Below, piece after piece: positions 1 through 64,000 of a DNA stretch of 64,000 nt. Positions within the stretch are counted from its first letter, which is position 1. The number at the start of each line of letters is the position of its first letter. Source of the stretch: a bacterium (GTDB lineage: Bacteria; Actinomycetota; Acidimicrobiia; Spongiisociales; Spongiisociaceae). The position numbers and the translations under genes are program-made. The stretch is from NCBI GenBank assembly GCA_028820935.1, contig JAPPHZ010000029.1:1-64000 (forward strand). The letters run 5' to 3'. Below the pieces are notes generated by a model that was given only the letters and a program-made list of their open reading frames with translations, searched no databases and was not told the origin of the DNA.

Positions 1-240
1 CTCGACATCGCCGAGGGCATCGGTTTCACGGGCATCATCATCGCCCTGGTGGCCCGGCTGCATCCGCTCGGCGTGATCGTGGCCGCCATATTGTTCGGCG
101 CCCTCGTCAACGGGTCCACCGCCATGCAGTACGAGACCGGCATCCCGAAGGCACTGGTGTTCGTGATCGAGGGGACCACGCTGGCACTGGTCCTGATCGC
201 GGCGATGGTGTCCCGATACCGGATCCGGAAGGCCGGCTGA
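1..240 (+). CDS. Nucleoside/purine-type ABC transporter permease (partial, 3' end)
   Basis: The gene enters from outside the window; reading frame 1 is open from base 1 to the TGA at 238-240 and gives the last 79 residues of an integral membrane permease. The segment GFTGIIIALVARLHPLGV followed by a second hydrophobic stretch matches the C-terminus of the YufP/NupP-type permeases of the BmpA-family (simple-sugar/nucleoside) ABC importers. The next permease begins 2 bp downstream, so both are one operon. A BmpA lipoprotein and the ATPase would be expected upstream of the window. Substrate in this family is usually a nucleoside or purine; here that is inference. Confidence 0.8.
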   Translation, partial: LDIAEGIGFTGIIIALVARLHPLGVIVAAILFGALVNGSTAMQYETGIPKALVFVIEGTTLALVLIAAMVSRYRIRKAG

Positions 241-241
241 C

Positions 242-1153
242 GTGGAAGATCTCTTCACCAGCGCTGTCCTCGTAGGGATCTTCTGGGCCACGTTGCGGAT
301 CGCCACGCCCCTGCTTCTGGCCGCCCTGGGCGAGTTGGTCTGCGAGAGCAGCGGGATACTGAACCTGAGCCTCGAAGGAACCATGACGATGGGCGCCTTC
401 GCGGGCTTCTATGTGGCCAACGAGACGGGCAGCATCCTGGCCGGTTTGGTGGCGGCCGGGGTCGGCGGAGCGTTCCTGTCGCTCATCATGGCCCTGATGA
501 CCGTAACCGCCAAGGTGAATCAGGTGGTCGCCGGACTGGCTCTCAACATCCTGGGTCTCGGGCTGGCCTTCTTCTGGTACCGGTCCATCTACGAGGCCGA
601 GGGGAGCATCGATATCCCCACGGTCGAGACGATGCAGGCTCCCTTTGAGTTCTTCCCCATTCCCTGGCTGACCATCCTGGCGTTCGTGATGGTCCCCGTC
701 GTCTGGGTGTTCCTCTACCGGACCAAGTACGGGCTCGAGCTACGGAGCGTCGGGCACAATCCCGAGGCGTGCGACATGCGCGGGGTGGGAATCATCTCAC
801 GCCAGTACGTGGCGGTGGTGTTCGGGGGAGTGATGGCCGGCCTGGCCGGATCCTTCCTCTCCCTGGGATCGACCGGCTTGTTCTTCCCCGACATCATCTC
901 GGGGCGGGGTTGGATCGCGCTCGCCATAGTCATCTTCGGGAACTGGAGGGCCACCTGGGTGCTGGTGGGCTCACTGCTGTTCGGATTCCTGGAGGCGACC
1001 CAGCTCGCCCTCCAGGCGAGCGACGTCGACCTCCCCTACCAGCTCCTGCTCGCACTGCCCTTCGTCCTCACCATCGTGGCGCTGGTCTTCAACCGCAGCC
1101 GCTCCAACGTTCCGCTGTCGCTGACGATCCCCTACCACCGGGGCGAGCGCTGA
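242..1153 (+). CDS. Nucleoside/purine-type ABC transporter permease, second subunit
   Basis: A 303-residue multi-spanning inner-membrane protein starting at GTG 242, directly after the first permease. It carries the family hallmark near the N-terminus (ALGELVCESSGILNLSLEG, residues about 28-47), the cytoplasmic ATPase-contacting stretch LRSVGHNPEACDMRGV (about 167-182) and GRGWIALAIVIFGNW near residue 220. These are typical of YufQ/NupQ permeases, and the length is normal. It would form the pore with the preceding subunit. The next operon starts 110 bp downstream with a xanthine-dehydrogenase-family enzyme, which fits a purine-like or other N-heterocycle substrate; this link is inferred from proximity. 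Confidence 0.88.
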   Translation: MEDLFTSAVLVGIFWATLRIATPLLLAALGELVCESSGILNLSLEGTMTMGAFAGFYVANETGSILAGLVAAGVGGAFLSLIMALMTVTAKVNQVVAGLALNILGLGLAFFWYRSIYEAEGSIDIPTVETMQAPFEFFPIPWLTILAFVMVPVVWVFLYRTKYGLELRSVGHNPEACDMRGVGIISRQYVAVVFGGVMAGLAGSFLSLGSTGLFFPDIISGRGWIALAIVIFGNWRATWVLVGSLLFGFLEATQLALQASDVDLPYQLLLALPFVLTIVALVFNRSRSNVPLSLTIPYHRGER

Positions 1154-1262
1154 CCGAAGCCGTCTGGTACCGGGCAGCCCGCCGGCAGGCATGTTAGATT
1201 ACATCAATAATCCGCTCCAGCGGAGTTCCACTCGGGATTGAGTCAGGAGGTCGGGCAGGCGT

Positions 1263-3689
1263 ATGGTGTTAGACAGTCCCACCCGTATCAACCCGATGAT
1301 CCGCCATCGGGCCAGCCACATCGGCCGGGCGGTGCCCCGCCGCGAGGATCGATCCTCGTTGATGGGTCGCCAGCGCTACATCGCCGACCTGAAACTACCG
1401 GGCATGCTCGAAGTGGCTTTCGTGCGCAGTCCCGAGCCCCACGCCCGGATAGTCAGCATCGACACCGCGCCCGCCCTCGCCCTTCCGGGTGTGCACGCGG
1501 TGTTCACCGGCGCCGACCTGGCGGATGTGGACCTGTTCCCCCACAAGATCCTCTATATCCAGCCGGTACACCAGCCCGCCCTCGCCGTGGACCGGGTTCG
1601 CTACGTGGGGTCGCCCTACGCGGCCGTGGTTGCCACCGACCGGTACGTGGCGGAGGACGCCGCCACGCTAGTGGCCGCCCACACCGAGTTCGACCCGCTC
1701 CCGACCGTGGCCGACCTGGATCAGGCCCTGGCCGAGGATGCTCCCAGGTTGTACGACGACTGGCCCGACAACTACCTGGTCAACTTCCCGGCTGAGAAGC
1801 CCGAGGTGACGAAGGCCTTCGAAGAGGCCGACCACACTTTCAGCGACACCTACGTGAGCCGGCGCCAGACCGGACTTCCCCTGGAGTGCCGGGGTGTCCT
1901 CGCCGATGCGCACGACGGTTATTTCACCGTGTGGTCCTCAACCCAGAGCCCCCACATCGTCCGCACCACGATCGCCGAGATGACCGGCATTCCCGAGCCG
2001 CGGATCAGGGTGATCGTTCCGGCCATGGGCGGCGGTTTCGGTACCAAGACCCACATCTACCCCGAGGACGTGGTGGTGCCGTGGATCGCGCGCCAGCTTG
2101 GACGCCCGGTCCGCTGGCTCGAGGACCGCTTCGAGAACCTCGTTTCGGCGGTGCATGCCCGGGACCAGCGCCACGACGTCGACGTGGCCTACGACGATGA
2201 CGGGACCATTCGGGCCATCCGCTGCAAGGCCTACTGCGATGTCGGGTCGGGCGAGATCTTCATGCCCGGCACCGCCACGGTCTTCGTCACCGGAGGAGTC
2301 CTGACGGGCGCCTACGACTTCCCGAACATGGAGGTCCATCACTTCTGCGTGGTCACCAACAAGACCCCGAGCGGCGCCTACCGCGGCTTCGGTTCTCCCG
2401 AGGGGATGTTCGTCATGGAGAGGATCATCGACCGGGTGGCCCGTGTCACCGGGACCGACCGGGTTGAGATCCGCCGCCGCATGATTCTCCAGGAGGACCA
2501 GATGCCCTACGAGATGCACGGCGGGGGGCGAGTGGACTCCGGCTCGCACGCCAAGGCCTTCGAGCGGGCCACCGAGATCGTCGGTGAGTCGCTCGAGCGG
2601 GTGCGGGCCCTGCACGCCGACGATCCCGATGTGCAGGTTGGGGTGGGCTATACCAACTACGTGGAGCCCACAGCTCCGACCTACCACCTCACGACAGGCT
2701 TCTGGGCGGGTGGCGACTCGGCGACGATCCGGGTCGATCCCGATGGCTCCGTTCGGGTGGGACTCGGGACCACAGCCCTCGGGCAGGGCACCGAGACGAC
2801 CGCCGCCCAGTTGGCTGCGGAGGCCCTGGGGTTGCATCCCGACGACGTCACGGTCGTGATGGGCGATACCGACCGGGCCCCCTACGGGCTGGGTGCGTGG
2901 GGTAGCCGCTCGGCCATCGTGATGAGCGGGTCGATACTCATGGCGGCCGATCGGCTGATCACCAAGGCCCGCGACATAGCTGCCCATCTGCTGGAGGCGG
3001 CGGCCGAGGACGTGGTGCTGAGCGACGGCAACTTCCATGTCTCCGGCAGCGATGCGCCCACGGTGAGTTGGTCCCAGGTGGCTACGTCCGCCTGGGTTCG
3101 CACGCTGGACCTACCAAGAGGCATGGAGCCCGGCCTGGAGATGACGGGCTACTTCGAGCCGCCCGAACTCGAGCACCTTCCCGACATGTCCGGCAAGGTC
3201 AACGCGGCGGCCAGTTGGTCGAACGGCGCCCACGCCGGCGTGGTCAGCGTCCGGATCAGCACCGGTGAGATCAAGATCGAGGACTACGTGGTGGTCCACG
3301 ACTGCGGCACCATGATCAACCCGATGATCATCGACGGGCAGGTCCACGGGGGAGTGGCGCAGGGCATCGCCGGAGCGATGTACGAGCACTTCCAGTACGA
3401 CACCGAGACCGCCCGGCCCCTTTTCGCCTCCTTCATGGAGTACCTGTATCCGACCTGCTCCGAGGTACCGGCGATGACCGTCGAGCACTTCGAGACACCC
3501 TCGCCCGAACAGCCTCTCGGCGTCAAGGGCTGCGGGGAGGGAGGGACCATCGGTCCGGCGGCCGTGGTCGCCGGCGCGGTGGACGACGCTGTCGCCGACC
3601 TGGGCGTGGAGATCAAGGCCACCCCAATCACCCCGTCCGCTATACGTCAGGCCATAAGGGAGGCCACCGACGGAGGGGGTGCACCATGA
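1263..3689 (+). CDS. Xanthine dehydrogenase-family molybdenum hydroxylase, molybdopterin-binding large subunit
   Basis: An 808-residue catalytic subunit of a molybdenum hydroxylase. Residues about 15-150 form the hammerhead domain (GRAVPRREDRSSLMGRQRYI) and 170 onward the molybdenum-cofactor domain. Visible cofactor motifs are MGGGFGTKTH (about 257), SGAYRGFGSPEG (about 368), QGTETTAAQL (about 505) and VKGCGEGGTIG near 755, the glutamate of GEGG being the usual catalytic base. The AYRGFG loop lacks the AYxCSFR signature of true aerobic CO dehydrogenase (form I CoxL), so the enzyme more likely hydroxylates an N-heterocycle or aldehyde. A Shine-Dalgarno AGGAGGT lies 11 nt before ATG 1263. The gene overlaps the FAD subunit by 4 nt (ATGA). 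Substrate unknown. Confidence 0.93.
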   Translation: MVLDSPTRINPMIRHRASHIGRAVPRREDRSSLMGRQRYIADLKLPGMLEVAFVRSPEPHARIVSIDTAPALALPGVHAVFTGADLADVDLFPHKILYIQPVHQPALAVDRVRYVGSPYAAVVATDRYVAEDAATLVAAHTEFDPLPTVADLDQALAEDAPRLYDDWPDNYLVNFPAEKPEVTKAFEEADHTFSDTYVSRRQTGLPLECRGVLADAHDGYFTVWSSTQSPHIVRTTIAEMTGIPEPRIRVIVPAMGGGFGTKTHIYPEDVVVPWIARQLGRPVRWLEDRFENLVSAVHARDQRHDVDVAYDDDGTIRAIRCKAYCDVGSGEIFMPGTATVFVTGGVLTGAYDFPNMEVHHFCVVTNKTPSGAYRGFGSPEGMFVMERIIDRVARVTGTDRVEIRRRMILQEDQMPYEMHGGGRVDSGSHAKAFERATEIVGESLERVRALHADDPDVQVGVGYTNYVEPTAPTYHLTTGFWAGGDSATIRVDPDGSVRVGLGTTALGQGTETTAAQLAAEALGLHPDDVTVVMGDTDRAPYGLGAWGSRSAIVMSGSILMAADRLITKARDIAAHLLEAAAEDVVLSDGNFHVSGSDAPTVSWSQVATSAWVRTLDLPRGMEPGLEMTGYFEPPELEHLPDMSGKVNAAASWSNGAHAGVVSVRISTGEIKIEDYVVVHDCGTMINPMIIDGQVHGGVAQGIAGAMYEHFQYDTETARPLFASFMEYLYPTCSEVPAMTVEHFETPSPEQPLGVKGCGEGGTIGPAAVVAGAVDDAVADLGVEIKATPITPSAIRQAIREATDGGGAP

Positions 3690-4561
3690 AGCCCGCGCCG
3701 TTCGACTACTACCGGCCGGCCGCCATCGGTGAGGCGGTGGAGGCCCTCGGTTCCTCGGAGGACGCCAAGGTGCTGGCCGGGGGGCAGAGCCTGATCCCCT
3801 CCATGAACTTCCGCCTCGCCCTGCCGGACCTGCTGGTGGACATCCGTCACGTGGACGGGCTCGACAACCTGGAAACCGGTCCCGACGGTGTCACGATCGG
3901 CGCCGCCGTGACCCAGAGCCGGGTCATGGCCTCCGATGCGGCAGCTGCCGGGGCTCCCGGTCTACGGCGGGCGCTGCGTCTGGTGGCCCACCTGCAGATC
4001 CGGAACCGGGGAACGGTGTGCGGCAGCCTGGCCCATGCCGATCCGGCTGCCGAGCTGCCTGCTCTGGCTGTTGCCTCGAGGGCGACGCTCACGATCCGGG
4101 GCCCGGTGGGGGAGAGGACCGTCGAGGCGGGCGATTTCTTCCTCGGGCCGTTCTGGACCGACCTCGGCCACGGGGAGATCATCACCGGGGTTCACTTTCC
4201 GGTAGAACCTTCCGGCACCCGGACTGTCGTCGACGAGATCACCCGGCGGTCGGGCGACTTTGCCATCGTCGGTCTTGCGGCGGCTTTCGATCTTCAGGGA
4301 GATACGATCGGCGCGGCGCGGCTGGTCAGCTTCGGAGTGAGCGGTGTGGCGAGCCGGATGGCCACCGCCGAGGAAGCCATTCGGGGACTCGAGCCGGGGG
4401 ACGACGGGTCGGATCTGTACGCAGCGGCCTACGAGGACGCGGCGGATGCAGTGGACGACATCCATGCCACGGCCGAGTATCGCCGGGAGGCGCTCGGCGC
4501 GTTGCTGGTGAGAACTGCCCGATCGGCGGTTAAGTCCAACGGACACGGGACGGGGGTGTGA
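3686..4561 (+). CDS. Xanthine dehydrogenase-family FAD-binding medium subunit
   Basis: A 291-residue flavoprotein subunit that passes electrons from the iron-sulfur subunit to the final acceptor. The N-terminal FAD-binding motifs are clear: LAGGQSLIPSMNFR at residues 31-44, IGAAVTQSRVM near 71-81, and RGTVCGSLAHADPAAELPAL near 110-130. The C-terminal CO-dehydrogenase flavoprotein domain follows. Length is normal for CoxM-like subunits. The start codon overlaps the stop of the large subunit (ATGA) and the stop overlaps the start of the small subunit, so the three are translationally coupled. Confidence 0.93.
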   Translation: MKPAPFDYYRPAAIGEAVEALGSSEDAKVLAGGQSLIPSMNFRLALPDLLVDIRHVDGLDNLETGPDGVTIGAAVTQSRVMASDAAAAGAPGLRRALRLVAHLQIRNRGTVCGSLAHADPAAELPALAVASRATLTIRGPVGERTVEAGDFFLGPFWTDLGHGEIITGVHFPVEPSGTRTVVDEITRRSGDFAIVGLAAAFDLQGDTIGAARLVSFGVSGVASRMATAEEAIRGLEPGDDGSDLYAAAYEDAADAVDDIHATAEYRREALGALLVRTARSAVKSNGHGTGV

Positions 4562-5049
4562 TGGCTTCCAACCATGGATCCAGAGAGGCCGACGTATCGG
4601 TCACGATCAACGGGACGCAGGTGACCCACCGGGTTCCTGCCCGCTTGCTGCTGTCCGACTTCATCCGTGACGTCGTGGGCCTGACCGGTACCCATGTGGG
4701 GTGCGAGCACGGTTACTGCGGGGCCTGCACGGTGATCGTCGACGGCGATGCCATCCGTTCGTGCTCGACTCTGGCCGTCCAAGCTGACGGGAGCACCATC
4801 CGAACCGTGGAGGACCTCGCCACGGACGGGGACCTCACGCCGATGCAGCAGGCTTTCCACGAGAACCACGCCATGCAGTGCGGCTTCTGTACCGCGGGGT
4901 TCCTGATGACCCTGGAGAGCGTTGACCCCGACGACTACGGGGATCCTGAGCAGGTGGTGGATCTGCTCTCGAGCAACATGTGCCGCTGCACGGGGTACCA
5001 GAACATCGTCAACGCGGTCTGCTCGGTGTGGGGAGTAGAGCGGAACTGA
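4561..5049 (+). CDS. Xanthine dehydrogenase-family [2Fe-2S] small subunit
   Basis: A 162-residue protein with two [2Fe-2S] clusters. The N-terminal plant-ferredoxin-type domain has the cysteines of GCEHGYCGACTVIVDG plus a following Cys; the C-terminal helical domain has QCGFCTAGF and MCRCTGYQNIV. All eight expected cysteines are present. The start may be GTG 4558 or ATG 4561; both overlap the preceding stop, and I prefer the ATG of TGATG. Together with the two preceding genes it forms an L-M-S heterotrimer (dimerised in known enzymes), in the order Mo-FAD-FeS. Confidence 0.93.
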   Translation: MASNHGSREADVSVTINGTQVTHRVPARLLLSDFIRDVVGLTGTHVGCEHGYCGACTVIVDGDAIRSCSTLAVQADGSTIRTVEDLATDGDLTPMQQAFHENHAMQCGFCTAGFLMTLESVDPDDYGDPEQVVDLLSSNMCRCTGYQNIVNAVCSVWGVERN

Positions 5050-5073
5050 GGACCTAGGCACGAGGAGGCGAGA

Positions 5074-6126
5074 ATGACCAGCCGGCATGCCACCAGCGAC
5101 TACCTCGACGTTGCCGCCGAGAACCGGCTCTACGAGGAGATGCGGGACAACTTCTGGTTTCCGATCGCCTACTCCGATGATCTCAAGGACGAGCCCCAGG
5201 CCTTCACCCTGTTCGAGGAGCAACTGGTGGTGGTCCGGCTCGATGGCGCGCCTCGCGTATTCGAGGATCTGTGCCGTCACCGCGGAGCGGCCCTTTCCCT
5301 CGGCAAGGTCATCGACGGTTGCGAGTTGCGCTGCGGCTATCACGGCTGGACCTACGACGCCGAGGGCCGGGTCACCCGGGTTCCGGCCCGTGAGGAACTC
5401 TCGCCCGCCTTCCGGAACGTCCGGGTGCCTTCGTTCCCGACGGTCGAGGTGTCAGGCCTGATCTACACGACGCTCGGCGATCCCAAGTTCCCGCCGCCGG
5501 CTATTCCCGAGATCGACGACCCCAGCTACCAATTCCTGCATCTCGACATCTACGAGTGGAACTGCTCCCTGCCCCGGCGCCTGGAGAACTACTTCGACTT
5601 CTCCCATTTCGCCTGGGTTCACGACGGGATTCTGGGCGACAGCAGCCAACCCCGGATCGAGGACTACGACGTGGAGAAGGTCGGCGGAGAGCTCCATTTC
5701 CTCGCCGGCCCCTTCGTAGAGTTCACCGACAACGTCAAGAACAACCCCGAGTCCGGCGCCGCGGAGACCTACGAGGCATGGAAGCGCTACCGGGTGTTCC
5801 TGCCCAACGCGATGAAGCTGAACAGCAGCGCCGGGCCGGTGGAGGACTACGTGCTCTGGGTGGCGGTGGCGCCCGTCCACCGCAAGCGGACCCGCTGCTT
5901 CACCTACGTGGGCCGCAACTACCCCGGTTCGGATGACGACTTCCGGGCCTTCGCCCAGATGGTCACCGACCAGGACCGTCCCATCGTCGAGTCCCAGCGG
6001 CCCGAGGAGCTTCCGGCCGACCTCGCCGCCGAGATGCACGTGAGAGGCGCCGACCTCGGGACACTGGAGTACCGGCGTTGGCTGCTCGACATCGCCAACG
6101 GCGTTGTCGAACCGGCACCGGCCTGA
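5074..6126 (+). CDS. Rieske non-heme iron oxygenase, alpha subunit
   Basis: A 350-residue oxygenase. The Rieske [2Fe-2S] ligands are CRHRGAA near residue 66 and CGYHGWTYD near 86. The mononuclear iron site is ENYFDFSHFAWVHDG near 172-186, giving the expected D..H..H spacing. Length and the single-subunit type resemble demethylase/phenoxybenzoate-dioxygenase-like enzymes rather than alpha-beta ring dioxygenases. A GGAGG lies 6 nt before the ATG. It follows the Mo-hydroxylase by 24 bp and is probably co-transcribed. No reductase is adjacent; the ferredoxin and reductase at 15.7-18.3 kb, next to a close paralogue, could serve it. The reaction is probably hydroxylation or oxidative demethylation, but the substrate is unknown. 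Confidence 0.9.
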   Translation: MTSRHATSDYLDVAAENRLYEEMRDNFWFPIAYSDDLKDEPQAFTLFEEQLVVVRLDGAPRVFEDLCRHRGAALSLGKVIDGCELRCGYHGWTYDAEGRVTRVPAREELSPAFRNVRVPSFPTVEVSGLIYTTLGDPKFPPPAIPEIDDPSYQFLHLDIYEWNCSLPRRLENYFDFSHFAWVHDGILGDSSQPRIEDYDVEKVGGELHFLAGPFVEFTDNVKNNPESGAAETYEAWKRYRVFLPNAMKLNSSAGPVEDYVLWVAVAPVHRKRTRCFTYVGRNYPGSDDDFRAFAQMVTDQDRPIVESQRPEELPADLAAEMHVRGADLGTLEYRRWLLDIANGVVEPAPA

Positions 6127-6868
6127 CAGCCGGGTTCATCTCACGCTACCGAAGGGTGAGCACCCAACCGCGCACCCTCTAAGTCGCGCCATGCTGCTCG
6201 CTCCTCAGGACTTTGGCGGTGCGTCCGAAGCAATGCGGCCGCGGGTGTAGAAATGGCGCCCCGGATTGGATGAGTACTGAGCCCGATCCGGCCGGGTTGC
6301 TCGTGGAAAGACCAGCTGGTCTGTGAGTTGTGACCTGTTGACACGTTGCAAACCCCCTGTGTATGGTTCACAAATGGGTTCGGAGATCGACGTACGTCAC
6401 AATGTTGCGACCGACATCGGTGAGACTTTCGCCGATCCGTCCTCACAACCGTGGAGCATGCCCTTCGCCGGTTCGCGGGTCCCCCTAGCCTCCACTGGCG
6501 TTGCCGACAGGTCGATAGCGCTCCGAGAGGGTAGGAACAGAGCTTTCGGTAACCGGGCTATTCCTCTTCCTCACCATGCTCGGGTTTGACACCCGTGTCG
6601 AAAGGAGTTGTCGCCCGGGCGGGCTGCTCCTCCTTCCCCGATCATGGGACGCCTCCCCGATGAGATTCGGCGAGCATACGATGTCGAGGTCCTCTGTCCG
6701 CACCACGTGGTCGCCCGGTGTTCTGGTCGGGGCCGTTAGCTGTGGCGGTCCGGATACGTCCTACCGCCTGGTCATCCGCAGGAAGGGCGCCGCGCCGCGA
6801 ATGTAGGTACGAGCCGCAAAACACTACGAACCGTCAGACGGAGATCTGACCAAGGGAGGAGAGCAGAT
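6127..6868. other. Long intergenic region upstream of the dipeptide-type importer
   Basis: About 740 bp without a convincing gene. The short open frames inside show no recognisable domain. It holds a good sigma-70-type promoter candidate (6338-6367), a 10-bp palindrome ACCACGTGGT at 6702-6711 and small inverted repeats such as GACACCCGTGTC near 6587. The mRNA from the candidate promoter would have a leader of nearly 500 nt before the binding-protein gene, which leaves room for regulation, but I recognise no known riboswitch. Confidence 0.5.
6338..6367 (+). promoter_or_regulatory. Candidate sigma-70-type promoter
   Basis: A perfect -35 hexamer TTGACA at 6338-6343 and TATGGT at 6362-6367 are separated by 18 bp. 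It points toward the importer operon at 6869. The -10 matches four of six consensus positions. It is a pattern call only. Confidence 0.4.
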
Positions 6869-8614
6869 ATGGAGAAGCAGCGAAGAACAAGGTTGGTGGT
6901 CGGTCTGGCGGTGGTACTCGGCCTCCTGTTCAGCGCATGCGGCGCTGAGACCGAGACCGCCGACGCTCCGGCGACGACGGCCGCTGCACCGGCGACGACG
7001 GCCGCTGCACCCGAGACGACCGCGGCGGCGCCGGCGACGACGAGCGCTGCGGAGCCGCCCGCCACTACCGAGGCGGCTATGGAGGAAGAAGTCCACACGT
7101 TGCGGATAGCGGTCTCGGGCGACCTACCGTCGATCGATCCCATCTTCGGGCAGAACACGCTCACGAACATGACGTTGAAGAACATCTACGCGCAGTTCCT
7201 CTTCTACGAGCCGCCTGAGGGTGAGGTGGGCGCCTTCGCCAAGGCCAACATCTCGAAGCGGATCGGACGTGCAGTGGAGAGGATCGAGTATTCGGACGGC
7301 GGTCGAACGGTGACCATGCATATCCGGCAAGGGGTCACCTTCCCGACAACCGGCAACCCGATGACGGCGGACGACTTCCTGTGGTTCTACGAGCGAGCGT
7401 TCTGTGCCAAGGCGAGCACCATGTTCAACTCGAACTCGTACGGGGTGATGTCAACCGATCAGGTGGAGAAGATCGACGACTACACCATCCGCGTCACGCT
7501 TGAGAATCCGTCGCCGATCATCGAGAACCAGATCCGGGCGCAGGTGGCGGTGATACTCGACTCGGAGGCGATCAAGCCACACATCACCGACGACGACCCG
7601 TGCGGGAACGAGTGGATCGCTCAGAACTACGCCGGCAACGGTGTCTACCGCCTCGTCGAGTGGGATCGCGGGCAGCGGATCGTGTTCGAGGCCAACCCCG
7701 CGTGGGCATGGCCCGAGCCCTACTTCGGCCGGGTCGAACTCCTGGTCATACCTGATGCCAGTAACCGGATCCTGCTGCTGGAGACCGGCGAGGTCGACAT
7801 GGCGATGGACCTAGACGAACGCCAGTTGGCTCGCCTCGATGAATCGGGCACCGCCAACGTGCTCAAGATCCCGGGCCGCAGGACCCTGCGGCTCCTGTTG
7901 AACAACGAGATGCCACCGTTCGACATCCGCGAGGTGAGGCAGGCTCTCAACTACGCGGTTCCGTACGATACGGTCATCAACGACATCCTGCAGGGCACGG
8001 GCGTGCATATACCGGGCCCGGTCTCGCCGAACTCGACCTATTACCAGGACTTCGGGTTCGAGGATCTGCAGAAGTACACGTATGATCTCGACACAGCGAG
8101 GGCGTTGCTGGCGGAAGCAGGCTTCGCCGACGGATTCGAGTTCACGCTGATGATCCCGCAGGGCAATACGCTGGTGGACGAGATCGCCACGTTCCTGCGG
8201 TCCGAGTACCAGAAGATCGGTGTCACCATGAACATCGAGCGGGCGACCGGCGCCGTGCTTGCCGAGGCCATGGGCCAGGCGACCGGAGACGCCTACTTGC
8301 GTGGATGGTTCACGGACTTCGTGGATGAGCCGTTCTTCCACTTCAATCTCTGGTGGAGGACCAAATCCGTGATCAACTGGACGCAGTACACCGACCCCCG
8401 CATGGATGAGATCGTCGCGGCTCTCAAGGTCACGACAGACAAGGACGCCCAGCGGGAGCTCGCCCGGGAGGGAATGGCGCTCATCATCAACGATGCTCCC
8501 GAGGTGTGGATCGCGGGCGGAGCGACACAGGTCGCCCTGGCGCACGGTCTCCTGGGTTACGTGCACGAGCCGGACGAGTTGCCTATCTGGGGCAGCCTCT
8601 ACAGAGAGGGATAG
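6869..8614 (+). CDS. ABC transporter substrate-binding lipoprotein, family 5 (dipeptide/oligopeptide/nickel type)
   Basis: A 581-residue exported lipoprotein. A basic n-region and hydrophobic core end in the lipobox LFSAC (Cys24). Residues about 25-70 are an Ala/Thr-rich flexible linker built from repeated PATTAAA-like units. The rest is a family-5 solute-binding domain (IDPIFGQNTL near 90; MTADDFLWFYERAF; YAGNGVYRLVEWDRGQRI; YLRGWFTDFVDEP). GGGAGGAG precedes the ATG at a normal distance. It is the first gene of a five-gene importer. Family-5 proteins bind peptides, but also nickel chelates, heme, opines and other metabolites, so the ligand is open. Confidence 0.93.
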   Translation: MEKQRRTRLVVGLAVVLGLLFSACGAETETADAPATTAAAPATTAAAPETTAAAPATTSAAEPPATTEAAMEEEVHTLRIAVSGDLPSIDPIFGQNTLTNMTLKNIYAQFLFYEPPEGEVGAFAKANISKRIGRAVERIEYSDGGRTVTMHIRQGVTFPTTGNPMTADDFLWFYERAFCAKASTMFNSNSYGVMSTDQVEKIDDYTIRVTLENPSPIIENQIRAQVAVILDSEAIKPHITDDDPCGNEWIAQNYAGNGVYRLVEWDRGQRIVFEANPAWAWPEPYFGRVELLVIPDASNRILLLETGEVDMAMDLDERQLARLDESGTANVLKIPGRRTLRLLLNNEMPPFDIREVRQALNYAVPYDTVINDILQGTGVHIPGPVSPNSTYYQDFGFEDLQKYTYDLDTARALLAEAGFADGFEFTLMIPQGNTLVDEIATFLRSEYQKIGVTMNIERATGAVLAEAMGQATGDAYLRGWFTDFVDEPFFHFNLWWRTKSVINWTQYTDPRMDEIVAALKVTTDKDAQRELAREGMALIINDAPEVWIAGGATQVALAHGLLGYVHEPDELPIWGSLYREG

Positions 8615-8650
8615 GCGCCGTCGCGCCGGAGTCGAGGCTCTGAAGAACCC

Positions 8651-8699
8651 GGAGGGTGCTGGGAAACGTCGACAACTAGGCGTTTCCCGGCACCCCTCC
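8651..8699 (+). terminator. Strong stem-loop between binding-protein and permease genes
   Basis: The left arm GGAGGGTGCTGGGAAACG (8651-8668) pairs with 8681-8699 across a 12-nt loop, with one bulged base. There is no U-run, so it is more likely a partial terminator or mRNA-stabilising structure, which would leave more transcript for the binding protein than for the permeases. The left arm also resembles the terminal sequence of repeat family A. Confidence 0.65.
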
Positions 8700-8748
8700 C
8701 GGGCATCGACGGAGCCTGAGCAGGTACCCGACCACAGGAGGTCAGCGA

Positions 8749-9849
8749 TTGGCCACCTCGACAGAGCCTGAACTCGACGGGGACGGTTCGACCGGCCCTC
8801 TGTCGGCCGCGGGCGAACCGGCCTCCACCACCCGCACCGACGTGTTCATGTACGTCACCAGGAAGGTGGGCTCCCTCCTCCTGGTGTCGCTGCTCGTCGC
8901 GACGCTCACCTTCGTGGTGAGCCGGGCTACGGCAGACCCTTCCTTCCTGATGGTGGGCCAGGACGCGACCGACGAGATCATCGCCGCCCGGCGCGCCGAG
9001 ATGGGTCTCGACCAACCCATGTATCGCCAATGGGCCTCCTACATGGCGGATCTGGCGAGAGGCGATCTCGGCATTTCGAGACGGACCTTTGCTCCGGTCG
9101 GCGGAGAGATCTGGGAGCGGCTCCCGGCTACTGTCGAGATGGCAGGTGCGGCGTTGCTGCTGTCTCTGCTGGTGGCGATTCCGGGTGGTATCCGGGCCGG
9201 ATTGCGGCCCGACGGTTGGGCGGATCGAATCGTCGGTTCGGTCGCGCAGCTCGGTGCTGCCATACCCAATTTCTGGCTGGGCCTGATGTTCATCTACTTC
9301 GGTTTCTACTGGCTCGGGTGGTTTCCCGCACCAACGGGGCGCGGGCTGTTCGCGCTCGACGCCGAAGCGATCACCGGCATCGTCACCATCGATGCCCTAA
9401 TCGCTCGTGACTGGACGGCTGCGCTCGAGTCGATCCGGCATCTCCTGTTGCCGGCCGTCACCCTGGCGTCGGGTGTGATGCCCCCTATCCTCAACGTGAC
9501 GCGCAACGCCACGGTAAGCGTCGTGAACTCGCCCTACTACGAGGCTGCGCTGTCCTTCGGGGTTTCGAGGCGAACCGTCAAGTGGAGGCTCCTTCTCCCG
9601 AACATCGCCGCTCCGGTCATCAACATCCTGGCCATCACCATCGGCTTCCTGATGGGAGGCGCCGTGCTTGTCGAGGTCGTGTTCTCGTGGCCCGGAATCG
9701 GGAAGTACGCGGTTGACGCCATGGACAGCTCCGATTACAACCCGGTGCTCGGTGTGGTGCTCCTCGCCTCGGTCACCTACGTCCTCGTGTACCAGATCGC
9801 CGATCTCGTTACCTTTGCCATGGACCCGCGCCTGCGGATATCGCGGTGA
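8749..9849 (+). CDS. ABC transporter permease, DppB type
   Basis: A 366-residue inner-membrane permease. The start is TTG 8749, chosen because AGGAGGT lies 6 nt upstream; no better in-frame start exists before the first membrane segment. After a hydrophilic N-terminus of about 35 residues come six predicted membrane spans. The DppB features are visible: RAEMGLDQPMYRQWASYMADLARGD-like region near 85-105, and the EAA loop YEAALSFGVSRRTVKWRLLLPN (split here at about residues 264-285). It forms a heteromeric pore with the following gene. Confidence 0.92.
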   Translation: MATSTEPELDGDGSTGPLSAAGEPASTTRTDVFMYVTRKVGSLLLVSLLVATLTFVVSRATADPSFLMVGQDATDEIIAARRAEMGLDQPMYRQWASYMADLARGDLGISRRTFAPVGGEIWERLPATVEMAGAALLLSLLVAIPGGIRAGLRPDGWADRIVGSVAQLGAAIPNFWLGLMFIYFGFYWLGWFPAPTGRGLFALDAEAITGIVTIDALIARDWTAALESIRHLLLPAVTLASGVMPPILNVTRNATVSVVNSPYYEAALSFGVSRRTVKWRLLLPNIAAPVINILAITIGFLMGGAVLVEVVFSWPGIGKYAVDAMDSSDYNPVLGVVLLASVTYVLVYQIADLVTFAMDPRLRISR

Positions 9850-9925
9850 TGAGACCACGGCCGAGGGCCACTTGCGTTCCAGCCAAGAGCTGTTGCCGGG
9901 GGCGACTGCTCAACGGGAGACGGCG

Positions 9926-10789
9926 ATGACGGTTGACCTCCGGGCCACCCATCCCCTTCGCGCCCGGCTCGTTCGAGCCGGGGTGTGGATAAGCAGGCTG
10001 CCGCGGCTACCCACCATCATGCTGGCCATCACCTTCCTGGCGGTCCTGATCGGCCCGGCGATCGTGCCGCACGATCCCCTCCAGCCCAATCCCGCCAACG
10101 TCCTCGAAGCCCCCTCGAGTAGCCACTGGTTCGGGACGAACGGCTTCGGGATGGATATCTTCTCCCGCGTTGTGGCTGCAGCCCGAACCGACGTGGGTGT
10201 AGCGGTCGCGGGGGTAACCGTCGGGGCGGTGGGGGGCTCCATCCTGGGCGCCACCGTCGCTTACACCGGTGGGTGGGTCGACGCGGTGGTCCAGAAGGCC
10301 ATCGAAGTCCTCCAGTCGTTCCCGCTCTTCTTGTTCGCCCTGGCCCTGTTCGCCGCACTCGGCGACAACACTTTCAATCTCGTTGTCGTCATATCGTCCA
10401 TCAGCCTTCCCTGGTACGTGCGTGTCGTGCGAAGCGTCATTGCCCCGCTTCGGGAAGCGGAGTGGGTGAAGGCACTCCAGAACGCCGGTGCGAGCGGCCC
10501 CCGCATCGTTGTCCTCGAACTGCTTCCCAACGCCACGAGCCAGGTGCTCGGCCTCTTCGCGCTCAGCACCGGCCTGGCTATTCAGGTGATCGCTGCCTTG
10601 GCGTTCATCGGGCTCGGTGTCCAGCCACCGTTTCCCGAATGGGGATCCATGATCAACACCGGTGCGCCGTTCCTCCTCCAGGGTAAGTGGTGGGCTTCCG
10701 CCTTCCCGGGTGTTGCCGTAGTGCTCGTCGTGATCAGCCTCCATAGCCTGTCGCGGTTCTTCGATGCAGAAACCCGCGGGATCGGATAA
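9926..10789 (+). CDS. ABC transporter permease, DppC type
   Basis: A 287-residue inner-membrane permease. The open frame extends further upstream but ATG 9926, with GGGAG 6 nt before it, gives the normal N-terminus. It has the periplasmic signature HWFGTNGFGMDIFSRVV (about residues 70-86) and the EAA loop VKALQNAGASGPRIVVLELLPN (about 180-201), typical of DppC/OppC. It partners the DppB-type subunit upstream. Confidence 0.92.
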   Translation: MTVDLRATHPLRARLVRAGVWISRLPRLPTIMLAITFLAVLIGPAIVPHDPLQPNPANVLEAPSSSHWFGTNGFGMDIFSRVVAAARTDVGVAVAGVTVGAVGGSILGATVAYTGGWVDAVVQKAIEVLQSFPLFLFALALFAALGDNTFNLVVVISSISLPWYVRVVRSVIAPLREAEWVKALQNAGASGPRIVVLELLPNATSQVLGLFALSTGLAIQVIAALAFIGLGVQPPFPEWGSMINTGAPFLLQGKWWASAFPGVAVVLVVISLHSLSRFFDAETRGIG

Positions 10790-10834
10790 GGACGGCGCCA
10801 TGCCAGTGCGACGCAGCCGGGTCGGAGCCTGAGG

Positions 10835-11818
10835 ATGGGAGAGGTGGTCTCGCTCTCCGGGGCCAGGATCCGGATCGATCGGAGGGGCCTACCACCCCTT
10901 TATCCCGTCCAGAGCGTGGATCTGTCCGTAGGCGCAGGGGATCGTACGGCACTCGTCGGTGAGTCCGGCTGCGGGAAGAGCCTTACCGCCCGGCTGCTGA
11001 CCGGGCTGCTCCCTCGCAACGCGGTGCTGGAGAAGGGATCGGCTACGTTGCTCGGCCGGTTCGACCTCCGGGAGGACTTCCCTGACGAGGTACGCGGCCG
11101 CCGGGTTGCCATGATCTTCCAGGACCCGGTTTCCGTCCTGGATCCGATGGCGGGAATAGGAACACAGATCGGAAGGGCGCTGGCGGCGGCGGGTGTCGCC
11201 AGGGCCGACCGGAGCAGGGTCGCCGTTGATCTGCTCGGCTCGCTGCACATTCCGGCGCCGGACGAGGTCGCTCGAAAGTACCCCCACCAGTTGAGCGGCG
11301 GGATGTGCCAGCGTGTGGCCATCGCGATGGCCCTGGCGCCGAAGCCGGATCTGCTCATCGCCGACGAGCCGACCACCTCGCTGGACGTCACCACGGAGGT
11401 CCAGGTTCTCGACCTCCTCGAGGAGTACCTCGATGGTTCCGGCGCCAGCCTGATCCTCATCTCCCACGATCTGAACGTGGTGAAACGCCTGGCCCGCAGC
11501 GTGACCGTCATGTATGCCGGCCAATCGGTCGAGTATGGACCCATCACCGACATTCTCAGCGAGCCCGCCCACCCGTACTCGCGCGATCTCGTGCGTAGCA
11601 GCGTGCTCAACCGAGGTGAGTCCGCATACTCGATCGCCGGCACGCTGCCCTCCATCGAAGAGGTCACGCCAACCTGCCCCTACCGGGCGAGGTGCAGTGA
11701 GGCTCGATCGGCATGCTCGGACACGGGTCTCGGCCAATGGCCTTCAGCGGACGGTTTCGTTCGGTGCCTGTTCCCGTTGAAGACCATCCACGGGGACGGT
11801 GGCGGGGAGCCGGAATGA
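10835..11818 (+). CDS. ABC transporter ATP-binding protein, DppD type
   Basis: A 327-residue ATPase. Walker A is GESGCGKS (near residue 43), the Q-loop MIFQDP (near 93), the signature LSGGMCQRVAIAMAL (near 155) and Walker B LLIADEPTTSLD (near 177). A C-terminal oligopeptide/dipeptide extension contains the cysteine cluster CPYRARCSEARSACSDTG, which binds an Fe-S cluster in some characterised relatives. The last base pairs overlap the next ATPase (ATGA). It energises the two preceding permeases. Confidence 0.93.
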   Translation: MGEVVSLSGARIRIDRRGLPPLYPVQSVDLSVGAGDRTALVGESGCGKSLTARLLTGLLPRNAVLEKGSATLLGRFDLREDFPDEVRGRRVAMIFQDPVSVLDPMAGIGTQIGRALAAAGVARADRSRVAVDLLGSLHIPAPDEVARKYPHQLSGGMCQRVAIAMALAPKPDLLIADEPTTSLDVTTEVQVLDLLEEYLDGSGASLILISHDLNVVKRLARSVTVMYAGQSVEYGPITDILSEPAHPYSRDLVRSSVLNRGESAYSIAGTLPSIEEVTPTCPYRARCSEARSACSDTGLGQWPSADGFVRCLFPLKTIHGDGGGEPE

Positions 11819-12837
11819 CCGATCGCGACTCTCCGACCGGGCCTCAGGACGAAGGGATGGGCACCGGAGCGGGCGCGGCATCCGGGTCCTTAGCCCTGAA
11901 GGTCAGGGGGCTGTCGAAGACCTATGTCACGAAGCGACTTATCGGGTCGGGCAAGGGGTATCAGGCTCTATCGAACGTTTCCCTCGACCTCAGAGCCGGG
12001 GAGGTACTCGGTGTCGTCGGCGAGAGCGGGTGCGGCAAATCCACGCTCGGCAAGGTCATCGCGGGGGTGGAGACCACTGCCGCCGGAAGCGCCGAGGTGG
12101 GCGGCCAACCGCTGGACCTCGAGCACGGTACCCGGACCCGTGACCAGCGACGCCAGGTGCAGTTCGTGTACCAAAGCCCGCGAGGCTCCTTCAACCCGGC
12201 GCGGCGTGTACGTGCGGCGCTGCGTTACAACGCAAGGCTGGCCCGGGAGGTCACGGGAGAACCGGTGGAAGAATCTCTGGAGCGGGCGGTCACATCGGTC
12301 GGTCTCGGTATGCAGCACCTGGACCGATACCCGCACGAACTGAGCGGCGGCCAACTCCAGCGGCTCTCGATCGGACGCGCGCTGATCACCCGACCGGACA
12401 TCTTATTCCTCGACGAGCCGACCTCGTCGCTCGACGTGTCGGTCCGGGGCGAGATCCTCAACCTGCTCACGGGCCTGCGCGGGTCGATGGGCCTCTCGAT
12501 GATCCTGGTGAGCCATGACCTCGATGTCATCTCCTACGTCGCAGACCGCATCCTGGTGATCTACCTGGGCCAGATCGTCGAGGAAGGGACCGCCTCCGAC
12601 ATCGTGGCCCGGCCCGCCCATCCCTACACACGGGCGCTGCTCACGGCCAGCAGCTTGCCGGATCCTGCCGAGCCGCTCGAGCTCGCGGTCGATGTCCGGG
12701 ATGCGTCTGCCGTACCGACCGGGTGCCGCCTTGCCCCCCGCTGCCCGCTCGCCGAGGCGCGGTGCTCGGAACCGCAGCATCTCGTGGCGTCTGATGGAAG
12801 ATCGGCACGGTGCTGGAAGGCCGAGTCGGCGCTCTAG
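11815..12837 (+). CDS. ABC transporter ATP-binding protein, DppF type
   Basis: A 340-residue ATPase and second nucleotide-binding subunit of the importer. The start ATG 11815 overlaps the TGA of the DppD-type gene. Walker A GESGCGKS, signature LSGGQLQRLSIGRAL and Walker B ILFLDEPTSSLDVS are intact, and the C-terminal cysteine motif (CRLAPRCPLAEARC) is present. The TAG stop at 12835-12837 is part of the CTAG that begins repeat copy A1, so the gene ends exactly at the repeat boundary. Confidence 0.93.
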   Translation: MTDRDSPTGPQDEGMGTGAGAASGSLALKVRGLSKTYVTKRLIGSGKGYQALSNVSLDLRAGEVLGVVGESGCGKSTLGKVIAGVETTAAGSAEVGGQPLDLEHGTRTRDQRRQVQFVYQSPRGSFNPARRVRAALRYNARLAREVTGEPVEESLERAVTSVGLGMQHLDRYPHELSGGQLQRLSIGRALITRPDILFLDEPTSSLDVSVRGEILNLLTGLRGSMGLSMILVSHDLDVISYVADRILVIYLGQIVEEGTASDIVARPAHPYTRALLTASSLPDPAEPLELAVDVRDASAVPTGCRLAPRCPLAEARCSEPQHLVASDGRSARCWKAESAL

Positions 12838-12936
12838 GAGTGTGCTGAAAGACGGGGATTGGCTGGCCGCGATGCTTTTGCCTGGGGTTTCATTTCCGGC
12901 TACCCGGCCAACGGGACACTCTCATTACCCCCCAGG
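12834..12936 (+). repeat. Repeat family A, copy 1 (degenerate MITE-like element)
   Basis: The segment starts CTAGGAGTGTGCTGAAAGACGG and aligns along its whole length with copy 3 (62730-62836) and with the reverse complement of copy 2 (26951-27056). Its right end is degenerate. It fills the space between two convergent genes: the TAG of the DppF-type gene lies in its left CTAG, and the stop of the minus-strand dehydrogenase is at 12944. Confidence 0.75.
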
Positions 12937-12943
12937 GGACACC

Positions 12944-13729
12944 TCAGAACAAGCGCCCGCCCGTGACCCTGAGTTCCGCTCCCGACACGTAGCTCGCATC
13001 CGGCGACAGGAGCCAGGCGACGGTCGCAGCCACCTCGTGGAGGTCCGGGAACCTCCCTAGAGGGGTCCGGGACAGGTAGTTGGCTCGGACATCGTCGGTG
13101 GTGGCCGCGGTGAGCGGTGTCGAGGCGAACGAGGGAAGGATGGCGTTGACCCTCACTCCGAGCGGTCCGAGTTCGTTGGCCGCGACACGCGTGGCGCCAA
13201 CCAGCCCCGCCTTGGATGACACATATGCTGACTGGCCGGGGTTGGATCCGTACGCCGCCAGGCTGGAGATGTTGACGATCGCGCCTGTGACGTTATCCGG
13301 GCGCCGGCTCTCGCCGGCGATCCAGTGCCTTGCGAACAGGCTCATGGCGGCTATTGCAGCTATCAGGTTCACCTCGATGACCTTGCGCACGCGATCGAGT
13401 GACATGTGGACAAGCGGATCGGCGGCCCCCACGCCGGCACAGTTGACGAGCGCGGTCGGAGTGGCTGCCAGCCGGGTTACCTCGTCGAAAGACGACTCGA
13501 GGTCGCCCGTGGACGTTATGTCGGCGCCCAGCAGCAATCCGGGGAATCCATGGTCGGCTCGGGAAGCGACGGCGTCGGGGAGATCAAGTCCGGCGATCGT
13601 CCAACCGCCGGCCTGTAACGCCTCGGAGATCGCCCTGCCCATGCCGCCGAGAGCGCCCGTAACGATGACAACTCGCGCATCCCCTTCCTCGATCGGTGCG
13701 CCGTCGCCATCCGCGACGATCACTCCCAC
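12944..13729 (-). CDS. Short-chain dehydrogenase/reductase
   Basis: A 261-residue NAD(P)-dependent oxidoreductase of the classical SDR family. The cofactor motif TGALGGMG is at residues about 24-31, NCAG near 95, and the catalytic Ser/Tyr/Lys are in NISSLAAY and SAYVSSK (about 150-170). The start GTG 13729 overlaps the stop of the upstream amidohydrolase by about 10 nt, so the two are co-transcribed. The first 20 residues precede the Rossmann fold and may be absent if a later start is used. Substrate unknown. Confidence 0.9.
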   Translation of the reverse strand: MGVIVADGDGAPIEEGDARVVIVTGALGGMGRAISEALQAGGWTIAGLDLPDAVASRADHGFPGLLLGADITSTGDLESSFDEVTRLAATPTALVNCAGVGAADPLVHMSLDRVRKVIEVNLIAAIAAMSLFARHWIAGESRRPDNVTGAIVNISSLAAYGSNPGQSAYVSSKAGLVGATRVAANELGPLGVRVNAILPSFASTPLTAATTDDVRANYLSRTPLGRFPDLHEVAATVAWLLSPDASYVSGAELRVTGGRLF

Positions 13730-14556
13730 GCCGACCCGCCTGCGTATTCGATCAGGCGGCGCGCGTTGCCGGAGAGGATCTTGCGGAGCGAGTCCTCAGG
13801 CCAACCGAGACTGACATACCTCTTCCATGCATCGAGGGGCTGGAAGGGAAACGCGCTGGCGTAGATCACCTTGTCGGAGATCAGCGTCGCGGCGGCATCC
13901 CGGAACACATGGGCACCGGGATGGAAGGCATAGATGGAGGCTTCGAGGTAGATGTTGTCGTTCCGGTAGGCCGTGGCCACCAACTCCTCCGAGCGGGGCC
14001 AGCATCCATGCGCGATGACCAGGCGCAGGTCCGGGAAGGTGCGGGCTATCCGTTCGAACGGTCCCGGGTTCCCGTAGAACTGACCCACGAAGGGTCCCAC
14101 CGTGAGGATGGCGACCAGCTTGTTGGCGGCCGCGAACTCGAAGATGGGGAACATGACCGTGTCGTCGTCCCATCCGAGTGGCTGGGCGGCGAGGGGATCC
14201 CCCGGGGGATCGAGCGCGATGCCGATGTTCCTGCTGTCCGCGGCCGCGGCGGCAAGTTCCGTCTCGCGCTCTGTGGAATGCGGGTCGATCCCGTAGGCGG
14301 TGAACAGGAGACCCCCGGTGCCCGCAGCCGTCTCTCTCACGTAGTCGTTGCTCAGGCGTGCCCAGGCGCTGCGGCGTCCCGTGAACACGCCCACCTCGAT
14401 GTTCTGCCGTCGGACCTCGTTCGAGAAGTACTCCAGCGGCACGGGCGCCGGTTCCGGTATCCCGAACCTGCGCCACAGCAGTGCGTAACCCGGTCCGGTG
14501 TACAGATTCATGTACTCGGTGGTGTTGGGTCGGACACGGAAGTCGATGACCTTCAT
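13720..14556 (-). CDS. Amidohydrolase-2 family TIM-barrel protein with altered metal site
   Basis: A 278-residue protein whose C-terminal half (LVIAHGCWPRSEELV, then a strand leading to ILSGNARRLIEY) identifies the amidohydrolase-2 family (decarboxylase/lactonase-like). The N-terminal DxHxH metal motif reads IDFRVRP, so both histidines are absent, and the usual GSDxP aspartate motif reads ASAFPF. The clade may use a different metal arrangement or be non-hydrolytic. AGGAG lies 6 nt upstream of the ATG. It sits between two SDR genes on the minus strand. Confidence 0.8.
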   Translation of the reverse strand: MKVIDFRVRPNTTEYMNLYTGPGYALLWRRFGIPEPAPVPLEYFSNEVRRQNIEVGVFTGRRSAWARLSNDYVRETAAGTGGLLFTAYGIDPHSTERETELAAAAADSRNIGIALDPPGDPLAAQPLGWDDDTVMFPIFEFAAANKLVAILTVGPFVGQFYGNPGPFERIARTFPDLRLVIAHGCWPRSEELVATAYRNDNIYLEASIYAFHPGAHVFRDAAATLISDKVIYASAFPFQPLDAWKRYVSLGWPEDSLRKILSGNARRLIEYAGGSAWE

Positions 14557-14612
14557 CCTGTGCTCCTATCGTCGGCTGGTTGCTTCGACATTTCCATCCT
14601 CTACCGATTGGG

Positions 14613-15368
14613 TCATCCTACGTTCGCGCCGCCATCCACCATGAGGGATGCGCCCGTCATGAAGCTCGACGCTTCATCGAGCAGGAACAACACCACCGCG
14701 GCGACATCCTTGGGCACTCCGACCCTGTTCATCGGTACCGATCCGGCCATTCGGTCGATCCACTGCTCCGCCGAAAGCCCATCGGCTTCGAACCCGGTCC
14801 TTGACATGGGCGTCAGGATCGGTCCGGGAAGCACGCAGTTGACGCGAATGCCGCGATCGGCCAGTTCGACTGCGGCCGAACGGGTCAAGCCTTCGACTCC
14901 ACCCTTGGCTGCGCTGTATGCGGACATTCCGGCCATGCCCTTGCGCGACAGAACGGAACCTACGAGGACGATCGAGCCGCCGCCCGACTCGGCCATGGCA
15001 ACGGCGCAGGCTTCCAGCAGCCAGTAGGACCCCAAGAGGTTGACGTTGACAATTGCCCTGACCCGGTCCCATTGCGAAGCGCCGATCGTTTGCCGGGCCG
15101 CTGCTCCGCCGATCCCGGCGCATGTGGCGAGTCCATCGATCCTCTCGACTCGGCTGCTGACATGGGCGACCGCCCTATGAACGGCGACGGGATCTGTGGT
15201 ATCGCATTCCACGAACAGCACCCGGTCGCTGCGAAGCTGGTCTTCAGGGGGCTCCTGGAGGTCGAGGATTGCGACAGACCGGCCCCTGGCGTGCAATCCC
15301 TCCACCACCGCCCTCCCGATACCCGACGAACCTCCGCTGACAATGGTCGTAGCGGGTGGAGATGTCAT
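14613..15368 (-). CDS. Short-chain dehydrogenase/reductase
   Basis: A 251-residue classical SDR: SGGSSGIGRAV near residue 11, CAGIGG near 88, VLVGSVLSRKG followed by SAYSAAKGGVEGL (Tyr/Lys near 150). The C-terminus DGGANVG is the usual SDR ending (DGG). It is the probable first gene of the minus-strand operon 15368-12944 and shares only family-level similarity with the second SDR. A carbohydrate, polyol or hydroxy-acid substrate is typical for such sets; no specific assignment. Confidence 0.9.
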   Translation of the reverse strand: MTSPPATTIVSGGSSGIGRAVVEGLHARGRSVAILDLQEPPEDQLRSDRVLFVECDTTDPVAVHRAVAHVSSRVERIDGLATCAGIGGAAARQTIGASQWDRVRAIVNVNLLGSYWLLEACAVAMAESGGGSIVLVGSVLSRKGMAGMSAYSAAKGGVEGLTRSAAVELADRGIRVNCVLPGPILTPMSRTGFEADGLSAEQWIDRMAGSVPMNRVGVPKDVAAVVLFLLDEASSFMTGASLMVDGGANVG

Positions 15369-15734
15369 CTCTCGCCGCGCGCCCGTAGGCTCGAACGGTG
15401 GTCGAACGACAGCGAGGGCTCCGGATCACGAGGCCCAGGGATGTTTGGTTTGCGGAAGCTCTTGGAAGGGGGCCTGAGTCGAAGGTCGATGATCATGCGC
15501 GACGATCCTTCTCAGCACTGATGTACGGTCAGCGTATCATGTTGCGCCGCAACCCGTTCGACTGGCCCATTCCGGGGTCACGTGACCACACATCATGTGA
15601 CCACAGTCAGGTGCGTGGCCCGCCAGAGTCGCCAACGATGCCCCTACGGAGGCAGGGAGTCGGGCCCGCTCCGGCATTGATGTGTTCTATAATCCGGGGA
15701 CACGGTAGGTTGCTGATCGGGTGAAGGAGTCGGT
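15369..15734. other. Divergent intergenic region with palindromes and a TATAAT box
   Basis: This region separates the minus-strand SDR operon from the plus-strand ferredoxin operon. It contains a perfect 12-bp palindrome GGTCACGTGACC (15576-15587), a related half-site ATGTGACC just downstream (15595-15602), and an imperfect dyad TGAT-N13-ATCA near 15520-15540. TATAAT at 15688-15693 is a clear -10 for the ferredoxin gene, but I see no good -35. The short open frames inside show no domain. Confidence 0.5.
15576..15602. promoter_or_regulatory. Candidate operator: palindrome plus related half-site
   Basis: GGTCACGTGACC is fully self-complementary, and the half-site ATGTGACC recurs a few bases later. 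The position, between divergent operons and about 85 bp upstream of the TATAAT, suits a repressor or activator site. The regulator is not in the window. Confidence 0.35.
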
Positions 15735-15935
15735 ATGGCGACAATCGAACTCGACCATGCGGTTTGCATCGTCTCGGGCATGTGCGCCTCGGTGGCGCCT
15801 TCCCTGTTCCGGGTTGCGGACGACAGCAGCGAGATAATCGTGCTCCAGGCGACCGTTCCTGATGATCTCCTCGACGAAGCCATGAACGCGGAAGTGTGCT
15901 GTCCGGTCGAGGCGATCCGGGTGGTGACCGGCTAG
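15735..15935 (+). CDS. Small [3Fe-4S]/[4Fe-4S] ferredoxin
   Basis: A 66-residue acidic ferredoxin. The cysteines CIVSGMC (residues 11-17) and the late CCPVEAI (near 55) fit the single-cluster type (CxxxxxC...CP) that donates electrons to cytochrome P450s and some Rieske oxygenases in actinobacteria. It lies 62 bp upstream of a Rieske oxygenase and one gene away from a flavin reductase, so it is the likely electron shuttle between them. Confidence 0.88.
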   Translation: MATIELDHAVCIVSGMCASVAPSLFRVADDSSEIIVLQATVPDDLLDEAMNAEVCCPVEAIRVVTG

Positions 15936-15997
15936 AAGCCCGCTGTACTATCGGTGTACTGCGCCGACCACGCCCGACCGAACGAGTGGAGGTGACG

Positions 15998-17071
15998 GTG
16001 GTAAAGATCACTGCCGAACTCGACGAGACCCAGGGGAATACCCAACTCGACGTGGCGGGGGAGACGAAGCTCTACGAGCAGCTTCGCAACTTCTGGCACC
16101 CGGTGGCCTTCTCCGAGGATCTGAAGGACGAGCCCCATCAGGTGACCCTGTTCGAGACCCGCCTGGCCGTTGCCCGCCTGGACGGAAAGCCCTACGTGTT
16201 CGACGACATCTGCCGCCATCGCGGCTCGGCCCTGTCGCTGGGCCGGATCGACGGTTGCTACCTGCGGTGCGCCTACCACGGCTGGGCCTACGACAAGGAA
16301 GGAACCGTGGTCGATATCCCGGCCCGGCCCGAGCTCAACGGCAAGCTCAAGGCCCAGCTCCCGGTGTACCCGGCGGTCGAGTCGGGTGGCCTGGTGTGGA
16401 CCTGTATGGGTGACGAGCCTCCGGTCTTCCCGCCGGCGGTACTACCGGAACTGGACGATCCCGAGTTCCGGATCATGCGCTGGGAACCCTACGAGTGGGA
16501 CTGCTCCGTGGGTCGTCGTCTTGAGAACTACTTCGACTTCTCCCACTTCGCCCATGTCCATCACGGCATCCTGGGGGATCGGGACAACGCGGTCATCGCC
16601 GATTACGAGGCCTACCGGGATGGCGGGGAGATCAAGATCAACGCCGGTCCCTTCCTCGAGTACACGGACAACCCCAAGAACTCGATGGTGGCGACAGACG
16701 GCGAGACCTACGACGCGTGGAAGCGCTACCGGGTATTCATGCCCAACGCGATGTGGTTGGACAGCTCGGCCGGTCCCAACGAGAGCTACATCCTCTTCGT
16801 GGCAGTGGCGCCGGTGAGCCGCAAGCGGACCCGGTGCTTCACGTTCGTGGCCCGCAACTTCGCCTACGACCTAGACGAGGAGTTCGACCGGATGCAGCGG
16901 GTCATCCTCGCCCAGGACAAGCCCGTGGTCGAGTCACAGCGCCCCGAGGAGCTCCCGGTGGAGTTGACGGCGGAGATGCATGTGAAGGCGGCCGACCTCG
17001 GCACCGTGATCTACCGGCGCTGGCTGATGGAGTTCGCCGACGGGAAGATCGAGCTAGCACCCACCGCGTGA
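15998..17071 (+). CDS. Rieske non-heme iron oxygenase, alpha subunit
   Basis: A 357-residue oxygenase. The start GTG 15998 is chosen because GGAGG lies 5 nt upstream; the open frame runs further up without a better site. Rieske ligands are CRHRGSA (about 71) and CAYHGWAYD (about 90); the iron triad is in NYFDFSHFAHVHHG (about 178). It is a close paralogue of the oxygenase at 5074 (shared EDLKDEP, ESQRPEELP, WKRYRVF and other blocks). Its stop overlaps the GTG of the reductase. With the flanking ferredoxin and reductase it makes a complete three-component oxygenase. Substrate unknown. Confidence 0.92.
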   Translation: MVKITAELDETQGNTQLDVAGETKLYEQLRNFWHPVAFSEDLKDEPHQVTLFETRLAVARLDGKPYVFDDICRHRGSALSLGRIDGCYLRCAYHGWAYDKEGTVVDIPARPELNGKLKAQLPVYPAVESGGLVWTCMGDEPPVFPPAVLPELDDPEFRIMRWEPYEWDCSVGRRLENYFDFSHFAHVHHGILGDRDNAVIADYEAYRDGGEIKINAGPFLEYTDNPKNSMVATDGETYDAWKRYRVFMPNAMWLDSSAGPNESYILFVAVAPVSRKRTRCFTFVARNFAYDLDEEFDRMQRVILAQDKPVVESQRPEELPVELTAEMHVKAADLGTVIYRRWLMEFADGKIELAPTA

Positions 17072-18285
17072 CAGACCGGCCTGCCGTCGTAATCGTCGGG
17101 GCATCCCTCGGCGGCTTCCGTACTGCGCATGCCCTGCGGCGTCTCCGGTTCGAAGGACGGATCATCCTGGTGGGCGACGAGGCCCACCTGCCGTACGACC
17201 GTCCGCCCCTCTCCAAGGAGGTCCTGACAGAGGAGAAGCAACCTGGCGACACGTACTTCCGTGCGGCGGACTTCTTCGGTGAGCAGGGCATCGAGTTGAA
17301 GCTCGGCTCGCCCGCGGTGGGCCTAGACGGGGAGGGACGCACCATCACCCTCGCCACCGGCGAGCAGCTGGGATACGACGCAGCGGTCATCGCCACCGGC
17401 GCCCGTCCCCGGCGTCTCCCGGGTATGGAAGGCCTGCCAGGTGTCCATGTGATGCGCACGCTGGATGACTCCGCATCCATCCGGTCGGCCCTCGACGGGG
17501 CGAGGCATGTGGTAGTGGTCGGGGCGGGCTTCATCGGCAGCGAGGTGGCGGCCAGCGCTCGACACCGCGGGGCGGCCGTGACGGTTCTCGAGGCGGCCGG
17601 CCAGCCCCTGGTGGCGGCGGTAGGTGCCGAGGTGGGGCAGCGCTGTGCCGCTCTTCATGACCTCTACGGGACTGAACTCCGGTGCGGCGCCGGCGTGGAG
17701 GGCATCGACCGGACCCGCGATGGCCTGGCGGTCCGCCTCGCCGGTGGCCCGGCGGTCGGATGCGACCTGGTGGTGGTCGGAATCGGGGTGATCCCGAACA
17801 TCGAATGGTTGGAGGGTTCGGGGATCGAGATCGATCGGGCGGTGCTATGCGACCGGTACATGCGCACCTCGTTGCCTGGCGTGTACGCGCTGGGCGACCT
17901 GGCTTCCTGGTTCAATCCCCGGTACGGGGAGCGGATGCGCGTCGAGCACTGGACCAACACGGTCCAGCAGTCCACGGCCGTGGCCCGCAACATCGTGGCG
18001 TCCGTGGCCGGCGGCGATCCGGTCGCCTATGACGGCATCCCGTACTTCTGGTCCGATCAGTACGGGCACCGCCTGCAGCTGGTGGGCCGAGCATCGGGAG
18101 ACGAATTGGCATTCGTTCACGATCCGCCCGATAGCCCCGCCATGATGGCCCTTTACCGCGACGGGGACCGGCTGGGAGGCGCATTCGCCATCGACACAGT
18201 TGGTCCCCTCATGCAGATGCGAAGCCTGCTGGTCCGAAATGCCGGCTTCGATGAAGCCCTCGACCGGGCGGCCGAACTCGCGTAG
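17068..18285 (+). CDS. FAD-dependent ferredoxin reductase
   Basis: A 405-residue flavoprotein of the rubredoxin/ferredoxin reductase type. It starts at GTG 17068 inside the GTGA overlap with the oxygenase. The FAD motif is VIVGASLGGF (residues 7-16), the NAD(P) motif VVVGAGFIGSEVAAS (about 148-162), and the second FAD motif GVYALGDLASW (about 270). The C-terminal reductase domain (residues about 320-405) is present. It should oxidise NAD(P)H and reduce the ferredoxin encoded at 15735 for the Rieske oxygenase. Confidence 0.92.
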   Translation: MTDRPAVVIVGASLGGFRTAHALRRLRFEGRIILVGDEAHLPYDRPPLSKEVLTEEKQPGDTYFRAADFFGEQGIELKLGSPAVGLDGEGRTITLATGEQLGYDAAVIATGARPRRLPGMEGLPGVHVMRTLDDSASIRSALDGARHVVVVGAGFIGSEVAASARHRGAAVTVLEAAGQPLVAAVGAEVGQRCAALHDLYGTELRCGAGVEGIDRTRDGLAVRLAGGPAVGCDLVVVGIGVIPNIEWLEGSGIEIDRAVLCDRYMRTSLPGVYALGDLASWFNPRYGERMRVEHWTNTVQQSTAVARNIVASVAGGDPVAYDGIPYFWSDQYGHRLQLVGRASGDELAFVHDPPDSPAMMALYRDGDRLGGAFAIDTVGPLMQMRSLLVRNAGFDEALDRAAELA

Positions 18286-18373
18286 CTAGCCGGCAGCCGC
18301 CACCGGGTGCCGGTGTGGCGGTTCCGGTCGGTAGCGCACCGGGTCAGCGGCCGCTAGAAGCGGCCATCGGTGC

Positions 18374-21091
18374 TCAGTAGACCACGAGGGTGTCGAAGGA
18401 GCGGTACGCCAGCTCCCTTCCCGTTTCGAACTGATCGATGGGGAACCAGTAGACGACTTCCACGCCGACGCCATCCGACACGTGAGCCAGCCAGGAGAAT
18501 GCCTCTTGGCCCGACAAGCCCTCGAACAGGACCGCAGGGACACCCTGGGCAGTCGTGACGGTCTCGCTCGTAAGGTCGGTGGCGCCCGTTTCGATGAACC
18601 AAGGCTCCAACATGTCGGCGTACTCGTCCAGAGACAAGCCGGCGAACTCCCAGGCATAGATAATCACGGTCCCGTTCCCGGCGAGGTCCGTGGCCCTGAA
18701 GACCTCGGTCTGTTCCGTGTCGGGCTCTTCTTCTATCCAAGCCTGCGGCGTCTGCACCTCGAAGAACCCGACCGGGTCCACGAAGGTCGGCCCCAAGGGC
18801 GCCACCGCCGGCTCCGACGATGTCGGTTCAACCGGGGGCGGTTCCGACGGTATTAGCTCCCCCAGGGTCCAATTACCGGCGGCATCCTCGGCCGAGATGG
18901 CGTAGTAGTAGTCTTCAGGCTCGCCCGACTCGTCCTCGAACTCGAGGAACTCGAACCAGAAGGCCGGCTCCTGGACGAAAGTCACCAACCCGTCGGCGGT
19001 ATGGAACCAGTCATCCTCTCCCGAGTCCCCAAGGTTGAATCCGAAATTGTAGAACTGGACCTGGTCCCCGGGGGTTAGCCGGAAAGCAGCCCTGTCGTAC
19101 TGGACTTTGCCTTCTTCATCATCGGGGCCGGAATAGAGGATCTGGTAGGTCTGTATGAAGTGGTTGAATATTTCCCATACCTCGCCGTCGTCGGTGACGA
19201 CGAGAGTCAACCGGGCAAGGTCGTACGGGTATTCGTAGCCGCTGTAGTCCTTCCCCGCCTGGTAGTAGTCGATGTAGGTGTCAAAGAGTATGTACTCCTC
19301 TCCGCCCAATTCCAAGCGGTTGGATAGGAACGCGGGTATCCAGGCGGTGTCCCTCCCGGGGTCATACTCCACCGTAAACCACACCTGGGACCACGCGGGG
19401 GCGAAATAGACATCCTCATCCTCGGTGGCATGGGCTTCTTCCTCGGCGACCACCATGAAATAGTCCTCAACCGTCCCGTCCTCGTTTTCGATCGGCTGGA
19501 CGAACCCGTACATCGTGGTAACCGAGGCCAGGTATCGGTCACGGACGGCGGCGAGTGTTCCTTCCGCATCCCAATGCTCTGTCTCGATCACCGGAGGTTC
19601 TTCATCGGCCAGCCGAAAATCTTCGTACACGCTCTGAAAGTCCCGCCAGGCGTCACTGACTTTGTATGCCGAATACCGGGCGTCCGTGAGTTCCGGGGCA
19701 TCGATGGCCACGCCGTGGGAATCCGGCCTGGTGCCGTCGTGCGCGGAATGGATGACGAACCGGTCTATGGCGTCTATCAGCCGATCCAGATCCGCCTCCA
19801 TCCCCGTGTCCGGCAGGTGGTCCGCCAGAAGGCGGGTGAAATGCATCAGGTCCATGGAAGCCCGGTAGTCATTCCGTAGGGAGACTGCATAAGATCGGAC
19901 CTCTGTCTCGGCGGCGACTAGGCCTTGGGCAAACTCCTGGCTGTTGAACACCCGGCCGGTCAAGGCAGAAATCACCGGATCCAGGGCGGCCACCAGATTG
20001 TCATACTCGCCCAGGTCCAGCAATGAAAGCGTCTTACCCGTGGTTGGGGAATCGTGCACGTCCAGAACGAAGTTGTCGACCATTCGCCTCCCGGCCTCGA
20101 CGATGCTGTCCTCCTCGGCGAACGCTTCGACCACGGCACTCCAGAGCCATCCATGTCCGGGTTCCAGTTCCTCCGAAGCGATCATGTAGCGGCCATGGGG
20201 TTCGATCACCTTCGCCACCTCCACCGTGGCCATGAGGCAGGCATCGAAGCCGATCAGGTCGAAGATGCCCACCTGGCTGCCATTGAACGCATCGGTGATC
20301 TCATCCATTTCCAGCGAATCCAGGTTGAAGTTCGAGTCGCCACCGAATCCGAAGTAAGTGTTCCCGTGGTCCCAGAAGACCAGGAACCTCTGGTCGAAGT
20401 TCACGTACCCGTCTCTTAGGTAGTCCAAGAAGAGCCTGAGGGAACTCTCGTCGCCCATGTTGGCTCCGTCGGCTGTGTAGAGATAGGCGTCGGGACCGGT
20501 CTCGTTGCCGAACTCCCGGTCAACGGAGTCCGACATGATCTGGGAACCGCTGGCGATCTTCATGCCCCTCCACCCGTCCTTGTCCGCACCCCCGAATGCG
20601 ACGACGATTTCCAGGCCCTCCGGGTTGGAGAGACCGGTGTAGCCGGTAGCCAACTCCTCAAAATCGCTAGTGCCAAAGTTGGTTCTGTCCTCCAGGTCAC
20701 TGCCCACCATGTAGATGGCCAGCAACTTCCGCCCCGTCCCGTCCATCACCCCGACCCCGTCGACCGCGGTGGGCTTTACGTACTCGGTCAGAGTGCCGGG
20801 ATCGTCGGAATATCCGCGCTTGGCCGGGAGCGACCAATCTGATCCGTTTTGAGACTCCGGCTCGGCAGCCGATGTGGTGGTCGTTGTGGCTGGCTTAGGG
20901 GGTGTGGTGGTTGTCGCTGGAGGAAGGGGGGTCGTCGTTGTCGTAGGGGGAGGGGTGAGGGTGGTCGTCGGGGCGGTGGTCGCCTCCGGGGCAGTGATTG
21001 TCTCCGACGTGGGTGGCAACTCACCGGAACATCCGGCAAGGAGCGTGACCACGAGTATCAGGCATGTTGCCGCCCGCCGAGTGGCTGTCAC
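18374..21091 (-). CDS. Clostripain-like (peptidase C11) lipoprotein
   Basis: A 905-residue exported lipoprotein. Lipobox LLAGC (Cys21) is followed by a Thr/Pro-rich linker to about residue 80. The clostripain core spans about 115-420: the catalytic His is in FWDHGNTYFG (near 240) and the Cys in GFDACLM (near 282), both intact. A long middle region (about 450-740) is rich in acidic and aromatic residues. The last 145 residues (FFEVQTPQAWIEEE onward) look like a PsbP/DcrB-type small domain. The start is GTG 21091. It is a single-gene unit. The proteolytic assignment rests on the conserved dyad. Confidence 0.85.
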   Translation of the reverse strand: MTATRRAATCLILVVTLLAGCSGELPPTSETITAPEATTAPTTTLTPPPTTTTTPLPPATTTTPPKPATTTTTSAAEPESQNGSDWSLPAKRGYSDDPGTLTEYVKPTAVDGVGVMDGTGRKLLAIYMVGSDLEDRTNFGTSDFEELATGYTGLSNPEGLEIVVAFGGADKDGWRGMKIASGSQIMSDSVDREFGNETGPDAYLYTADGANMGDESSLRLFLDYLRDGYVNFDQRFLVFWDHGNTYFGFGGDSNFNLDSLEMDEITDAFNGSQVGIFDLIGFDACLMATVEVAKVIEPHGRYMIASEELEPGHGWLWSAVVEAFAEEDSIVEAGRRMVDNFVLDVHDSPTTGKTLSLLDLGEYDNLVAALDPVISALTGRVFNSQEFAQGLVAAETEVRSYAVSLRNDYRASMDLMHFTRLLADHLPDTGMEADLDRLIDAIDRFVIHSAHDGTRPDSHGVAIDAPELTDARYSAYKVSDAWRDFQSVYEDFRLADEEPPVIETEHWDAEGTLAAVRDRYLASVTTMYGFVQPIENEDGTVEDYFMVVAEEEAHATEDEDVYFAPAWSQVWFTVEYDPGRDTAWIPAFLSNRLELGGEEYILFDTYIDYYQAGKDYSGYEYPYDLARLTLVVTDDGEVWEIFNHFIQTYQILYSGPDDEEGKVQYDRAAFRLTPGDQVQFYNFGFNLGDSGEDDWFHTADGLVTFVQEPAFWFEFLEFEDESGEPEDYYYAISAEDAAGNWTLGELIPSEPPPVEPTSSEPAVAPLGPTFVDPVGFFEVQTPQAWIEEEPDTEQTEVFRATDLAGNGTVIIYAWEFAGLSLDEYADMLEPWFIETGATDLTSETVTTAQGVPAVLFEGLSGQEAFSWLAHVSDGVGVEVVYWFPIDQFETGRELAYRSFDTLVVY

Positions 21092-21443
21092 ATCGAATCC
21101 CTTGGCGCGGCCGCGCTCACCGGAGTGTGCACAATGCGTCAGTCTAGGGCCCCGCGCAGTAAACGGTGTATGAATGCCAGGGGAACACCGCCGACCCTAT
21201 GCTGCGCAATCTCAGGAGTGGGGGAGGCGGGGCACCCCCGGCTGGACCCACCACCGTCGTGCAGAACAGCTGCCTGATGCGCGACCCGGTGCACAACTCG
21301 CGAGGTCATGAGCGATCAACAGCACTGCCACACTCCTATCTCGCCGCAAACCATCGACAAGGTCCAACACGGATGCGTCCATCGGAACGTCAACGAAGAT
21401 GCCACCGCGGTGCATGTCACACCCGATCACTAGCTTCGGGATC
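21092..21443. other. Intergenic region, nothing recognised
   Basis: About 350 bp between the divergent clostripain-like gene and a small hypothetical gene. A 77-codon minus-strand open frame here has no family resemblance I can identify. Promoters for both flanking genes are expected, but none is clear. Confidence 0.4.
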
Positions 21444-21875
21444 ATGACTGCAACAAGCGATGCCGACTCTGGACTCTGGCTGGCCTTCGAGTCTACGGGA
21501 GGCTGTCTCGTCTACGCCGAACCCCCTGTATTCGTCCACTCGGCGGAGGAAGCACGCCGCACCATGGTAAGGACCGCAGGGGAGGTGCTGGAAGAACGTA
21601 GACCTGAGGGTCCTGATCCCGCCTACTTCCTGTTCCCACCCGGAGGCGACCGCGGTTGGGACGACCTGGTCCGGTGCGAGTCCTATCGCTGCTACGACCC
21701 GAGCGTCCCGGACCAGGGCATGGAGGTCTCTTACACGCTGTATGAGGAGGGAGGCCTGGAGGGAGTCGGTGGGCTGATGTGGACCTATGGCGTCGACCTG
21801 ACGGTCAAGGGTTCTCCCGAGATCTGGGATCATCCCGCCCACGTGCCCTGCGGCCTTGAACTCTTCGACGACTGA
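21444..21875 (+). CDS. Hypothetical acidic protein
   Basis: A 143-residue protein from ATG 21444. It is acidic and rich in Gly, Glu and aromatic residues (YFLFPPGGDRGWDDLV; SYTLYEEGG), without signal peptide or membrane span, and I recognise no family. A competing minus-strand frame covers the same bases but has a more arbitrary composition, so I favour the plus strand. It stands alone between two differently transcribed units. Confidence 0.5.
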   Translation: MTATSDADSGLWLAFESTGGCLVYAEPPVFVHSAEEARRTMVRTAGEVLEERRPEGPDPAYFLFPPGGDRGWDDLVRCESYRCYDPSVPDQGMEVSYTLYEEGGLEGVGGLMWTYGVDLTVKGSPEIWDHPAHVPCGLELFDD

Positions 21876-21967
21876 TCGGACGTGGAGAATCCGCTTCATC
21901 CCGGTACAGTCACCGCTGGTGCAACCCCATCCCCGAAGGAGGGTGATTTGGCGCGAGCAGGTAACCC

Positions 21968-23083
21968 ATGAGCGGCTCTGATCAGGTGCGGATCGGTGTG
22001 ATCGGCGCCAGCCCGCCCGGCTTCGGGGACCGGGCCCACCTGCCTGCCATCCGGGCTGCCGAGGGCTTGGCGTTGGAAGCGGTCTGCACCACCCGTGAGT
22101 CCACCGCCCGCGCCGCGGCCGAGAAGTGGGGCGCCCCCAAGTGGTACTCGAACGTCGAGGACCTGTGCGCCGACCCCGAAATCGATCTGGTCACGGTGGC
22201 GGTCCGTCCCCGGCTCCACTACCCGCTCACGATGGCGGCTCTCCGGGCCGGTAAGCCGGTGTACTGCGAGTGGCCCCTGGCTCTCGACACCGGCGAGGCC
22301 CTGGAGATGGCGGCACTGGCGGAGAGCGCCGGGCTTCCCACCGCGGTCGGTCTGCAAGGGCGTTTCGCCCCTGCCGTGGCCTGGGCTCGCCGCCTCGTGG
22401 CGGAGGGAGCCATCGGCAAGCCCCTGTCCTTCGTGGTCTCGCAGATGCTCTCCAAGTTCGAGGTCGACTCCGACCGCGCCTGGCTGGTGCGGCACGAGGA
22501 GGCCAGCGGCGCACTGTTCGTGGCCTTCGCCCACGTGGTGGACTCGGTCCGGCTCATCCTCGGCGACGTGGAGTCGATCTGCGCCCGACAACTCACCCTC
22601 TCACCTGCCGGGGCCTATTCCGAGGGCGGGACCTTCGAGTGGAAGACAGCCGACACGGTTATGGCTATGGCCGAACTGTCCGGCGGCGTGGTCGGTACCG
22701 CCTACGTGTCCAACACCACCTCCCCGCCCCAGGGATACTCGCTGCGGATCATCGGCGAGGACGGCCAGATGCTCCTGGAAGCGCCTTCCTACTACCAGTT
22801 CAGTCCCGTAAGGGTGTCGGCCGGACCGCTCCAGGTCTCGGTCGGCCGGAAGGACTCCGACCGTCTCGAGGAGGTGGAGATCCCCGCCGAGCATTTCTCG
22901 CAGCTACCCGTAACCGAGGGGCACTCCGCCTACAACGTGGCCCGAGCCCTCACCGCTTTCGCCGGGGCGATCCGGGAGGGCCGTCGCTTCCGGCCCGACT
23001 TCCGGGATGGAGTGGTTCTCCACCGCCTGCTGGACGCCGTTATGACCTCCGGCGAGGAGGGCGGCTGGGTCAGCTGTACCTAG
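21968..23083 (+). CDS. Gfo/Idh/MocA-family oxidoreductase
   Basis: A 371-residue NAD(P)-dependent oxidoreductase. The Rossmann motif IGVIGASPPGFGDRAHLPA is at residues 9-27; DLVTVAVRPRLHYPL and the family-typical KPVYCEWPLA (usually EKP) follow near 80-100. The C-terminal substrate domain is complete. The best Shine-Dalgarno (AGGAGGGTGA, 21938-21947) is about 20 nt upstream and fits a 7-codon TTG-started leader frame (21948-21971) whose stop overlaps ATG 21968. The gene's TAG stop lies in the CTAG at the edge of repeat B1. Substrates in the family are sugars, polyols or related compounds; unknown here. Confidence 0.9.
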   Translation: MSGSDQVRIGVIGASPPGFGDRAHLPAIRAAEGLALEAVCTTRESTARAAAEKWGAPKWYSNVEDLCADPEIDLVTVAVRPRLHYPLTMAALRAGKPVYCEWPLALDTGEALEMAALAESAGLPTAVGLQGRFAPAVAWARRLVAEGAIGKPLSFVVSQMLSKFEVDSDRAWLVRHEEASGALFVAFAHVVDSVRLILGDVESICARQLTLSPAGAYSEGGTFEWKTADTVMAMAELSGGVVGTAYVSNTTSPPQGYSLRIIGEDGQMLLEAPSYYQFSPVRVSAGPLQVSVGRKDSDRLEEVEIPAEHFSQLPVTEGHSAYNVARALTAFAGAIREGRRFRPDFRDGVVLHRLLDAVMTSGEEGGWVSCT

Positions 23084-23087
23084 TCCG

Positions 23088-23298
23088 GTCCGGAGAGAAC
23101 GCGAAAAGCGCGCGAACGGGCTCCGCCCCGCCGGGCCCTCCCCCACCGCCACCACCTTGGTGTCGAGCGCGTCCCGCCATGCCCAGGGTGGGGGCCTCGA
23201 CGACTCTTCACTTCCGCGCAGGCCGGTCGACGTCCGAACCGGAACGCTGGTACTTACGGTTATCCAATATCGTAGAGCGAGGGTGTGACACAAACACG
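23088..23298 (-). repeat. Repeat family B, copy 1
   Basis: Read on the minus strand it begins GTTTGTGTCACACCCTCG, continues through TTGGATAACCGT and GTTCGGACGTCGACCGG, and ends with GCTCGACACCAAGGTGGTGG and a TTTTCGCGTTCTCTC block. The same blocks occur in order in copy 3 (33801-34118); copy 1 lacks about 100 bp of the centre. Its right end abuts the CTAG (23080-23083) that contains the stop of the oxidoreductase gene. Confidence 0.85.
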
Positions 23299-23495
23299 TC
23301 GGCTGCGTGGCTCAGCGCTCTGGATGACGAGGGAAGTGCTCCAGATCGGCGGAGCGGGTGTTCCGATACGCGCGCCGTGCAGCGGAGGGGTGGTTCCGAA
23401 GCAATATACTGAGCGGCGTACGCATGCCAGGCGCGTCGCCGCCCGGATGGGACCGCGTTCCCGCGCCCACGTCAGCAAAGGAGAGGCCCGAGCCT

Positions 23496-24224
23496 ATGGA
23501 CTTGCACGATCCCTTCTACGACCTGTTCCCCCGCAGATCCTTCCCTTCGATCGAGCCCGGGAGGACCGCCCTCCTAACCATCGATCTCCAGTACCTGGAT
23601 GCACATGAGGACGGCTGGATAGGTCGCATCGCCAAGGCGGCCGGGAAGCCGGAGCTCATGCAGGAGCGTTGGGACAATATCAACGGCATCCTCCCCAACG
23701 TCAGGCGCTGCCAGGACGCCTTCCGGGAGGCCGGCGAGGAAGTGATCCACGTCCGGGTGGCCTATCGCACCGCCGATGGAAGGGACGCCGGCAAGGCCTT
23801 CATGCCCACCGCCGACCTCGAGCCCGTTCCCCGCGAACCCATGGACGACGAGCTCCTGCCGGAGGTCAAGGCGATGGGTGACGAGATGATCTTCTCCAAG
23901 ACCTCATCGAGCGTCTTCAACACCAGCAACATCAACGACGTCCTGAAGCGCATGGGCATCACCAATCTGGTGTTCACGGGAATCGTGACCGAGGGTTGCG
24001 TGGAGCTGTCCGCCCGGGATGCCGCCGACAGCGGCTACACGGTGTCGCTGGTGAGCGACGCATGCACCTCATCCACCACGGAGTTGCATGAGAACGCCCT
24101 GGTCCGTATGACGGATGGCGGCTTCATCGCCTCGCGGACCACCGACGAGATCGTCACGGAGCTCGCCGACCCACAACCTTCCGCCGCCTACCGGCCGGCG
24201 TCGATACCGACCCCCAACAGCTAA
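23496..24224 (+). CDS. Isochorismatase-family cysteine hydrolase
   Basis: A 242-residue hydrolase. ATG 23496 is preferred over an upstream frame extension because GGAGAGG lies 9 nt before it and the extension reads into unrelated sequence. The catalytic triad is visible: Asp in LLTIDLQYLD (near 28), Lys in MIFSKTSSSVF (near 134) and Cys in GIVTEGCVELS (near 167). Known relatives are ureidoacrylate, maleamate, nicotinamide and N-carbamoylsarcosine amidases. It is followed 14 bp later by a creatinase-like gene, suggesting an amidase in a small-molecule pathway. Confidence 0.9.
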   Translation: MDLHDPFYDLFPRRSFPSIEPGRTALLTIDLQYLDAHEDGWIGRIAKAAGKPELMQERWDNINGILPNVRRCQDAFREAGEEVIHVRVAYRTADGRDAGKAFMPTADLEPVPREPMDDELLPEVKAMGDEMIFSKTSSSVFNTSNINDVLKRMGITNLVFTGIVTEGCVELSARDAADSGYTVSLVSDACTSSTTELHENALVRMTDGGFIASRTTDEIVTELADPQPSAAYRPASIPTPNS

Positions 24225-24238
24225 GGAGCCGACCAAAA

Positions 24239-25405
24239 ATGGCAGAAGGCACACTCACCCATATCTCCTCTCCCGATGAGCGGGAACGACGTCACCGAGT
24301 ACTGCGCGAGGCCATGGCCGGGGCCGGAATCGACGCCATGATCATCTGCAGCCGGGGCGACGAGTTCGTACGAGGCCGGGTCCAGTACGTAAGCGACATC
24401 TTCCAGTGGGCCGGTTGGGGGATAGTCGTCCTCCCGCAAAAGGGGGAGCCCACTTTCATCGGGGACCCGCTGTGGGGCCTCTCACGTGTGGCGCTGGTCA
24501 ATTGGATCCAGGACTTCCGGGCCACCCAGACTCCTGCGGTGGAGATTGCCGGGATACTCTCCGACCACGGCATCTCCGACGGGACCATCGGGATCGTGGG
24601 GCTGTCGGACATTACCCCGGCAGCCCACTACATGGCCTTCCAGGAGGCGTTCGGAAGAACCGCCACGCTGGTAGACGCCACCGACATCTTCGACGACATC
24701 AAGGCCGTGAAGAGCGACGAGGAGATCGAGAACCTGAGGGAGACCTCCCGGATCATCCGCCTGGTGTTCCGGAGCCTCGAGGGTCACATCCGGCCGGGAG
24801 CGATCGAGCGGGACGTGCTGGCCGAGGCTCATCGCCTGGTCCGCCAGCACGGCTGTCTCGACGGGATCGCCCAGATGAGCCGCCAGCCCCACCGCGCCTA
24901 CACGTTCGGGATGGACGCCGAGATCGAACGGGACGATGTCATCTGCATCGACCTCGAATGGGGCGGCCCGTCAGGGTACTGGGTCGAGGTTCGCCGCACC
25001 TACACCTTCGGCCGTCCCTCCGATCAGGTGCTCCGTTACTGGGATACCCGGGTCGAGACCCTCGACGCGTGCATCGATGCCATGAAGACCGGTAATTCCT
25101 CCGAGGAGGTGCTGGCCGCCCGCGACCGGGTCCATCGCAAGTACGGGCAGGGTGGCTTCGACTCGGTCGCCTACACCGCGCACGGCATCGGCCTCGACTC
25201 CCACGAGGTTCCATGGGTGCCCGGCAAGGACCGGGAGATGAAGACCAACATGGTCATCAACCTGCACCCCCAGATCACCTTCGACGACCCGGCCGAGGGG
25301 CTCGCGGTGGGCGGGATATGCCTGTCGGACAACGTACGGGTCACTCCCGAAGGCGGCGAGCGGCTCACCTACGACTACGACGATCTCGTCGACCTGGATG
25401 CATAG
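24239..25405 (+). CDS. M24-family (creatinase/prolidase-fold) protein with incomplete metal site
   Basis: A 388-residue protein with an N-terminal creatinase domain (1-160) and a C-terminal pita-bread domain. Where active metallopeptidases have Asp, Asp, His, Glu, Glu, this protein shows CIDLEWGGPSGYWVEVRRTY (second Asp replaced by Glu), AHGIGLDSHE (His kept), INLHPQITFD (first Glu replaced) and LSDNVRVTPEGG (second Glu replaced by Asp/Asn). Creatinase itself works without metal, so a creatinase-like C-N hydrolase is more likely than a peptidase. AAGGAG is upstream. It overlaps the next gene by 8 nt. Confidence 0.85.
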   Translation: MAEGTLTHISSPDERERRHRVLREAMAGAGIDAMIICSRGDEFVRGRVQYVSDIFQWAGWGIVVLPQKGEPTFIGDPLWGLSRVALVNWIQDFRATQTPAVEIAGILSDHGISDGTIGIVGLSDITPAAHYMAFQEAFGRTATLVDATDIFDDIKAVKSDEEIENLRETSRIIRLVFRSLEGHIRPGAIERDVLAEAHRLVRQHGCLDGIAQMSRQPHRAYTFGMDAEIERDDVICIDLEWGGPSGYWVEVRRTYTFGRPSDQVLRYWDTRVETLDACIDAMKTGNSSEEVLAARDRVHRKYGQGGFDSVAYTAHGIGLDSHEVPWVPGKDREMKTNMVINLHPQITFDDPAEGLAVGGICLSDNVRVTPEGGERLTYDYDDLVDLDA

Positions 25406-26489
25406 CCGGGCCGCCCTGGTGGTGGAGCCGGGGCGGGTGGAGATCACCGGGATCACCTTCGGTCCTCCCAGGGAGGGGGAGTTGATCCTGAGGATGGAGG
25501 CGGCCGGGGTCTGCCGCACCGATTACAAGGTGTCCAAGGGCCTGCAGTCGGGCCGTAAACCCCGCTACCCGATGCTGCTGGGTCACGAGGGGGCCGGCGT
25601 CGTGGAGCAGGTCGGTCCCGGAGTCACCCATATCGGCGAAGGGGACCGGGTGGCGGTGGGATGCCGGGTGCCTTGCGGATCGTGTCCGATGTGCCGTCGC
25701 AACGATCCCCGGCGTTGCAATTCCTCCGGTGCGCGCCCTCCCGCGGTGTCGCTCGACTCCGACGGTTCCGAGGTCGAGGTGCCGATGGGCCTGGGCATGT
25801 ACGCCGAGCGGATCCCGGTCGATGCCGGGGCGGTCTTCCGGGTCAGCGACGACATGCCGCTGACCTCCGCCTCGCTGCTGGGCTGCGCGGTCATGACCGG
25901 TACCGGCGCCGTCTTCCACACAGCCAAGGTGTGGCCGGGCGCCACCACGGCCGTCATCGGGTGCGGCGGGATCGGCCTTTCGACCGTCCAGGGCGCCAGC
26001 CTGGCCAATGCCTCCAAGGTGATCGCGGTGGATGTATCCGACCGCAAGCTGGAGTGGGCGCTGTCCATGGGCGCCACCCATGCGGTCAACTCGGCCCGCG
26101 AGGATGCGGTGGCGGAGGTTCGCGCCCTGACCGGAGGCGCAGGGGTCGACTTCTCGTTCGAGGCCGTGGGATTGGGCGCCACGCTGGAGCAGGCTCTCGG
26201 AATGCTGTCGTACGGGGGAGTGGCCACCATGATCGGAGTGCCCCCGGTGGGTTCGGCCGCCGACCTCGATCCGTCGGCCTTCTTCCGCAACACCTCGACG
26301 CTGATGACCACCCACGGAGGGGAGGGCATACCCGCGCAGGACTTCCCGGTCCTGGATTCGCTCTACCGGTCGGGTCGGCTGAACCTGGACGACATGGTCA
26401 CCCACACCATCCCCCTGTCCGACATGGAGAAGGGTTTCGAAAACCTGGAGACCGGCTCGGCCCTCCGCACCGTGGTGGTTCCCGGCTGA
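25398..26489 (+). CDS. Zinc-dependent alcohol dehydrogenase (MDR superfamily)
   Basis: A 363-residue dehydrogenase. Catalytic zinc ligands are Cys in GVCRTD (near 38) and His in LLGHEGAGVV (near 62); the structural zinc Cys quartet is CGSCPMCRRNDPRRC (about 90-104). The nucleotide motif is VIGCGGIGLSTVQGA (near 178). It resembles class III-like/aryl alcohol dehydrogenases. The start ATG overlaps the preceding stop (ATGCATAG). It ends the operon 21968 or 23496 to 26489. Confidence 0.93.
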   Translation: MHSRAALVVEPGRVEITGITFGPPREGELILRMEAAGVCRTDYKVSKGLQSGRKPRYPMLLGHEGAGVVEQVGPGVTHIGEGDRVAVGCRVPCGSCPMCRRNDPRRCNSSGARPPAVSLDSDGSEVEVPMGLGMYAERIPVDAGAVFRVSDDMPLTSASLLGCAVMTGTGAVFHTAKVWPGATTAVIGCGGIGLSTVQGASLANASKVIAVDVSDRKLEWALSMGATHAVNSAREDAVAEVRALTGGAGVDFSFEAVGLGATLEQALGMLSYGGVATMIGVPPVGSAADLDPSAFFRNTSTLMTTHGGEGIPAQDFPVLDSLYRSGRLNLDDMVTHTIPLSDMEKGFENLETGSALRTVVVPG

Positions 26490-26681
26490 CCACAGTTGCT
26501 GGTTGCCCAAACGGCGGCCGGTGTGGAACGGGCGAAGACAAGGGGGTTGAAACCCTCCCGCGGGCAAGGCATGTTGGGAGTGAGGTCCAACGGGCAAGGA
26601 TCGATCGACAAGGATTTCGTCATCGGCAGAACGTTCCCGGATGAGGACCACTGGTATTCTTGACAGCGGATGGAGGAAGGT

Positions 26682-26930
26682 ATGACCACGCCGACTTTCG
26701 ACACCCAGGCCAGCGTTAGCAAGCTCCGCTCCGCGGGGATTGACGAGCCCGCCGCCCACGGCATCGTAGAGGTTGTCGCTGGCGCGACCAGCCCGCTCGT
26801 GACCCGCGACATGCTCGCGACGGAAATCGCCGGGCTGAGGGCTGACGTGTACCGGGCCTTGTGGATACAGGGCGTGGGCATCGTGGCGGTGGTGGGCGGC
26901 ATCATCGGCATTACCGAAGTCATCGGCTGA
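26682..26930 (+). CDS. Small membrane-anchored coiled-coil protein (DUF1640/CCDC90-like)
   Basis: An 82-residue protein. ATG 26682 is chosen because GGAGG lies 5 nt upstream. The N-terminal FDTQASVSKLRSAGIDEPAA and the following VTRDMLATEIAGLRADVY helix resemble the bacterial CCDC90/DUF1640 small proteins, and a C-terminal hydrophobic helix (VGIVAVVGGIIGI) would anchor it in the membrane. Its role is unknown. Repeat copy A2 begins 21 bp after the stop. Confidence 0.65.
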   Translation: MTTPTFDTQASVSKLRSAGIDEPAAHGIVEVVAGATSPLVTRDMLATEIAGLRADVYRALWIQGVGIVAVVGGIIGITEVIG

Positions 26931-26950
26931 ATCCGGATCCGGGGGGTGTC

Positions 26951-27056
26951 CTAGGAGGGTACTGAAAAACGTCCAGTTGGCCCGAAGGCCTCAAACGAAC
27001 CACCAGGTCAAGGGATCGCGGGCCAACCAATCCCCGCCTTTTCAGCACCCTCCTAA
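26951..27056 (-). repeat. Repeat family A, copy 2 (MITE-like, inverted relative to copy 3)
   Basis: A 106-bp unit beginning CTAGGAGGGTACTGAAAA and ending TTTTCAGCACCCTCCTAA. The outer 19 bp of the ends are inverted repeats, and the complementarity continues inward to GTTGGCCCG on each side. Its reverse complement aligns end to end with copy 3. It separates the small membrane protein gene from the YibE/F gene. Confidence 0.85.
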
Positions 27057-27069
27057 GCTTCGGAACCGG

Positions 27070-28335
27070 ATGGAGAAACCTCTCGGACAATCCTCGGACG
27101 GGGCGGAGGCCCTCCCTGGCGGCGGCTGGAGTGCGTGGAGGTCTTACCCCGGCCTGCGCTGGGTGCTCGCCGTGGTGGTCGGCGCGGCGGTCGCGACGGT
27201 GTTCGGCGTGGCGGCGTTGTGGCCCACCGAGGAGGGCATAGAAGCCGCCACCGCCAGCGCCGACGAGATAGGACTCGTGACCGACCGGTACGGCGCCACC
27301 GTCGAGGAAATCCGTGACGGTCCCTGCAGCTACTCGACCGCCGAGAGTCCCTACGACTGCCGCCAGGTCACGGTCGTGCTCGATGAGGGTCCGGCCAGGG
27401 GCTCGCTGGTGGATCTACCGGAACTGGACCTCGCCTTCAGCGCGACGACGCCGTCCCTGAGGCTCGGCCAGAAGGTGATCATCGGCTACGAGCCGTCCAC
27501 CGACTTCTACTTCTACGCCGACGCGGACCGCCGGACCCCGCTGGCGTGGCTGACCGCGCTGTTCGCCGTGTTCGTGATCGCGCTGGGCCGGCGCCGTGGC
27601 GTGCTGGCCCTGGTGGGTATGGCCGGCACGCTGGCGGTGCTCCTCGCCTTCATGGCGCCATCCATACTCGACGGCAACGATCCCCTCCTGGTCTCGGTGG
27701 TGGCGGCGTCGGGAATCGCGTTCGTGAGCCTGTATCTCGTCCACGGATTCAACCCGATCACTACCGTGGCCCTGGCCGGGACCCTGTCGTCGCTCGGGTT
27801 GACGCTGGGCCTGTCCTGGGCGTTCTTCGAATGGGCCGCCTTCACCGGTCTGGCCAGCGAGGAAGGCTTGGTACTGCCTCTCATCGCCGGAGGTCTCGAC
27901 GTCTCCTCCTTGATCCTGGGCGGAGCGGTCATCGGCGCACTCGGCGCGCTGGACGACATCACGGTTACCCAAGCCGCCTTGGTGGCCGAACTCCGGTATC
28001 GGAACCCGGGCCTGAGCGTCTACGAATTGGTCTCGTCCGGAGTCCGGGTGGGCCGTGAGCACATCGCTTCGACTGTCAACACCCTCCTTCTGGCCTATGC
28101 AGGCGCGGCCATCCCCCTGCTGATGCTGTTCGTCGTCTCCGATCAGTCCCTCGTGATGGTGGCGAACTCCGAGCTGGTGGCGGTGGTGATAGTTCGCACG
28201 CTGTGCGGGTCGATCGGGCTGGTGGCGGCCGTGCCGATCACCACCGTCCTGGCCGCGCTGGTGTCGTCAGGTCACCGCCCGGCCGACAGGGACGCCGGCT
28301 CCGGGTCGAACCGGTCGGAACCGCCGCGCGGGTAG
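27070..28335 (+). CDS. YibE/F-family multi-pass membrane protein
   Basis: A 421-residue integral membrane protein. ATG 27070 is chosen because an upstream extension would be encoded by repeat A2. There is one N-terminal membrane span (about 30-52), an extracytoplasmic domain with two cysteines (GPCSYSTAESPYDCRQ), and then seven to eight spans. GALDDITVTQAALVAEL and SSGVRVGREHIASTVNTLLLAYAGA are the YibE/F family signatures. The function is not established; a transporter role has been proposed for the family. It is probably co-transcribed with the DegT gene. Confidence 0.88.
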   Translation: MEKPLGQSSDGAEALPGGGWSAWRSYPGLRWVLAVVVGAAVATVFGVAALWPTEEGIEAATASADEIGLVTDRYGATVEEIRDGPCSYSTAESPYDCRQVTVVLDEGPARGSLVDLPELDLAFSATTPSLRLGQKVIIGYEPSTDFYFYADADRRTPLAWLTALFAVFVIALGRRRGVLALVGMAGTLAVLLAFMAPSILDGNDPLLVSVVAASGIAFVSLYLVHGFNPITTVALAGTLSSLGLTLGLSWAFFEWAAFTGLASEEGLVLPLIAGGLDVSSLILGGAVIGALGALDDITVTQAALVAELRYRNPGLSVYELVSSGVRVGREHIASTVNTLLLAYAGAAIPLLMLFVVSDQSLVMVANSELVAVVIVRTLCGSIGLVAAVPITTVLAALVSSGHRPADRDAGSGSNRSEPPRG

Positions 28336-28373
28336 GATTCCTCGCGATCACCAACCTGATGGAGGGCTCCGCC

Positions 28374-29525
28374 GTGGTAGTACCCATGTCCGATCTGGCC
28401 GCCGAGTACGGGTCGCTCAAGACCGAGATCCACGATGCGATCGACCGGGTACTGGCCAGCGGCCTCTACGTCCTGGGTGAGGAACTCGAGACCTTCGAGG
28501 AGTCCTTCGCCTCCTACGTGGGCGCCCGGTACGCCATCGGGGTGGGTTCCGGTACGGCCTCGCTCCATCTCGCCCTGGCGGCGCTCGACCTCGAGCCCGG
28601 CGACGAGGTGATCACCGTACCCAACACCGACACGCCCACAGCGGCGGCGGTGACCCACGCCGGAGCGAAAGTCGTCCTGTCGGATACGGACGATCACACA
28701 TTCACCATGGATACTGCCCGCCTGGAGGAGGCGATCACACCGCGGACCCGGGTGATCCTTCCGGTCCACCTGTTCGGCCATCCCGCCGATCTCGACCCGA
28801 TCCGCGCGATTGCCGACCGTCACGGGATCGTGGTCTTGGAGGATTCGGCCCTCGCCGTGGGCGCCGAGTACAAGGGCCGCAAGACCGGGACCTTCGGGCC
28901 CCTCGGCTGTTTCAGCCTGGCGCCGGGGAAGATACTGGGCGGCTACGGAGACGGGGGGATCGTGGTCACCGACGATCCTGATCTGGCGCACCGCGTCACG
29001 GTGCTTCGCAACTACGGTCACGCTCCCGGCCAGAAGCTCTCAGGCAAGGATCTGACCGGAGGACACGGCTGGACGGTGCTGGAACAGGGCTACAACCAAC
29101 GCCTCGACACCCTCCAGGCGGCGGTCCTGGCCGCCAAGCTCCCGACTCTGGAGGACCGGATCGCAGGCCGCCGCCGCGCCGCCGCCTTCTACAGGGAGGC
29201 CTTCGCCGGGACGCCGGTGGCGGCTGCTCACGAGGCGCCCTGGGCGCGCCATGTCTACTTCGCCTACAACGTGCTCGTACCGGCCCACCTCCGTGACCGG
29301 GCTCGTGCCCATCTGGCCGCCCGCGGTATCGCCACGCGGCTGTACTACAACCCCCCGCTCCATCTGCATCCCGCCTACGAGTGGATGGGACTCGGGGCGG
29401 ATTCATTGCCTGTGGCGGTGCGAACCGCCTCCCAGATGATCGGCCTGCCCTGCTTCCCCCAGATCACCGAGTCCCAGGTGGAGCAAGCCGCCTCGACCCT
29501 CCTGGACTTCTTCGCCGGCACGTAG
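28374..29525 (+). CDS. DegT/DnrJ/EryC1/StrS-family aminotransferase
   Basis: A 383-residue PLP-dependent enzyme. I place the start at GTG 28374, which has GGAGGG 7 nt upstream; ATG 28359 in the same frame is the alternative. The N-terminal MSDLAAEYGSLKTEI, GVGSGTASLHLAL near 65 and the PLP lysine in SLAPGKILGGYGDGG near 186 are typical. These enzymes usually transaminate nucleotide-linked keto-sugars, but no sugar-nucleotide genes are adjacent, so the substrate is open. Confidence 0.9.
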   Translation: MVVPMSDLAAEYGSLKTEIHDAIDRVLASGLYVLGEELETFEESFASYVGARYAIGVGSGTASLHLALAALDLEPGDEVITVPNTDTPTAAAVTHAGAKVVLSDTDDHTFTMDTARLEEAITPRTRVILPVHLFGHPADLDPIRAIADRHGIVVLEDSALAVGAEYKGRKTGTFGPLGCFSLAPGKILGGYGDGGIVVTDDPDLAHRVTVLRNYGHAPGQKLSGKDLTGGHGWTVLEQGYNQRLDTLQAAVLAAKLPTLEDRIAGRRRAAAFYREAFAGTPVAAAHEAPWARHVYFAYNVLVPAHLRDRARAHLAARGIATRLYYNPPLHLHPAYEWMGLGADSLPVAVRTASQMIGLPCFPQITESQVEQAASTLLDFFAGT

Positions 29526-29620
29526 CGGCCGCTGCCTCGGGCCAACCGGATCGGTGAGGCTTCTAAGCGATCCTCGACGGTGGTAGCAGTCGAGCCGGAT
29601 CGGAGGGGGGGGTTGAACTC

Positions 29621-29872
29621 GTCACCCATCCGCGATACGTTGCGGATCGCCAAGCACCGAAACCGGACGAGAGCGTCTCACCGATCGGATCGGCCGGACC
29701 AGGGAACATACAAGGCTTGATTGAGCCGAGGCTGATGGAGCAACCGCCGACACCCGGCAACCTGCCGGGCATGGCCGACCACGCTCCAAACCAGGAGGTG
29801 GTGGCGGGGGCAGGGCCCAGCGGGCGAAGCCAGGTCGCCGCGATTTTCGCGTTCTCGAATCGCGTAGGCGCG
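29621..29872 (+). repeat. Repeat family B, copy 2
   Basis: It shares ordered blocks with copy 4: GTCACCC, CGATAnGTTG, ATCGCCAAGCACC, ACAAGGCTT, GGGCATGGCCGACCACGCTCC, AACCAGGA and the G-rich GGTGGTGGCGGGGGCAGGGCCC, ending in CGCGATTTTCGCGTTCTC. A CTAG (29873-29876) marks its right edge. It occupies most of the 470-bp gap between the aminotransferase and the first alpha/beta hydrolase. Unlike the other B copies it does not end on a recognised stop codon. Confidence 0.8.
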
Positions 29873-29998
29873 ACTAGCGGCTGTGCGGACAGTTGTTGTC
29901 CGGTTACGCGAGCGGGGAGTTCCCGCCGAGACGGTCTGGGCGAGAAAGGCGTTGGCGCAACGGGCTCCACCGGCCGGTCCGGCGGTATGCTCGGCATC

Positions 29999-30838
29999 AT
30001 GAGTCCATCCTTCACCACCTCTGACGGGGTACGCATCGCCTACCAGGAGGTGGGCGCCGGCGACCCGCCCATCGTCTTCATCCACGGCATCTACGGAACC
30101 CGCCAAGCGTTCGGCAACCAGGAGGAGTACTTCTCTCCGAACCATCGCTGCATCGCAGTGGACCTGCGCGGCCACGGCGAGAGCGACAAGCCCGACCAGG
30201 TCTACTCGATGGCCCGGTACGCCGACGATGTGGCGGAGTTGATGCGCCACCTCGCCCTCCCGCCCGCGGTCATGGTCGGCCACAGCATGGGTGGCCAAGT
30301 GGTCATCTCGGTGGCCGCCCGCCATCCGGATCTGGTGCGGGCGGTGGCCAGCCTCGACTCGCCGAGCAACGTTCCGGGCTGGCAGAAGCGTTTCCACTCG
30401 CCCTTCGATCATCTGATCACTTTTGACGGCCCGTACCGGGAAGGGGTGCATCGGTTCCTGGCGGCCGCCTACCTGCCCACCGACGACCCGTCCTGGGTGG
30501 GGGGTCTCGAGGACCGGCTGGCCGGCATACCGGACCACATGATCGTCAGGGCCTGGGACGCGATGAAGGCCTACGAGCCGAGCGACACCCTGCGCCGGAT
30601 GACCTGCCCGTACCTCTACGTCGATTCCGGCCAGCCCGACCTGGACTTCGACCTGCTGCGCGAGCACTGCCCGCAGGTGGTGGTCGGCAAGACGGTGGGG
30701 GCCGGTCACAAGGCTCTCCAGGATGTGCCGGACCAGATCAACGCCATGCTGAACCGCTTCATCCAGCACGCCGACGGGATCGCGGCGGAGATGGTACGGA
30801 CCGGGGGAGTGTTCCGGTACAACTTCCCGGACCTCTAG
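29999..30838 (+). CDS. Alpha/beta hydrolase, paralogue 1 of 3
   Basis: A 279-residue alpha/beta-hydrolase-fold enzyme. Oxyanion region FIHGIYG (near 25), nucleophile elbow VGHSMGGQV (Ser near 98), and a catalytic His in VGAGHKALQD (near 238). ATG 29999 is chosen by alignment with the two paralogues; a start at 29987 is possible. The last 150 bp are almost identical to those of paralogues 2 and 3. Its centre (cap region, about 125-200) diverges, which suggests different substrates. The reaction could be ester, amide or C-C hydrolysis. Confidence 0.88.
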   Translation: MSPSFTTSDGVRIAYQEVGAGDPPIVFIHGIYGTRQAFGNQEEYFSPNHRCIAVDLRGHGESDKPDQVYSMARYADDVAELMRHLALPPAVMVGHSMGGQVVISVAARHPDLVRAVASLDSPSNVPGWQKRFHSPFDHLITFDGPYREGVHRFLAAAYLPTDDPSWVGGLEDRLAGIPDHMIVRAWDAMKAYEPSDTLRRMTCPYLYVDSGQPDLDFDLLREHCPQVVVGKTVGAGHKALQDVPDQINAMLNRFIQHADGIAAEMVRTGGVFRYNFPDL

Positions 30839-30983
30839 CCGGGACAATGCACTGTTTCGGCCTTGCGCATCCTCTCGGACCTGGGAGACCACCGGGCGCG
30901 GAGGAGATGCTCCGTGACGGGCGCCCCGAGCGCGAGTTCCGTCCGGACCCGGGCAGCCTGATCGTCACATCGAGGCCTGTGAT

Positions 30984-31964
30984 ATGAGAGTTGTTGCTTT
31001 CTTCAATAACAAGGGTGGTGTGGGTAAGACCTCATTGGTTTACCATCTAGCTTGGATGTACTCGGATCTCGATCGGAATGTCGTCGCCGCCGATCTTGAT
31101 CCCCAGGCGAACCTCACGAGCATGTTCATCGATGACGACAGTCTCGAACCACTGTGGGAGGATCGGAGTAGGAGCACGATCTACAGCGCGCTCGAGCCGT
31201 TGCTGGAGGGGACGGGTGATGTGGGATCCCCGCACCTCGTGGGGCGTGGCCCCGGCCTTCATCTGGTGGTGGGTGACCAGAGGCTGGCGGCGGCCGAGGA
31301 TGAGATTTCCCGCCAATGGGCCGGCTGTCTGGACCGGAGGCCGCGCTCCTTCCGGGTGGTGTCCGCCTTGTGGCGTGCCTTACGGCGGGCGGCGACGGAA
31401 GCGGAAGCCGATCTGGTGCTGGTGGATGTCGGGCCGAACCTGGGCGCGCTGAACCGGGCGGCGCTGGTCGCGGCGGACTATGTGGTCGTTCCGCTGACGC
31501 CGGACCTGTACTCCATTCAGGGACTGGGGAACCTCGGGCCTACCCTGCGCGACTGGCGGGGCCAATGGGCAGAACGGCATCCTTGCAATCCGGTTGAGGA
31601 TCTGGCCTTGCCGGATGGCGCGATGCGGCCGATCGGCTACGTGGTCCGCCAACATGCGATCCGCCAGGATCGTCCCGTCTTGGCCTACCAGCGGTGGGCC
31701 GATCGTATCCCGGGCGTCTACTCGAGGGAGGTCTGCGGGCACGACCCGGAGTCTCCTCCTACCGTGGGCGACGACCCCAACTGCCTGGCCACCCTCAAGC
31801 ACTACCGAAGCCTGATGCCGATGGCGCAGCATGCGCGAAAGCCTATGTTCGCGCTGGAGGCGGCAGACGGAGCCATAGGCGGTCACACCCGGGCCGTCCG
31901 GGAGTGCTACAACGACTTCCGCACGCTGGCCGGAACCATTCTCGACAGAATGGATGGCGAGTAG
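30984..31964 (+). CDS. Orphan ParA-family ATPase
   Basis: A 326-residue P-loop ATPase. The deviant Walker A NNKGGVGKTS is at residues 8-17, the ParA motif ADLDPQANLT near 35-44 and Walker B LVLVDVGPNLG near 145. No ParB, parS-like repeat or replication gene is next to it. Its first 100 bp are clearly richer in A/T than the neighbouring genes, and it sits between two tandem hydrolase paralogues, so it may have been inserted there. A role in positioning or in a stand-alone regulatory system cannot be told from sequence. Confidence 0.88.
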   Translation: MRVVAFFNNKGGVGKTSLVYHLAWMYSDLDRNVVAADLDPQANLTSMFIDDDSLEPLWEDRSRSTIYSALEPLLEGTGDVGSPHLVGRGPGLHLVVGDQRLAAAEDEISRQWAGCLDRRPRSFRVVSALWRALRRAATEAEADLVLVDVGPNLGALNRAALVAADYVVVPLTPDLYSIQGLGNLGPTLRDWRGQWAERHPCNPVEDLALPDGAMRPIGYVVRQHAIRQDRPVLAYQRWADRIPGVYSREVCGHDPESPPTVGDDPNCLATLKHYRSLMPMAQHARKPMFALEAADGAIGGHTRAVRECYNDFRTLAGTILDRMDGE

Positions 31965-32005
31965 GCGGACGGGCGCCCGAAGCGGGGCAACTATGCTCCC
32001 TGCGA

Positions 32006-32854
32006 ATGTCCCGCCCAGCCCGAACGGTCACCCTCACCGACGGTACCCGGATCGCCTACCACGAGGTCGGGTCCGGAGACCCGGCCATCATCTTCATCCA
32101 CGGCGCCTACAGCAACCGGCGTGGCTTCGGCAACCAGGAGGAGTACTTCTCGCCGAACCATCGTTGCCTGGCGGTGGACCTGCGCGGTCATGGCGACAGT
32201 GACAAGCCCGACCAGCTGCTGACGATGGAGCAGCACGGGCACGATGTGGCGGAGCTCATCCGGCAACTCGAGCTTGACAGGCCGGTGCTGGTGGGCCAGA
32301 GCATGGGCGGCCAGGTGGTCATCTCGGTGGCCGCCTTCTACCCGGAATTGGTAACGGCCGTGGCCAGCCTGGACTCTCCCAGCAACATTCCCGGCTGGCA
32401 TCAACGGTTCCATGGTCCCTATGACCATCTGATGACCGAGGACGGACCCTTCCGGGAGACGTTGATCGCATTCCTCAGCGCCGCCTACCTGCCGACCGAC
32501 CATCCTTCCCGGCTCGGGCAGATGGCCGAACGCCTGGCCGAGGTGCCCGACCACGTGATCCTCAACAGCTGGGCCGGCAAGGTGGACTACGACCCCACGG
32601 ACATACTCCGGGCGGTCCGTTGTCCCTACCTGTACATCGACTGCGGCCAGCCCGATATCGACCTGGGTCTGCTGCGCGAGCTCTGCCCGCAGGTGGTGAT
32701 CGGCAAGACGGTGGGGGCCGGGCACAAGGCTCTCCAGGATGTGCCCGATCAGATCAACGCCATGCTGAACCGCTTCATCCAGCATGCCGACGGGATCGCG
32801 GAGGAGATGGTCCGTACCGGGGGAGTGTTCCGGTACAACTTCCCAGAGGTCTAG
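32006..32854 (+). CDS. Alpha/beta hydrolase, paralogue 2 of 3
   Basis: A 282-residue paralogue of the genes at 29999 and 32913. ATG 32006 gives the N-terminus MSRPARTVTLTDGTRIAYHE, in line with its relatives; the open frame upstream overlaps the ParA gene and is spurious. FIHGAYS, VGQSMGGQV (Ser) and VGAGHKALQD (His) carry the catalytic features. GQSMGG replaces GHSMGG of paralogue 1 and is shared with paralogue 3. Confidence 0.9.
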   Translation: MSRPARTVTLTDGTRIAYHEVGSGDPAIIFIHGAYSNRRGFGNQEEYFSPNHRCLAVDLRGHGDSDKPDQLLTMEQHGHDVAELIRQLELDRPVLVGQSMGGQVVISVAAFYPELVTAVASLDSPSNIPGWHQRFHGPYDHLMTEDGPFRETLIAFLSAAYLPTDHPSRLGQMAERLAEVPDHVILNSWAGKVDYDPTDILRAVRCPYLYIDCGQPDIDLGLLRELCPQVVIGKTVGAGHKALQDVPDQINAMLNRFIQHADGIAEEMVRTGGVFRYNFPEV

Positions 32855-32912
32855 TTCAACCCAGCCCGCGTGATCGGAGAGACCCATGCGCGCCAGGGCT
32901 AAGCTCGATGGC

Positions 32913-33755
32913 ATGACTACCCAGACCATCACCACCCCGGACGGCGTGCGGATCGCCTATCACGAGATCGGCTCGGGCGATCCGGCCATCATCTTCATCC
33001 ATGGCGGCTTCGGAAACCGGACCGGTTTCGGATTCCAGGAGGAGTATTTCTCGCCCAACCATCGCTGTATCGCGGTCGACCTGCGGGGACATGGTGAGAG
33101 CGACAAGCCCGATGTGGTCTACACCATGGAGCAGCACGGTGACGACGTGGCGGAGCTCATCCGGCAGCTGGGTCTCGAGAGGCCGGTGCTGGTGGGCCAG
33201 AGCATGGGCGGCCAGGTGATCATCTCCGCCGCGGCCCGCCACCCCGACCTGGTAGGGGCCATCGCCAGCCTCGACTCACCCTCCAACATCCCGGGCTGGC
33301 ACCAGCAACACCACGGACCCTTCGACCACCTGATGACCGCCGAGAGCGACTTCCGTGAGACGCTGCGCATGTTCCTGAGCGCCTCCTACCTTCCTACCGA
33401 CGACCCTTCTCGCGTCGCGACCATCTCCGACCGGCTGGCCGACGTGCCCGACCATGTGATCCTCAACGGGTGGAAGGGGATGATGGGGTTCGACGCCGAA
33501 CCGATCATGCGGGGCGTGAAGTGCCCCTACCTGTACATCGACTGTGGCCAGCCCGACCTCGAATTGGATCTGCTGCGTGAGCTCTGCCCTCAATTGGTGG
33601 TCGGCAAGACGGTGGGGGCCGGCCATAAGGCTCTCCAGGATGTGCCGGATCAGATCAACGCCATGCTGAACCGCTTCATCCGGCACGCCGACGGGATCGC
33701 GGCCGAGATGGTCCGGACCGGTGGAGTGTTCCGGTACAACTTCCCCGAGACCTAA
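32913..33755 (+). CDS. Alpha/beta hydrolase, paralogue 3 of 3
   Basis: A 280-residue paralogue, closest to paralogue 2 (both have GDPAIIFIHG, TMEQHG, VGQSMGGQV and CPYLYIDCGQPD). ATG 32913 is preferred to 32886 from alignment with the other copies. The catalytic Ser and His motifs are intact. The C-terminal block after GKTVGAGHKALQ is near-identical in all three genes at DNA level. Confidence 0.9.
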   Translation: MTTQTITTPDGVRIAYHEIGSGDPAIIFIHGGFGNRTGFGFQEEYFSPNHRCIAVDLRGHGESDKPDVVYTMEQHGDDVAELIRQLGLERPVLVGQSMGGQVIISAAARHPDLVGAIASLDSPSNIPGWHQQHHGPFDHLMTAESDFRETLRMFLSASYLPTDDPSRVATISDRLADVPDHVILNGWKGMMGFDAEPIMRGVKCPYLYIDCGQPDLELDLLRELCPQLVVGKTVGAGHKALQDVPDQINAMLNRFIRHADGIAAEMVRTGGVFRYNFPET

Positions 33756-33800
33756 CCGGTTCCTCACCGAGGGCCGGGATCGGTCGGGTCTCACTCCCTC

Positions 33801-34118
33801 GTTTGTGTCACACCCTCGCCATACGTTGTTGGATAACCGTTGACCCGAGCCTTCATGCTTGAACGGACGGCGCCGTGAGCGGACGGAGACGCGTGCTCTG
33901 ACCGTACCGCCGGCCGGTATGTCCGAAGGATCGGGCTCAAGCACCACTGGCCTGGTTCGGACGTCGACCGGGTCGATAGGAGGGAACATTTCTGTCGAGG
34001 CAGCCCCGCCGGGGGAGGACGGAACGCGCTCGACACCAAGGTGGTGGCGGTTGGGGGAGGGCCCAGCGGGCGGAGCCCGCTCGCCGCGATTTTCGCGTTC
34101 TCTCGCCGGCTCGGAACG
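33801..34118 (+). repeat. Repeat family B, copy 3 (longest)
   Basis: It begins GTTTGTGTCACACCCTCG, passes TTGGATAACCGT, GTTCGGACGTCGACCGG and GCTCGACACCAAGG, then a G-rich tract (34041-34062), a perfect hairpin AGCGGGC-GGA-GCCCGCT (34065-34081) and a second hairpin CGCGATTTTCGCG with TTCTCT after it. It ends at the CTAG (34119-34122) that supplies the stop codon of the minus-strand PaREP1-like gene. It fills the convergent space between that gene and hydrolase 3. Confidence 0.85.
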
Positions 34119-34502
34119 CTAGGTGCTGGGCTCGGGATGCGCTCCCTGGTGGCCCAGCAAGGGTTCCAGCCTGTCCAGCAGTTCCCGCACGGCTGCCAGT
34201 CCCTCTGCCACGTAGTCCGGGTCGCCCCAGTTCTCGTAGAAGTTCTGGTGGACGGCATTGGCCGTTGCGAACCGTCGGTGGATGCCCTTATCGCCGGTTT
34301 CGCGTGCTAACCGGCCGATCACGCGATAGAGAGATGCGTGGGTGTTGTGCTGCCATCCGCGGCTGGAGGCGACGGCTTTGATCATCTGCGCGGCCGCACC
34401 CCATCCCTTCTCCGATGCCTGGCGGGAGTCTCCCTCGGCTAGCTCCTCGAAGCCTTGGGCCAGCAGGTGCCGGGCGGCGTCCTGGTAGGTCAACGTCGTC
34501 AT
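34119..34502 (-). CDS. PaREP1/HEPN-like protein
   Basis: A 127-residue helical protein without membrane segments. The sequence EGDSRQASEKGWGAAAQMIKA near 23-43, RGWQHNTHASLYRV near 48-61 and the late HQNFYENWGDPDYV match the PaREP1/PaREP8-like family, which is HEPN-related and best known from archaea. HEPN proteins are often toxins or RNases with an RxxxxH motif, but no such motif or partner antitoxin is evident here. GGAGAG lies 6 nt upstream of the ATG. The function is unknown. Confidence 0.7.
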   Translation of the reverse strand: MTTLTYQDAARHLLAQGFEELAEGDSRQASEKGWGAAAQMIKAVASSRGWQHNTHASLYRVIGRLARETGDKGIHRRFATANAVHQNFYENWGDPDYVAEGLAAVRELLDRLEPLLGHQGAHPEPST

Positions 34503-34599
34503 CGCACTCTCCTGTTTCGAGTTATAACGTCGTCCTCCGTTGCGTACAGTAGCGTATTGCCGGTGATGTGAGAGCGGAGGGAGTTGTTTGCGAACCCTG

Positions 34600-35514
34600 T
34601 TAGCCGGCGATGGACATCACCAGGCCGACCGCTACCAGCCCTACCCCGGTCCATTGCAGGTGGTGGAGGCGTTCGTGGAAGAAGATCACCCCACCGATCA
34701 CCGCGATAACCCGGCCGCTCTGGGAGAGCAACCCGATCAGCCAGGCCGGCGCGTAGGCCAGACCGTACCCGAAGGTCACGAAGGAGACGGCGTCGATTAC
34801 CCCGACCAGCACCAGGAGCCATCCGTTGCGCCAGGTGATCTTCGACTGCCTCTTGTCCCAGTCCTCCAGGCGAGACTCTTTTCCTTCCCGGTTCCTGTTC
34901 TGGGTAATCCGGGCGATGATCACGAATACCAGGGCGACGTACGCGACCGTGTAGAACCGCTGGGTGATGATGGTCCAGTTGGAGTCGAGGCCGTCCCGGA
35001 TGGGAATCTTCAGCCCGGCGTTGGAGAGCGATCCCACCAGCACCGCGATCATGGCGAAGACCGGTCCCCACGTGACTAGGCGGATCTTGGTGCCCTTCTC
35101 GATGACGAGCGAGGCCAGCACGGCACCTGCCGCGGCGATGGGAATACCGATCCACTGCACGGCGGTGGGCCTCTCCGCGAGCAGCCAGTAGGAGTAGAGC
35201 ACGGTGATCGCGCCCGACAGGGCGCTGATGGGGCTCACCACCGAGACCGGACCGAGCCGCAGGGCCATGTAGCTCCCCAGGAACGATGTTGCTGCGGCGG
35301 CGCCCAGCAGGCCCAGCAGGATGATCTGGTCCCTCGTGATCTGGTAGGGCACGCCGATCACCACCGCCCAGGCGATCATCACCACGAAGGCGATGGTCAG
35401 GGTGACGGTGGTGGAGCGCAGCACCCCGAAGCGGCGGGCCACGACCGCCGTGAGCAGGTTGTTGACGCCCAAGGTGATCGCCGTGATCAGCCCGAATACG
35501 GTCCCGATCAGCAT
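34600..35514 (-). CDS. EamA-family (DMT superfamily) transporter
   Basis: A 304-residue membrane protein with about ten predicted spans in two EamA repeats. The first repeat ends with RLGPVSVVSPISALSGAITVLYSYW and the second with FFHERLHHLQWTGVGLVAVGLVM, the typical EamA half-ends. A central charged loop (about 155-205; NREGKESRLEDWDKRQSK) is longer than usual. Probable metabolite exporter or importer. It lies downstream of, and on the same strand as, the nitrate/taurine-type ABC operon. Confidence 0.88.
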   Translation of the reverse strand: MLIGTVFGLITAITLGVNNLLTAVVARRFGVLRSTTVTLTIAFVVMIAWAVVIGVPYQITRDQIILLGLLGAAAATSFLGSYMALRLGPVSVVSPISALSGAITVLYSYWLLAERPTAVQWIGIPIAAAGAVLASLVIEKGTKIRLVTWGPVFAMIAVLVGSLSNAGLKIPIRDGLDSNWTIITQRFYTVAYVALVFVIIARITQNRNREGKESRLEDWDKRQSKITWRNGWLLVLVGVIDAVSFVTFGYGLAYAPAWLIGLLSQSGRVIAVIGGVIFFHERLHHLQWTGVGLVAVGLVMSIAG

Positions 35515-35562
35515 GATCTGTGTCGGGTCACTGCCGTGGACTGAGCCGGTTGTCGATTCGGA

Positions 35563-36780
35563 CTATTCGTGGAGTTGGTCTCCGGCGCGACCGGCAGCGC
35601 CGGCGGCTCCCGCCACCTTGGAGATGTCAGTCGTTCCGCTGACCCGTTGCGGCATCCAGCTGACCATCCGGTTGAACATCTGGTTGAGTCCATAGAAGGT
35701 CAGGAGCGAGTAGAAGGCGACCACGATGGCCACGATCACCAGCCGGGCCGTGTTGGTTTCCTGAACCGCCGCGGCGGCCATGAAGCCCAGTCCGGTCGGG
35801 AAGCCCAGGAACTCGGCGGCGATCGTCAACGACCACCCGAGCCCTCCGGCCAGCAGGAGCGCGGTACGTAGCTCCGGCATGGCGCCGGGAACCACCACCT
35901 TGAAATAGGTGCGCAGCCGCGACGCGCCCAGGGTACGGGCGCTCTCGATGTAACGGTCGGGTACGTTGGCAACAGCGTTCATGGTCGCCACCACCAGCAT
36001 CACCCACACGCCGAAGCCGATGAAGAGGGTGGTGGCGCGGAGGTCAACTCCGAGGGCGAACTGCATCCAGGGGATCGCCGCCAGCAACGGGATCATCCTC
36101 AGGAAGTTGAACGGCGCCCAAGAAATCTGGCGCAGGGCGGACCAGTAGGGAAGGGCGAGACCGGTAGCCAGGCCGGCGATCAACCCGACACCCAAGCCGG
36201 CCACCAGTCGGGAAAGGGTCATGAAGGAGTGGAATCCCAAGGCCAGGAACACGGCGGTCCAGGTCCTCGACTCAGCACCCTCGATGGCGGGGAACGGTGC
36301 CAACTCTCCGAATTGGAGGGTCAGGCCGGGCAAGCTGAAACCTCCGAACAGGTCCCAGTTCCCAGACAGTCTGTAAAGGGCGTTGTAGATTATGTAGTCG
36401 AATCCCGGCACGAGCGGATGTTCAAGAGTCCCCTTGGGTGCGATGTACGACACGATCTGCCAGCCCACCAGAAGCACCGCCCAGGTGATGAAGAAAAGCG
36501 GGTTGGTTCTTACGGCTTTCAGGATGCGCCGGGGCAGACGGACAATGCCCTTGCCTATCCTGATGACCGCTCCGACCGACGTTCGGTAGCGGAAGATGAA
36601 GGCGTAGGCCCAGAAAATAACGGCCCAGAAGAAGATGAATTGCCAGGTCAGATGGAGTGTGCCCTCTTCGAATTGCCAGTCTCCTAGCGGTGAGAATGCG
36701 AGGACGACCAGAGCCGAGCCGAAGACCCAGGCAGCCCAGCCGACCCAGAATAGGATCCGTAACACTCTGGTACGGCTCAA
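35563..36780 (-). CDS. ABC transporter permease, nitrate/sulfonate/taurine type (enlarged)
   Basis: A 405-residue permease, well above the usual 250-280. The C-terminal part carries the SsuC-type core with the EAA loop SARTLGASRLRTYFKVVVPG (about residues 280-299). The extra N-terminal 170 residues contain two or three further hydrophobic segments and a loop. The start is TTG 36780, overlapping the stop of the ATPase gene (TTGA) with AGGAAG upstream. It pairs with the permease at 37570. Confidence 0.88.
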   Translation of the reverse strand: MSRTRVLRILFWVGWAAWVFGSALVVLAFSPLGDWQFEEGTLHLTWQFIFFWAVIFWAYAFIFRYRTSVGAVIRIGKGIVRLPRRILKAVRTNPLFFITWAVLLVGWQIVSYIAPKGTLEHPLVPGFDYIIYNALYRLSGNWDLFGGFSLPGLTLQFGELAPFPAIEGAESRTWTAVFLALGFHSFMTLSRLVAGLGVGLIAGLATGLALPYWSALRQISWAPFNFLRMIPLLAAIPWMQFALGVDLRATTLFIGFGVWVMLVVATMNAVANVPDRYIESARTLGASRLRTYFKVVVPGAMPELRTALLLAGGLGWSLTIAAEFLGFPTGLGFMAAAAVQETNTARLVIVAIVVAFYSLLTFYGLNQMFNRMVSWMPQRVSGTTDISKVAGAAGAAGRAGDQLHE

Positions 36781-37553
36781 ACCTGGGTCGCTTCCTCTTC
36801 GGTGATTCCCAAGTGGGCCAGGATCGTCTTGGTGATGTCCACGGCGGCTGTGCTGGCTCGTACATCTTCGTCACGAGGGCGGGGCAGGTTCACTTGGATG
36901 TCATCCACCAGCTTCCCTTCGGCCAGGAGTATCACGCGATCGGCCAGTATTAATGCCTCCTCGATGTCGTGGGTCACGAAGAAGATTGTCTTCTGGGTCT
37001 CTTCCCATAGGTCCAGCAGCACGTCGTGAAGATTGCGGCGGGTGAAGTAGTCAAGGGATCCGAAGGGTTCGTCCATGAGGATCACGTCGGAGCCGACGGC
37101 CATGGCTGAAGCCAGCGCCACCCGCTTGCGCATGCCTCCGGAGAGTTCCCGGGGCCACGAGTCAGCGAAATCGGTCAGTCCGACAGCCTCCAACCAGTGG
37201 GCTGTAGTGCGCTCTCGTTCCTCATCGTCTACTTTCAGGGCGCGGAGGCCGAACTCGACGTTCTCCCGGACGTGCAGCCAGGGAAAGACCGTGTCCTGCT
37301 GGAATACCATCGCCCGGTCGGCGCCGGGTCCTTCGACAACCGTGTCTCCCAGCCTTATCTGGCCGGCGGTCGGCGGTTGAAGTCCGGCCAGGACCCGCAG
37401 CAGGGTGGTCTTTCCATGGCCGGATCGCCCGACCACACAGACGAACTCGCCGGGTTGGACTTCAAAGTTGACATCGTGGAGGGCGTTGACCAGCTGGCCG
37501 GACCGGTGCTCGAACACGCACCATAGGCCCTCGAAGCTGACGACTCTTGACAT
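36777..37553 (-). CDS. ABC transporter ATP-binding protein, nitrate/sulfonate/taurine type
   Basis: A 258-residue SsuB/TauB-type ATPase. Walker A GRSGHGKTTLL (near 43), Q-loop MVFQQDTVFPW (near 82), signature LSGGMRKRVALASAM (near 138) and Walker B VILMDEPFGSLD (near 158) are intact; the switch His is in FVTHDIEEAL. A strong AAGGAGGA precedes the ATG. It lies between two permease genes and energises both. Confidence 0.93.
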   Translation of the reverse strand: MSRVVSFEGLWCVFEHRSGQLVNALHDVNFEVQPGEFVCVVGRSGHGKTTLLRVLAGLQPPTAGQIRLGDTVVEGPGADRAMVFQQDTVFPWLHVRENVEFGLRALKVDDEERERTTAHWLEAVGLTDFADSWPRELSGGMRKRVALASAMAVGSDVILMDEPFGSLDYFTRRNLHDVLLDLWEETQKTIFFVTHDIEEALILADRVILLAEGKLVDDIQVNLPRPRDEDVRASTAAVDITKTILAHLGITEEEATQV

Positions 37554-37569
37554 AGCTGTTCCTCCTTGT

Positions 37570-38658
37570 CTACAGCCCTAGTCGGCGGCCAGCCTCGGAC
37601 CACCTGGTCAGGTAACGGATAACCACCAGCAGTAGTGCATCGACCACCACGGCAAGAACTCCGTAGAAGGTGATCAATGCCACGAGTGCTGACGGGGCTT
37701 GGAGTTGGCCGATCAAGAACCTCCAAATGTCGATCAGGTGGCCTCCGCCGACCTGTATCCCGAGCACTTCGACCAGGACGCCCAAACCCCAGGCACCTGC
37801 CAGCGCGATGCGGAATCCCCCCGCGATCTCGGGAACCGTGCCCGGCAGGTAGACCCAGCGGAATATCGAACGAGGTGTTCCGCCCAGGGTCAGGGCCGAC
37901 TCCACGATCCCGACGGGAATGTTCTCGGCAGCCCGCCGGCTGAAGAAGTACATGAGCAGGGTCGTGTAGAAGGTCACCAGGCCGATCGTGGTCATGATCG
38001 GCACCTCTACACCGAACCAGATGACGAAGAACGGTGCGGCGATGAAGATGGGGGCGGTTCCGAAGAAGGAGGCGATCGGGGTGAACACCTGGGCGACCTT
38101 CGGGAACACGAGGCTCGACAAGCCGATCGCGAGACCCGCAATGGTGCCGAACGCAGCACCGAGCAGGATCCGGATGATCGTTACGACCAGGTGTATGCCG
38201 TAGCCGTAGCAGTAGTCAGGTAGCTGGCCTAATGGGACCGGCTGAGGACCACTGGTCAGGGCAGCGGTTTCAGAAGTGTACTTCCATCCCACCAGGCTCG
38301 AGATGACCTGTCTAAAGGGATTGTTGACGTTTGCCGGGTGAAGATCGGGGCAGGCGTGGACGAACTTGATCCTCATGTCCTGGCTGGTTCCAAGGTTGCT
38401 CCAGAAGTGGGCTATGGCGCCTTCCTCCCGGAACAGTCCCCACACCCCCTGGAATATGTCCTGGAAGGGACCCACCGCGCCGAATGGCGGAGGGATGTCG
38501 TAGTGCCAAGGAGATACCTCGAGGGAGAGAAGTATCCAAGCAACGAAGAATAGCGTTATTCCTATGGCAATATAGATTATATTGGCAATTCTGCGCCGTC
38601 TTTTTTCTCGTTGTGCCTTGGCTCTCACATCGAGAACGTCGGTGGAGGTCATCGTCAC
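37570..38658 (-). CDS. ABC transporter permease, nitrate/sulfonate/taurine type (enlarged)
   Basis: A 362-residue permease. One membrane span near the N-terminus is followed by an 85-residue extracytoplasmic insertion (about 50-135) before the standard SsuC core, whose EAA loop is VESALTLGGTPRSIFRWVYLPG (around residues 250-270). The start is GTG 38658 or ATG 38652; I cannot separate them. It forms a two-permease transporter with the gene at 35563. Confidence 0.87.
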   Translation of the reverse strand: MTMTSTDVLDVRAKAQREKRRRRIANIIYIAIGITLFFVAWILLSLEVSPWHYDIPPPFGAVGPFQDIFQGVWGLFREEGAIAHFWSNLGTSQDMRIKFVHACPDLHPANVNNPFRQVISSLVGWKYTSETAALTSGPQPVPLGQLPDYCYGYGIHLVVTIIRILLGAAFGTIAGLAIGLSSLVFPKVAQVFTPIASFFGTAPIFIAAPFFVIWFGVEVPIMTTIGLVTFYTTLLMYFFSRRAAENIPVGIVESALTLGGTPRSIFRWVYLPGTVPEIAGGFRIALAGAWGLGVLVEVLGIQVGGGHLIDIWRFLIGQLQAPSALVALITFYGVLAVVVDALLLVVIRYLTRWSEAGRRLGL

Positions 38659-38741
38659 TGGATCTCAAGCCCCTTTACGTGGTGGCGACTGACGGAGCGC
38701 TCTTAGGAGGACGATCTGGTTGGTCTTTAGGTCACAAGCCA

Positions 38742-38773
38742 ACGCGGGGCCGGATGGTGATCCGACCCCGCGT
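38742..38773 (-). terminator. Strong GC stem-loop between binding protein and permease
   Basis: ACGCGGGGCCGGAT (38742-38755) pairs with the complementary stretch ending at 38773 over a 4-nt loop, with one G-U. On the transcribed minus strand no clear U-run follows. It lies just after the binding-protein gene and before the first permease, a position typical of attenuating or mRNA-protecting hairpins in importer operons. Confidence 0.65.
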
Positions 38774-38828
38774 CGGTCCTTCTCGCTTGCCTGCATCAGG
38801 CAAGTCGTGTCGTCTTCGGCGGATGAGA

Positions 38829-40643
38829 CTAGCCGATCAGGGCTGCCTCAAGGAAGCGAAGACTGTCGTAGAAGTTGTAGTTGTCGTAGAGGGCCCGGGC
38901 CTGGTCGATCAGAGCCTGCTGGCTGGCCGACAGGTCCATGCCGCTCGCCCGAGCGAACAGGTCATCGGAGCGATCCTGCATGCCCTTGAGGTCGTAGTAG
39001 ATCTCCTGGGCCAGCAAGAACTCTTCCAATCCCGCCTGAGTGTCGTAGGTCTCGGACAGGACTCCCCTTGCCTTCAGGGCCTCGATCTGGGTCCTGAACA
39101 CCGTTTCGGGGTGGTAGCTCGGCAAGCTCAGATCCCACAGAGCTTCCTGGTCTTCCCAGTTGAAGGACGGATCGATCGTATCCCAGATCACTCCGATGTC
39201 TGCGGGCTCCATGGTCATGCCGCGCTTCTCGTTGATGATGTTGGCCTCGATCTCCCAACCCGTCTCCTGGACCGCGGGATCCTCGAGATAGGCGAGAATA
39301 CGGTTCGCCATAGCGACGACCCGATAGGCGAGATCCGGGTTCTCCTCGACCCATTCGCGGCGAGCCAAGAGGCCGGTGCCACCAACGGTGGACGAGGCGA
39401 TCGCGGTCTGCTGTGACAGGGCGTCGTGCTCGTACATCATGGCGAAGTTGATCAGCGGATCCCACCCGTTGCGCATCATCTGCACGAGGGTCGGAGCGCC
39501 ATAGGGCATGGCGAACTCGATCCGGCCCGCTTGTGCGGAGAGCTGCACGATGGTCGGGTCATCCACGTACACCGGAGTGGAGTAGTTACGCCAGTCGTTG
39601 GTGGTGATGCGGATGGGCTGCGGGTTACCCGCGTCGTCCAGCACCGGGGATCCGTCCCGGCCTAGGAGTACTAACGGGTTGCCCTCGCCGTCCAGGGCCG
39701 GAATGTCCTCCACTACGTCCTCCCACCACTGGGGCAGGTAGGCGAAGAAGGCATCCGAGTACTGCGACTGCGTCGTGCTGTGCGGCGGGATATGGACTTC
39801 CTTACCGACCAACTGCTGTACCGCAGCCGTGGCCGCGTCCGAGAAGCTCATGCCCTCGTCCATGAACTCGAGAGCCGTCTTGGCCTCGCTGTCCGGGGCT
39901 ACCAGGATCGCATAGCCGACGTAGATGTCAGCAAAGTGGATGGGCGGAATGGTCTGACCGAAAGTCTCCAGAGTTCCGAAAACGCCAGGTACCCATCCCT
40001 GGGCGACATCGCCGTCACCACGCTCCAACCAGGGAACGATCTCCTGGGAGGCGGTGAAGTAGTGATAGGTCGGCTGGTTAGGAGTGATGGTGATACCCCA
40101 TTCCTCCCACCATCCCAGCTCGATCGGGATCTGCCAGTAGGCAAGGTCGGCGCAGCAGGGGTAGATGCCCATGCGGACCTCAGCAGCACGGATCTCGGGC
40201 GCCTCCACCATCATGGACTCGGCCAGTGCCATCTCGGCTTCCTCGGCCATCATGGAGGCTTCTTCGGCCTTCATCTCGGCGTCCGAAGCCATAGCGGCAG
40301 CCTCTTCGGCCTTCATCTCGGCGGCTTCCAAGGCGGCCTGTGCCTCCGCGTCGCCGGCTTCGGCGGCAGCCTTGGTGGCCTCTAGATCGGCCTGGGCTGC
40401 CTCAAGGGCCGCCTGGGCATCCGCAGCATCGGCCGCAGCCGCGTCGGCTTGCGCCTGGGCTTCCGCCGCCTGAGCCGCGGCTGCGTCGGCTGCCGCTTGG
40501 GCTTCCGCTGCCTGGGCTTCGGCCGCCGCAGCCTGGGCCGCCGCAGCGTCGGCTTCGGCTTCGGCCGAACCGTCGTCGCCGCAGGCTGACGCCAGCAACG
40601 CTAGGGCCACCATCAGGATGATGGCGCCACGAAACTTCTTCAT
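38829..40643 (-). CDS. ABC transporter substrate-binding lipoprotein, NitT/TauT type, with Ala-rich helical stalk
   Basis: A 604-residue lipoprotein. ATG 40643 is followed by a typical signal peptide and lipobox LLASAC (Cys21); upstream in-frame codons would destroy the signal. Residues about 28-145 are an Ala/Glu/Gln-rich low-complexity region of repeated AEAQAA-like units, later with Met (AEMKAEEA), strongly predicted as a long helix or coiled coil. The ligand domain begins near 148 (RMGIYPCCADLAYWQ) and is of the NMT1/TauA kind (GTGLLARREWVEENPDL near 430). It heads the minus-strand importer operon. The ligand is unknown. Confidence 0.9.
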   Translation of the reverse strand: MKKFRGAIILMVALALLASACGDDGSAEAEADAAAAQAAAAEAQAAEAQAAADAAAAQAAEAQAQADAAAADAADAQAALEAAQADLEATKAAAEAGDAEAQAALEAAEMKAEEAAAMASDAEMKAEEASMMAEEAEMALAESMMVEAPEIRAAEVRMGIYPCCADLAYWQIPIELGWWEEWGITITPNQPTYHYFTASQEIVPWLERGDGDVAQGWVPGVFGTLETFGQTIPPIHFADIYVGYAILVAPDSEAKTALEFMDEGMSFSDAATAAVQQLVGKEVHIPPHSTTQSQYSDAFFAYLPQWWEDVVEDIPALDGEGNPLVLLGRDGSPVLDDAGNPQPIRITTNDWRNYSTPVYVDDPTIVQLSAQAGRIEFAMPYGAPTLVQMMRNGWDPLINFAMMYEHDALSQQTAIASSTVGGTGLLARREWVEENPDLAYRVVAMANRILAYLEDPAVQETGWEIEANIINEKRGMTMEPADIGVIWDTIDPSFNWEDQEALWDLSLPSYHPETVFRTQIEALKARGVLSETYDTQAGLEEFLLAQEIYYDLKGMQDRSDDLFARASGMDLSASQQALIDQARALYDNYNFYDSLRFLEAALIG

Positions 40644-40725
40644 ACGGGGTCCTTCCGCTCGCTTGCTTGCCATGTTGGGCACAGTCAATTCCCAAGGATC
40701 ACGCCGCGTACCGGCGCAACCCATA

Positions 40726-40755
40726 TTTATAGCGCCTGTCGCTCTCCGATCCCAA
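40726..40755 (-). promoter_or_regulatory. Candidate promoter of the NitT/TauT-type importer operon
   Basis: On the minus strand TTGGGA (40755-40750) and TATAAA (40731-40726) are separated by 18 bp and lie about 80 bp upstream of ATG 40643. The match is four of six and five of six to sigma-70 consensus. Confidence 0.45.
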
Positions 40756-40911
40756 AGGGTGGCCGATTTCGAGCCGAGAGGGCTCGGAGGAGCCTGTGCA
40801 CTACGTCTGTCGGTGCCGGAACGGTTGGCCGGATCACTGTAGCAGGCACCCCCGGACCGCGCCCATGCGAGCCGTCCATCGGCGCATCGAACTTCGTTCC
40901 TGATGCAGCAG

Positions 40912-42615
40912 CTACTCGGAGGAGATTGGCAACTGGCCGGCCGGTACCAGGGAGAGGTAGAGGTCGCGCCGGTCGCCCGTTACCGAGCTGGTTACATCTG
41001 CGCTCTCGATCAGGTGGGTGTGGTAGGCGTGGTGCGAGTTGACGTAGACAACCCCGATGAAGGGGTATCCGTGCTCCGACTCGAGCAACTGGACCCTCCG
41101 GAAAGCTTCCGGGCGATCCCCGGCGGTTGCGGTAGCCAGGTCGGTCAGGGCCGGGATCAGCTCGGGGAGGACATCCTCGGGAGGCGCCTGCCAGCCCGGC
41201 CTCGGGAGCACGTAGCGGTAAGGATTGGCGTGCCAGCCGTGGCGGGTGACGGTCAGGTCGTAATCGGCGGTGACAAGCCTGGCGAGCCAGGTGGCTAGCC
41301 CGACGGGCGTCGGCTCGACTCTGATCCCGGCCTTGCTCCATGAACCCACCAAGACCTGGAAGAAGTCGTCCGGGTATAGGTCCTGCTCCGGATAGAGCAG
41401 TTCGAGGCTGATCCCGCCCTCGTACCCCGCCTCTGCCAGTATCTGCGCTGCCGCCTCGACATCCCGTTGGTATCCGGGTAGCTCGGTAGGGCCTTGACCG
41501 TACGCCAGCAAGGGATGGGAGGTGGACCACGGCGACGCCGCGCCCCCGAAGGCGATGTCGGCCAGTCCCTCCCGGTCCAGGGACAGCCATGCGGCCCGCA
41601 CCACGGCGCCGTCCGCGGTCCTGCCCGTGCGGGCGGCATGGAGCCAGATGGTCCATGCCGGTGTCTCGACCACCTCGAGCAGCGGATCCTCGGCCAGTCC
41701 GGCCGCCACCTCGATGGTGTCCGTCCGGATCAGGGCCACCTCTCCAGCCTCGATGGCGGCCACCCGGCCAGGTTCGTCCTCGATGATGCGAACCCGGAGG
41801 CGTCCGTAGCCTGGGAGGGCGGACGGGTCCCAGTATTCGGGGTTGGGTTCGAGAACCAGTTCCGAGCCGGGCGTATAGGAGACGAACCGTAACGGCCCGG
41901 TCCCGATCGGTGCCGTTCCGTGGCCGGGTGCGGTGTCGGTCAGGATCGACGAGAACCCGGTTCCGGTGGGGTCGGCGACTTCGAACAGGAAGGCGCTCGA
42001 CGGTTCCCTCAGCTCGAAGACGACCGTGTAGTCGTCGGTCGCGGTCACGCTGTCGAGGTTCCGGGCCCGTTGGCGTACGACCGGACCGCCCCCGGTGAGC
42101 GCCCGCGTGACGCTGTAGACCACGTCCTGGGCCGTGAAGTCGGCGCCGTTGTGGAACCGGACGCCCTGCCTCAAGCGGAAGGTGTAGGTCCTGCGGTCCT
42201 CGGAGATGCTCCATTCGGTGGCAAGGCGGGGTAGTACCTCGCCCGAGGGGCTGGTCCAGGCCAGGGTCTCGTAGACGGTGGTCAGCACCGGAGCGTCCCG
42301 ACCGCTGCCGTCGGAGTTGATCGGATCCAGCGTGCGTATGCCGGCCGGTTCCGAGATGACGATCTCGACGATCTCCGGCGCCTCGGGCGGGCCGGGTGTC
42401 GTGGTGGTGGTCGTCTCGGCCGGGATCGAGGTGGTGGTGGGCGGGACCGAGGTGGTGGTCGTGGTGGATGTCGACGTGGTGGTGGGCGGGACCGAGGTGG
42501 TGGTCGTGGTCGGTTGCGAGGTGGTGGCCGTGGTCGTGGTTGGCTGAGTGGTCGGGGGCTGTGTGGAGGGGGGCGCATCCCGTGCGCTCGTCCCGCAGGC
42601 CGCAGCGAAGAGCAC
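40912..42615 (-). CDS. ABC transporter substrate-binding lipoprotein, family 5; start unclear
   Basis: A family-5 solute-binding protein of about 567 residues: lipobox FAAAC, then a Thr/Pro-rich linker (about 60 residues) built on TTTTSVPPTTTS-like repeats, then the binding domain (YTFRLRQGVRFHNGADFTAQDVVYSV; GTGPLRFVSYTPGSELVL). The annotated GTG 42615 leaves only six residues before the Cys, too short for a signal peptide. The same frame continues upstream as HFQWILPILVLFAAAC, a plausible hydrophobic core, yet offers no ATG, GTG or TTG; ATG 42634 is in another frame. A non-standard start or a small frameshift is likely. No permease is adjacent. Confidence 0.85.
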   Translation of the reverse strand: MLFAAACGTSARDAPPSTQPPTTQPTTTTATTSQPTTTTTSVPPTTTSTSTTTTTSVPPTTTSIPAETTTTTTPGPPEAPEIVEIVISEPAGIRTLDPINSDGSGRDAPVLTTVYETLAWTSPSGEVLPRLATEWSISEDRRTYTFRLRQGVRFHNGADFTAQDVVYSVTRALTGGGPVVRQRARNLDSVTATDDYTVVFELREPSSAFLFEVADPTGTGFSSILTDTAPGHGTAPIGTGPLRFVSYTPGSELVLEPNPEYWDPSALPGYGRLRVRIIEDEPGRVAAIEAGEVALIRTDTIEVAAGLAEDPLLEVVETPAWTIWLHAARTGRTADGAVVRAAWLSLDREGLADIAFGGAASPWSTSHPLLAYGQGPTELPGYQRDVEAAAQILAEAGYEGGISLELLYPEQDLYPDDFFQVLVGSWSKAGIRVEPTPVGLATWLARLVTADYDLTVTRHGWHANPYRYVLPRPGWQAPPEDVLPELIPALTDLATATAGDRPEAFRRVQLLESEHGYPFIGVVYVNSHHAYHTHLIESADVTSSVTGDRRDLYLSLVPAGQLPISSE

Positions 42616-42730
42616 AAGGATCGGAAGTATCCACTGGAAGTGACGGTTCGCGCCGGCTCCTACCGGTGACTGAGCCCGTTCATGACTACCCGGACTCGCT
42701 TCCCGAGTTGCGGACCGCGCCGGGGTGCGA

Positions 42731-43255
42731 TCAGATGGAGAACTGATGAGTCGCCCCGTCGACCGTCACGGTGTAGTCCCCGGGCTCGAACCCGTTACCG
42801 ATCGGTACCACCACCTCGAACGGCTCAAGCACCTGGGCGCAGACGGAGCCGGGTTCCGGCGCAACGCTCCAAACCATGATCGTGTAGTCGCTCCCGTCCT
42901 CCGTGACCTCGGTGCGGGTCTCGTGGCAAGGTGTGGGATGGTCACCTTCGATCTCCACCGACACCTGCGGGGGGAAGGACTCGAGGATGGCCACCTCCAC
43001 GTTGCGGATGTAGGCCGGCGGGTCCTCTGCGGCCGGTTCGTCCGCCACGATCGTGGTGGTGGTCTCCTCGACCGGTGCGGGTCGGGTGCCGGCCGTGGTG
43101 TCGGTGACGGGATCAGTGGCTGTCGTGATCCCGGTCTGGGTGATCCCGGAGGACGTTTCCTCGTCGGAACCGCAGGCCGCGGACGCCATTGCCAGTACAG
43201 CGACGACCGGGAGGACTGCCAGGGAATTCCGGCGGCGCAGGTGGCGGAATTGCAT
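42731..43255 (-). CDS. Hypothetical lipoprotein
   Basis: A 174-residue lipoprotein: basic n-region, hydrophobic core and lipobox SAAC (Cys28), then a Thr-rich linker to about 85. The C-terminal 90 residues form a small beta-rich domain with two cysteines (TPCHETRTEV and GSVCAQVLEPFEVVVPIG), ending GDYTVTVDGATHQFSI. Similar short lipoprotein domains occur in actinobacteria and chloroflexi, without known function. A terminal Ig-like fold is inferred. Confidence 0.75.
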   Translation of the reverse strand: MQFRHLRRRNSLAVLPVVAVLAMASAACGSDEETSSGITQTGITTATDPVTDTTAGTRPAPVEETTTTIVADEPAAEDPPAYIRNVEVAILESFPPQVSVEIEGDHPTPCHETRTEVTEDGSDYTIMVWSVAPEPGSVCAQVLEPFEVVVPIGNGFEPGDYTVTVDGATHQFSI

Positions 43256-43282
43256 GCCGGGAGATTCTATCCGGCTGGGGGG

Positions 43283-43792
43283 CTAGGCCAGCCGGAGGAG
43301 GATGATGCCGGCCAGGGTGATCAGGTTGATCCGGGTGGAGTCGCGGATGGCGTTCCAACTCTCCGACTGCCAGCTGACGAACCACTCGGCGCCGACCACC
43401 TGGATGATGAGGAACCAGACCACCAGCGCCACCATGAAGCCCAGGTAGCCGAACAGTTTGGCCGCTTCCCAGGCGTCGGCAGGCGCCCCTAGGTTGACAG
43501 CCAGGAAGTAACTACCGACCAGCGACAGCACGGTGAACGTCATCTCCAATACGAGGATCGTGACGAAGGCGATCCGGTGGAGGATCGGCGACCGGATTGC
43601 CCGCCACTGCGTGCCCCTGTCCATGTTGGTGGTGTCCATCGTCATGATGTGCTCGACGAAGGCCAGGTTGGCGCCGGGTGCGGTGATGTTGTTCAGCACC
43701 ACGATGGCGCCCATCACTCCGGTCCCGAACAGGATCAGCAACGGGATGAGGCGGAATACCGTCTCGACGGTGGTGATGTCGGCGTCGATCAC
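43283..43792 (-). CDS. DUF2165-like small integral membrane protein
   Basis: A 169-residue protein with four predicted membrane spans. The start is GTG 43792 with GAGGAG 5 nt upstream. The segment FVEHIMTMDTTNMDRGTQWRAI after the first span, and VVGAEWFVSWQSESWN before the last span, are characteristic of the DUF2165 family. Function unknown. It probably shares a transcript with the downstream lipoprotein. Confidence 0.8.
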   Translation of the reverse strand: MIDADITTVETVFRLIPLLILFGTGVMGAIVVLNNITAPGANLAFVEHIMTMDTTNMDRGTQWRAIRSPILHRIAFVTILVLEMTFTVLSLVGSYFLAVNLGAPADAWEAAKLFGYLGFMVALVVWFLIIQVVGAEWFVSWQSESWNAIRDSTRINLITLAGIILLRLA

Positions 43793-43837
43793 TTGGCTCC
43801 TCGGTCGAAGTTCACGGTTACGGGGGAGTGATGGCCC

Positions 43838-44172
43838 GGTGGTCTGTCTGCGAAACAGCCAGGCGTGTTCTGGCGGTCATCGGCGTCCCGTCGCTGCGTT
43901 CCGTTTCCTTGACGTACCGCTGCGGGCACGCCTTCGTCAGCGGGCCTTGCGAGGAACACCGCTGCCGACGCCTTACCACACCGCCATTCCACAGACAGAC
44001 CACCGTGGTCTGTCTGCGAAACAGCCAGGCGTGTTCTGGCGGTCATCGGTGTCCCGTCGCTGCGTTCCGCTTCCTCAACGTACCGCTGCGGGTACGCCTT
44101 CGTCAGCGGGCCTTGCGAGGAACACCGCTGCCGACGCCTTACCACACCGCCATTCCACAGACAGACCACCAG
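43838..44172. repeat. Repeat C: 166-bp unit in tandem, with inverted ends
   Basis: Two units (43838-44004 and 44005-44172) with a period of 166 bp. Each begins GGTGGTCTGTCTG (the first G shared at the junction) and ends CAGACAGACCACC. The junction is a 25-bp palindrome, CAGACAGACCAC-C-GTGGTCTGTCTG. I count five differences between the units, all transitions. Open frames crossing it on both strands look like by-products. Confidence 0.92.
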
Positions 44173-44395
44173 GATAGAGGCCAGTGGGCAGGTGGGTGGT
44201 TGGTAACGGCGGACAGGCCGCCTCTCACCATGGAGTCCCTGTTCAGCGAGGGCCGGGTCCGGTAATCGTTATGCCCGGGCCGTCACCTGGACGAGCCGGG
44301 GAGATGCCGTGGTGGAGAGGGCTTCCGGGTTTAGGATCGCGCTATCACACCGGTCCCTTCCTCGGTACGGCGGGAGCTGTCGGCGGAGCCAGAGC

Positions 44396-45727
44396 GTGAG
44401 TCGAGTGAACAAGCTACAGATCGCGGTGCTCGTGCTGCTGGGGATGATGGGTACGGCCGCATGCGGCTCATGGGCCGCGTCCGCGGATCGCTCCGGGAAC
44501 AGCGGGGGAGCACCCGATGTGCGGGTGGAGCCGGCCAGGCCGGCGAGCGGGGAACCTTCCGTCACGAGCACGGATGCTCCGATCGTCGCGACCAGTTCGC
44601 CGTCGCCCCCGGCCACCTCGGCGGCCTCCTCCACTTCTCCGGCCGCGGAGGCAACCACCACTTCTTCCACCATCTCTGTTCCGGCCAGCACCACGTCACC
44701 ATCCACCACCACGTCCCCTTCCACCACACTGTCCACCACCACGACCACCGTCGTCGTGGACACCGCGACGACCACCATCGCATCGAGGCCTCCACGTCCT
44801 AGAGAGACGCTGATCATCCACGGAATCGGCGACGTGGCTCTCGATCCCGTCTACATACCGACCTTCCCCTCGGAGGGATATGGCTATGCCTGGTCAGGGC
44901 TCGGCGGAATCTTCCAGAGGGATGATCTGACGGTCATCAACATGGAGTGCGCCGTGTCCGACCTCGGCGATCCGGTGCCAAAGGCGTTCAACTTCCGCTG
45001 CGACCCCGCGGCGCTTCCCTCCGCGCTGGAGGCCGGCGTGGACGTGGCCAATCTGGCCAACAACCACGCGCTGGACTTCGGGCGTGAGGCGTTGGTCGAC
45101 TCGGTCGCCAACCTGCGGGCGGCGGGCATCCATCCGGTCGGAGCCGGGTCGGATTACGCGGAGGCCTACACCCCGGCGCTGCTCGAGATCCGCGGCTGGA
45201 AGATCGCCGTGCTGGGGTTCGGCGGCGTGCTATCCACGAGGTCATGGCTGGCCACCGAGGACCGGCCAGGCATCGCTAGCGGTGACGACCGGGCCGACAT
45301 GGTGGCGGCCGTGGAACGAGCCGCTGAGATTGCCGACCTCGTGATCGTCACAATCCACTGGGGCATGCAGCTCGACACCCAACCCCGCCCGGATGACATC
45401 GGGCATGCCGAGGCCATGGTGGCGGCGGGAGCCGACATCATCTTTGGCCATCACCAGCACCGGGTGGGACCGCTAGGAGAAATAGACGGTAAGCCGGTGG
45501 CCTGGGGACTCGGCCACATCGTCTGGCGCCGCATCAACCCGGTCAGCGCCCAGACCACGGTGGCGAAGGTTGTGGTCCATCCCGACGGGACGATGGGCGC
45601 CTGCCTCATGCCCGCCGAGATCGTCCGCCATGGCCACCCGGTTTTCGTCGGGCAAACTCCCGGACACTGCGAACTCCTGTACGGCGGCCGGCCCAGCCCG
45701 ATGGAGCCCCCCTCGATAATGTTCTAG
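44396..45727 (+). CDS. CapA-family lipoprotein
   Basis: A 443-residue protein with a lipobox GTAAC (Cys23), a Ser/Thr/Pro-rich linker (about 30-130) and a CapA/PgsA-type metallophosphatase-fold domain. Family motifs are IHGIGDVALD, INMECAVSD (usual NLE), LANNHALDFG, TIHWGMQ and IFGHHQHRVGP. GTG 44396 is favoured (GGAG about 8 nt upstream); GTG 44405 is possible. CapA proteins act in poly-gamma-glutamate systems, but no pgsBC genes are here, so a surface metallophosphatase-like role is as likely. The stop is in a CTAG followed by GAGGG, reminiscent of the end of repeat A. Confidence 0.87.
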   Translation: MSRVNKLQIAVLVLLGMMGTAACGSWAASADRSGNSGGAPDVRVEPARPASGEPSVTSTDAPIVATSSPSPPATSAASSTSPAAEATTTSSTISVPASTTSPSTTTSPSTTLSTTTTTVVVDTATTTIASRPPRPRETLIIHGIGDVALDPVYIPTFPSEGYGYAWSGLGGIFQRDDLTVINMECAVSDLGDPVPKAFNFRCDPAALPSALEAGVDVANLANNHALDFGREALVDSVANLRAAGIHPVGAGSDYAEAYTPALLEIRGWKIAVLGFGGVLSTRSWLATEDRPGIASGDDRADMVAAVERAAEIADLVIVTIHWGMQLDTQPRPDDIGHAEAMVAAGADIIFGHHQHRVGPLGEIDGKPVAWGLGHIVWRRINPVSAQTTVAKVVVHPDGTMGACLMPAEIVRHGHPVFVGQTPGHCELLYGGRPSPMEPPSIMF

Positions 45728-45798
45728 GAGGGCTGTTCGAAGTTCTTCGGCCGAGGCTTTGGCCATCGCTTGCGTGCTCGTGGCGGGCGATAGTTGAA

Positions 45799-46039
45799 GT
45801 GTCACACCCCCGATATATGTTGACCATCGCCAAGCACCTACACCGGCTGATGCATCTACCGATCGGAACGGCCGGCCCGGAGGGAAGAAACAAGGCTTCG
45901 TGGAGCGAACCGCCGAACCCGGCAGCCGGCCGGGCATGGCCGACCACGCTCCGAACCAGGAAAGGTGGTGGTGGGGGAGGGCCCGATGCGGAGCACCGGT
46001 CCGGCAGCGCGATTTTCGCGCTCTCCCGGGCTCCGGACA
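45799..46039 (+). repeat. Repeat family B, copy 4
   Basis: It begins GTGTCACACCCC and shares with copy 2 the blocks CATCGCCAAGCACC, ACAAGGCTT, GGGCATGGCCGACCACGCTCC and AACCAGGA, then GGTGGTGGTGGGGGAGGGCCC and GCGCGATTTTCGCGCTCTC. Its right end meets the CTAG (46040-46043) that holds the stop codon of the minus-strand deaminase gene. It fills the convergent gap after the CapA-like gene. Confidence 0.85.
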
Positions 46040-46630
46040 CTAGATCCGGCGGGCCATCATCTTCTCGACCACGCCGCCGATCGTAGTGGTGAACACTTTC
46101 AGGGAGATGTCGCTCAACTCCTCCGAGCAGTCGGCTTGCGCGAAGGTCAGAGGCTCGGCGAGGCGTGCCCAATGCGGGGCCAGCGCGTTCGGGCCGGTCA
46201 CGCCTCCCTTGCCGACGTCGGTCGCTACGTAGAGGGTGGTGGTGACAGCCGAGTTGATGATCCTGATCGTGCACATCTCGCACGGTTCGAGCGAGGTAAT
46301 CAGGGTGTGACCCCTCAGATCCCCTCCATCCGGATGCGCGTCCTCGTACAGGTTCAGCGCCGACATCTCGGCGTGGAGGTCGCTCCTGAACCTCGGCGCC
46401 AGCATCCGGTTGCGGTCGCTGACCAGGACCGTTCCGCCGGGGTCGAGGATCAGGCAGCCCACCGCGGCGTTGCCCTCGAGTCCGCCCGTGATGGCTTCCT
46501 GGATGGCCTGGCGGGCGATGGCGTCATGCGGTCTCGCTCCGTCAAAGGCCTCAACGCGTTCCCGCAGGTCGAGCAGTTGCTGTTTCGTCTCGGCCGGGAT
46601 GGTCCCGGCCCCATCAGGATGTAAGCTCAT
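46040..46630 (-). CDS. Cytidine/deoxycytidylate deaminase-family zinc deaminase
   Basis: A 196-residue deaminase. ATG 46630 gives a normal N-terminus; the frame's upstream extension has no family similarity. The zinc site is complete: HAEMSAL (near 108, His and catalytic Glu) and SLEPCEMCTIR (near 135). The type resembles guanine/nucleoside or tRNA-adenosine deaminases (PCEMC). It is divergent from the amidohydrolase operon, with a 151-bp shared upstream region. The substrate could be a base or heterocycle of the same pathway. Confidence 0.88.
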   Translation of the reverse strand: MSLHPDGAGTIPAETKQQLLDLRERVEAFDGARPHDAIARQAIQEAITGGLEGNAAVGCLILDPGGTVLVSDRNRMLAPRFRSDLHAEMSALNLYEDAHPDGGDLRGHTLITSLEPCEMCTIRIINSAVTTTLYVATDVGKGGVTGPNALAPHWARLAEPLTFAQADCSEELSDISLKVFTTTIGGVVEKMMARRI

Positions 46631-46781
46631 ATCGTGCCCAGGTTCTACTGCGCGCTCCCGTTGCTTGTCAACCGGCAATTGCTCGGAGTGAGGAACCGGG
46701 CAGCGTCGCTCCGGGCCACCAGCGCGGTCTTGACCCGGGGAGATGGCGAACCGACGGCTTGAAAGGACGGAGTTCGGGCAT

Positions 46782-48392
46782 ATGGCGGGACAACCTCTCG
46801 ATCTGGTGGTAACCAACGGCACGGTTGTGATGGGAGGCGGACGCTACCGGGTGGCGGTCGGCGTCAAGGACGGCAAGGTGGCCATGCTCGCACCCGAGGA
46901 GTTGATGCCGGCCGCGGCGCGGACCATCGACGCCCGCGGGAACTACGTGCTCCCCGGCGTGGTGGACTCCGAGGCCCACCCCGGGTGCTACGTGCCGTTC
47001 GACTACGACATGACGACGGAGTCGAGGGCCGCTGCTACTGCCGGCATCACCACTTGGGGGATACAGGCGCCGACCACTCGTCTGGGTACGAAGCCTTTCA
47101 AGGAAGTAGTGGGTCGGGCCGATGTGGTCTCTTTCAACGAGTCGTTTCCGTCAGGGCGAGATGTGATCAACGAAGTGAGTCATGTCGATGCGTACCTGAC
47201 CTACATGCTCGAGACCGACGAGCACGCCCGGGAGATCCCCCAGTACGCCGAGGAGCACGGGGTCACCTCCTTCAAGCTCTACCTGCAGACCCGTTCGATG
47301 AAGGGCATGTCGGACGAGGACGACACCAACTGGCCGTCCCGGCGGGCCGGTCTGGGCACGGGTATCGACGACGGTACGGTCTACCTGGTGATGGAGGAGG
47401 TCGCCCATATCGGCCATCCGGGGATCGTTCACATCCATCCCGAGAACTGGGAGATCGGGCGGATCTTCGAGGACCGCCTCCGGAGTAGCGGCCGCACCGA
47501 CTTCGGTTCGTGGACCGACCGCTCACCCGATTTCCTCGAGGCGCATCACGTCCGCTCCTACGCCTACCTGGCCATGCAGACCCCCGGCCACGTTCCTCTG
47601 TATCTCCAGCACTGCACCACCAAGCTGTCCTTTGAGGAAGTGGCCCGGGCCCGCGCCGAGGGCCTGGAGCTGTACGCGCAGACCGGTCCGCCGTGGTTGT
47701 GGGCCGAGCCCGAGTACGGCTGGAGGATCAACGTCCCACTCCGTCGCAGGGACAACATCGAGGCGCTCTGGGTGGCCCTGGCCGAAGGCATCGTGGATGT
47801 GGTCGGGTCCGATCACGTGGTGGGATGGGAGCCGTCCTCCCACGAGGAAATGTACAACCCGGTTATCTGGGACTGCCGTACCGGGTTCTCGAGGGTGGAG
47901 TTGTTCTTGCCAGTGATGCTGTCGGAAGGGGTCAACAAGGGCCGTATCAGCCTCGAGCGGGCCGTCCAGGTCAGTTGTGAGAACCCCGCCAAGACCTCCG
48001 GCCTCTGGGGGACGAAGGGCTCGCTCCTGCCGGGATTCGACGCGGACATGGTGATCATCGACCTGGGTCGGGAGGTGAACGTCGGCAAGGAGCACATCAA
48101 CACCCGGTCCGGCTGGTCGATCATGGAGGGCCATACCTTCACCGGCTGGCCGATCATGACGATCCTGCGGGGCGAGGTCAGCGCGGAATGGGCGGATGAC
48201 TCCCCCGGGATGCGCCCCGTCGGGGAACCGCGGGGCCGTTACCTACCTCGCAGGCTGGGGCCCAGCCATCAGGTGCTGGACGCCAACAGCCCTGCCCGGG
48301 TGGCGCCCACCCACCGCTGGCTGGCCGACGACTTCGCTCGCCCCGGCTTCGCTCCCGAAACCACCAGGTACACCCGTCCGATAGGAGGGTAG
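46782..48392 (+). CDS. Dihydropyrimidinase/hydantoinase-like amidohydrolase with altered first metal motif
   Basis: A 536-residue cyclic-amidohydrolase relative. ATG 46782 is preferred to 46743 by family N-terminus. The bridging lysine (SFKLYLQ, near 164), metal His in HIHPENWEI (near 217), LQHCTTK (near 275) and Asp in VGSDHVVG (near 342) are all present. The first HxH motif, normally DPHVH, reads DSEAHPG (near 62): one His is Glu. It is longer than usual (about 460-480). It starts the operon and probably opens a cyclic amide, hydantoin or pyrimidine ring; the changed ligand makes this uncertain. Confidence 0.88.
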   Translation: MAGQPLDLVVTNGTVVMGGGRYRVAVGVKDGKVAMLAPEELMPAAARTIDARGNYVLPGVVDSEAHPGCYVPFDYDMTTESRAAATAGITTWGIQAPTTRLGTKPFKEVVGRADVVSFNESFPSGRDVINEVSHVDAYLTYMLETDEHAREIPQYAEEHGVTSFKLYLQTRSMKGMSDEDDTNWPSRRAGLGTGIDDGTVYLVMEEVAHIGHPGIVHIHPENWEIGRIFEDRLRSSGRTDFGSWTDRSPDFLEAHHVRSYAYLAMQTPGHVPLYLQHCTTKLSFEEVARARAEGLELYAQTGPPWLWAEPEYGWRINVPLRRRDNIEALWVALAEGIVDVVGSDHVVGWEPSSHEEMYNPVIWDCRTGFSRVELFLPVMLSEGVNKGRISLERAVQVSCENPAKTSGLWGTKGSLLPGFDADMVIIDLGREVNVGKEHINTRSGWSIMEGHTFTGWPIMTILRGEVSAEWADDSPGMRPVGEPRGRYLPRRLGPSHQVLDANSPARVAPTHRWLADDFARPGFAPETTRYTRPIGG

Positions 48393-48396
48393 ATAG

Positions 48397-49152
48397 ATGG
48401 CCATCTGGGACGACGTCCTCACCGAGACCGATCGGACGGTCTTCGCCGCGGCCGGATGGGGCAGGCGGGCCGGATACGGCGAGCGTCCGGCCATCATGGT
48501 CATCGACGTCAACTACAACTTCTGCGGGGACCGGGCTGAGCCCATCCTCGAGTCGATCGAGCGGTGGCGCTACTCCTGCGGGCCCGAGGCCTGGGAGCGG
48601 GGGATCCCTGCCATCCAGGACATCCTCGACGTGGCCCGCGCCAAGCGCCTCCCGGTCATCTACACCACCAACCCCCGCCGCCCCGACGGCTTCGACCTGG
48701 GGATCTGGTCGCTGAAGAGCACCAGGGCGGAGGACGAGGTGGACGTGATGGGACACAAGGGCAACGAGATCGTGGCCGAGGTGGCGCCGCGGCCCGACGA
48801 CCTGTTCATCGAGAAGCGCAAACCCTCTGCCTTCTTCGGAACGCCGCTGGTGAGCCACCTGACCATGATGAGGGCCGATTCGCTGATCCTCACCGGCACC
48901 ACCACCAGTGGATGCGTCCGGGCCAGCGCGGTGGATGCCCTCTCGAACGACTTCAAGGTGACGATTCCGCACGAGGCAGTCTTCGATCGCGGCGAGGTGT
49001 CACACAAGATCGCCCTTTTCGACCTGCATATGAAGTACGTGGACGTGACCGACCTGGAAGACGTCCTCACCTACCTGAGGGGCCTGCCGGCGGGCCTGTT
49101 CGACGACACCTATCCGCCCGCCGGGGCGGCTGCCGGGAGGGAGTTGCTGTGA
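48397..49152 (+). CDS. Isochorismatase-family amidase
   Basis: A 251-residue cysteine hydrolase, 4 bp after the hydantoinase-like gene. The triad is Asp in IMVIDVNYNF (near 36), Lys in FIEKRKPSAFFG (near 139) and Cys in GTTTSGCVRASA (near 172). The TTTSGCVRA motif is that of N-carbamoylsarcosine amidase and related amidases (maleamate, ureidoacrylate). Following a ring-opening hydrolase, it may cleave the resulting carbamoyl or amide group. It shares only the fold with the isochorismatase-like gene at 23496. The stop overlaps the next start. Confidence 0.92.
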   Translation: MAIWDDVLTETDRTVFAAAGWGRRAGYGERPAIMVIDVNYNFCGDRAEPILESIERWRYSCGPEAWERGIPAIQDILDVARAKRLPVIYTTNPRRPDGFDLGIWSLKSTRAEDEVDVMGHKGNEIVAEVAPRPDDLFIEKRKPSAFFGTPLVSHLTMMRADSLILTGTTTSGCVRASAVDALSNDFKVTIPHEAVFDRGEVSHKIALFDLHMKYVDVTDLEDVLTYLRGLPAGLFDDTYPPAGAAAGRELL

Positions 49153-49730
49153 GCCTGGACTTTTCCATCAGGAAGGTCATCACCCAGGTGGAGGAGGAGC
49201 GGATCCGGGAGGGGATCGGAGCAGATCCGCCGCTGCGCAAGGCGGTGGTGGCGGCCGCGATCCACAATCCCTACTCCGGCAGCTACCACGAGGACCTGTC
49301 CGAGGCGGCCGAGTTCTCGGTCGGTCTGGGTCGTATCCTCGGGGAGATGGCAATGGATACCCTGGGAGAGCCGGTGGTGTCCTACGGCAAGGGAGGGATC
49401 GCCGGCCTCGATGGTTCGCAGGAGCACGCGGTCATGTTCCTTTCCACCGCCTTCGCCAACCCGCTCCGCCAGACCCTGGGCGGGGGAGTGGCCTGGATGT
49501 CCTCGGCCACCATCGTGGCGGTGGCCGGAACCCCGATCACCATCCCGCTGGCCCACAAGGACGCCCTCTACGTCCGCGATCACTACGACGCCATCACGCT
49601 GTATCCGGGCGACGCGCCCCGGGCGGACGAGGTGCTGGTGGCCGTGGCGGTCGCCAACCGGGGGAGGCCCAACGCCCGGATGGGTGGCCTGGCGCCCGAG
49701 GACGTGATCGGCGAGGACGGACTGCGCTAG
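49149..49730 (+). CDS. AA_synth (DUF1185)-family protein
   Basis: A 193-residue soluble protein starting at GTG 49149, in a GTGA overlap with the amidase. The blocks VSYGKGGIAGLDGSQEHAVM, TLGGGVAWMSSATIVA, IPLAHKDALYVRDHYDAI and GRPNARMGGLAPEDV match the AA_synth family (PF06684). Family members often sit beside amidohydrolases and oxidoreductases in catabolic clusters, but I know of no established reaction. The name amino-acid synthesis rests on weak evidence in the literature. Confidence 0.85.
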   Translation: MSLDFSIRKVITQVEEERIREGIGADPPLRKAVVAAAIHNPYSGSYHEDLSEAAEFSVGLGRILGEMAMDTLGEPVVSYGKGGIAGLDGSQEHAVMFLSTAFANPLRQTLGGGVAWMSSATIVAVAGTPITIPLAHKDALYVRDHYDAITLYPGDAPRADEVLVAVAVANRGRPNARMGGLAPEDVIGEDGLR

Positions 49731-49733
49731 GAG

Positions 49734-50930
49734 GTGGTAACACCGCGCCGGACCGCGATCGTCAACATCGGGACCCTGGTCACGGGTGAGTTGGCCGCCC
49801 CGGTCACAGATGCGGAGGCGCTGTTCATAGAGGACGGGTCCATCGTCTCGATCGGATCCTCCGAGGGCCTTGAGCATGCCGACCAGGTGATCGACGCCAA
49901 CGGGGCCACCGTGGGTCCCGGGTTGATCGACTCCCATTGCCACGTTGTCATCGGTGACTTCACCCCTCGGCAGAACGTGGTCGGATTCCTCAGCTCGTAC
50001 GTGCACGGCGGGATAACGCAGGTCATCTCGCCTGGTGAGATTCATGCACCGGGACGACCGCACGATGCCGACGGCGTGGTCGCCCTGGCCGTGTTCGCCC
50101 AACGGTCGTGGAGCAATTACCGGCCCAACGGGATGAAGGTCAACGGCGGGGCGGTGGTGCTCGAGCCGACCCTGCAACCCGAGCACTTCCGTTACCTGGC
50201 CGACCAGGGGGTGTGGCTGGCCAAGTTCGGCTTCGGCCGGTACGACGACCCGGCCGACGGACTACCGCAGGTGCGGGCGGCCCAGGAGGTGGGGATCAAG
50301 GTGATGTGCCACTCGGGTGGGGCATCGATTCCGGGCTCGAAGCCCATCACCACCGATCACCTGATGCTGCTCCGTCCTGACGTGTGCGGCCACATCAACG
50401 GTGGGCCCTCGTCGTTGGACGGAGAGGGACTAATCCGGATCGTGTCCACCACCGATCTGGTGTTGCAGATCGTCCAGGCCGGCAACCTGCGGAGCGCCAT
50501 CGAGATAGTGGAGTCGGTGCTCGAACACGGGGCGGAGCACCGGGTGATCCTCGGGTCGGACACGCCGACCGGAACCGGTGTCATGCCGCTCGGCGTGCTC
50601 AAGACCATGGCCGAGTTGTCCTCTCTCACAGATGCCGATCCTGCCACCGTGTGGGCATGGGCCTCCGGTGTGACGGCGGACGTCTATGGCCTGGATGCGG
50701 GGAAAGTGGAGGTGGGCCGGGCGGCCGACCTGGTGATCGCCGACGCGCCTTGGGGATCGTACGGCGGCGACGCCCTCGGCGCCCTGGCCAGGGGTGACAT
50801 ACCGGGCATCAGCGCGGTCCTCATCGACGGCCGGGTCCGCGCCTTGCGGAGCCGCAACACCCCCGCCGCGGCCCGCCAGGTGACCGTCACTCCCGAGATC
50901 GGTGAGCTCCCCGGCTCGGCCCACGTCTGA
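49734..50930 (+). CDS. Enamidase-like amidohydrolase
   Basis: A 398-residue amidohydrolase that aligns along its full length, from memory, with enamidase (6-oxo-1,4,5,6-tetrahydronicotinate amidohydrolase) of anaerobic nicotinate fermentation. Shared features: NIGTLVTGE at the start, metal motif GLIDSHCHV (near 64), CHSGGASIPGS, GHINGGPSSLDG and SDTPTGTGVMPLG. The start is GTG 49734, 3 bp after the previous stop. Enamidase opens a cyclic enamide to a formyl dicarboxylate plus ammonia. A nicotinate pathway would also need a 6-hydroxynicotinate reductase, not seen here, so the true substrate may be a related lactam. Confidence 0.87.
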   Translation: MVTPRRTAIVNIGTLVTGELAAPVTDAEALFIEDGSIVSIGSSEGLEHADQVIDANGATVGPGLIDSHCHVVIGDFTPRQNVVGFLSSYVHGGITQVISPGEIHAPGRPHDADGVVALAVFAQRSWSNYRPNGMKVNGGAVVLEPTLQPEHFRYLADQGVWLAKFGFGRYDDPADGLPQVRAAQEVGIKVMCHSGGASIPGSKPITTDHLMLLRPDVCGHINGGPSSLDGEGLIRIVSTTDLVLQIVQAGNLRSAIEIVESVLEHGAEHRVILGSDTPTGTGVMPLGVLKTMAELSSLTDADPATVWAWASGVTADVYGLDAGKVEVGRAADLVIADAPWGSYGGDALGALARGDIPGISAVLIDGRVRALRSRNTPAAARQVTVTPEIGELPGSAHV

Positions 50931-51193
50931 ACGCGCCGCCACCTCTCGGGGTGACGATGTACCGCGCCTCCGCAGGTACGGGTCGAGGCACCTGCCTGAC
51001 GGGTTGATGTTGCCGATCACGCGGGAGGCCCTTGCCCAGACCAACTACTATCGCCGAACAGCCCTGCCAGGTGGTCGGCGGTCGCCAAGGCTCCGACCAG
51101 GCTCGTCCTTGTCACTTAGGTGCACTCAGGGCAGGTTCACAACCGCGTCAACAGAGCAGCGGACACCGAGAAGCCGCAAGAGGAGACCGAAAG

Positions 51194-51796
51194 ATGAGCG
51201 GAGCAAACGAAGTAATCGTGCCGGCCCGGGAGGGCCGGGGCGTCTACGTGCGCAAGGGTCAGTTGCTGGACATCGTCGATGTCGAAGGCCACCAGGTGGG
51301 CGACTTGATCGCTTGGTTCCGTAACGATCCCTCCGAGTACCTGTCTCCGACCCACACGGTGTCGTGCAACGCCTCGATCGAGTTGGTCACCGGATCACAA
51401 GTGTTCTCCAACCGCCGCAACCCGGTTTTCACCATCGTTCGGGACGACGTGGAGCGCCACGACATCATCGTGCCGTGCTGTGACCACGAGCGTTTCAAGC
51501 GGGACTACGACCTGGACGATCACGACCATTGCCTGGCCAACCTCTACCAGGCGCGCGACCTGCTCGGGGAGGACTTCGGCTTACACGGCGAGATGGCCTG
51601 GAACGTGTTCATGCACAACCGGGTGACCGACGACGGGGACGTGGTGACCGATCCCGCCGCCCACGACGCGGGTGCCACTATGACCCTTCTGGCCCACGAG
51701 GATCTGGTGGTGCTCCTGTCCGCCTGCCCCCAGGACCTCACCCCGTGCAACGATTTCAACCCCACCTCGATGCTCATGAGGCTTCGGGAGGACTAG
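51194..51796 (+). CDS. DUF1989 (urea carboxylase-associated) protein
   Basis: A 200-residue protein. ATG 51194 is supported by GAGGAGA 8 nt upstream. Family motifs are KGQLLDIVDVEGHQVGDLIA, ETHTV-like SPTHTVSCNAS, CCDHERF, and the conserved SACPQDLTPCNDFNPT. Two DUF1989 paralogues together form carboxyguanidine deiminase in guanidine-degrading bacteria, but here there is only one and no carboxylase, so that function is unlikely. It follows a 263-bp gap after the enamidase-like gene in which I see no riboswitch I know. Confidence 0.87.
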   Translation: MSGANEVIVPAREGRGVYVRKGQLLDIVDVEGHQVGDLIAWFRNDPSEYLSPTHTVSCNASIELVTGSQVFSNRRNPVFTIVRDDVERHDIIVPCCDHERFKRDYDLDDHDHCLANLYQARDLLGEDFGLHGEMAWNVFMHNRVTDDGDVVTDPAAHDAGATMTLLAHEDLVVLLSACPQDLTPCNDFNPTSMLMRLRED

Positions 51797-51826
51797 ACGG
51801 CACAACTAGACGGTAAGGAGGACCTG

Positions 51827-52861
51827 ATGACCACAACGATCCGGTACGAACCGGACGCCGCCCGCCTGGCCGAGTCGGCTCGCAAGATACGCTCGCCGTT
51901 CGAACTCGACCTGTCGCTCCGGTTCTACTCTCCGCAGGCCAACCTCGACGGCATGCAGCATCCGCAGATAGCCGATTGGCATCGCTACGTCGGCGAGGAG
52001 TGGACCCCGCCGCCCACACCGTCCGGCGCGCGACGGGTGGCGCTGCTGATCCCTTGTACCAAATACAAGCCCTACTCGACCAGCCGGGAGCATCGGGCTA
52101 TCAACCGGGCGCTTCTGGAAGCAGGCTGGCTTCCCGACGGCGCCTCCACCGCACCGGCGGGCATGGCCGGCCACCTCGACGGTGGGGAGAGCCCGGATCT
52201 CCTCCACGACGGACCGCTCCGGCGCGGAGACGTGCTCCTGGATCGGTTCGTGCTGTCGGAGCCTATGGCGATCGTGCCCTATTCCCACATCTACTACTGG
52301 CGAGACGCCCCCAGTCCCGCCGCTTGCTACGACGATCCCGGTCTGTTCGAGGCGCGGGGGACCTCGGTGTCGCCGGAGCGGCCCGACTGCACGGCAACTC
52401 CGCTCGCGAACGGGAAATGGAGGTGGGGTCCGGCGGAGCGCCAGGCGTTCGCCGAGACCCACAACTATCTGGCGGCGATCATCCGCCGATGCCTGGTCAG
52501 GCTGTCACCCTCCTATGCGGAGATAGGGGCGTGGGTTTCGCCGGGACTGACGCACCGCAGCTTCCTGGCCGACGAGGCGTTCCGGCGCGTGGAGGGTCTG
52601 CCGAGGTCCCGTAAGGGCACCACCGGACCCGTCAAGCTGGTCGGGGTCCTGGAGGGCGCTCCGGGCCTGGTCACGATGATGCCCACCCAGGATCAACTCG
52701 AGGACGCCCGCGGTCGCCTGGCGGGCCGGCTGGAGGCGGAAGGTCGTTCAACCACGCCGGCCGCGGTGCGGGCGGTCTATGCGCGCGGGGACGGAAACGA
52801 CACCCCGCTCGGTCTGCCCGAGGCCCTCACCCATCTCACCGGCTGGCTCGACACGGTATGA
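51827..52861 (+). CDS. Uncharacterised protein with a DUF5591-like segment
   Basis: A 344-residue soluble protein with a strong start (GGAGG, 5-6 nt before the ATG). I do not recognise it securely. Residues about 65-100 (VALLIPCTKYKPYSTSREHR, then a helix) and about 145-155 (VLSEPMAIVPYSHI) resemble the DUF5591 domain attached to archaeal archaeosine synthase. The tRNA-modification context is absent. The stop overlaps the aldolase-like gene (ATGA), so it belongs to the catabolic operon. A role on a small molecule is as likely as one on RNA. Confidence 0.75.
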   Translation: MTTTIRYEPDAARLAESARKIRSPFELDLSLRFYSPQANLDGMQHPQIADWHRYVGEEWTPPPTPSGARRVALLIPCTKYKPYSTSREHRAINRALLEAGWLPDGASTAPAGMAGHLDGGESPDLLHDGPLRRGDVLLDRFVLSEPMAIVPYSHIYYWRDAPSPAACYDDPGLFEARGTSVSPERPDCTATPLANGKWRWGPAERQAFAETHNYLAAIIRRCLVRLSPSYAEIGAWVSPGLTHRSFLADEAFRRVEGLPRSRKGTTGPVKLVGVLEGAPGLVTMMPTQDQLEDARGRLAGRLEAEGRSTTPAAVRAVYARGDGNDTPLGLPEALTHLTGWLDTV

Positions 52862-53541
52862 GCGAGGACATGGTCGGGCTGCGGAGCGCCGTAGCCTCGA
52901 CCGCCCGCATGCTGGCTTCCTCCGGGCTGGCCGAGGCCTTCGGGCACGTCTCCGCCCGGACGCCCACCGGGTTCCTGATCACGAGCACCAGCCCGCTGTT
53001 CGAGGCCACGGCTGATGATGTGATCCGGGTCGAGTCCGGCGTACCTGTCGGGGGGCCGACCCACGCTGCTCCGCTGGAGATGCCGATGCACGCTGCCATC
53101 TACGAAGCCCGGTCCGATGTGGGCGCTGTCTGCCGCGGCCATCCGCCCCACGTTGTGACCTGGGGGGTGTCCGCCGAGCCGCTGCCCCTCCTGCACGGGC
53201 TGGGCGGCATGGCGGGCCGGACCGTTCGAACGCACCCGGAAATCGAGTTGGTCAAGACGGCTGAGTCGGGCAAGTCGGTAGCCCGGACGCTGGGGGATGA
53301 TTCTTGTGTCCTCCTGGCCGCCAACGGGTGCCTGGCGGTGGGCGCCGATCTTCTGGAAGCGGCCACCCGTCTGTGGTACCTGGAGGACCGGGCGCGAGTG
53401 GCTGTTCAGGCACGCGGCGCCGGCTTGACCCCGATCACGGTTCGCGAATACACCTGGGCCCGGCGCCTGTCCGACTCCGCACCGGAACTCGTTCGAGCCC
53501 GGGAGTGGATGCGCCGGTCCTTCGCGCCCGACCAGGGGTAA
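52858..53541 (+). CDS. Class II aldolase/adducin-family protein
   Basis: A 227-residue protein of the L-fuculose-phosphate aldolase fold. AFGHVSARTP near 25 and PLEMPMHAAIYEARSDVGAV near 75 are typical. Two metal histidines appear in CRGHPPHVV (near 97), but the third, usually in an NHG motif, is replaced in LLAANGCLAVGA. It may therefore catalyse something other than aldol cleavage, such as decarboxylation or dehydration. It starts in an ATGA overlap and is followed 13 bp later by the aminotransferase. Confidence 0.87.
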   Translation: MSEDMVGLRSAVASTARMLASSGLAEAFGHVSARTPTGFLITSTSPLFEATADDVIRVESGVPVGGPTHAAPLEMPMHAAIYEARSDVGAVCRGHPPHVVTWGVSAEPLPLLHGLGGMAGRTVRTHPEIELVKTAESGKSVARTLGDDSCVLLAANGCLAVGADLLEAATRLWYLEDRARVAVQARGAGLTPITVREYTWARRLSDSAPELVRAREWMRRSFAPDQG

Positions 53542-53554
53542 GGAGCAACCCATC

Positions 53555-54820
53555 GTGAGCGATCCCACCGGCAAGCGACTCGACCACCGCCCGGAGATGT
53601 CTGCCCGCGAGGCCGACGCCTACCGGAACGACTTCGTCCGCCACCTCTGCCAGACCGTTCCGGGCATCAAGGAAAGCGTGATCGTGGACGCGGCCGGCTG
53701 CTCGCTCAAGACCGCCGAGGGCCGCGTGCTGCTCGACATGATCTCGGGCATCGCGGTCTCCAACCTCGGTCATTGCCATCCGGCGGTGGTGAAGGCGGTC
53801 CAGGATCAGGTAGCCCGGTTCGCCCACGTTGACGTGTACGGCCGGTTCACCCTTCCCCCGCAGGTGGAGATCGCCCGGCGGCTGGCCTCGGTCACGCCCG
53901 GCGATCTGGATGTGGCCTTCCTTACGAGTACCGGCACGGAGGCGACGGAGGGCGCGCTGAAGCTGGCCCGCAAGTACACGGGCCGTCCGGGGTTCGTCGC
54001 GTTCCAGCGTTCCTTCCATGGGCGGACGTTCGGCTCCCTCTCCGTGACCTGGCGGGAGGAGTGGCGCAAGCCCTTCGAGCCCCTCCTGGAACCGGTGCGC
54101 TTCGCTCCCTTCGACGACCTCGAGGCGGCTGACCGGGTTATAGACGACGCCATCGCCGCGGTCATCGTCGAGCCCATCCAGGGCGAGGGCGGCGTTCGCA
54201 TCCCTTCGGATGCGTTCCTTCCGGGGCTCCGGGAGCTCTGTACCGAACGGGGTGCGCTGCTGATCTGCGACGAGGTCCAGGGCGGTATGGGGCGCTCCGG
54301 CAAGTGGTTCTCATGCCAGCACTGGGGGGTGACACCCGACGTGATCACGGTGGCCAAGGCATTCGGGGGCGGCCTACCCCTGGGCGCGTTCATCTCGACC
54401 GCCGAGATCTTCTCCACCTTCCTCGACCCGCCCCTGTCCCACCTGACCACCTTCGGCGGCAACCCGGTCTCCTGCGCCTCCGCCGTGGCAGCCTTCGACG
54501 TGATCCGGGGCCAGGGCCTGGTGGAGAGAGCCGCGGAGATGGGCGAATACCTCCGGAGCGGTCTCCGTTCGGTCCGCCGGTCCCATTCCGACACGCTGGC
54601 GGACATCCGGGGCATGGGCCTCTGGTGTGCCTTCGACGTCCAGCCTGCCCACCTGGCTCAGCCCCTGGTCGAGGAGATGGCCCGCCGCGGGGTAGTGGTC
54701 GGATCGATGCTCAACTCGGCGGGAACGGTTCGGGTGGCCCCACCGCTGGTGGTCGAGCAGGAACACATCGACCGGTTCCTCGGGATCCTGGAAAGCTCCC
54801 TGAACGCCCTGGAGGGCTGA
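53555..54820 (+). CDS. Class III (omega/GABA-type) aminotransferase
   Basis: A 421-residue PLP enzyme starting at GTG 53555 with TAAGGAG upstream. GHCHPAVVKAV near 71, SFHGRTFGSLSVTW near 152, EPIQGEGGVRIP near 208, ICDEVQGGMGRSGKW near 236 and the PLP lysine in TVAKAFGGGLPLGA (near 268) define the family. Such enzymes move amino groups between omega-amino acids (GABA, beta-alanine) and keto acids. This fits a product of cyclic amide cleavage. The stop shares one base with the next start (TGATG). Confidence 0.93.
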   Translation: MSDPTGKRLDHRPEMSAREADAYRNDFVRHLCQTVPGIKESVIVDAAGCSLKTAEGRVLLDMISGIAVSNLGHCHPAVVKAVQDQVARFAHVDVYGRFTLPPQVEIARRLASVTPGDLDVAFLTSTGTEATEGALKLARKYTGRPGFVAFQRSFHGRTFGSLSVTWREEWRKPFEPLLEPVRFAPFDDLEAADRVIDDAIAAVIVEPIQGEGGVRIPSDAFLPGLRELCTERGALLICDEVQGGMGRSGKWFSCQHWGVTPDVITVAKAFGGGLPLGAFISTAEIFSTFLDPPLSHLTTFGGNPVSCASAVAAFDVIRGQGLVERAAEMGEYLRSGLRSVRRSHSDTLADIRGMGLWCAFDVQPAHLAQPLVEEMARRGVVVGSMLNSAGTVRVAPPLVVEQEHIDRFLGILESSLNALEG

Positions 54821-56214
54821 TGCCGCCTTCCGTTCCTCCCGGCGAGCAGTTGATCGTCCGGGGTGCCTGGGTGCTGACCATGGGACCCGGTGGCGCCCTC
54901 GAGGATGGGGCCGTCCATATACAGGATGGCGCGATCACCTCGGTGGGTCCCTACCGGGAGCTGAGAAGGCGGCATCCGGAGGCGACGGTGGTGGGCGACG
55001 AGCACAGCATCGTGATTCCGGGTCTGATCAACGCCCACACCCACCTCTCCGAGGCGCTTATTCCCGGTATGGGCTCCGAGCTGACCCTCTACGAATGGGG
55101 AGAACGCCTGGTCACGCCCGTCTCGAGGAACCTGACCGCGGAGATGGCGCGGGAAGGGACCATCCTGAAGGCCGCCGAGATGATCCGTTCCGGGATCACC
55201 TTCGTCAACGACATGTTCGTCCACTCCAATCCCGGCACCCGGGCTTCGCTGGGCGTGGTCGAGGGCCTCGCGGAGGTCGGTCTTCGCGGAGCGGTCAGCT
55301 TCGGCGCCGAGGACGCGCTGGGAGACACCTCCTCGGCTCCCCCGATGACGGTGGAGGAGGTCCTCGAGGAGCACCACGATCTGGCGGATGCCGCTCTGGA
55401 GTCCGGCCTGTTGGGCTTCCGCTACGGGATCGGAACCCTGCTCGGGCAGTCCGACGAGCTGCTCGAAGCCGGAGCGGCGGCCTGCCACGAGAACGGCTGG
55501 GGGGTTCACACCCATCTCTCCGAGGTACGGGAGGAGGTTGTCCACGCCTCCTTGCGGTGGGGGCGGCGCCCGGTGTCCCAAGCCGGTCATCTGGGCTTCC
55601 TGGACGTGCCGCTCCTGGCCGCCCACGCCATCTGGGTGACCCAGGAGGACATCGACATCCTGGCGGGGGCGAGGGCGGGGATAGCCCACAACCCGGTGGC
55701 CAACATGATCCTTGGTTCGGGCGTGTGCCCGCTGGCGCGGCTACGAGCCGCGGGCCTCGAGGTGGGGATCGGAACCGACGGGGCGGCTTCCAACGATTCC
55801 CAGAACATGCTCGAAGCCGTGAAGATGGCCGCCCTCCTCCAGAAGGTTCACGAACTGGATCCCGTAGTGATCTCCGCCGAGACGGTGCTGGAGATGGCCA
55901 CCATCGGTGGCGCCAGGGTGCTGGGCGTCGACAGCCGGGTGGGCAGCCTGGAAGCCGGGAAGCGGGCCGACCTGGTACTGCTCCGGGGAACGGTCGAGCT
56001 GGCCGCCGTCCACGACCCCTACCAGCAGGTCGTCTACTGCGCCGGTCCGGGCTCCGTCAGCGACGTCTGGGTCGATGGCCGCCGGCTTCTCGCGGAACGA
56101 TCCCTGACCACCGTAGACGAGCCCGCCCAGATCGCTCGCGGGCGGGCCCTGGCCCGCGCGGTTGCTCGTAAGGCGGGGCTGAGTGGGGTTCACTCGTTCC
56201 TACGAGGGTCCTGA
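54820..56214 (+). CDS. SsnA/TRZ-ATZ-type amidohydrolase (heterocycle deaminase family)
   Basis: A 464-residue metal-dependent hydrolase; the frame extends upstream but ATG 54820 in the TGATG overlap is the natural start. All ligands are present: HTHLSE (near 73), VHTHLSEVREE (near 230), AAHAIWV (near 268) and GTDGAASND (near 317). This group deaminates or dehalogenates N-heterocycles (cytosine, guanine, methylthioadenosine, triazines). It is the third amidohydrolase type in this operon and the only one with a fully canonical site of its subfamily. Confidence 0.92.
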   Translation: MPPSVPPGEQLIVRGAWVLTMGPGGALEDGAVHIQDGAITSVGPYRELRRRHPEATVVGDEHSIVIPGLINAHTHLSEALIPGMGSELTLYEWGERLVTPVSRNLTAEMAREGTILKAAEMIRSGITFVNDMFVHSNPGTRASLGVVEGLAEVGLRGAVSFGAEDALGDTSSAPPMTVEEVLEEHHDLADAALESGLLGFRYGIGTLLGQSDELLEAGAAACHENGWGVHTHLSEVREEVVHASLRWGRRPVSQAGHLGFLDVPLLAAHAIWVTQEDIDILAGARAGIAHNPVANMILGSGVCPLARLRAAGLEVGIGTDGAASNDSQNMLEAVKMAALLQKVHELDPVVISAETVLEMATIGGARVLGVDSRVGSLEAGKRADLVLLRGTVELAAVHDPYQQVVYCAGPGSVSDVWVDGRRLLAERSLTTVDEPAQIARGRALARAVARKAGLSGVHSFLRGS

Positions 56215-56217
56215 GAA

Positions 56218-57792
56218 GTGACCCGGGTGGCGGTGATCGGTGGGGGCCACAACGGCCTGGTCTGCGCGTGTTTTCTTGCCAACGCGGGTCTCGACGTCAC
56301 CGTTTTCGAGGCCAACGCGACGGTGGGCGGGTGCATATGGACCGAGCAGCTTCCGTCCGGCTACCGCCTGGAGCGGGGTGCCATCGACCACGGCATGATC
56401 CTCGGTATCGCCGATGAACTCGGCCTGGGACGGTTCGGCCTGGAGTACGCCTTCCGGGATGTGTCGGTCGGCGCCGGCTTCGGCGACGGTACCCGGCTGT
56501 TTTTCCACAGGGATCTGGCACCGACCCTGGCAGGCTTCGGCGGCCTCGACCCCGCAGACATCGAGGGCTACCGGCGGCTGGCGGAGCTGGGAACCGGTCT
56601 GCTGGGAATGATGGATGCCTTCGTCACCCCGCCGTCGCTCTCCCAGATCGCCGAGCTGGGGTCCGTTGCCGGATTCGACCCGCTCCGGACGGTTCTGGCC
56701 TCGGCGGAGAAGTTGGTCGCCGCCCATGTCGCCGATCCGCACCTGGCCGCTGCGCTAACGATGTACGGGGCGTTCAGCCAGGTCCCTCCATGGCTGCCCG
56801 GTAGCGGCCTGTTCGGCCTGCTGCTGGCCGGTTCGCACGGCCACGGGGCAGGGCGCCCGATCGGCGGCTCCGTCCAGCTCGTCAACGCCCTGGTCCGCGC
56901 CCTTGAGTCCGCCGGTGGGAAGGTCCGGACATCCGCGGTGGTCGCTTCGATCGATCGGTCGGGCGCCGAGTCGAGGATCACCACCGCCCAGGGCGACACC
57001 GCCATCTTCGACCGGGTCGTCTCGGCGCTCGACGTGGCGCGCACAGCCCGGCTCTTGGCCGAACCCGTGCCCGAGCTCGACGAGGCGGCCCGGATGGTGA
57101 CCAGCGGATCGCTCAATGTGGCGGAGTTCAAAGTGGACCTGGCGCTGTCCGGCGGGGCCGAGCCCGGCCAATTCGGCCACCCCGAGGCGATCTGGCTGCT
57201 GCAGCAGACCCCCGCCTCGATGGCGCGGTCCTTTGGCGAGATAGCCGCCGGCACGTTTCCGTCGGAACCGGCCATGCTCTGGGCCTCTCCCTCGGCCATG
57301 GACCCGTCGGCCGCGCCCGCGGGAGGTGGCGTCGCCTGGCTGTCGACCTTCGTGCCGGCCCGCCTCCGGCATGGGGAATGGACCGGCGCGGAGGTGTCGA
57401 GGCAGGCGGAGCGGGTGATCGACGGTTACCAGGCCATCACAGGCGTATCAGTCAGGGACCGGATCGTCGACCAGCGGATCACCGGCCCTCTGGACTGGGA
57501 GAAACGCACCGGCGCCAGGTTCGGCAATCCCAACCACATCGACATGACCATCGACCAGATGTTCTCGCTCCGGCCCGGCGCCGGCCGCGGCTACCGGACC
57601 GCCATCCCCTGGCTCTACCTGACAGGGGCCGGCACCTTCCCCGGCGGAGGCTTGTCCGGTGTGCCGGGCAAGAACGCCGCGCTGACCGTACTCGACGACC
57701 TGGGCCGTAGCCGGTCACGGCAGGCTGGGCCGTCCACCATCTCGGCGCTGGTCCGAGGTTGGCGCTTGTACCGGTCGCTGAGGAAGCGATGA
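56218..57792 (+). CDS. Phytoene desaturase-like FAD-dependent oxidoreductase
   Basis: A 524-residue flavoprotein from GTG 56218. The N-terminal dinucleotide motif AVIGGGHNGLVCACFLANAG and downstream ATVGGCIWTEQ fit the phytoene dehydrogenase/amine-oxidase-like group; the C-terminal FAD contact is GAGTFPGGGLSGVPGKNAA (near 478). No other carotenoid gene is near, so it more likely oxidises a product of the operon. Its stop overlaps the methyltransferase start. Confidence 0.88.
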   Translation: MTRVAVIGGGHNGLVCACFLANAGLDVTVFEANATVGGCIWTEQLPSGYRLERGAIDHGMILGIADELGLGRFGLEYAFRDVSVGAGFGDGTRLFFHRDLAPTLAGFGGLDPADIEGYRRLAELGTGLLGMMDAFVTPPSLSQIAELGSVAGFDPLRTVLASAEKLVAAHVADPHLAAALTMYGAFSQVPPWLPGSGLFGLLLAGSHGHGAGRPIGGSVQLVNALVRALESAGGKVRTSAVVASIDRSGAESRITTAQGDTAIFDRVVSALDVARTARLLAEPVPELDEAARMVTSGSLNVAEFKVDLALSGGAEPGQFGHPEAIWLLQQTPASMARSFGEIAAGTFPSEPAMLWASPSAMDPSAAPAGGGVAWLSTFVPARLRHGEWTGAEVSRQAERVIDGYQAITGVSVRDRIVDQRITGPLDWEKRTGARFGNPNHIDMTIDQMFSLRPGAGRGYRTAIPWLYLTGAGTFPGGGLSGVPGKNAALTVLDDLGRSRSRQAGPSTISALVRGWRLYRSLRKR

Positions 57793-58760
57793 TCGTCAAC
57801 GACTGGCAGCTCATCGAGCTGCTGACCGGATACCAGCCTGCCGCGGCGATCACGACCGCCCACCGGCTGGGCGTGTTCTCCGCCCTCGGGAGCGCTCCTC
57901 GGTCGGCCGGTGAGCTCGCGGCGGAGTTGGCGGCGGATCCTTCCAACCTGGCGGCCCTGCTGGAGGCGCTGGTCGGGATCGGCCTGCTCAAGGGGGACGG
58001 CACCCGGTATACGGCCACTCCCTACTCAGTCGAGCGTCTGGGTCCGGGCGGAGAGATGGGCCTGGTCGTGGCCAAGGAGGCGGTGTTCGCCGGAGCCTGG
58101 TCTCGTCTCGACGAGGTAGTGACGGGAGGGCGCCCGGTGGTGGAGCCTTGGCGATCCCAGTTGGACGGGAATCCCGAGCAGGCCCGAGCCTTCCTGGACG
58201 CGCTCGATGTTCTCGCCAGGATCGGTGGACCTCCGCTGCACCAGCTTGCCGAACTCGCCCCTGGGAAGCGGGTCCTCGACGTGGGTGGTGGGCTCGGAAC
58301 CTACGCCCGCCGCCTGTCCGAAGCGGGCTCTCATGTCACGCTGGTCGACTACCCCCTCGTCGCCCGCTGGGCGGGCGAGGAGTTGGAGGGCACGGGAGTG
58401 GAGGTGGTCGGGGTGGACCTCTTCGAGCACCCTTCCTGCGGGGTCCCACCCGGATCGATGGACGCCGCCCTGGTGTCCCATCTGATCCATGACCTCACCG
58501 AGGAGCGGGCGGTGCAACTGCTGCGGAGGGTGCGGTCGGCGATCGCGACGGGAGGCCACGTAGTGGTCAACGACTTCGCCGGCGACAGCGGTCCGGGAGC
58601 GTTCGGCCCCCTCTTCGATGTCATGATGAGGGTCGAAACCGGCGGAGCGGCCCATTCGAGAGCAACCCTGGAATCCATGCTGGCCCGGGCCGGGTTCGAG
58701 GGAATCAGGCGGTTACCGTACGACGATCCCCTCACGGTCTACACAGGCGTCAGGCCATGA
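57789..58760 (+). CDS. SAM-dependent O-methyltransferase (COMT-like)
   Basis: A 323-residue methyltransferase. ATG 57789 overlaps the previous TGA. The N-terminal winged-helix dimerisation domain (ITTAHRLGVFSAL; PSNLAALLEALVGIGLL) is followed by the Rossmann domain with the SAM motif RVLDVGGGLGTYA (near 168), VSHLIHDLTEERAV (near 235) and GHVVVNDF. It resembles actinobacterial natural-product methyltransferases (TcmN/hydroxyneurosporene type). It is the last gene of the cluster and, with the desaturase-like gene, is unexpected in a purely catabolic operon. Confidence 0.9.
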   Translation: MIVNDWQLIELLTGYQPAAAITTAHRLGVFSALGSAPRSAGELAAELAADPSNLAALLEALVGIGLLKGDGTRYTATPYSVERLGPGGEMGLVVAKEAVFAGAWSRLDEVVTGGRPVVEPWRSQLDGNPEQARAFLDALDVLARIGGPPLHQLAELAPGKRVLDVGGGLGTYARRLSEAGSHVTLVDYPLVARWAGEELEGTGVEVVGVDLFEHPSCGVPPGSMDAALVSHLIHDLTEERAVQLLRRVRSAIATGGHVVVNDFAGDSGPGAFGPLFDVMMRVETGGAAHSRATLESMLARAGFEGIRRLPYDDPLTVYTGVRP

Positions 58761-58920
58761 GATCCCTCCACCAGCGAGGCCTGCGCGCCTTACTGGCGAC
58801 CTGGGGGTCCATTTCGTGCAAAAGGCCCGCCGGTCCGCCAGGGGACAACAAGACCTGATCGCCTCAGGGGTTGGCTGGTTTGTGGGGGTGCGGGAGGTCG
58901 GGTGAGGGTTCGATTTGGCG

Positions 58921-59304
58921 TCAGGATCTTTTGGAGTCAGTCCCTTCCCGGTAGGCGGGGCTGTTGATCACGAGGTAGGTGAAGTTCCCGGCGCATTCGT
59001 ACGGGACTCCTCTAGGGATGAGGATGAAATCACCGGGACCGAATCCGCGAGGCGGTTCGTCGCCGACTTGGGCAACTCCGTCGCCCTCCACGATGAACAT
59101 GGCACGATCGGTCTCTTCGTTGGAGGACCGGCGGAGGCGCCCCCAGATCCTGACATGTGTGATGCTCAGCGAAGGCGTCTCGTCCGGCATCGCGAAGGCA
59201 GGGTCGCGTGCTCGGGATCCGATCACCTTCTTCATCACAATGGTGTCCCGGTCCGGCCCGATCTGGGTGATCGCTGGGACCTCGGCGAGACTTATCACCG
59301 GCAT
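58921..59304 (-). CDS. Cupin-fold protein without metal ligands, paralogue 1
   Basis: A 127-residue single-domain cupin. ATG 59304 is preferred (GAGGGAAG upstream, and the paralogue starts with the same MPVIxL). The cupin core reads RAMFIVEGDGVAQVGD and FGPGDFILIPRGVPYEC. The usual HxH(x)nE and final His are replaced (EETDRA; PYEC), so a metal-free, ligand-binding or regulatory role is inferred. It is a tandem duplicate of the gene at 59463. Confidence 0.85.
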   Translation of the reverse strand: MPVISLAEVPAITQIGPDRDTIVMKKVIGSRARDPAFAMPDETPSLSITHVRIWGRLRRSSNEETDRAMFIVEGDGVAQVGDEPPRGFGPGDFILIPRGVPYECAGNFTYLVINSPAYREGTDSKRS

Positions 59305-59462
59305 GGGTGCTTCCCTCAAACTCGAGTCCGTTCTCGGAGAATCGTACATCCAGACCCTCTTCCACGTAGCAAGGGCGCCTTGGAATCAAGGGATCAGAGC
59401 CCCCTCGGAGGGTCGGGGCCGTTAACCGGCAGATTCACGAGTTGTGGTCTCGCGAAAGACTC

Positions 59463-59876
59463 CTAAGTCGTCCTCACCGGCGCGCCGTCGTATGCAGGGT
59501 CTCTGAGGTCGGATCCCTCCCGGTAGGCGGGACTGTTGATCACCAGGTAGGTGAGGTTCCCCTTGAACTCGTAGGGAACCCCTCTGGGTATGAGGATGAA
59601 ATCGCCCGGCCCGAATCGCTGTGGTGGGTCGTCGCCGACCCGGGCGATGCCTTCCCCGTCCACGATGAACATGGCGCGGTCTGTCTCATCGCAGGTGATC
59701 TGTTGCAGCCTGCCCCAGATCTTGATGTGGGTAATGCTGAGCGAAGGCGTCTCGTCGGGCATGGCGAACGCGGGATCGCGCTCCTTCGATCCGATCGCCT
59801 TCTTCATGACAAGTGTGTCCCGGTCGGGTCCTATCTCGGCGATCTCCGGCACGTCTTCGAGTCTTATGACGGGCAT
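59463..59876 (-). CDS. Cupin-fold protein without metal ligands, paralogue 2
   Basis: A 137-residue cupin, strongly similar to its neighbour (GPDRDTxVMKK, DPAFAMPDETPSLSITH, RAMFIVxG, LVINSPAYREG shared). GGGGAGGA lies close before ATG 59876. The metal His are missing here too (TCDETDRA; PYEF). It is the first of the two minus-strand cupin genes and divergent from the solute-binding gene at 60112. Confidence 0.87.
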   Translation of the reverse strand: MPVIRLEDVPEIAEIGPDRDTLVMKKAIGSKERDPAFAMPDETPSLSITHIKIWGRLQQITCDETDRAMFIVDGEGIARVGDDPPQRFGPGDFILIPRGVPYEFKGNLTYLVINSPAYREGSDLRDPAYDGAPVRTT

Positions 59877-60111
59877 TGGTCCTCCCCTGCGGTCAGGAAA
59901 CTTATGAGAGAACCGTACAACCCGGATCGGCTGACCAGGGTTGGTCGTCCAGAGAGTCAATAGCCAGAAACCGACCCGTGCCGGCAGGTAGTGGCTTGTT
60001 ACCCCGAAGGTCATGCATCCGCTCCATTTGGATCTCGACGAGCCAAGACCCGGTCGGGCTCCATCACTCGGCGAGTGGTAGCCTGGAAGGGCCGACCAGA
60101 TGAGGACAGCC

Positions 60112-60873
60112 ATGTATGTCGAGGGTGGATCGACTCTGGACGAGATACTGGATCGGGGCTCCCTCCGGATGCCGATCGAGTTCCTTGGTCACCCCGACAC
60201 GGGCGATCCGCCCGAGATGTATCGCAACCCCGAGACCGGTGAGTCCGAAGGTGTAGCCCCCCGGGTGGGAGCGATGATCGCGGAGGATCTTGGTGTGGAC
60301 CTGGAGATCATCGAGACTCCGTGGCCGGACCAGATTCCCGCCCTGCTGGACGGGGTGGTGGACCTGCTGCCCAAACACACCCTTCTCCCTCAAAGGGCGC
60401 TGCAGCTGGAGTTCGTGGCAGGCCGTCTGATGCAAATACGGATTACGTGCCAGGTACCGGCCGAGCGGGCCGCCAACGGGATCGGGTCGCTTTATCAGGA
60501 TGAGGATGAGCTGAGAATCGGCGTATGGCACGGTTCCAGTAACAGGGACGTGGCGGAGCGCTTCTTCCCCGCTGCGACCATCGTCGAAGCGTCGGAGCCG
60601 ACCCGGTTGCTGCTGGACAGAAGGGTGGATGTCATAGTCGGTGACGCGGTTACCCGGCGCTACCTGGAGCTCAACCCGGAGGTGGCGTTGTTGCGGGAGC
60701 CGGACGGCAAGCTGGTGATCCTGTCGACCGAGTACAACAAGGTGTCCATCCGCCCAGGAGATCCGAGGTTCCTGAACTGGTTGAACAGCTGGTACGACTA
60801 CCGGGACGCGCAGGGCGACATCCAGGAACTGTGCGAAACCTGGTGGGAGAGCTTCATGGCGGACCGCGAGTAG
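60112..60873 (+). CDS. Family-3 solute-binding-like protein lacking a signal peptide
   Basis: A 253-residue protein with the full fold of family-3 (amino-acid-type) solute-binding proteins: TGESEGVAPRVGAMIAEDLGVDLEII near 45-65, WPDQIPALLDGVVDLLP near 70-86, GVWHGSSNRDVAERFFP near 140 and DVIVGDAVTRRYLE near 180. ATG 60112 (GAGGA 5 nt upstream) or 60100 both give a hydrophilic N-terminus, so no export signal is visible. Either it is cytoplasmic, acting as an enzyme or sensor, or an upstream signal-coding part has been lost. Confidence 0.82.
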   Translation: MYVEGGSTLDEILDRGSLRMPIEFLGHPDTGDPPEMYRNPETGESEGVAPRVGAMIAEDLGVDLEIIETPWPDQIPALLDGVVDLLPKHTLLPQRALQLEFVAGRLMQIRITCQVPAERAANGIGSLYQDEDELRIGVWHGSSNRDVAERFFPAATIVEASEPTRLLLDRRVDVIVGDAVTRRYLELNPEVALLREPDGKLVILSTEYNKVSIRPGDPRFLNWLNSWYDYRDAQGDIQELCETWWESFMADRE

Positions 60874-61162
60874 CCAGCGGTTCCTCCCAATGCAGAGGCA
60901 GCTGACCAATACCGGGCGGCTTAGGACTCCGGGAGCGGGCCCTGTTTCCTACCTCATCAGGGTCGCGGTGGGTGTCTCCAAGTACGCTCCTAAACCGGCC
61001 AAGCGAAGCGTGTCCTCAGCGAGCTACTACGCGGAGTCAGGGAGGCGAATGGGAGTCATCACGGTCAAGGGTGCTAGTTGAGAAGGCGGCCGACACAACG
61101 GCTCAGTCAGGCGACCACGATCCCTCTGGGTAGGTCGTGGAGGATCCTCGGACCCGGTCGCG

Positions 61163-62035
61163 TCAGTCCCTAGTCCGGTCCCGCCGCCTTCGCATAGCGA
61201 CCCGCGAGCCCCGCTCGCGAGCATGATCAGCCGCACTAGTGGTGCCGCTCATGCGGCCGAGTTGTCCACCAGCGTGGCGCGGTGGATGCCGCGAGGTCTT
61301 GGGCGCACTGAACGGCTTGCGTAGCACCCGTTCCAGGAACGCCTCGCGGAACGACCGCTGGGGTCCTTGCGGGTCCTCGTAGCGCAGCACCCTCTCCAAC
61401 CAGGCCGATAGCGCGCTGACGACCAGCACGACGACGACGTAGATCAGGCCCATCACCGTGTAGAACTCGAAGGGGCGGAAGGTCTCGCTCGACCCGATGC
61501 GCGCCACACGGATCAGTTCCAGGGCTCCGATGGCCGACACCAGCGAGGTGTCCATGAACAGCATGGCGAACATATTCGTGGTTGGCGGAATCGCGATACG
61601 CACCGCTTGCGGCAGCACGACGTCTCGGAACGACTGCCAAGCCGTCAGGCCGAGCGCCGCCGCAGCTTCGCGCTGCTCCCTTTGGATCGACTGCAGCGCA
61701 CCGCGGTCTATCTCGGCGAGGTACGCGCCGTACAGGGTCGCGAGGCAGAAGACACCGGCTTGGAAGGGGGTGAGGAGGATGCCCGTCGCGCTGCCGAGGC
61801 TGTAGTAAACCCAAAAGATGTACACGTAGAGGGGTGTCCCGCGGGCGAGCTGCACGTAGCCGGTGGCCAGGCTCCGCGCCACCCGTACGGACGACATCTG
61901 CCCCACGGCGATGACCAGCCCGAGAACGATGGCACATGCCATGGCCACTATGGCAAGGACAAAGGTCATCGTCAGCCCTTCGAGCAACAAATCCGCCCGC
62001 CGCCAGACAGGTTCAAAATCCGGTGTATATCCCAC
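61163..62035 (-). CDS. Polar amino acid-type ABC transporter permease
   Basis: A 290-residue inner-membrane permease, with about five spans and the EAA-loop REAAAALGLTAWQSFRDVVLPQ (around 120-141) of His/Gln-type permeases. The last 60 residues (after AWLERVLRYED) are hydrophilic, basic and Arg/His-rich (HPPRHAGGQLGR ... MRRRRDRTRD), an unusual tail for this family. GTG 62035 is the start. It lies 14 bp after the partner permease in the same operon. Confidence 0.88.
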   Translation of the reverse strand: MGYTPDFEPVWRRADLLLEGLTMTFVLAIVAMACAIVLGLVIAVGQMSSVRVARSLATGYVQLARGTPLYVYIFWVYYSLGSATGILLTPFQAGVFCLATLYGAYLAEIDRGALQSIQREQREAAAALGLTAWQSFRDVVLPQAVRIAIPPTTNMFAMLFMDTSLVSAIGALELIRVARIGSSETFRPFEFYTVMGLIYVVVVLVVSALSAWLERVLRYEDPQGPQRSFREAFLERVLRKPFSAPKTSRHPPRHAGGQLGRMSGTTSAADHARERGSRVAMRRRRDRTRD

Positions 62036-62049
62036 GCATCGGCTCCTAT

Positions 62050-62706
62050 TCAGTAACGGATGCGCTTTTCGAGGGTCCGGAAGATGCGCCCCAACCCGAC
62101 TCCGACCGCGACGTACAGCACCGCGGCCGTGGTGAAGAACTCGAAGGGCAACTGGTAGAACTGCACGAGTTGCTGGCTGGTGCGCATCAGTTCAGCGACG
62201 CCGAGGACTGAGACCAGGGCCGACCCCTTCACAAGGCCTATGTACTCGTTGCCTATCGCGGGCAGCACGATCCTGACGGCCTGCGGGAATTGCACGTCCG
62301 TGAAAACCCGCACCGGACTGAGGCCGAGAGCAACTGCCGCCTGGCGCTGTGTGTGCGGGATTGCCTCCATGCCGGAGCGATAGATCTCCGCCAGGTAGGC
62401 CGACGACTGAATGGTCATCACCACGATGCCAGCTGTGATCGGCGACAGCTGGATGTTGAATGCCACGGTGACGCCGAAGTACAGCCAGATCAGGAAGGCG
62501 ATAAGCGGCAGTCCACGAAAAATACTGATATAAGTGACGGCCAGCAGCCGGAACGGCTGGAACCGCGAGCCGCGGAACAGCGATACAACGAGGCCCACTG
62601 CGAGGCCGGACAACATAGACACCGTGGAGATATAGATGGTCAGCGCCAGCGCCGTCATGATTCGCGGACCGCTGGCCACGACCGTCTCTAGTTGGAACTC
62701 CAGCAT
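62050..62706 (-). CDS. Polar amino acid-type ABC transporter permease
   Basis: A 218-residue permease of normal length, with the EAA loop QRQAAVALGLSPVRVFTDVQFPQ (about 132-154) and FRGLPLIAFLIWLYFG, typical of HisM/GlnP. Repeat copy A3 separates it from the upstream ATPase gene. With the other permease it would form the heterodimeric channel. Confidence 0.92.
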   Translation of the reverse strand: MLEFQLETVVASGPRIMTALALTIYISTVSMLSGLAVGLVVSLFRGSRFQPFRLLAVTYISIFRGLPLIAFLIWLYFGVTVAFNIQLSPITAGIVVMTIQSSAYLAEIYRSGMEAIPHTQRQAAVALGLSPVRVFTDVQFPQAVRIVLPAIGNEYIGLVKGSALVSVLGVAELMRTSQQLVQFYQLPFEFFTTAAVLYVAVGVGLGRIFRTLEKRIRY

Positions 62707-62729
62707 TTACACGCGCCTTGGGGGACTCC

Positions 62730-62836
62730 CTAGGAGGGTGCTGAAATAGACGGGGATGGGTTGGCCCGCGATGCCTTGAGCTCGGGTCTCATTTCCGGAA
62801 AACGGGCCAACTGGACATTTTTCAGTACCCTCCTAG
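62730..62836 (+). repeat. Repeat family A, copy 3 (best-preserved MITE-like element)
   Basis: A 107-bp unit. Its outer ends are CTAGGAGGGTGCTGAAA and TTTCAGTACCCTCCTAG, and complementarity extends to the inner GTTGGCCCG/CGGGCCAAC. It has no coding capacity. It lies between the ATPase and permease genes of one operon, and the right CTAG contains the stop codon (TAG on the minus strand) of the ATPase gene. Confidence 0.88.
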
Positions 62837-63600
62837 TTAAGGAGGTGGGCCAGAAACTCCTGTGTGCGAGGCTCCTTGGGGTTGTTGAAAAGAGTGTCCG
62901 GTCCGCCCTCCTCCACGATGTCCCCCTCGTCGACGAAGAGGATGCGGTCGCTGGAGTGCCGGGCGAAGCTCATGTGGTGCGTCACGACGACCATCGTCAT
63001 GCCGCCTTCCGCCAGCCGCTGCATCTCTTGCACGACCTCACCGACGAGTTCAGGATCGAGAGCCGCCGTGATCTCGTCGAACAGCATCAGACGCGGCTCC
63101 ATTACCAGCGCCCTTGCAATCGCCACTCGCTGCTGCTGGCCGCCCGACAGCGTATGGGGGTGGTTGTCGACCTTGTCCTTGAGCCCCACGTGCTCGAGTT
63201 GCTCGAGGCTGCGCTCACGCGCTTCGTCCTTCGACATCCCAAGCACCCGCATCGGCGCGAGCATCACGTTCTCGACTGCGGTCTTGTGCGGGAAGAGGTT
63301 GAACTGCTGGAACACGATCCCGATATGCGTGCGCAGTTGCCGCAGTTGGGGGTTGCCCCGCAGGCGCAGGCCACGACGCCGCGCGATGGGGACGTAGTCC
63401 GTTCCCTCGAAGATGACCTGCCCCTCGTCAGGTTGCTCGAGCAAGTTGATGCACCGCAGGAGCGTACTCTTACCCTTCCCGCTCGGACCGATCACAGCCA
63501 CGGCCTCACCGCGCCGGACCGTGAGGTTGAGTCCCCGGAGGACATGCAGGCTCCCGAAAGACTTATGGAGGTTATTCACCTCCAGAACGACATCGCTCAT
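62833..63600 (-). CDS. Polar amino acid-type ABC transporter ATP-binding protein
   Basis: A 255-residue GlnQ/HisP-type ATPase. Walker A GPSGKGKSTLLRC (near 33; Lys in place of the more usual Ser/Cys), Q-loop IVFQQFNLFPH (near 95), signature LSGGQQQRVAIARAL (near 148) and Walker B LMLFDEITAALDPE (near 170). The final residues AHLLN are followed directly by TAG in the end of repeat A3. The ATPase belongs with the permeases at 61163 and 62050 and the binding protein at 63635. Confidence 0.93.
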   Translation of the reverse strand: MSDVVLEVNNLHKSFGSLHVLRGLNLTVRRGEAVAVIGPSGKGKSTLLRCINLLEQPDEGQVIFEGTDYVPIARRRGLRLRGNPQLRQLRTHIGIVFQQFNLFPHKTAVENVMLAPMRVLGMSKDEARERSLEQLEHVGLKDKVDNHPHTLSGGQQQRVAIARALVMEPRLMLFDEITAALDPELVGEVVQEMQRLAEGGMTMVVVTHHMSFARHSSDRILFVDEGDIVEEGGPDTLFNNPKEPRTQEFLAHLLN

Positions 63601-63634
63601 GGTCCTTCGATCGCCTGGCGCCCCCTACTGGCTA

Positions 63635-64000
63635 CTAGCCAGCGCCCGCGGCGGGCAACCCGGCGAGGTCTGCGGGGATGCCGCGCTCCTGGTTCCAGGC
63701 CAGCTTGAGGTTGCGAAGAGTGCCGTTGGCGGTGTAATAGGCGACCCAGTTGTTCAGCCAGGTGAGGAACTCGATGTCGCCGTAGCGGACCACGAACGAC
63801 CCCTGGTGGGTGCTTATCGCTCGCATCTGCCAAATAGTCGCCCGGGGATTGTTCTGCATATAGTCCCACGCGTCGCCCGTATCGGCGATCATGGCGTCGG
63901 CGCGGCCGGTCGCAACCTCCTCGAACGCCTGCGCTGACTCGAGCCCGCGATGCTGTGCCCGGGGGAAGCTGTTCTCCACGATGATCTGGTGGGCGCCGCC
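63635..64000 (-). CDS. Family-3 amino acid-type solute-binding protein (partial, C-terminal part)
   Basis: Open to the window edge; the visible 121 residues are the C-terminal lobe of a family-3 binding protein (EEVATGRADAMIADTGDAWDY; SFVVRYGDIEFLTWLNNWVAYY). The N-terminus and any signal peptide lie beyond base 64000. It is upstream of, and on the same strand as, the ATPase and two permeases, so it is the cognate binding protein, unlike the signal-less homologue at 60112. Confidence 0.9.
   Translation of the reverse strand, partial: GGAHQIIVENSFPRAQHRGLESAQAFEEVATGRADAMIADTGDAWDYMQNNPRATIWQMRAISTHQGSFVVRYGDIEFLTWLNNWVAYYTANGTLRNLKLAWNQERGIPADLAGLPAAGAG

Follow-up and report, generated by a model that had tools for sequence, protein, structure and literature searches.

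We have analysed a 64,000-nt stretch of DNA (hereafter, the window) from a 3.3-Mb genome assembled in 51 contigs. Between positions 46782 and 58760 the window carries 11 open frames, all on the + strand and at the positions given by an earlier sequence-only reading of this DNA. Neighbouring genes overlap by 1 to 4 nt or are separated by 3 to 30 nt, with the single exception of a 263-nt gap preceding the DUF1989 gene (spacings in gene order: +4, −4, +3, +263, +30, −4, +13, −1, +3 and −4 nt). The frames and spacings thus confirmed the layout described in that reading, which was of eleven genes on one strand, mostly with overlaps of 4 nt or less, and one 263-bp gap. Scanning the gap for a consensus promoter or terminator returned none, which is a weak indicator in an actinobacterium.

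The first gene, HYD (46782-48392), codes for a hydantoinase/allantoinase-like amidohydrolase of 536 aa. It is followed by ISO (48397-49152), for a 251-aa isochorismatase-family amidase that is nearest to BiuH/RutB according to Pfam, NCBIfam and family conservation; by AAS (49149-49730), which has a GTG start, overlaps the preceding gene by 4 nt and encodes a 193-aa AA_synth protein (PF06684, 184 bits) of the chorismate-mutase-like fold family; and by ENA (49734-50930), whose 398-aa product is an enamidase homologue. Beyond the gap lie D1989 (51194-51796; DUF1989 protein, 200 aa, 138 bits in Pfam), D5591 (51827-52861), coding for a stand-alone ArcS-domain protein of 344 aa, ALD2 (52858-53541; class II aldolase family, 227 aa) and AT3 (53555-54820), for a 421-aa class III aminotransferase of the acetylornithine/putrescine type as judged by Pfam and NCBIfam. 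The cluster continues with TRZ (54820-56214), FAD (56218-57792) and OMT (57789-58760), which encode a TRZ/ATZ-type deaminase/hydrolase of 464 aa, a CrtI/CrtO-like flavin oxidoreductase of 524 aa and a Methyltransf_2-type O-methyltransferase with a dimerisation domain (323 aa), respectively. The Pfam families Amidohydro_1 (three proteins), Isochorismatase, AA_synth, DUF1989, Aminotran_3, the CrtI/CrtO-like FAD oxidoreductase and Methyltransf_2 were confirmed. The family calls of the sequence-only reading were borne out by Pfam and NCBIfam; the eleventh gene, ALD2, was missing from its title.

The cluster does not end at position 58760. Past the end of the window, the same contig carries related genes at ~67.7-74.1 kb, namely those for a second enzyme of the TRZ/ATZ type, a member of the nitrilase superfamily (CNH) and an ABC importer (~67.7-73.6 kb) and for an HDAC-like deacylase (~73.0-74.1 kb). 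No aldehyde dehydrogenase could be placed in the window's own cluster. Divergent from HYD, a gene on the − strand (46040-46822) codes for a dCMP/guanine-deaminase-type protein (PF00383); a gene of this kind occupies the same place in Acidimicrobiia relatives (63-93% identity), and none was seen outside them. Directly downstream of OMT there are two tandem small cupin-domain genes with 74% mutual identity (58921-59349 and 59463-59963, − strand). The cluster is also adjoined by a polar amino-acid-type ABC transporter (60100-63600; binding protein on the + strand, two permeases and the ATPase on the − strand), which is kept only in L021 among the relatives scanned. An apparently non-coding stretch at 43839-44170 consists of two direct tandem copies, 97% identical, of a 166-nt unit.

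Conservation of the cluster and exchange of its modules

Relatives of D5591 were present in 15 of 149 related genomes, the nearest named ones being Acidimicrobiia MAGs. A scan of genome_contigs with one genome per species yielded 55 loci with full-length relatives, spanning Actinomycetota (Acidimicrobiia and others), Chloroflexota and Alphaproteobacteria, and an additional relative is found on a Rhizobium plasmid. The carriers include the cultured genera Kaistia, Bradyrhizobium, Martelella and Parvibaculum. We have annotated the locus neighbourhoods by tblastn, using the proteins of the window and of Rhizobium as queries; the resulting labels are limited by this query set, and genes at locus ends may have been missed. 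Over the 55 loci and three phyla, D5591 relatives nearly always adjoin the same enzymes, and the conservation of the cluster is far beyond chance.

HYD, ISO, AAS, ENA, D1989 and ALD2, the latter as a putative class II aldolase-type decarboxylase, constitute what we call module A. It lies beside D5591 in 24 loci, that of the window included, from Acidimicrobiia, Actinocorallia, Chloroflexi and two Alphaproteobacteria. The sequence-only reading had named neighbourhood conservation as one check on its proposal, which a lack of co-conservation would have refuted; these loci show that the genes are co-conserved. Gene order and orientation within module A are rearranged in Chloroflexi (L039, L040), in L045, in L032/L034 and in the Alphaproteobacteria (L070, L072).

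Beside D5591 in 24 other loci is a different set, module B, with an HpaB-type monooxygenase, a flavin reductase, an amidase, a PuuE-like hydrolase (CDA), another TRZ/ATZ hydrolase, an AMDase-like protein, a flavin monooxygenase and a protein that we call X. ALD2 was found in 21 loci and X in 26, both together in none; HYD (17 loci) and the PuuE-like CDA (18 loci) never share a locus either. At least three module changes are needed on the maximum-likelihood tree of D5591. Based on these mutual exclusions and on the repeated changes, we read modules A and B as two interchangeable ways to break one ring system. Around one conserved gene, two entire ring-opening modules stand in for each other, as do two unrelated putative decarboxylases. 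Non-orthologous replacement is seldom this clear, and it makes the pathway steps testable whatever the substrate.

TRZ, FAD and OMT are all present in the same 8 of 30 non-redundant loci and jointly absent from the rest, and they occur with either ring module; they are thus a separable sub-module. This does not agree with the single linear route of the sequence-only reading, “finished by” desaturase and O-methyltransferase steps. The second TRZ, the nitrilase-superfamily enzyme and the ABC importer (binding protein, permease and ATPase) form another unit in the relatives, and the HDAC-like deacylase, the aminotransferase and an aldehyde dehydrogenase are co-conserved in many loci. The minimal loci, from Acetobacterales, hold only an amidohydrolase, FMO, HpaB, amidase, X, D5591 and a binding protein. 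Since the aminotransferase is absent from them, processing of an amine chain is not universal.

The ArcS-type domain of D5591

The window's D5591 carries three motifs, PCTKYKPYSTSREH (residues 76-89), SEPMAIVP (144-151) and YDDP (168-171), which in the general form PC-x3-KPY-x2-S-x2-H, SxP[LM]xxVP and YDxP are found in this order in 43 of 43 members compared. The PF17884 (DUF5591) profile matched all 43 at E<0.1 (best 1.3e-8), the alignment being restricted to the initial third of the profile. The window protein alone scored 25.4 bits, against a 26-bit cut-off, and 27.4 bits in the genome search. By hhalign, D5591 aligned over residues 40-172 with a Sulfolobus-virus DUF5591 protein (E 7.7e-11) that carries all three motifs and is named queuine tRNA-ribosyltransferase in RefSeq. 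In Haladaptatus, DUF5591 is fused to a TGT domain, and the sequence comparison of D5591 with this protein gave no alignment beyond the motif region; the overall similarity of D5591 to ArcS is likewise confined to the motifs. We have rejected the identification of D5591 as a full ArcS, given its length of 344 aa, the absence of a TGT match and the 27 bits reached with the NCBIfam ArcS models (cut-offs of 600 and 440). The AlphaFold model of D5591 (pLDDT 94) had no credible match in a fold search against the PDB.

D5591 is therefore like ArcS in the three motifs and the Pfam match of every member, but unlike it in being a stand-alone bacterial protein, without the TGT-like part, that is encoded within catabolic clusters. 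The retention of all three motifs in every member suggests that the chemistry is kept on a similar base. Archaeal ArcS transfers lysine to preQ0 in tRNA, and the Thermococcus kodakarensis enzyme acts on preQ0 nucleosides and nucleotides and not on the free preQ0 base (PMC11298593). A cysteine-thioimide route has been shown for QueF and QueF-like enzymes (PMC5485725), and by analogy with it Cys77 of D5591 is likely the nucleophile. Following ArcS and QueF-type chemistry, this residue would attack the base at a nitrile, amide or amidine carbon. An enzyme family of archaeal tRNA modification is now linked with catabolic clusters of three bacterial phyla. The archaeosine-synthase motif, module B, the putative decarboxylase role of ALD2 and the continuation past the window all go beyond what had been read from the sequence alone.

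DUF5591 was also encountered in other surroundings. In the Sulfolobus viruses STSV1/STSV2, a gene for a DUF5591 protein of the stand-alone kind is found near that for thymidylate synthase (L086:1423-1980), and a Synechococcus phage “acid phosphatase” (L092:3569-4558) has a DUF5591 domain (39.3 bits), so that its annotation looks wrong. The D5591 gene of an Ilumatobacter MAG is found near a ring-opening gene of the AtzD/TrzD type (barbiturase/cyanuric acid hydrolase family; L058:9977-13790).

Relationships of the remaining enzymes

ENA could be aligned end to end with the nicotinate-pathway enamidase of Eubacterium barkeri (2VUN, E 2.7e-106). At the positions that we take to be the metal ligands of this family, the HxH motif, both His and the Asp are kept, whereas a Lys stands in ENA in place of the bridging Glu. 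The other functions of E. barkeri nicotinate fermentation are absent from the families found in the cluster. The full-length homology of ENA, together with the co-conservation of hydantoinase, amidase, TRZ/ATZ and DUF1989 proteins in three phyla, supported the earlier suggestion that an N-heterocycle or lactam is opened and hydrolysed.

AAS probably helps to open or tautomerise an enamide or lactone form; an AtzD-like function, considered in view of a related fold, would be speculative. TgnF, a protein of trigonelline catabolism, belongs to PF06684 as well. Another member, HcdD (7-hydroxycoumarin), has its gene in an operon for coumarin catabolism and was described with TgnF as a homologue (PMC7913881). 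AAS shares the family with both proteins, but differs from them in being paired with an enamidase. Adjacent AAS-ENA pairs recur outside these clusters (L088:11395-13179 and L089:11399-13194) as a putative two-gene enamide-opening unit, beside a Rieske dioxygenase and a molybdenum hydroxylase in Thermomicrobium roseum and beside a flavin monooxygenase and an ABC importer in Agrobacterium vitis.

The cluster follows the hydantoinase-like plus amidase/carbamoylase logic of hydantoin, allantoin and reductive pyrimidine operons, with a PuuE-like enzyme in module B. However, HYD and ISO score far under the curated cut-offs of those families: HYD had 185 of the 393 bits set for D-hydantoinase, its best NCBIfam match, and 170 of 631 and 153 of 358 bits for allantoinases, and ISO had 41 of 378 and 50 of 370 bits for RutB and biuret amidohydrolase. 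The families identified in the cluster include no dihydropyrimidine dehydrogenase or Rut gene. D1989 was also below the UAAP/carboxyguanidine deiminase cut-offs, with 107 of 284.7 bits (UAAP2) and 69 of 206 bits.

The nearest NCBIfam model to ALD2 is 3,4-dihydroxyphthalate decarboxylase (PhtC), and X matched the 4,5-dihydroxyphthalate decarboxylase 9JP7 with a TM score of 0.87 and 30% identity. The mutually replacing ALD2 and X thus resemble dihydroxyphthalate decarboxylases, the former as a PhtC-type class II aldolase and the latter with the Pht5-type binding-protein fold, and are two unrelated enzymes for what is likely one step. Unlike in phthalate systems, other phthalate genes were not found around them. 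The AMDase-like protein of module B fits the AMDase/EutA type and keeps only the C-terminal one of the two catalytic Cys of maleate isomerases. The missing N-terminal Cys weakened the sequence maleimide, maleamate, maleate and fumarate, which we had considered as the end of module B. Importers of relatives are of the NMT1/THI5 type, with nearest solved relatives binding thiamin and formylaminopyrimidine, or of the BMP/PnrA type (Chloroflexi and some Acidimicrobiia).

Proposed route and candidate substrates

There is good support for the breakdown of an N-heterocycle that carries an amine. The fuller reading, a catabolic cluster for such a compound built around a stand-alone bacterial protein related to the ArcS catalytic domain, is in our judgement a likely one. 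The compound would enter through the ABC importer encoded just outside the window; the HDAC-like deacylase would remove an acyl group, and AT3, with the aldehyde dehydrogenase in relatives, would convert a CH2-NH2 side chain to a carboxylate. TRZ-family enzymes may then take off the ring amino group, and ALD2 would decarboxylate the ring, a step that falls to X in module B. HYD, or in module B the PuuE-like enzyme, would open a ureide or amide ring, and the linear amide or carbamoyl product would be hydrolysed by ISO and CNH, or by the amidase. D1989 could take off the amidine nitrogen, and AAS and ENA would cleave the cyclic enamide that is left, yielding a semialdehyde and ammonia; in module B, the HpaB-type oxygenase would deal with this last ring.

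As to the substrate, we tentatively favour a base of the 7-deazaguanine type (preQ1, preQ0 or 7-carboxy-7-deazaguanine, for example), because its ring has every feature that these steps call for (an aminomethyl or carboxyl group at position 7, an amino group at position 2, a pyrimidinedione once deaminated, and a pyrrole convertible to a pyrrolinone, i.e. a cyclic enamide), and because D5591 links the cluster to this family of bases, ArcS acting on preQ0 nucleotides. Against it count the inactivity of T. kodakarensis ArcS on the free base, the lack of a TGT-like part and of a PDB fold match for D5591, and the HDAC-like, FAD and OMT genes, for which this route has no clear step. The minimal loci lacking an aminotransferase, the AMDase-like protein with its missing Cys, the failure to place an aldehyde dehydrogenase in the window's own cluster and the lack of riboswitches also weigh against the proposed reading. 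A dedicated catabolism of 7-deazaguanines (preQ0, preQ1, queuine and archaeosine bases and related antibiotics), with the ArcS domain acting at the 7-substituent and the pyrrolopyrimidine being dismantled interchangeably by hydrolysis (enamidase, to the semialdehyde) or oxidation (HpaB-type), is more speculative still and rather unlikely in this full form. If the substrate is a 7-deazaguanine, the cluster may mark an undescribed pathway for breaking down such bases and would answer where these widespread compounds go in nature. The literature that we searched on DUF5591, 7-deazaguanine catabolism, pterin deaminase clusters and thiamine catabolism held no matching cluster and no description of 7-deazaguanine ring catabolism. 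The search of 21 loci for preQ1, TPP or other riboswitches found none.

Another heterocycle with an exocyclic amine (a pterin, an N-alkyl aminopyrimidine, an s-triazine-like compound or a 2-aminoimidazole), with D5591 as a distant ArcS relative of different activity, is a possibility that we take seriously, if with reserve. The TRZ/ATZ, AtzE-like amidase and BiuH-like enzymes are reminiscent of routes for triazines and purines, the Ilumatobacter D5591 is encoded near an AtzD/TrzD-type hydrolase, and the restriction of the ArcS similarity to the motifs would be compatible with a changed activity; the invariance of those motifs, however, argues for a similar base.

A thiamine-type pyrimidine (4-amino-5-aminomethyl- or hydroxymethyl-2-methylpyrimidine and its N-formyl form) could be deformylated, oxidized at the 5-side chain to a carboxylate, deaminated, decarboxylated and opened by hydrolysis. 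Such a substrate fits the importer and the side-chain steps. The ligands of the solved relatives of the NMT1/THI5-type protein, the jointly kept deacylase, aminotransferase and aldehyde dehydrogenase, and decarboxylase families that act on hydroxy-aromatic acids are all consistent with this route, yet we regard it as improbable: it leaves the ArcS-type domain without a role, the NMT1 family is broad and similarity to it is weak evidence, the BMP-type transporters would better fit nucleosides, and the loci searched have no TPP riboswitch. Pyridoxal degradation was set aside, with a pyridoxal 4-dehydrogenase gene near only three alphaproteobacterial loci and not co-conserved.

Two or more unrelated operons lying merely side by side in this genus are very unlikely: the 263-nt gap, the occurrence of AAS-ENA alone with other oxygenases and the separability of TRZ-FAD-OMT would allow for them, but HYD, ISO, AAS, ENA, D1989, ALD2 and D5591 stay together after rearrangement in Chloroflexi and Alphaproteobacteria. 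We give least credence to a biosynthetic cluster in which the desaturase-like FAD protein and the O-methyltransferase finish a modified natural product, since, common as CrtI/CrtO-like and Methyltransf_2 enzymes are in biosynthesis, the genes include many hydrolases and decarboxylases and adjoin ABC importers, one hydrolytic module is replaced by another, and FAD and OMT are absent from most loci.
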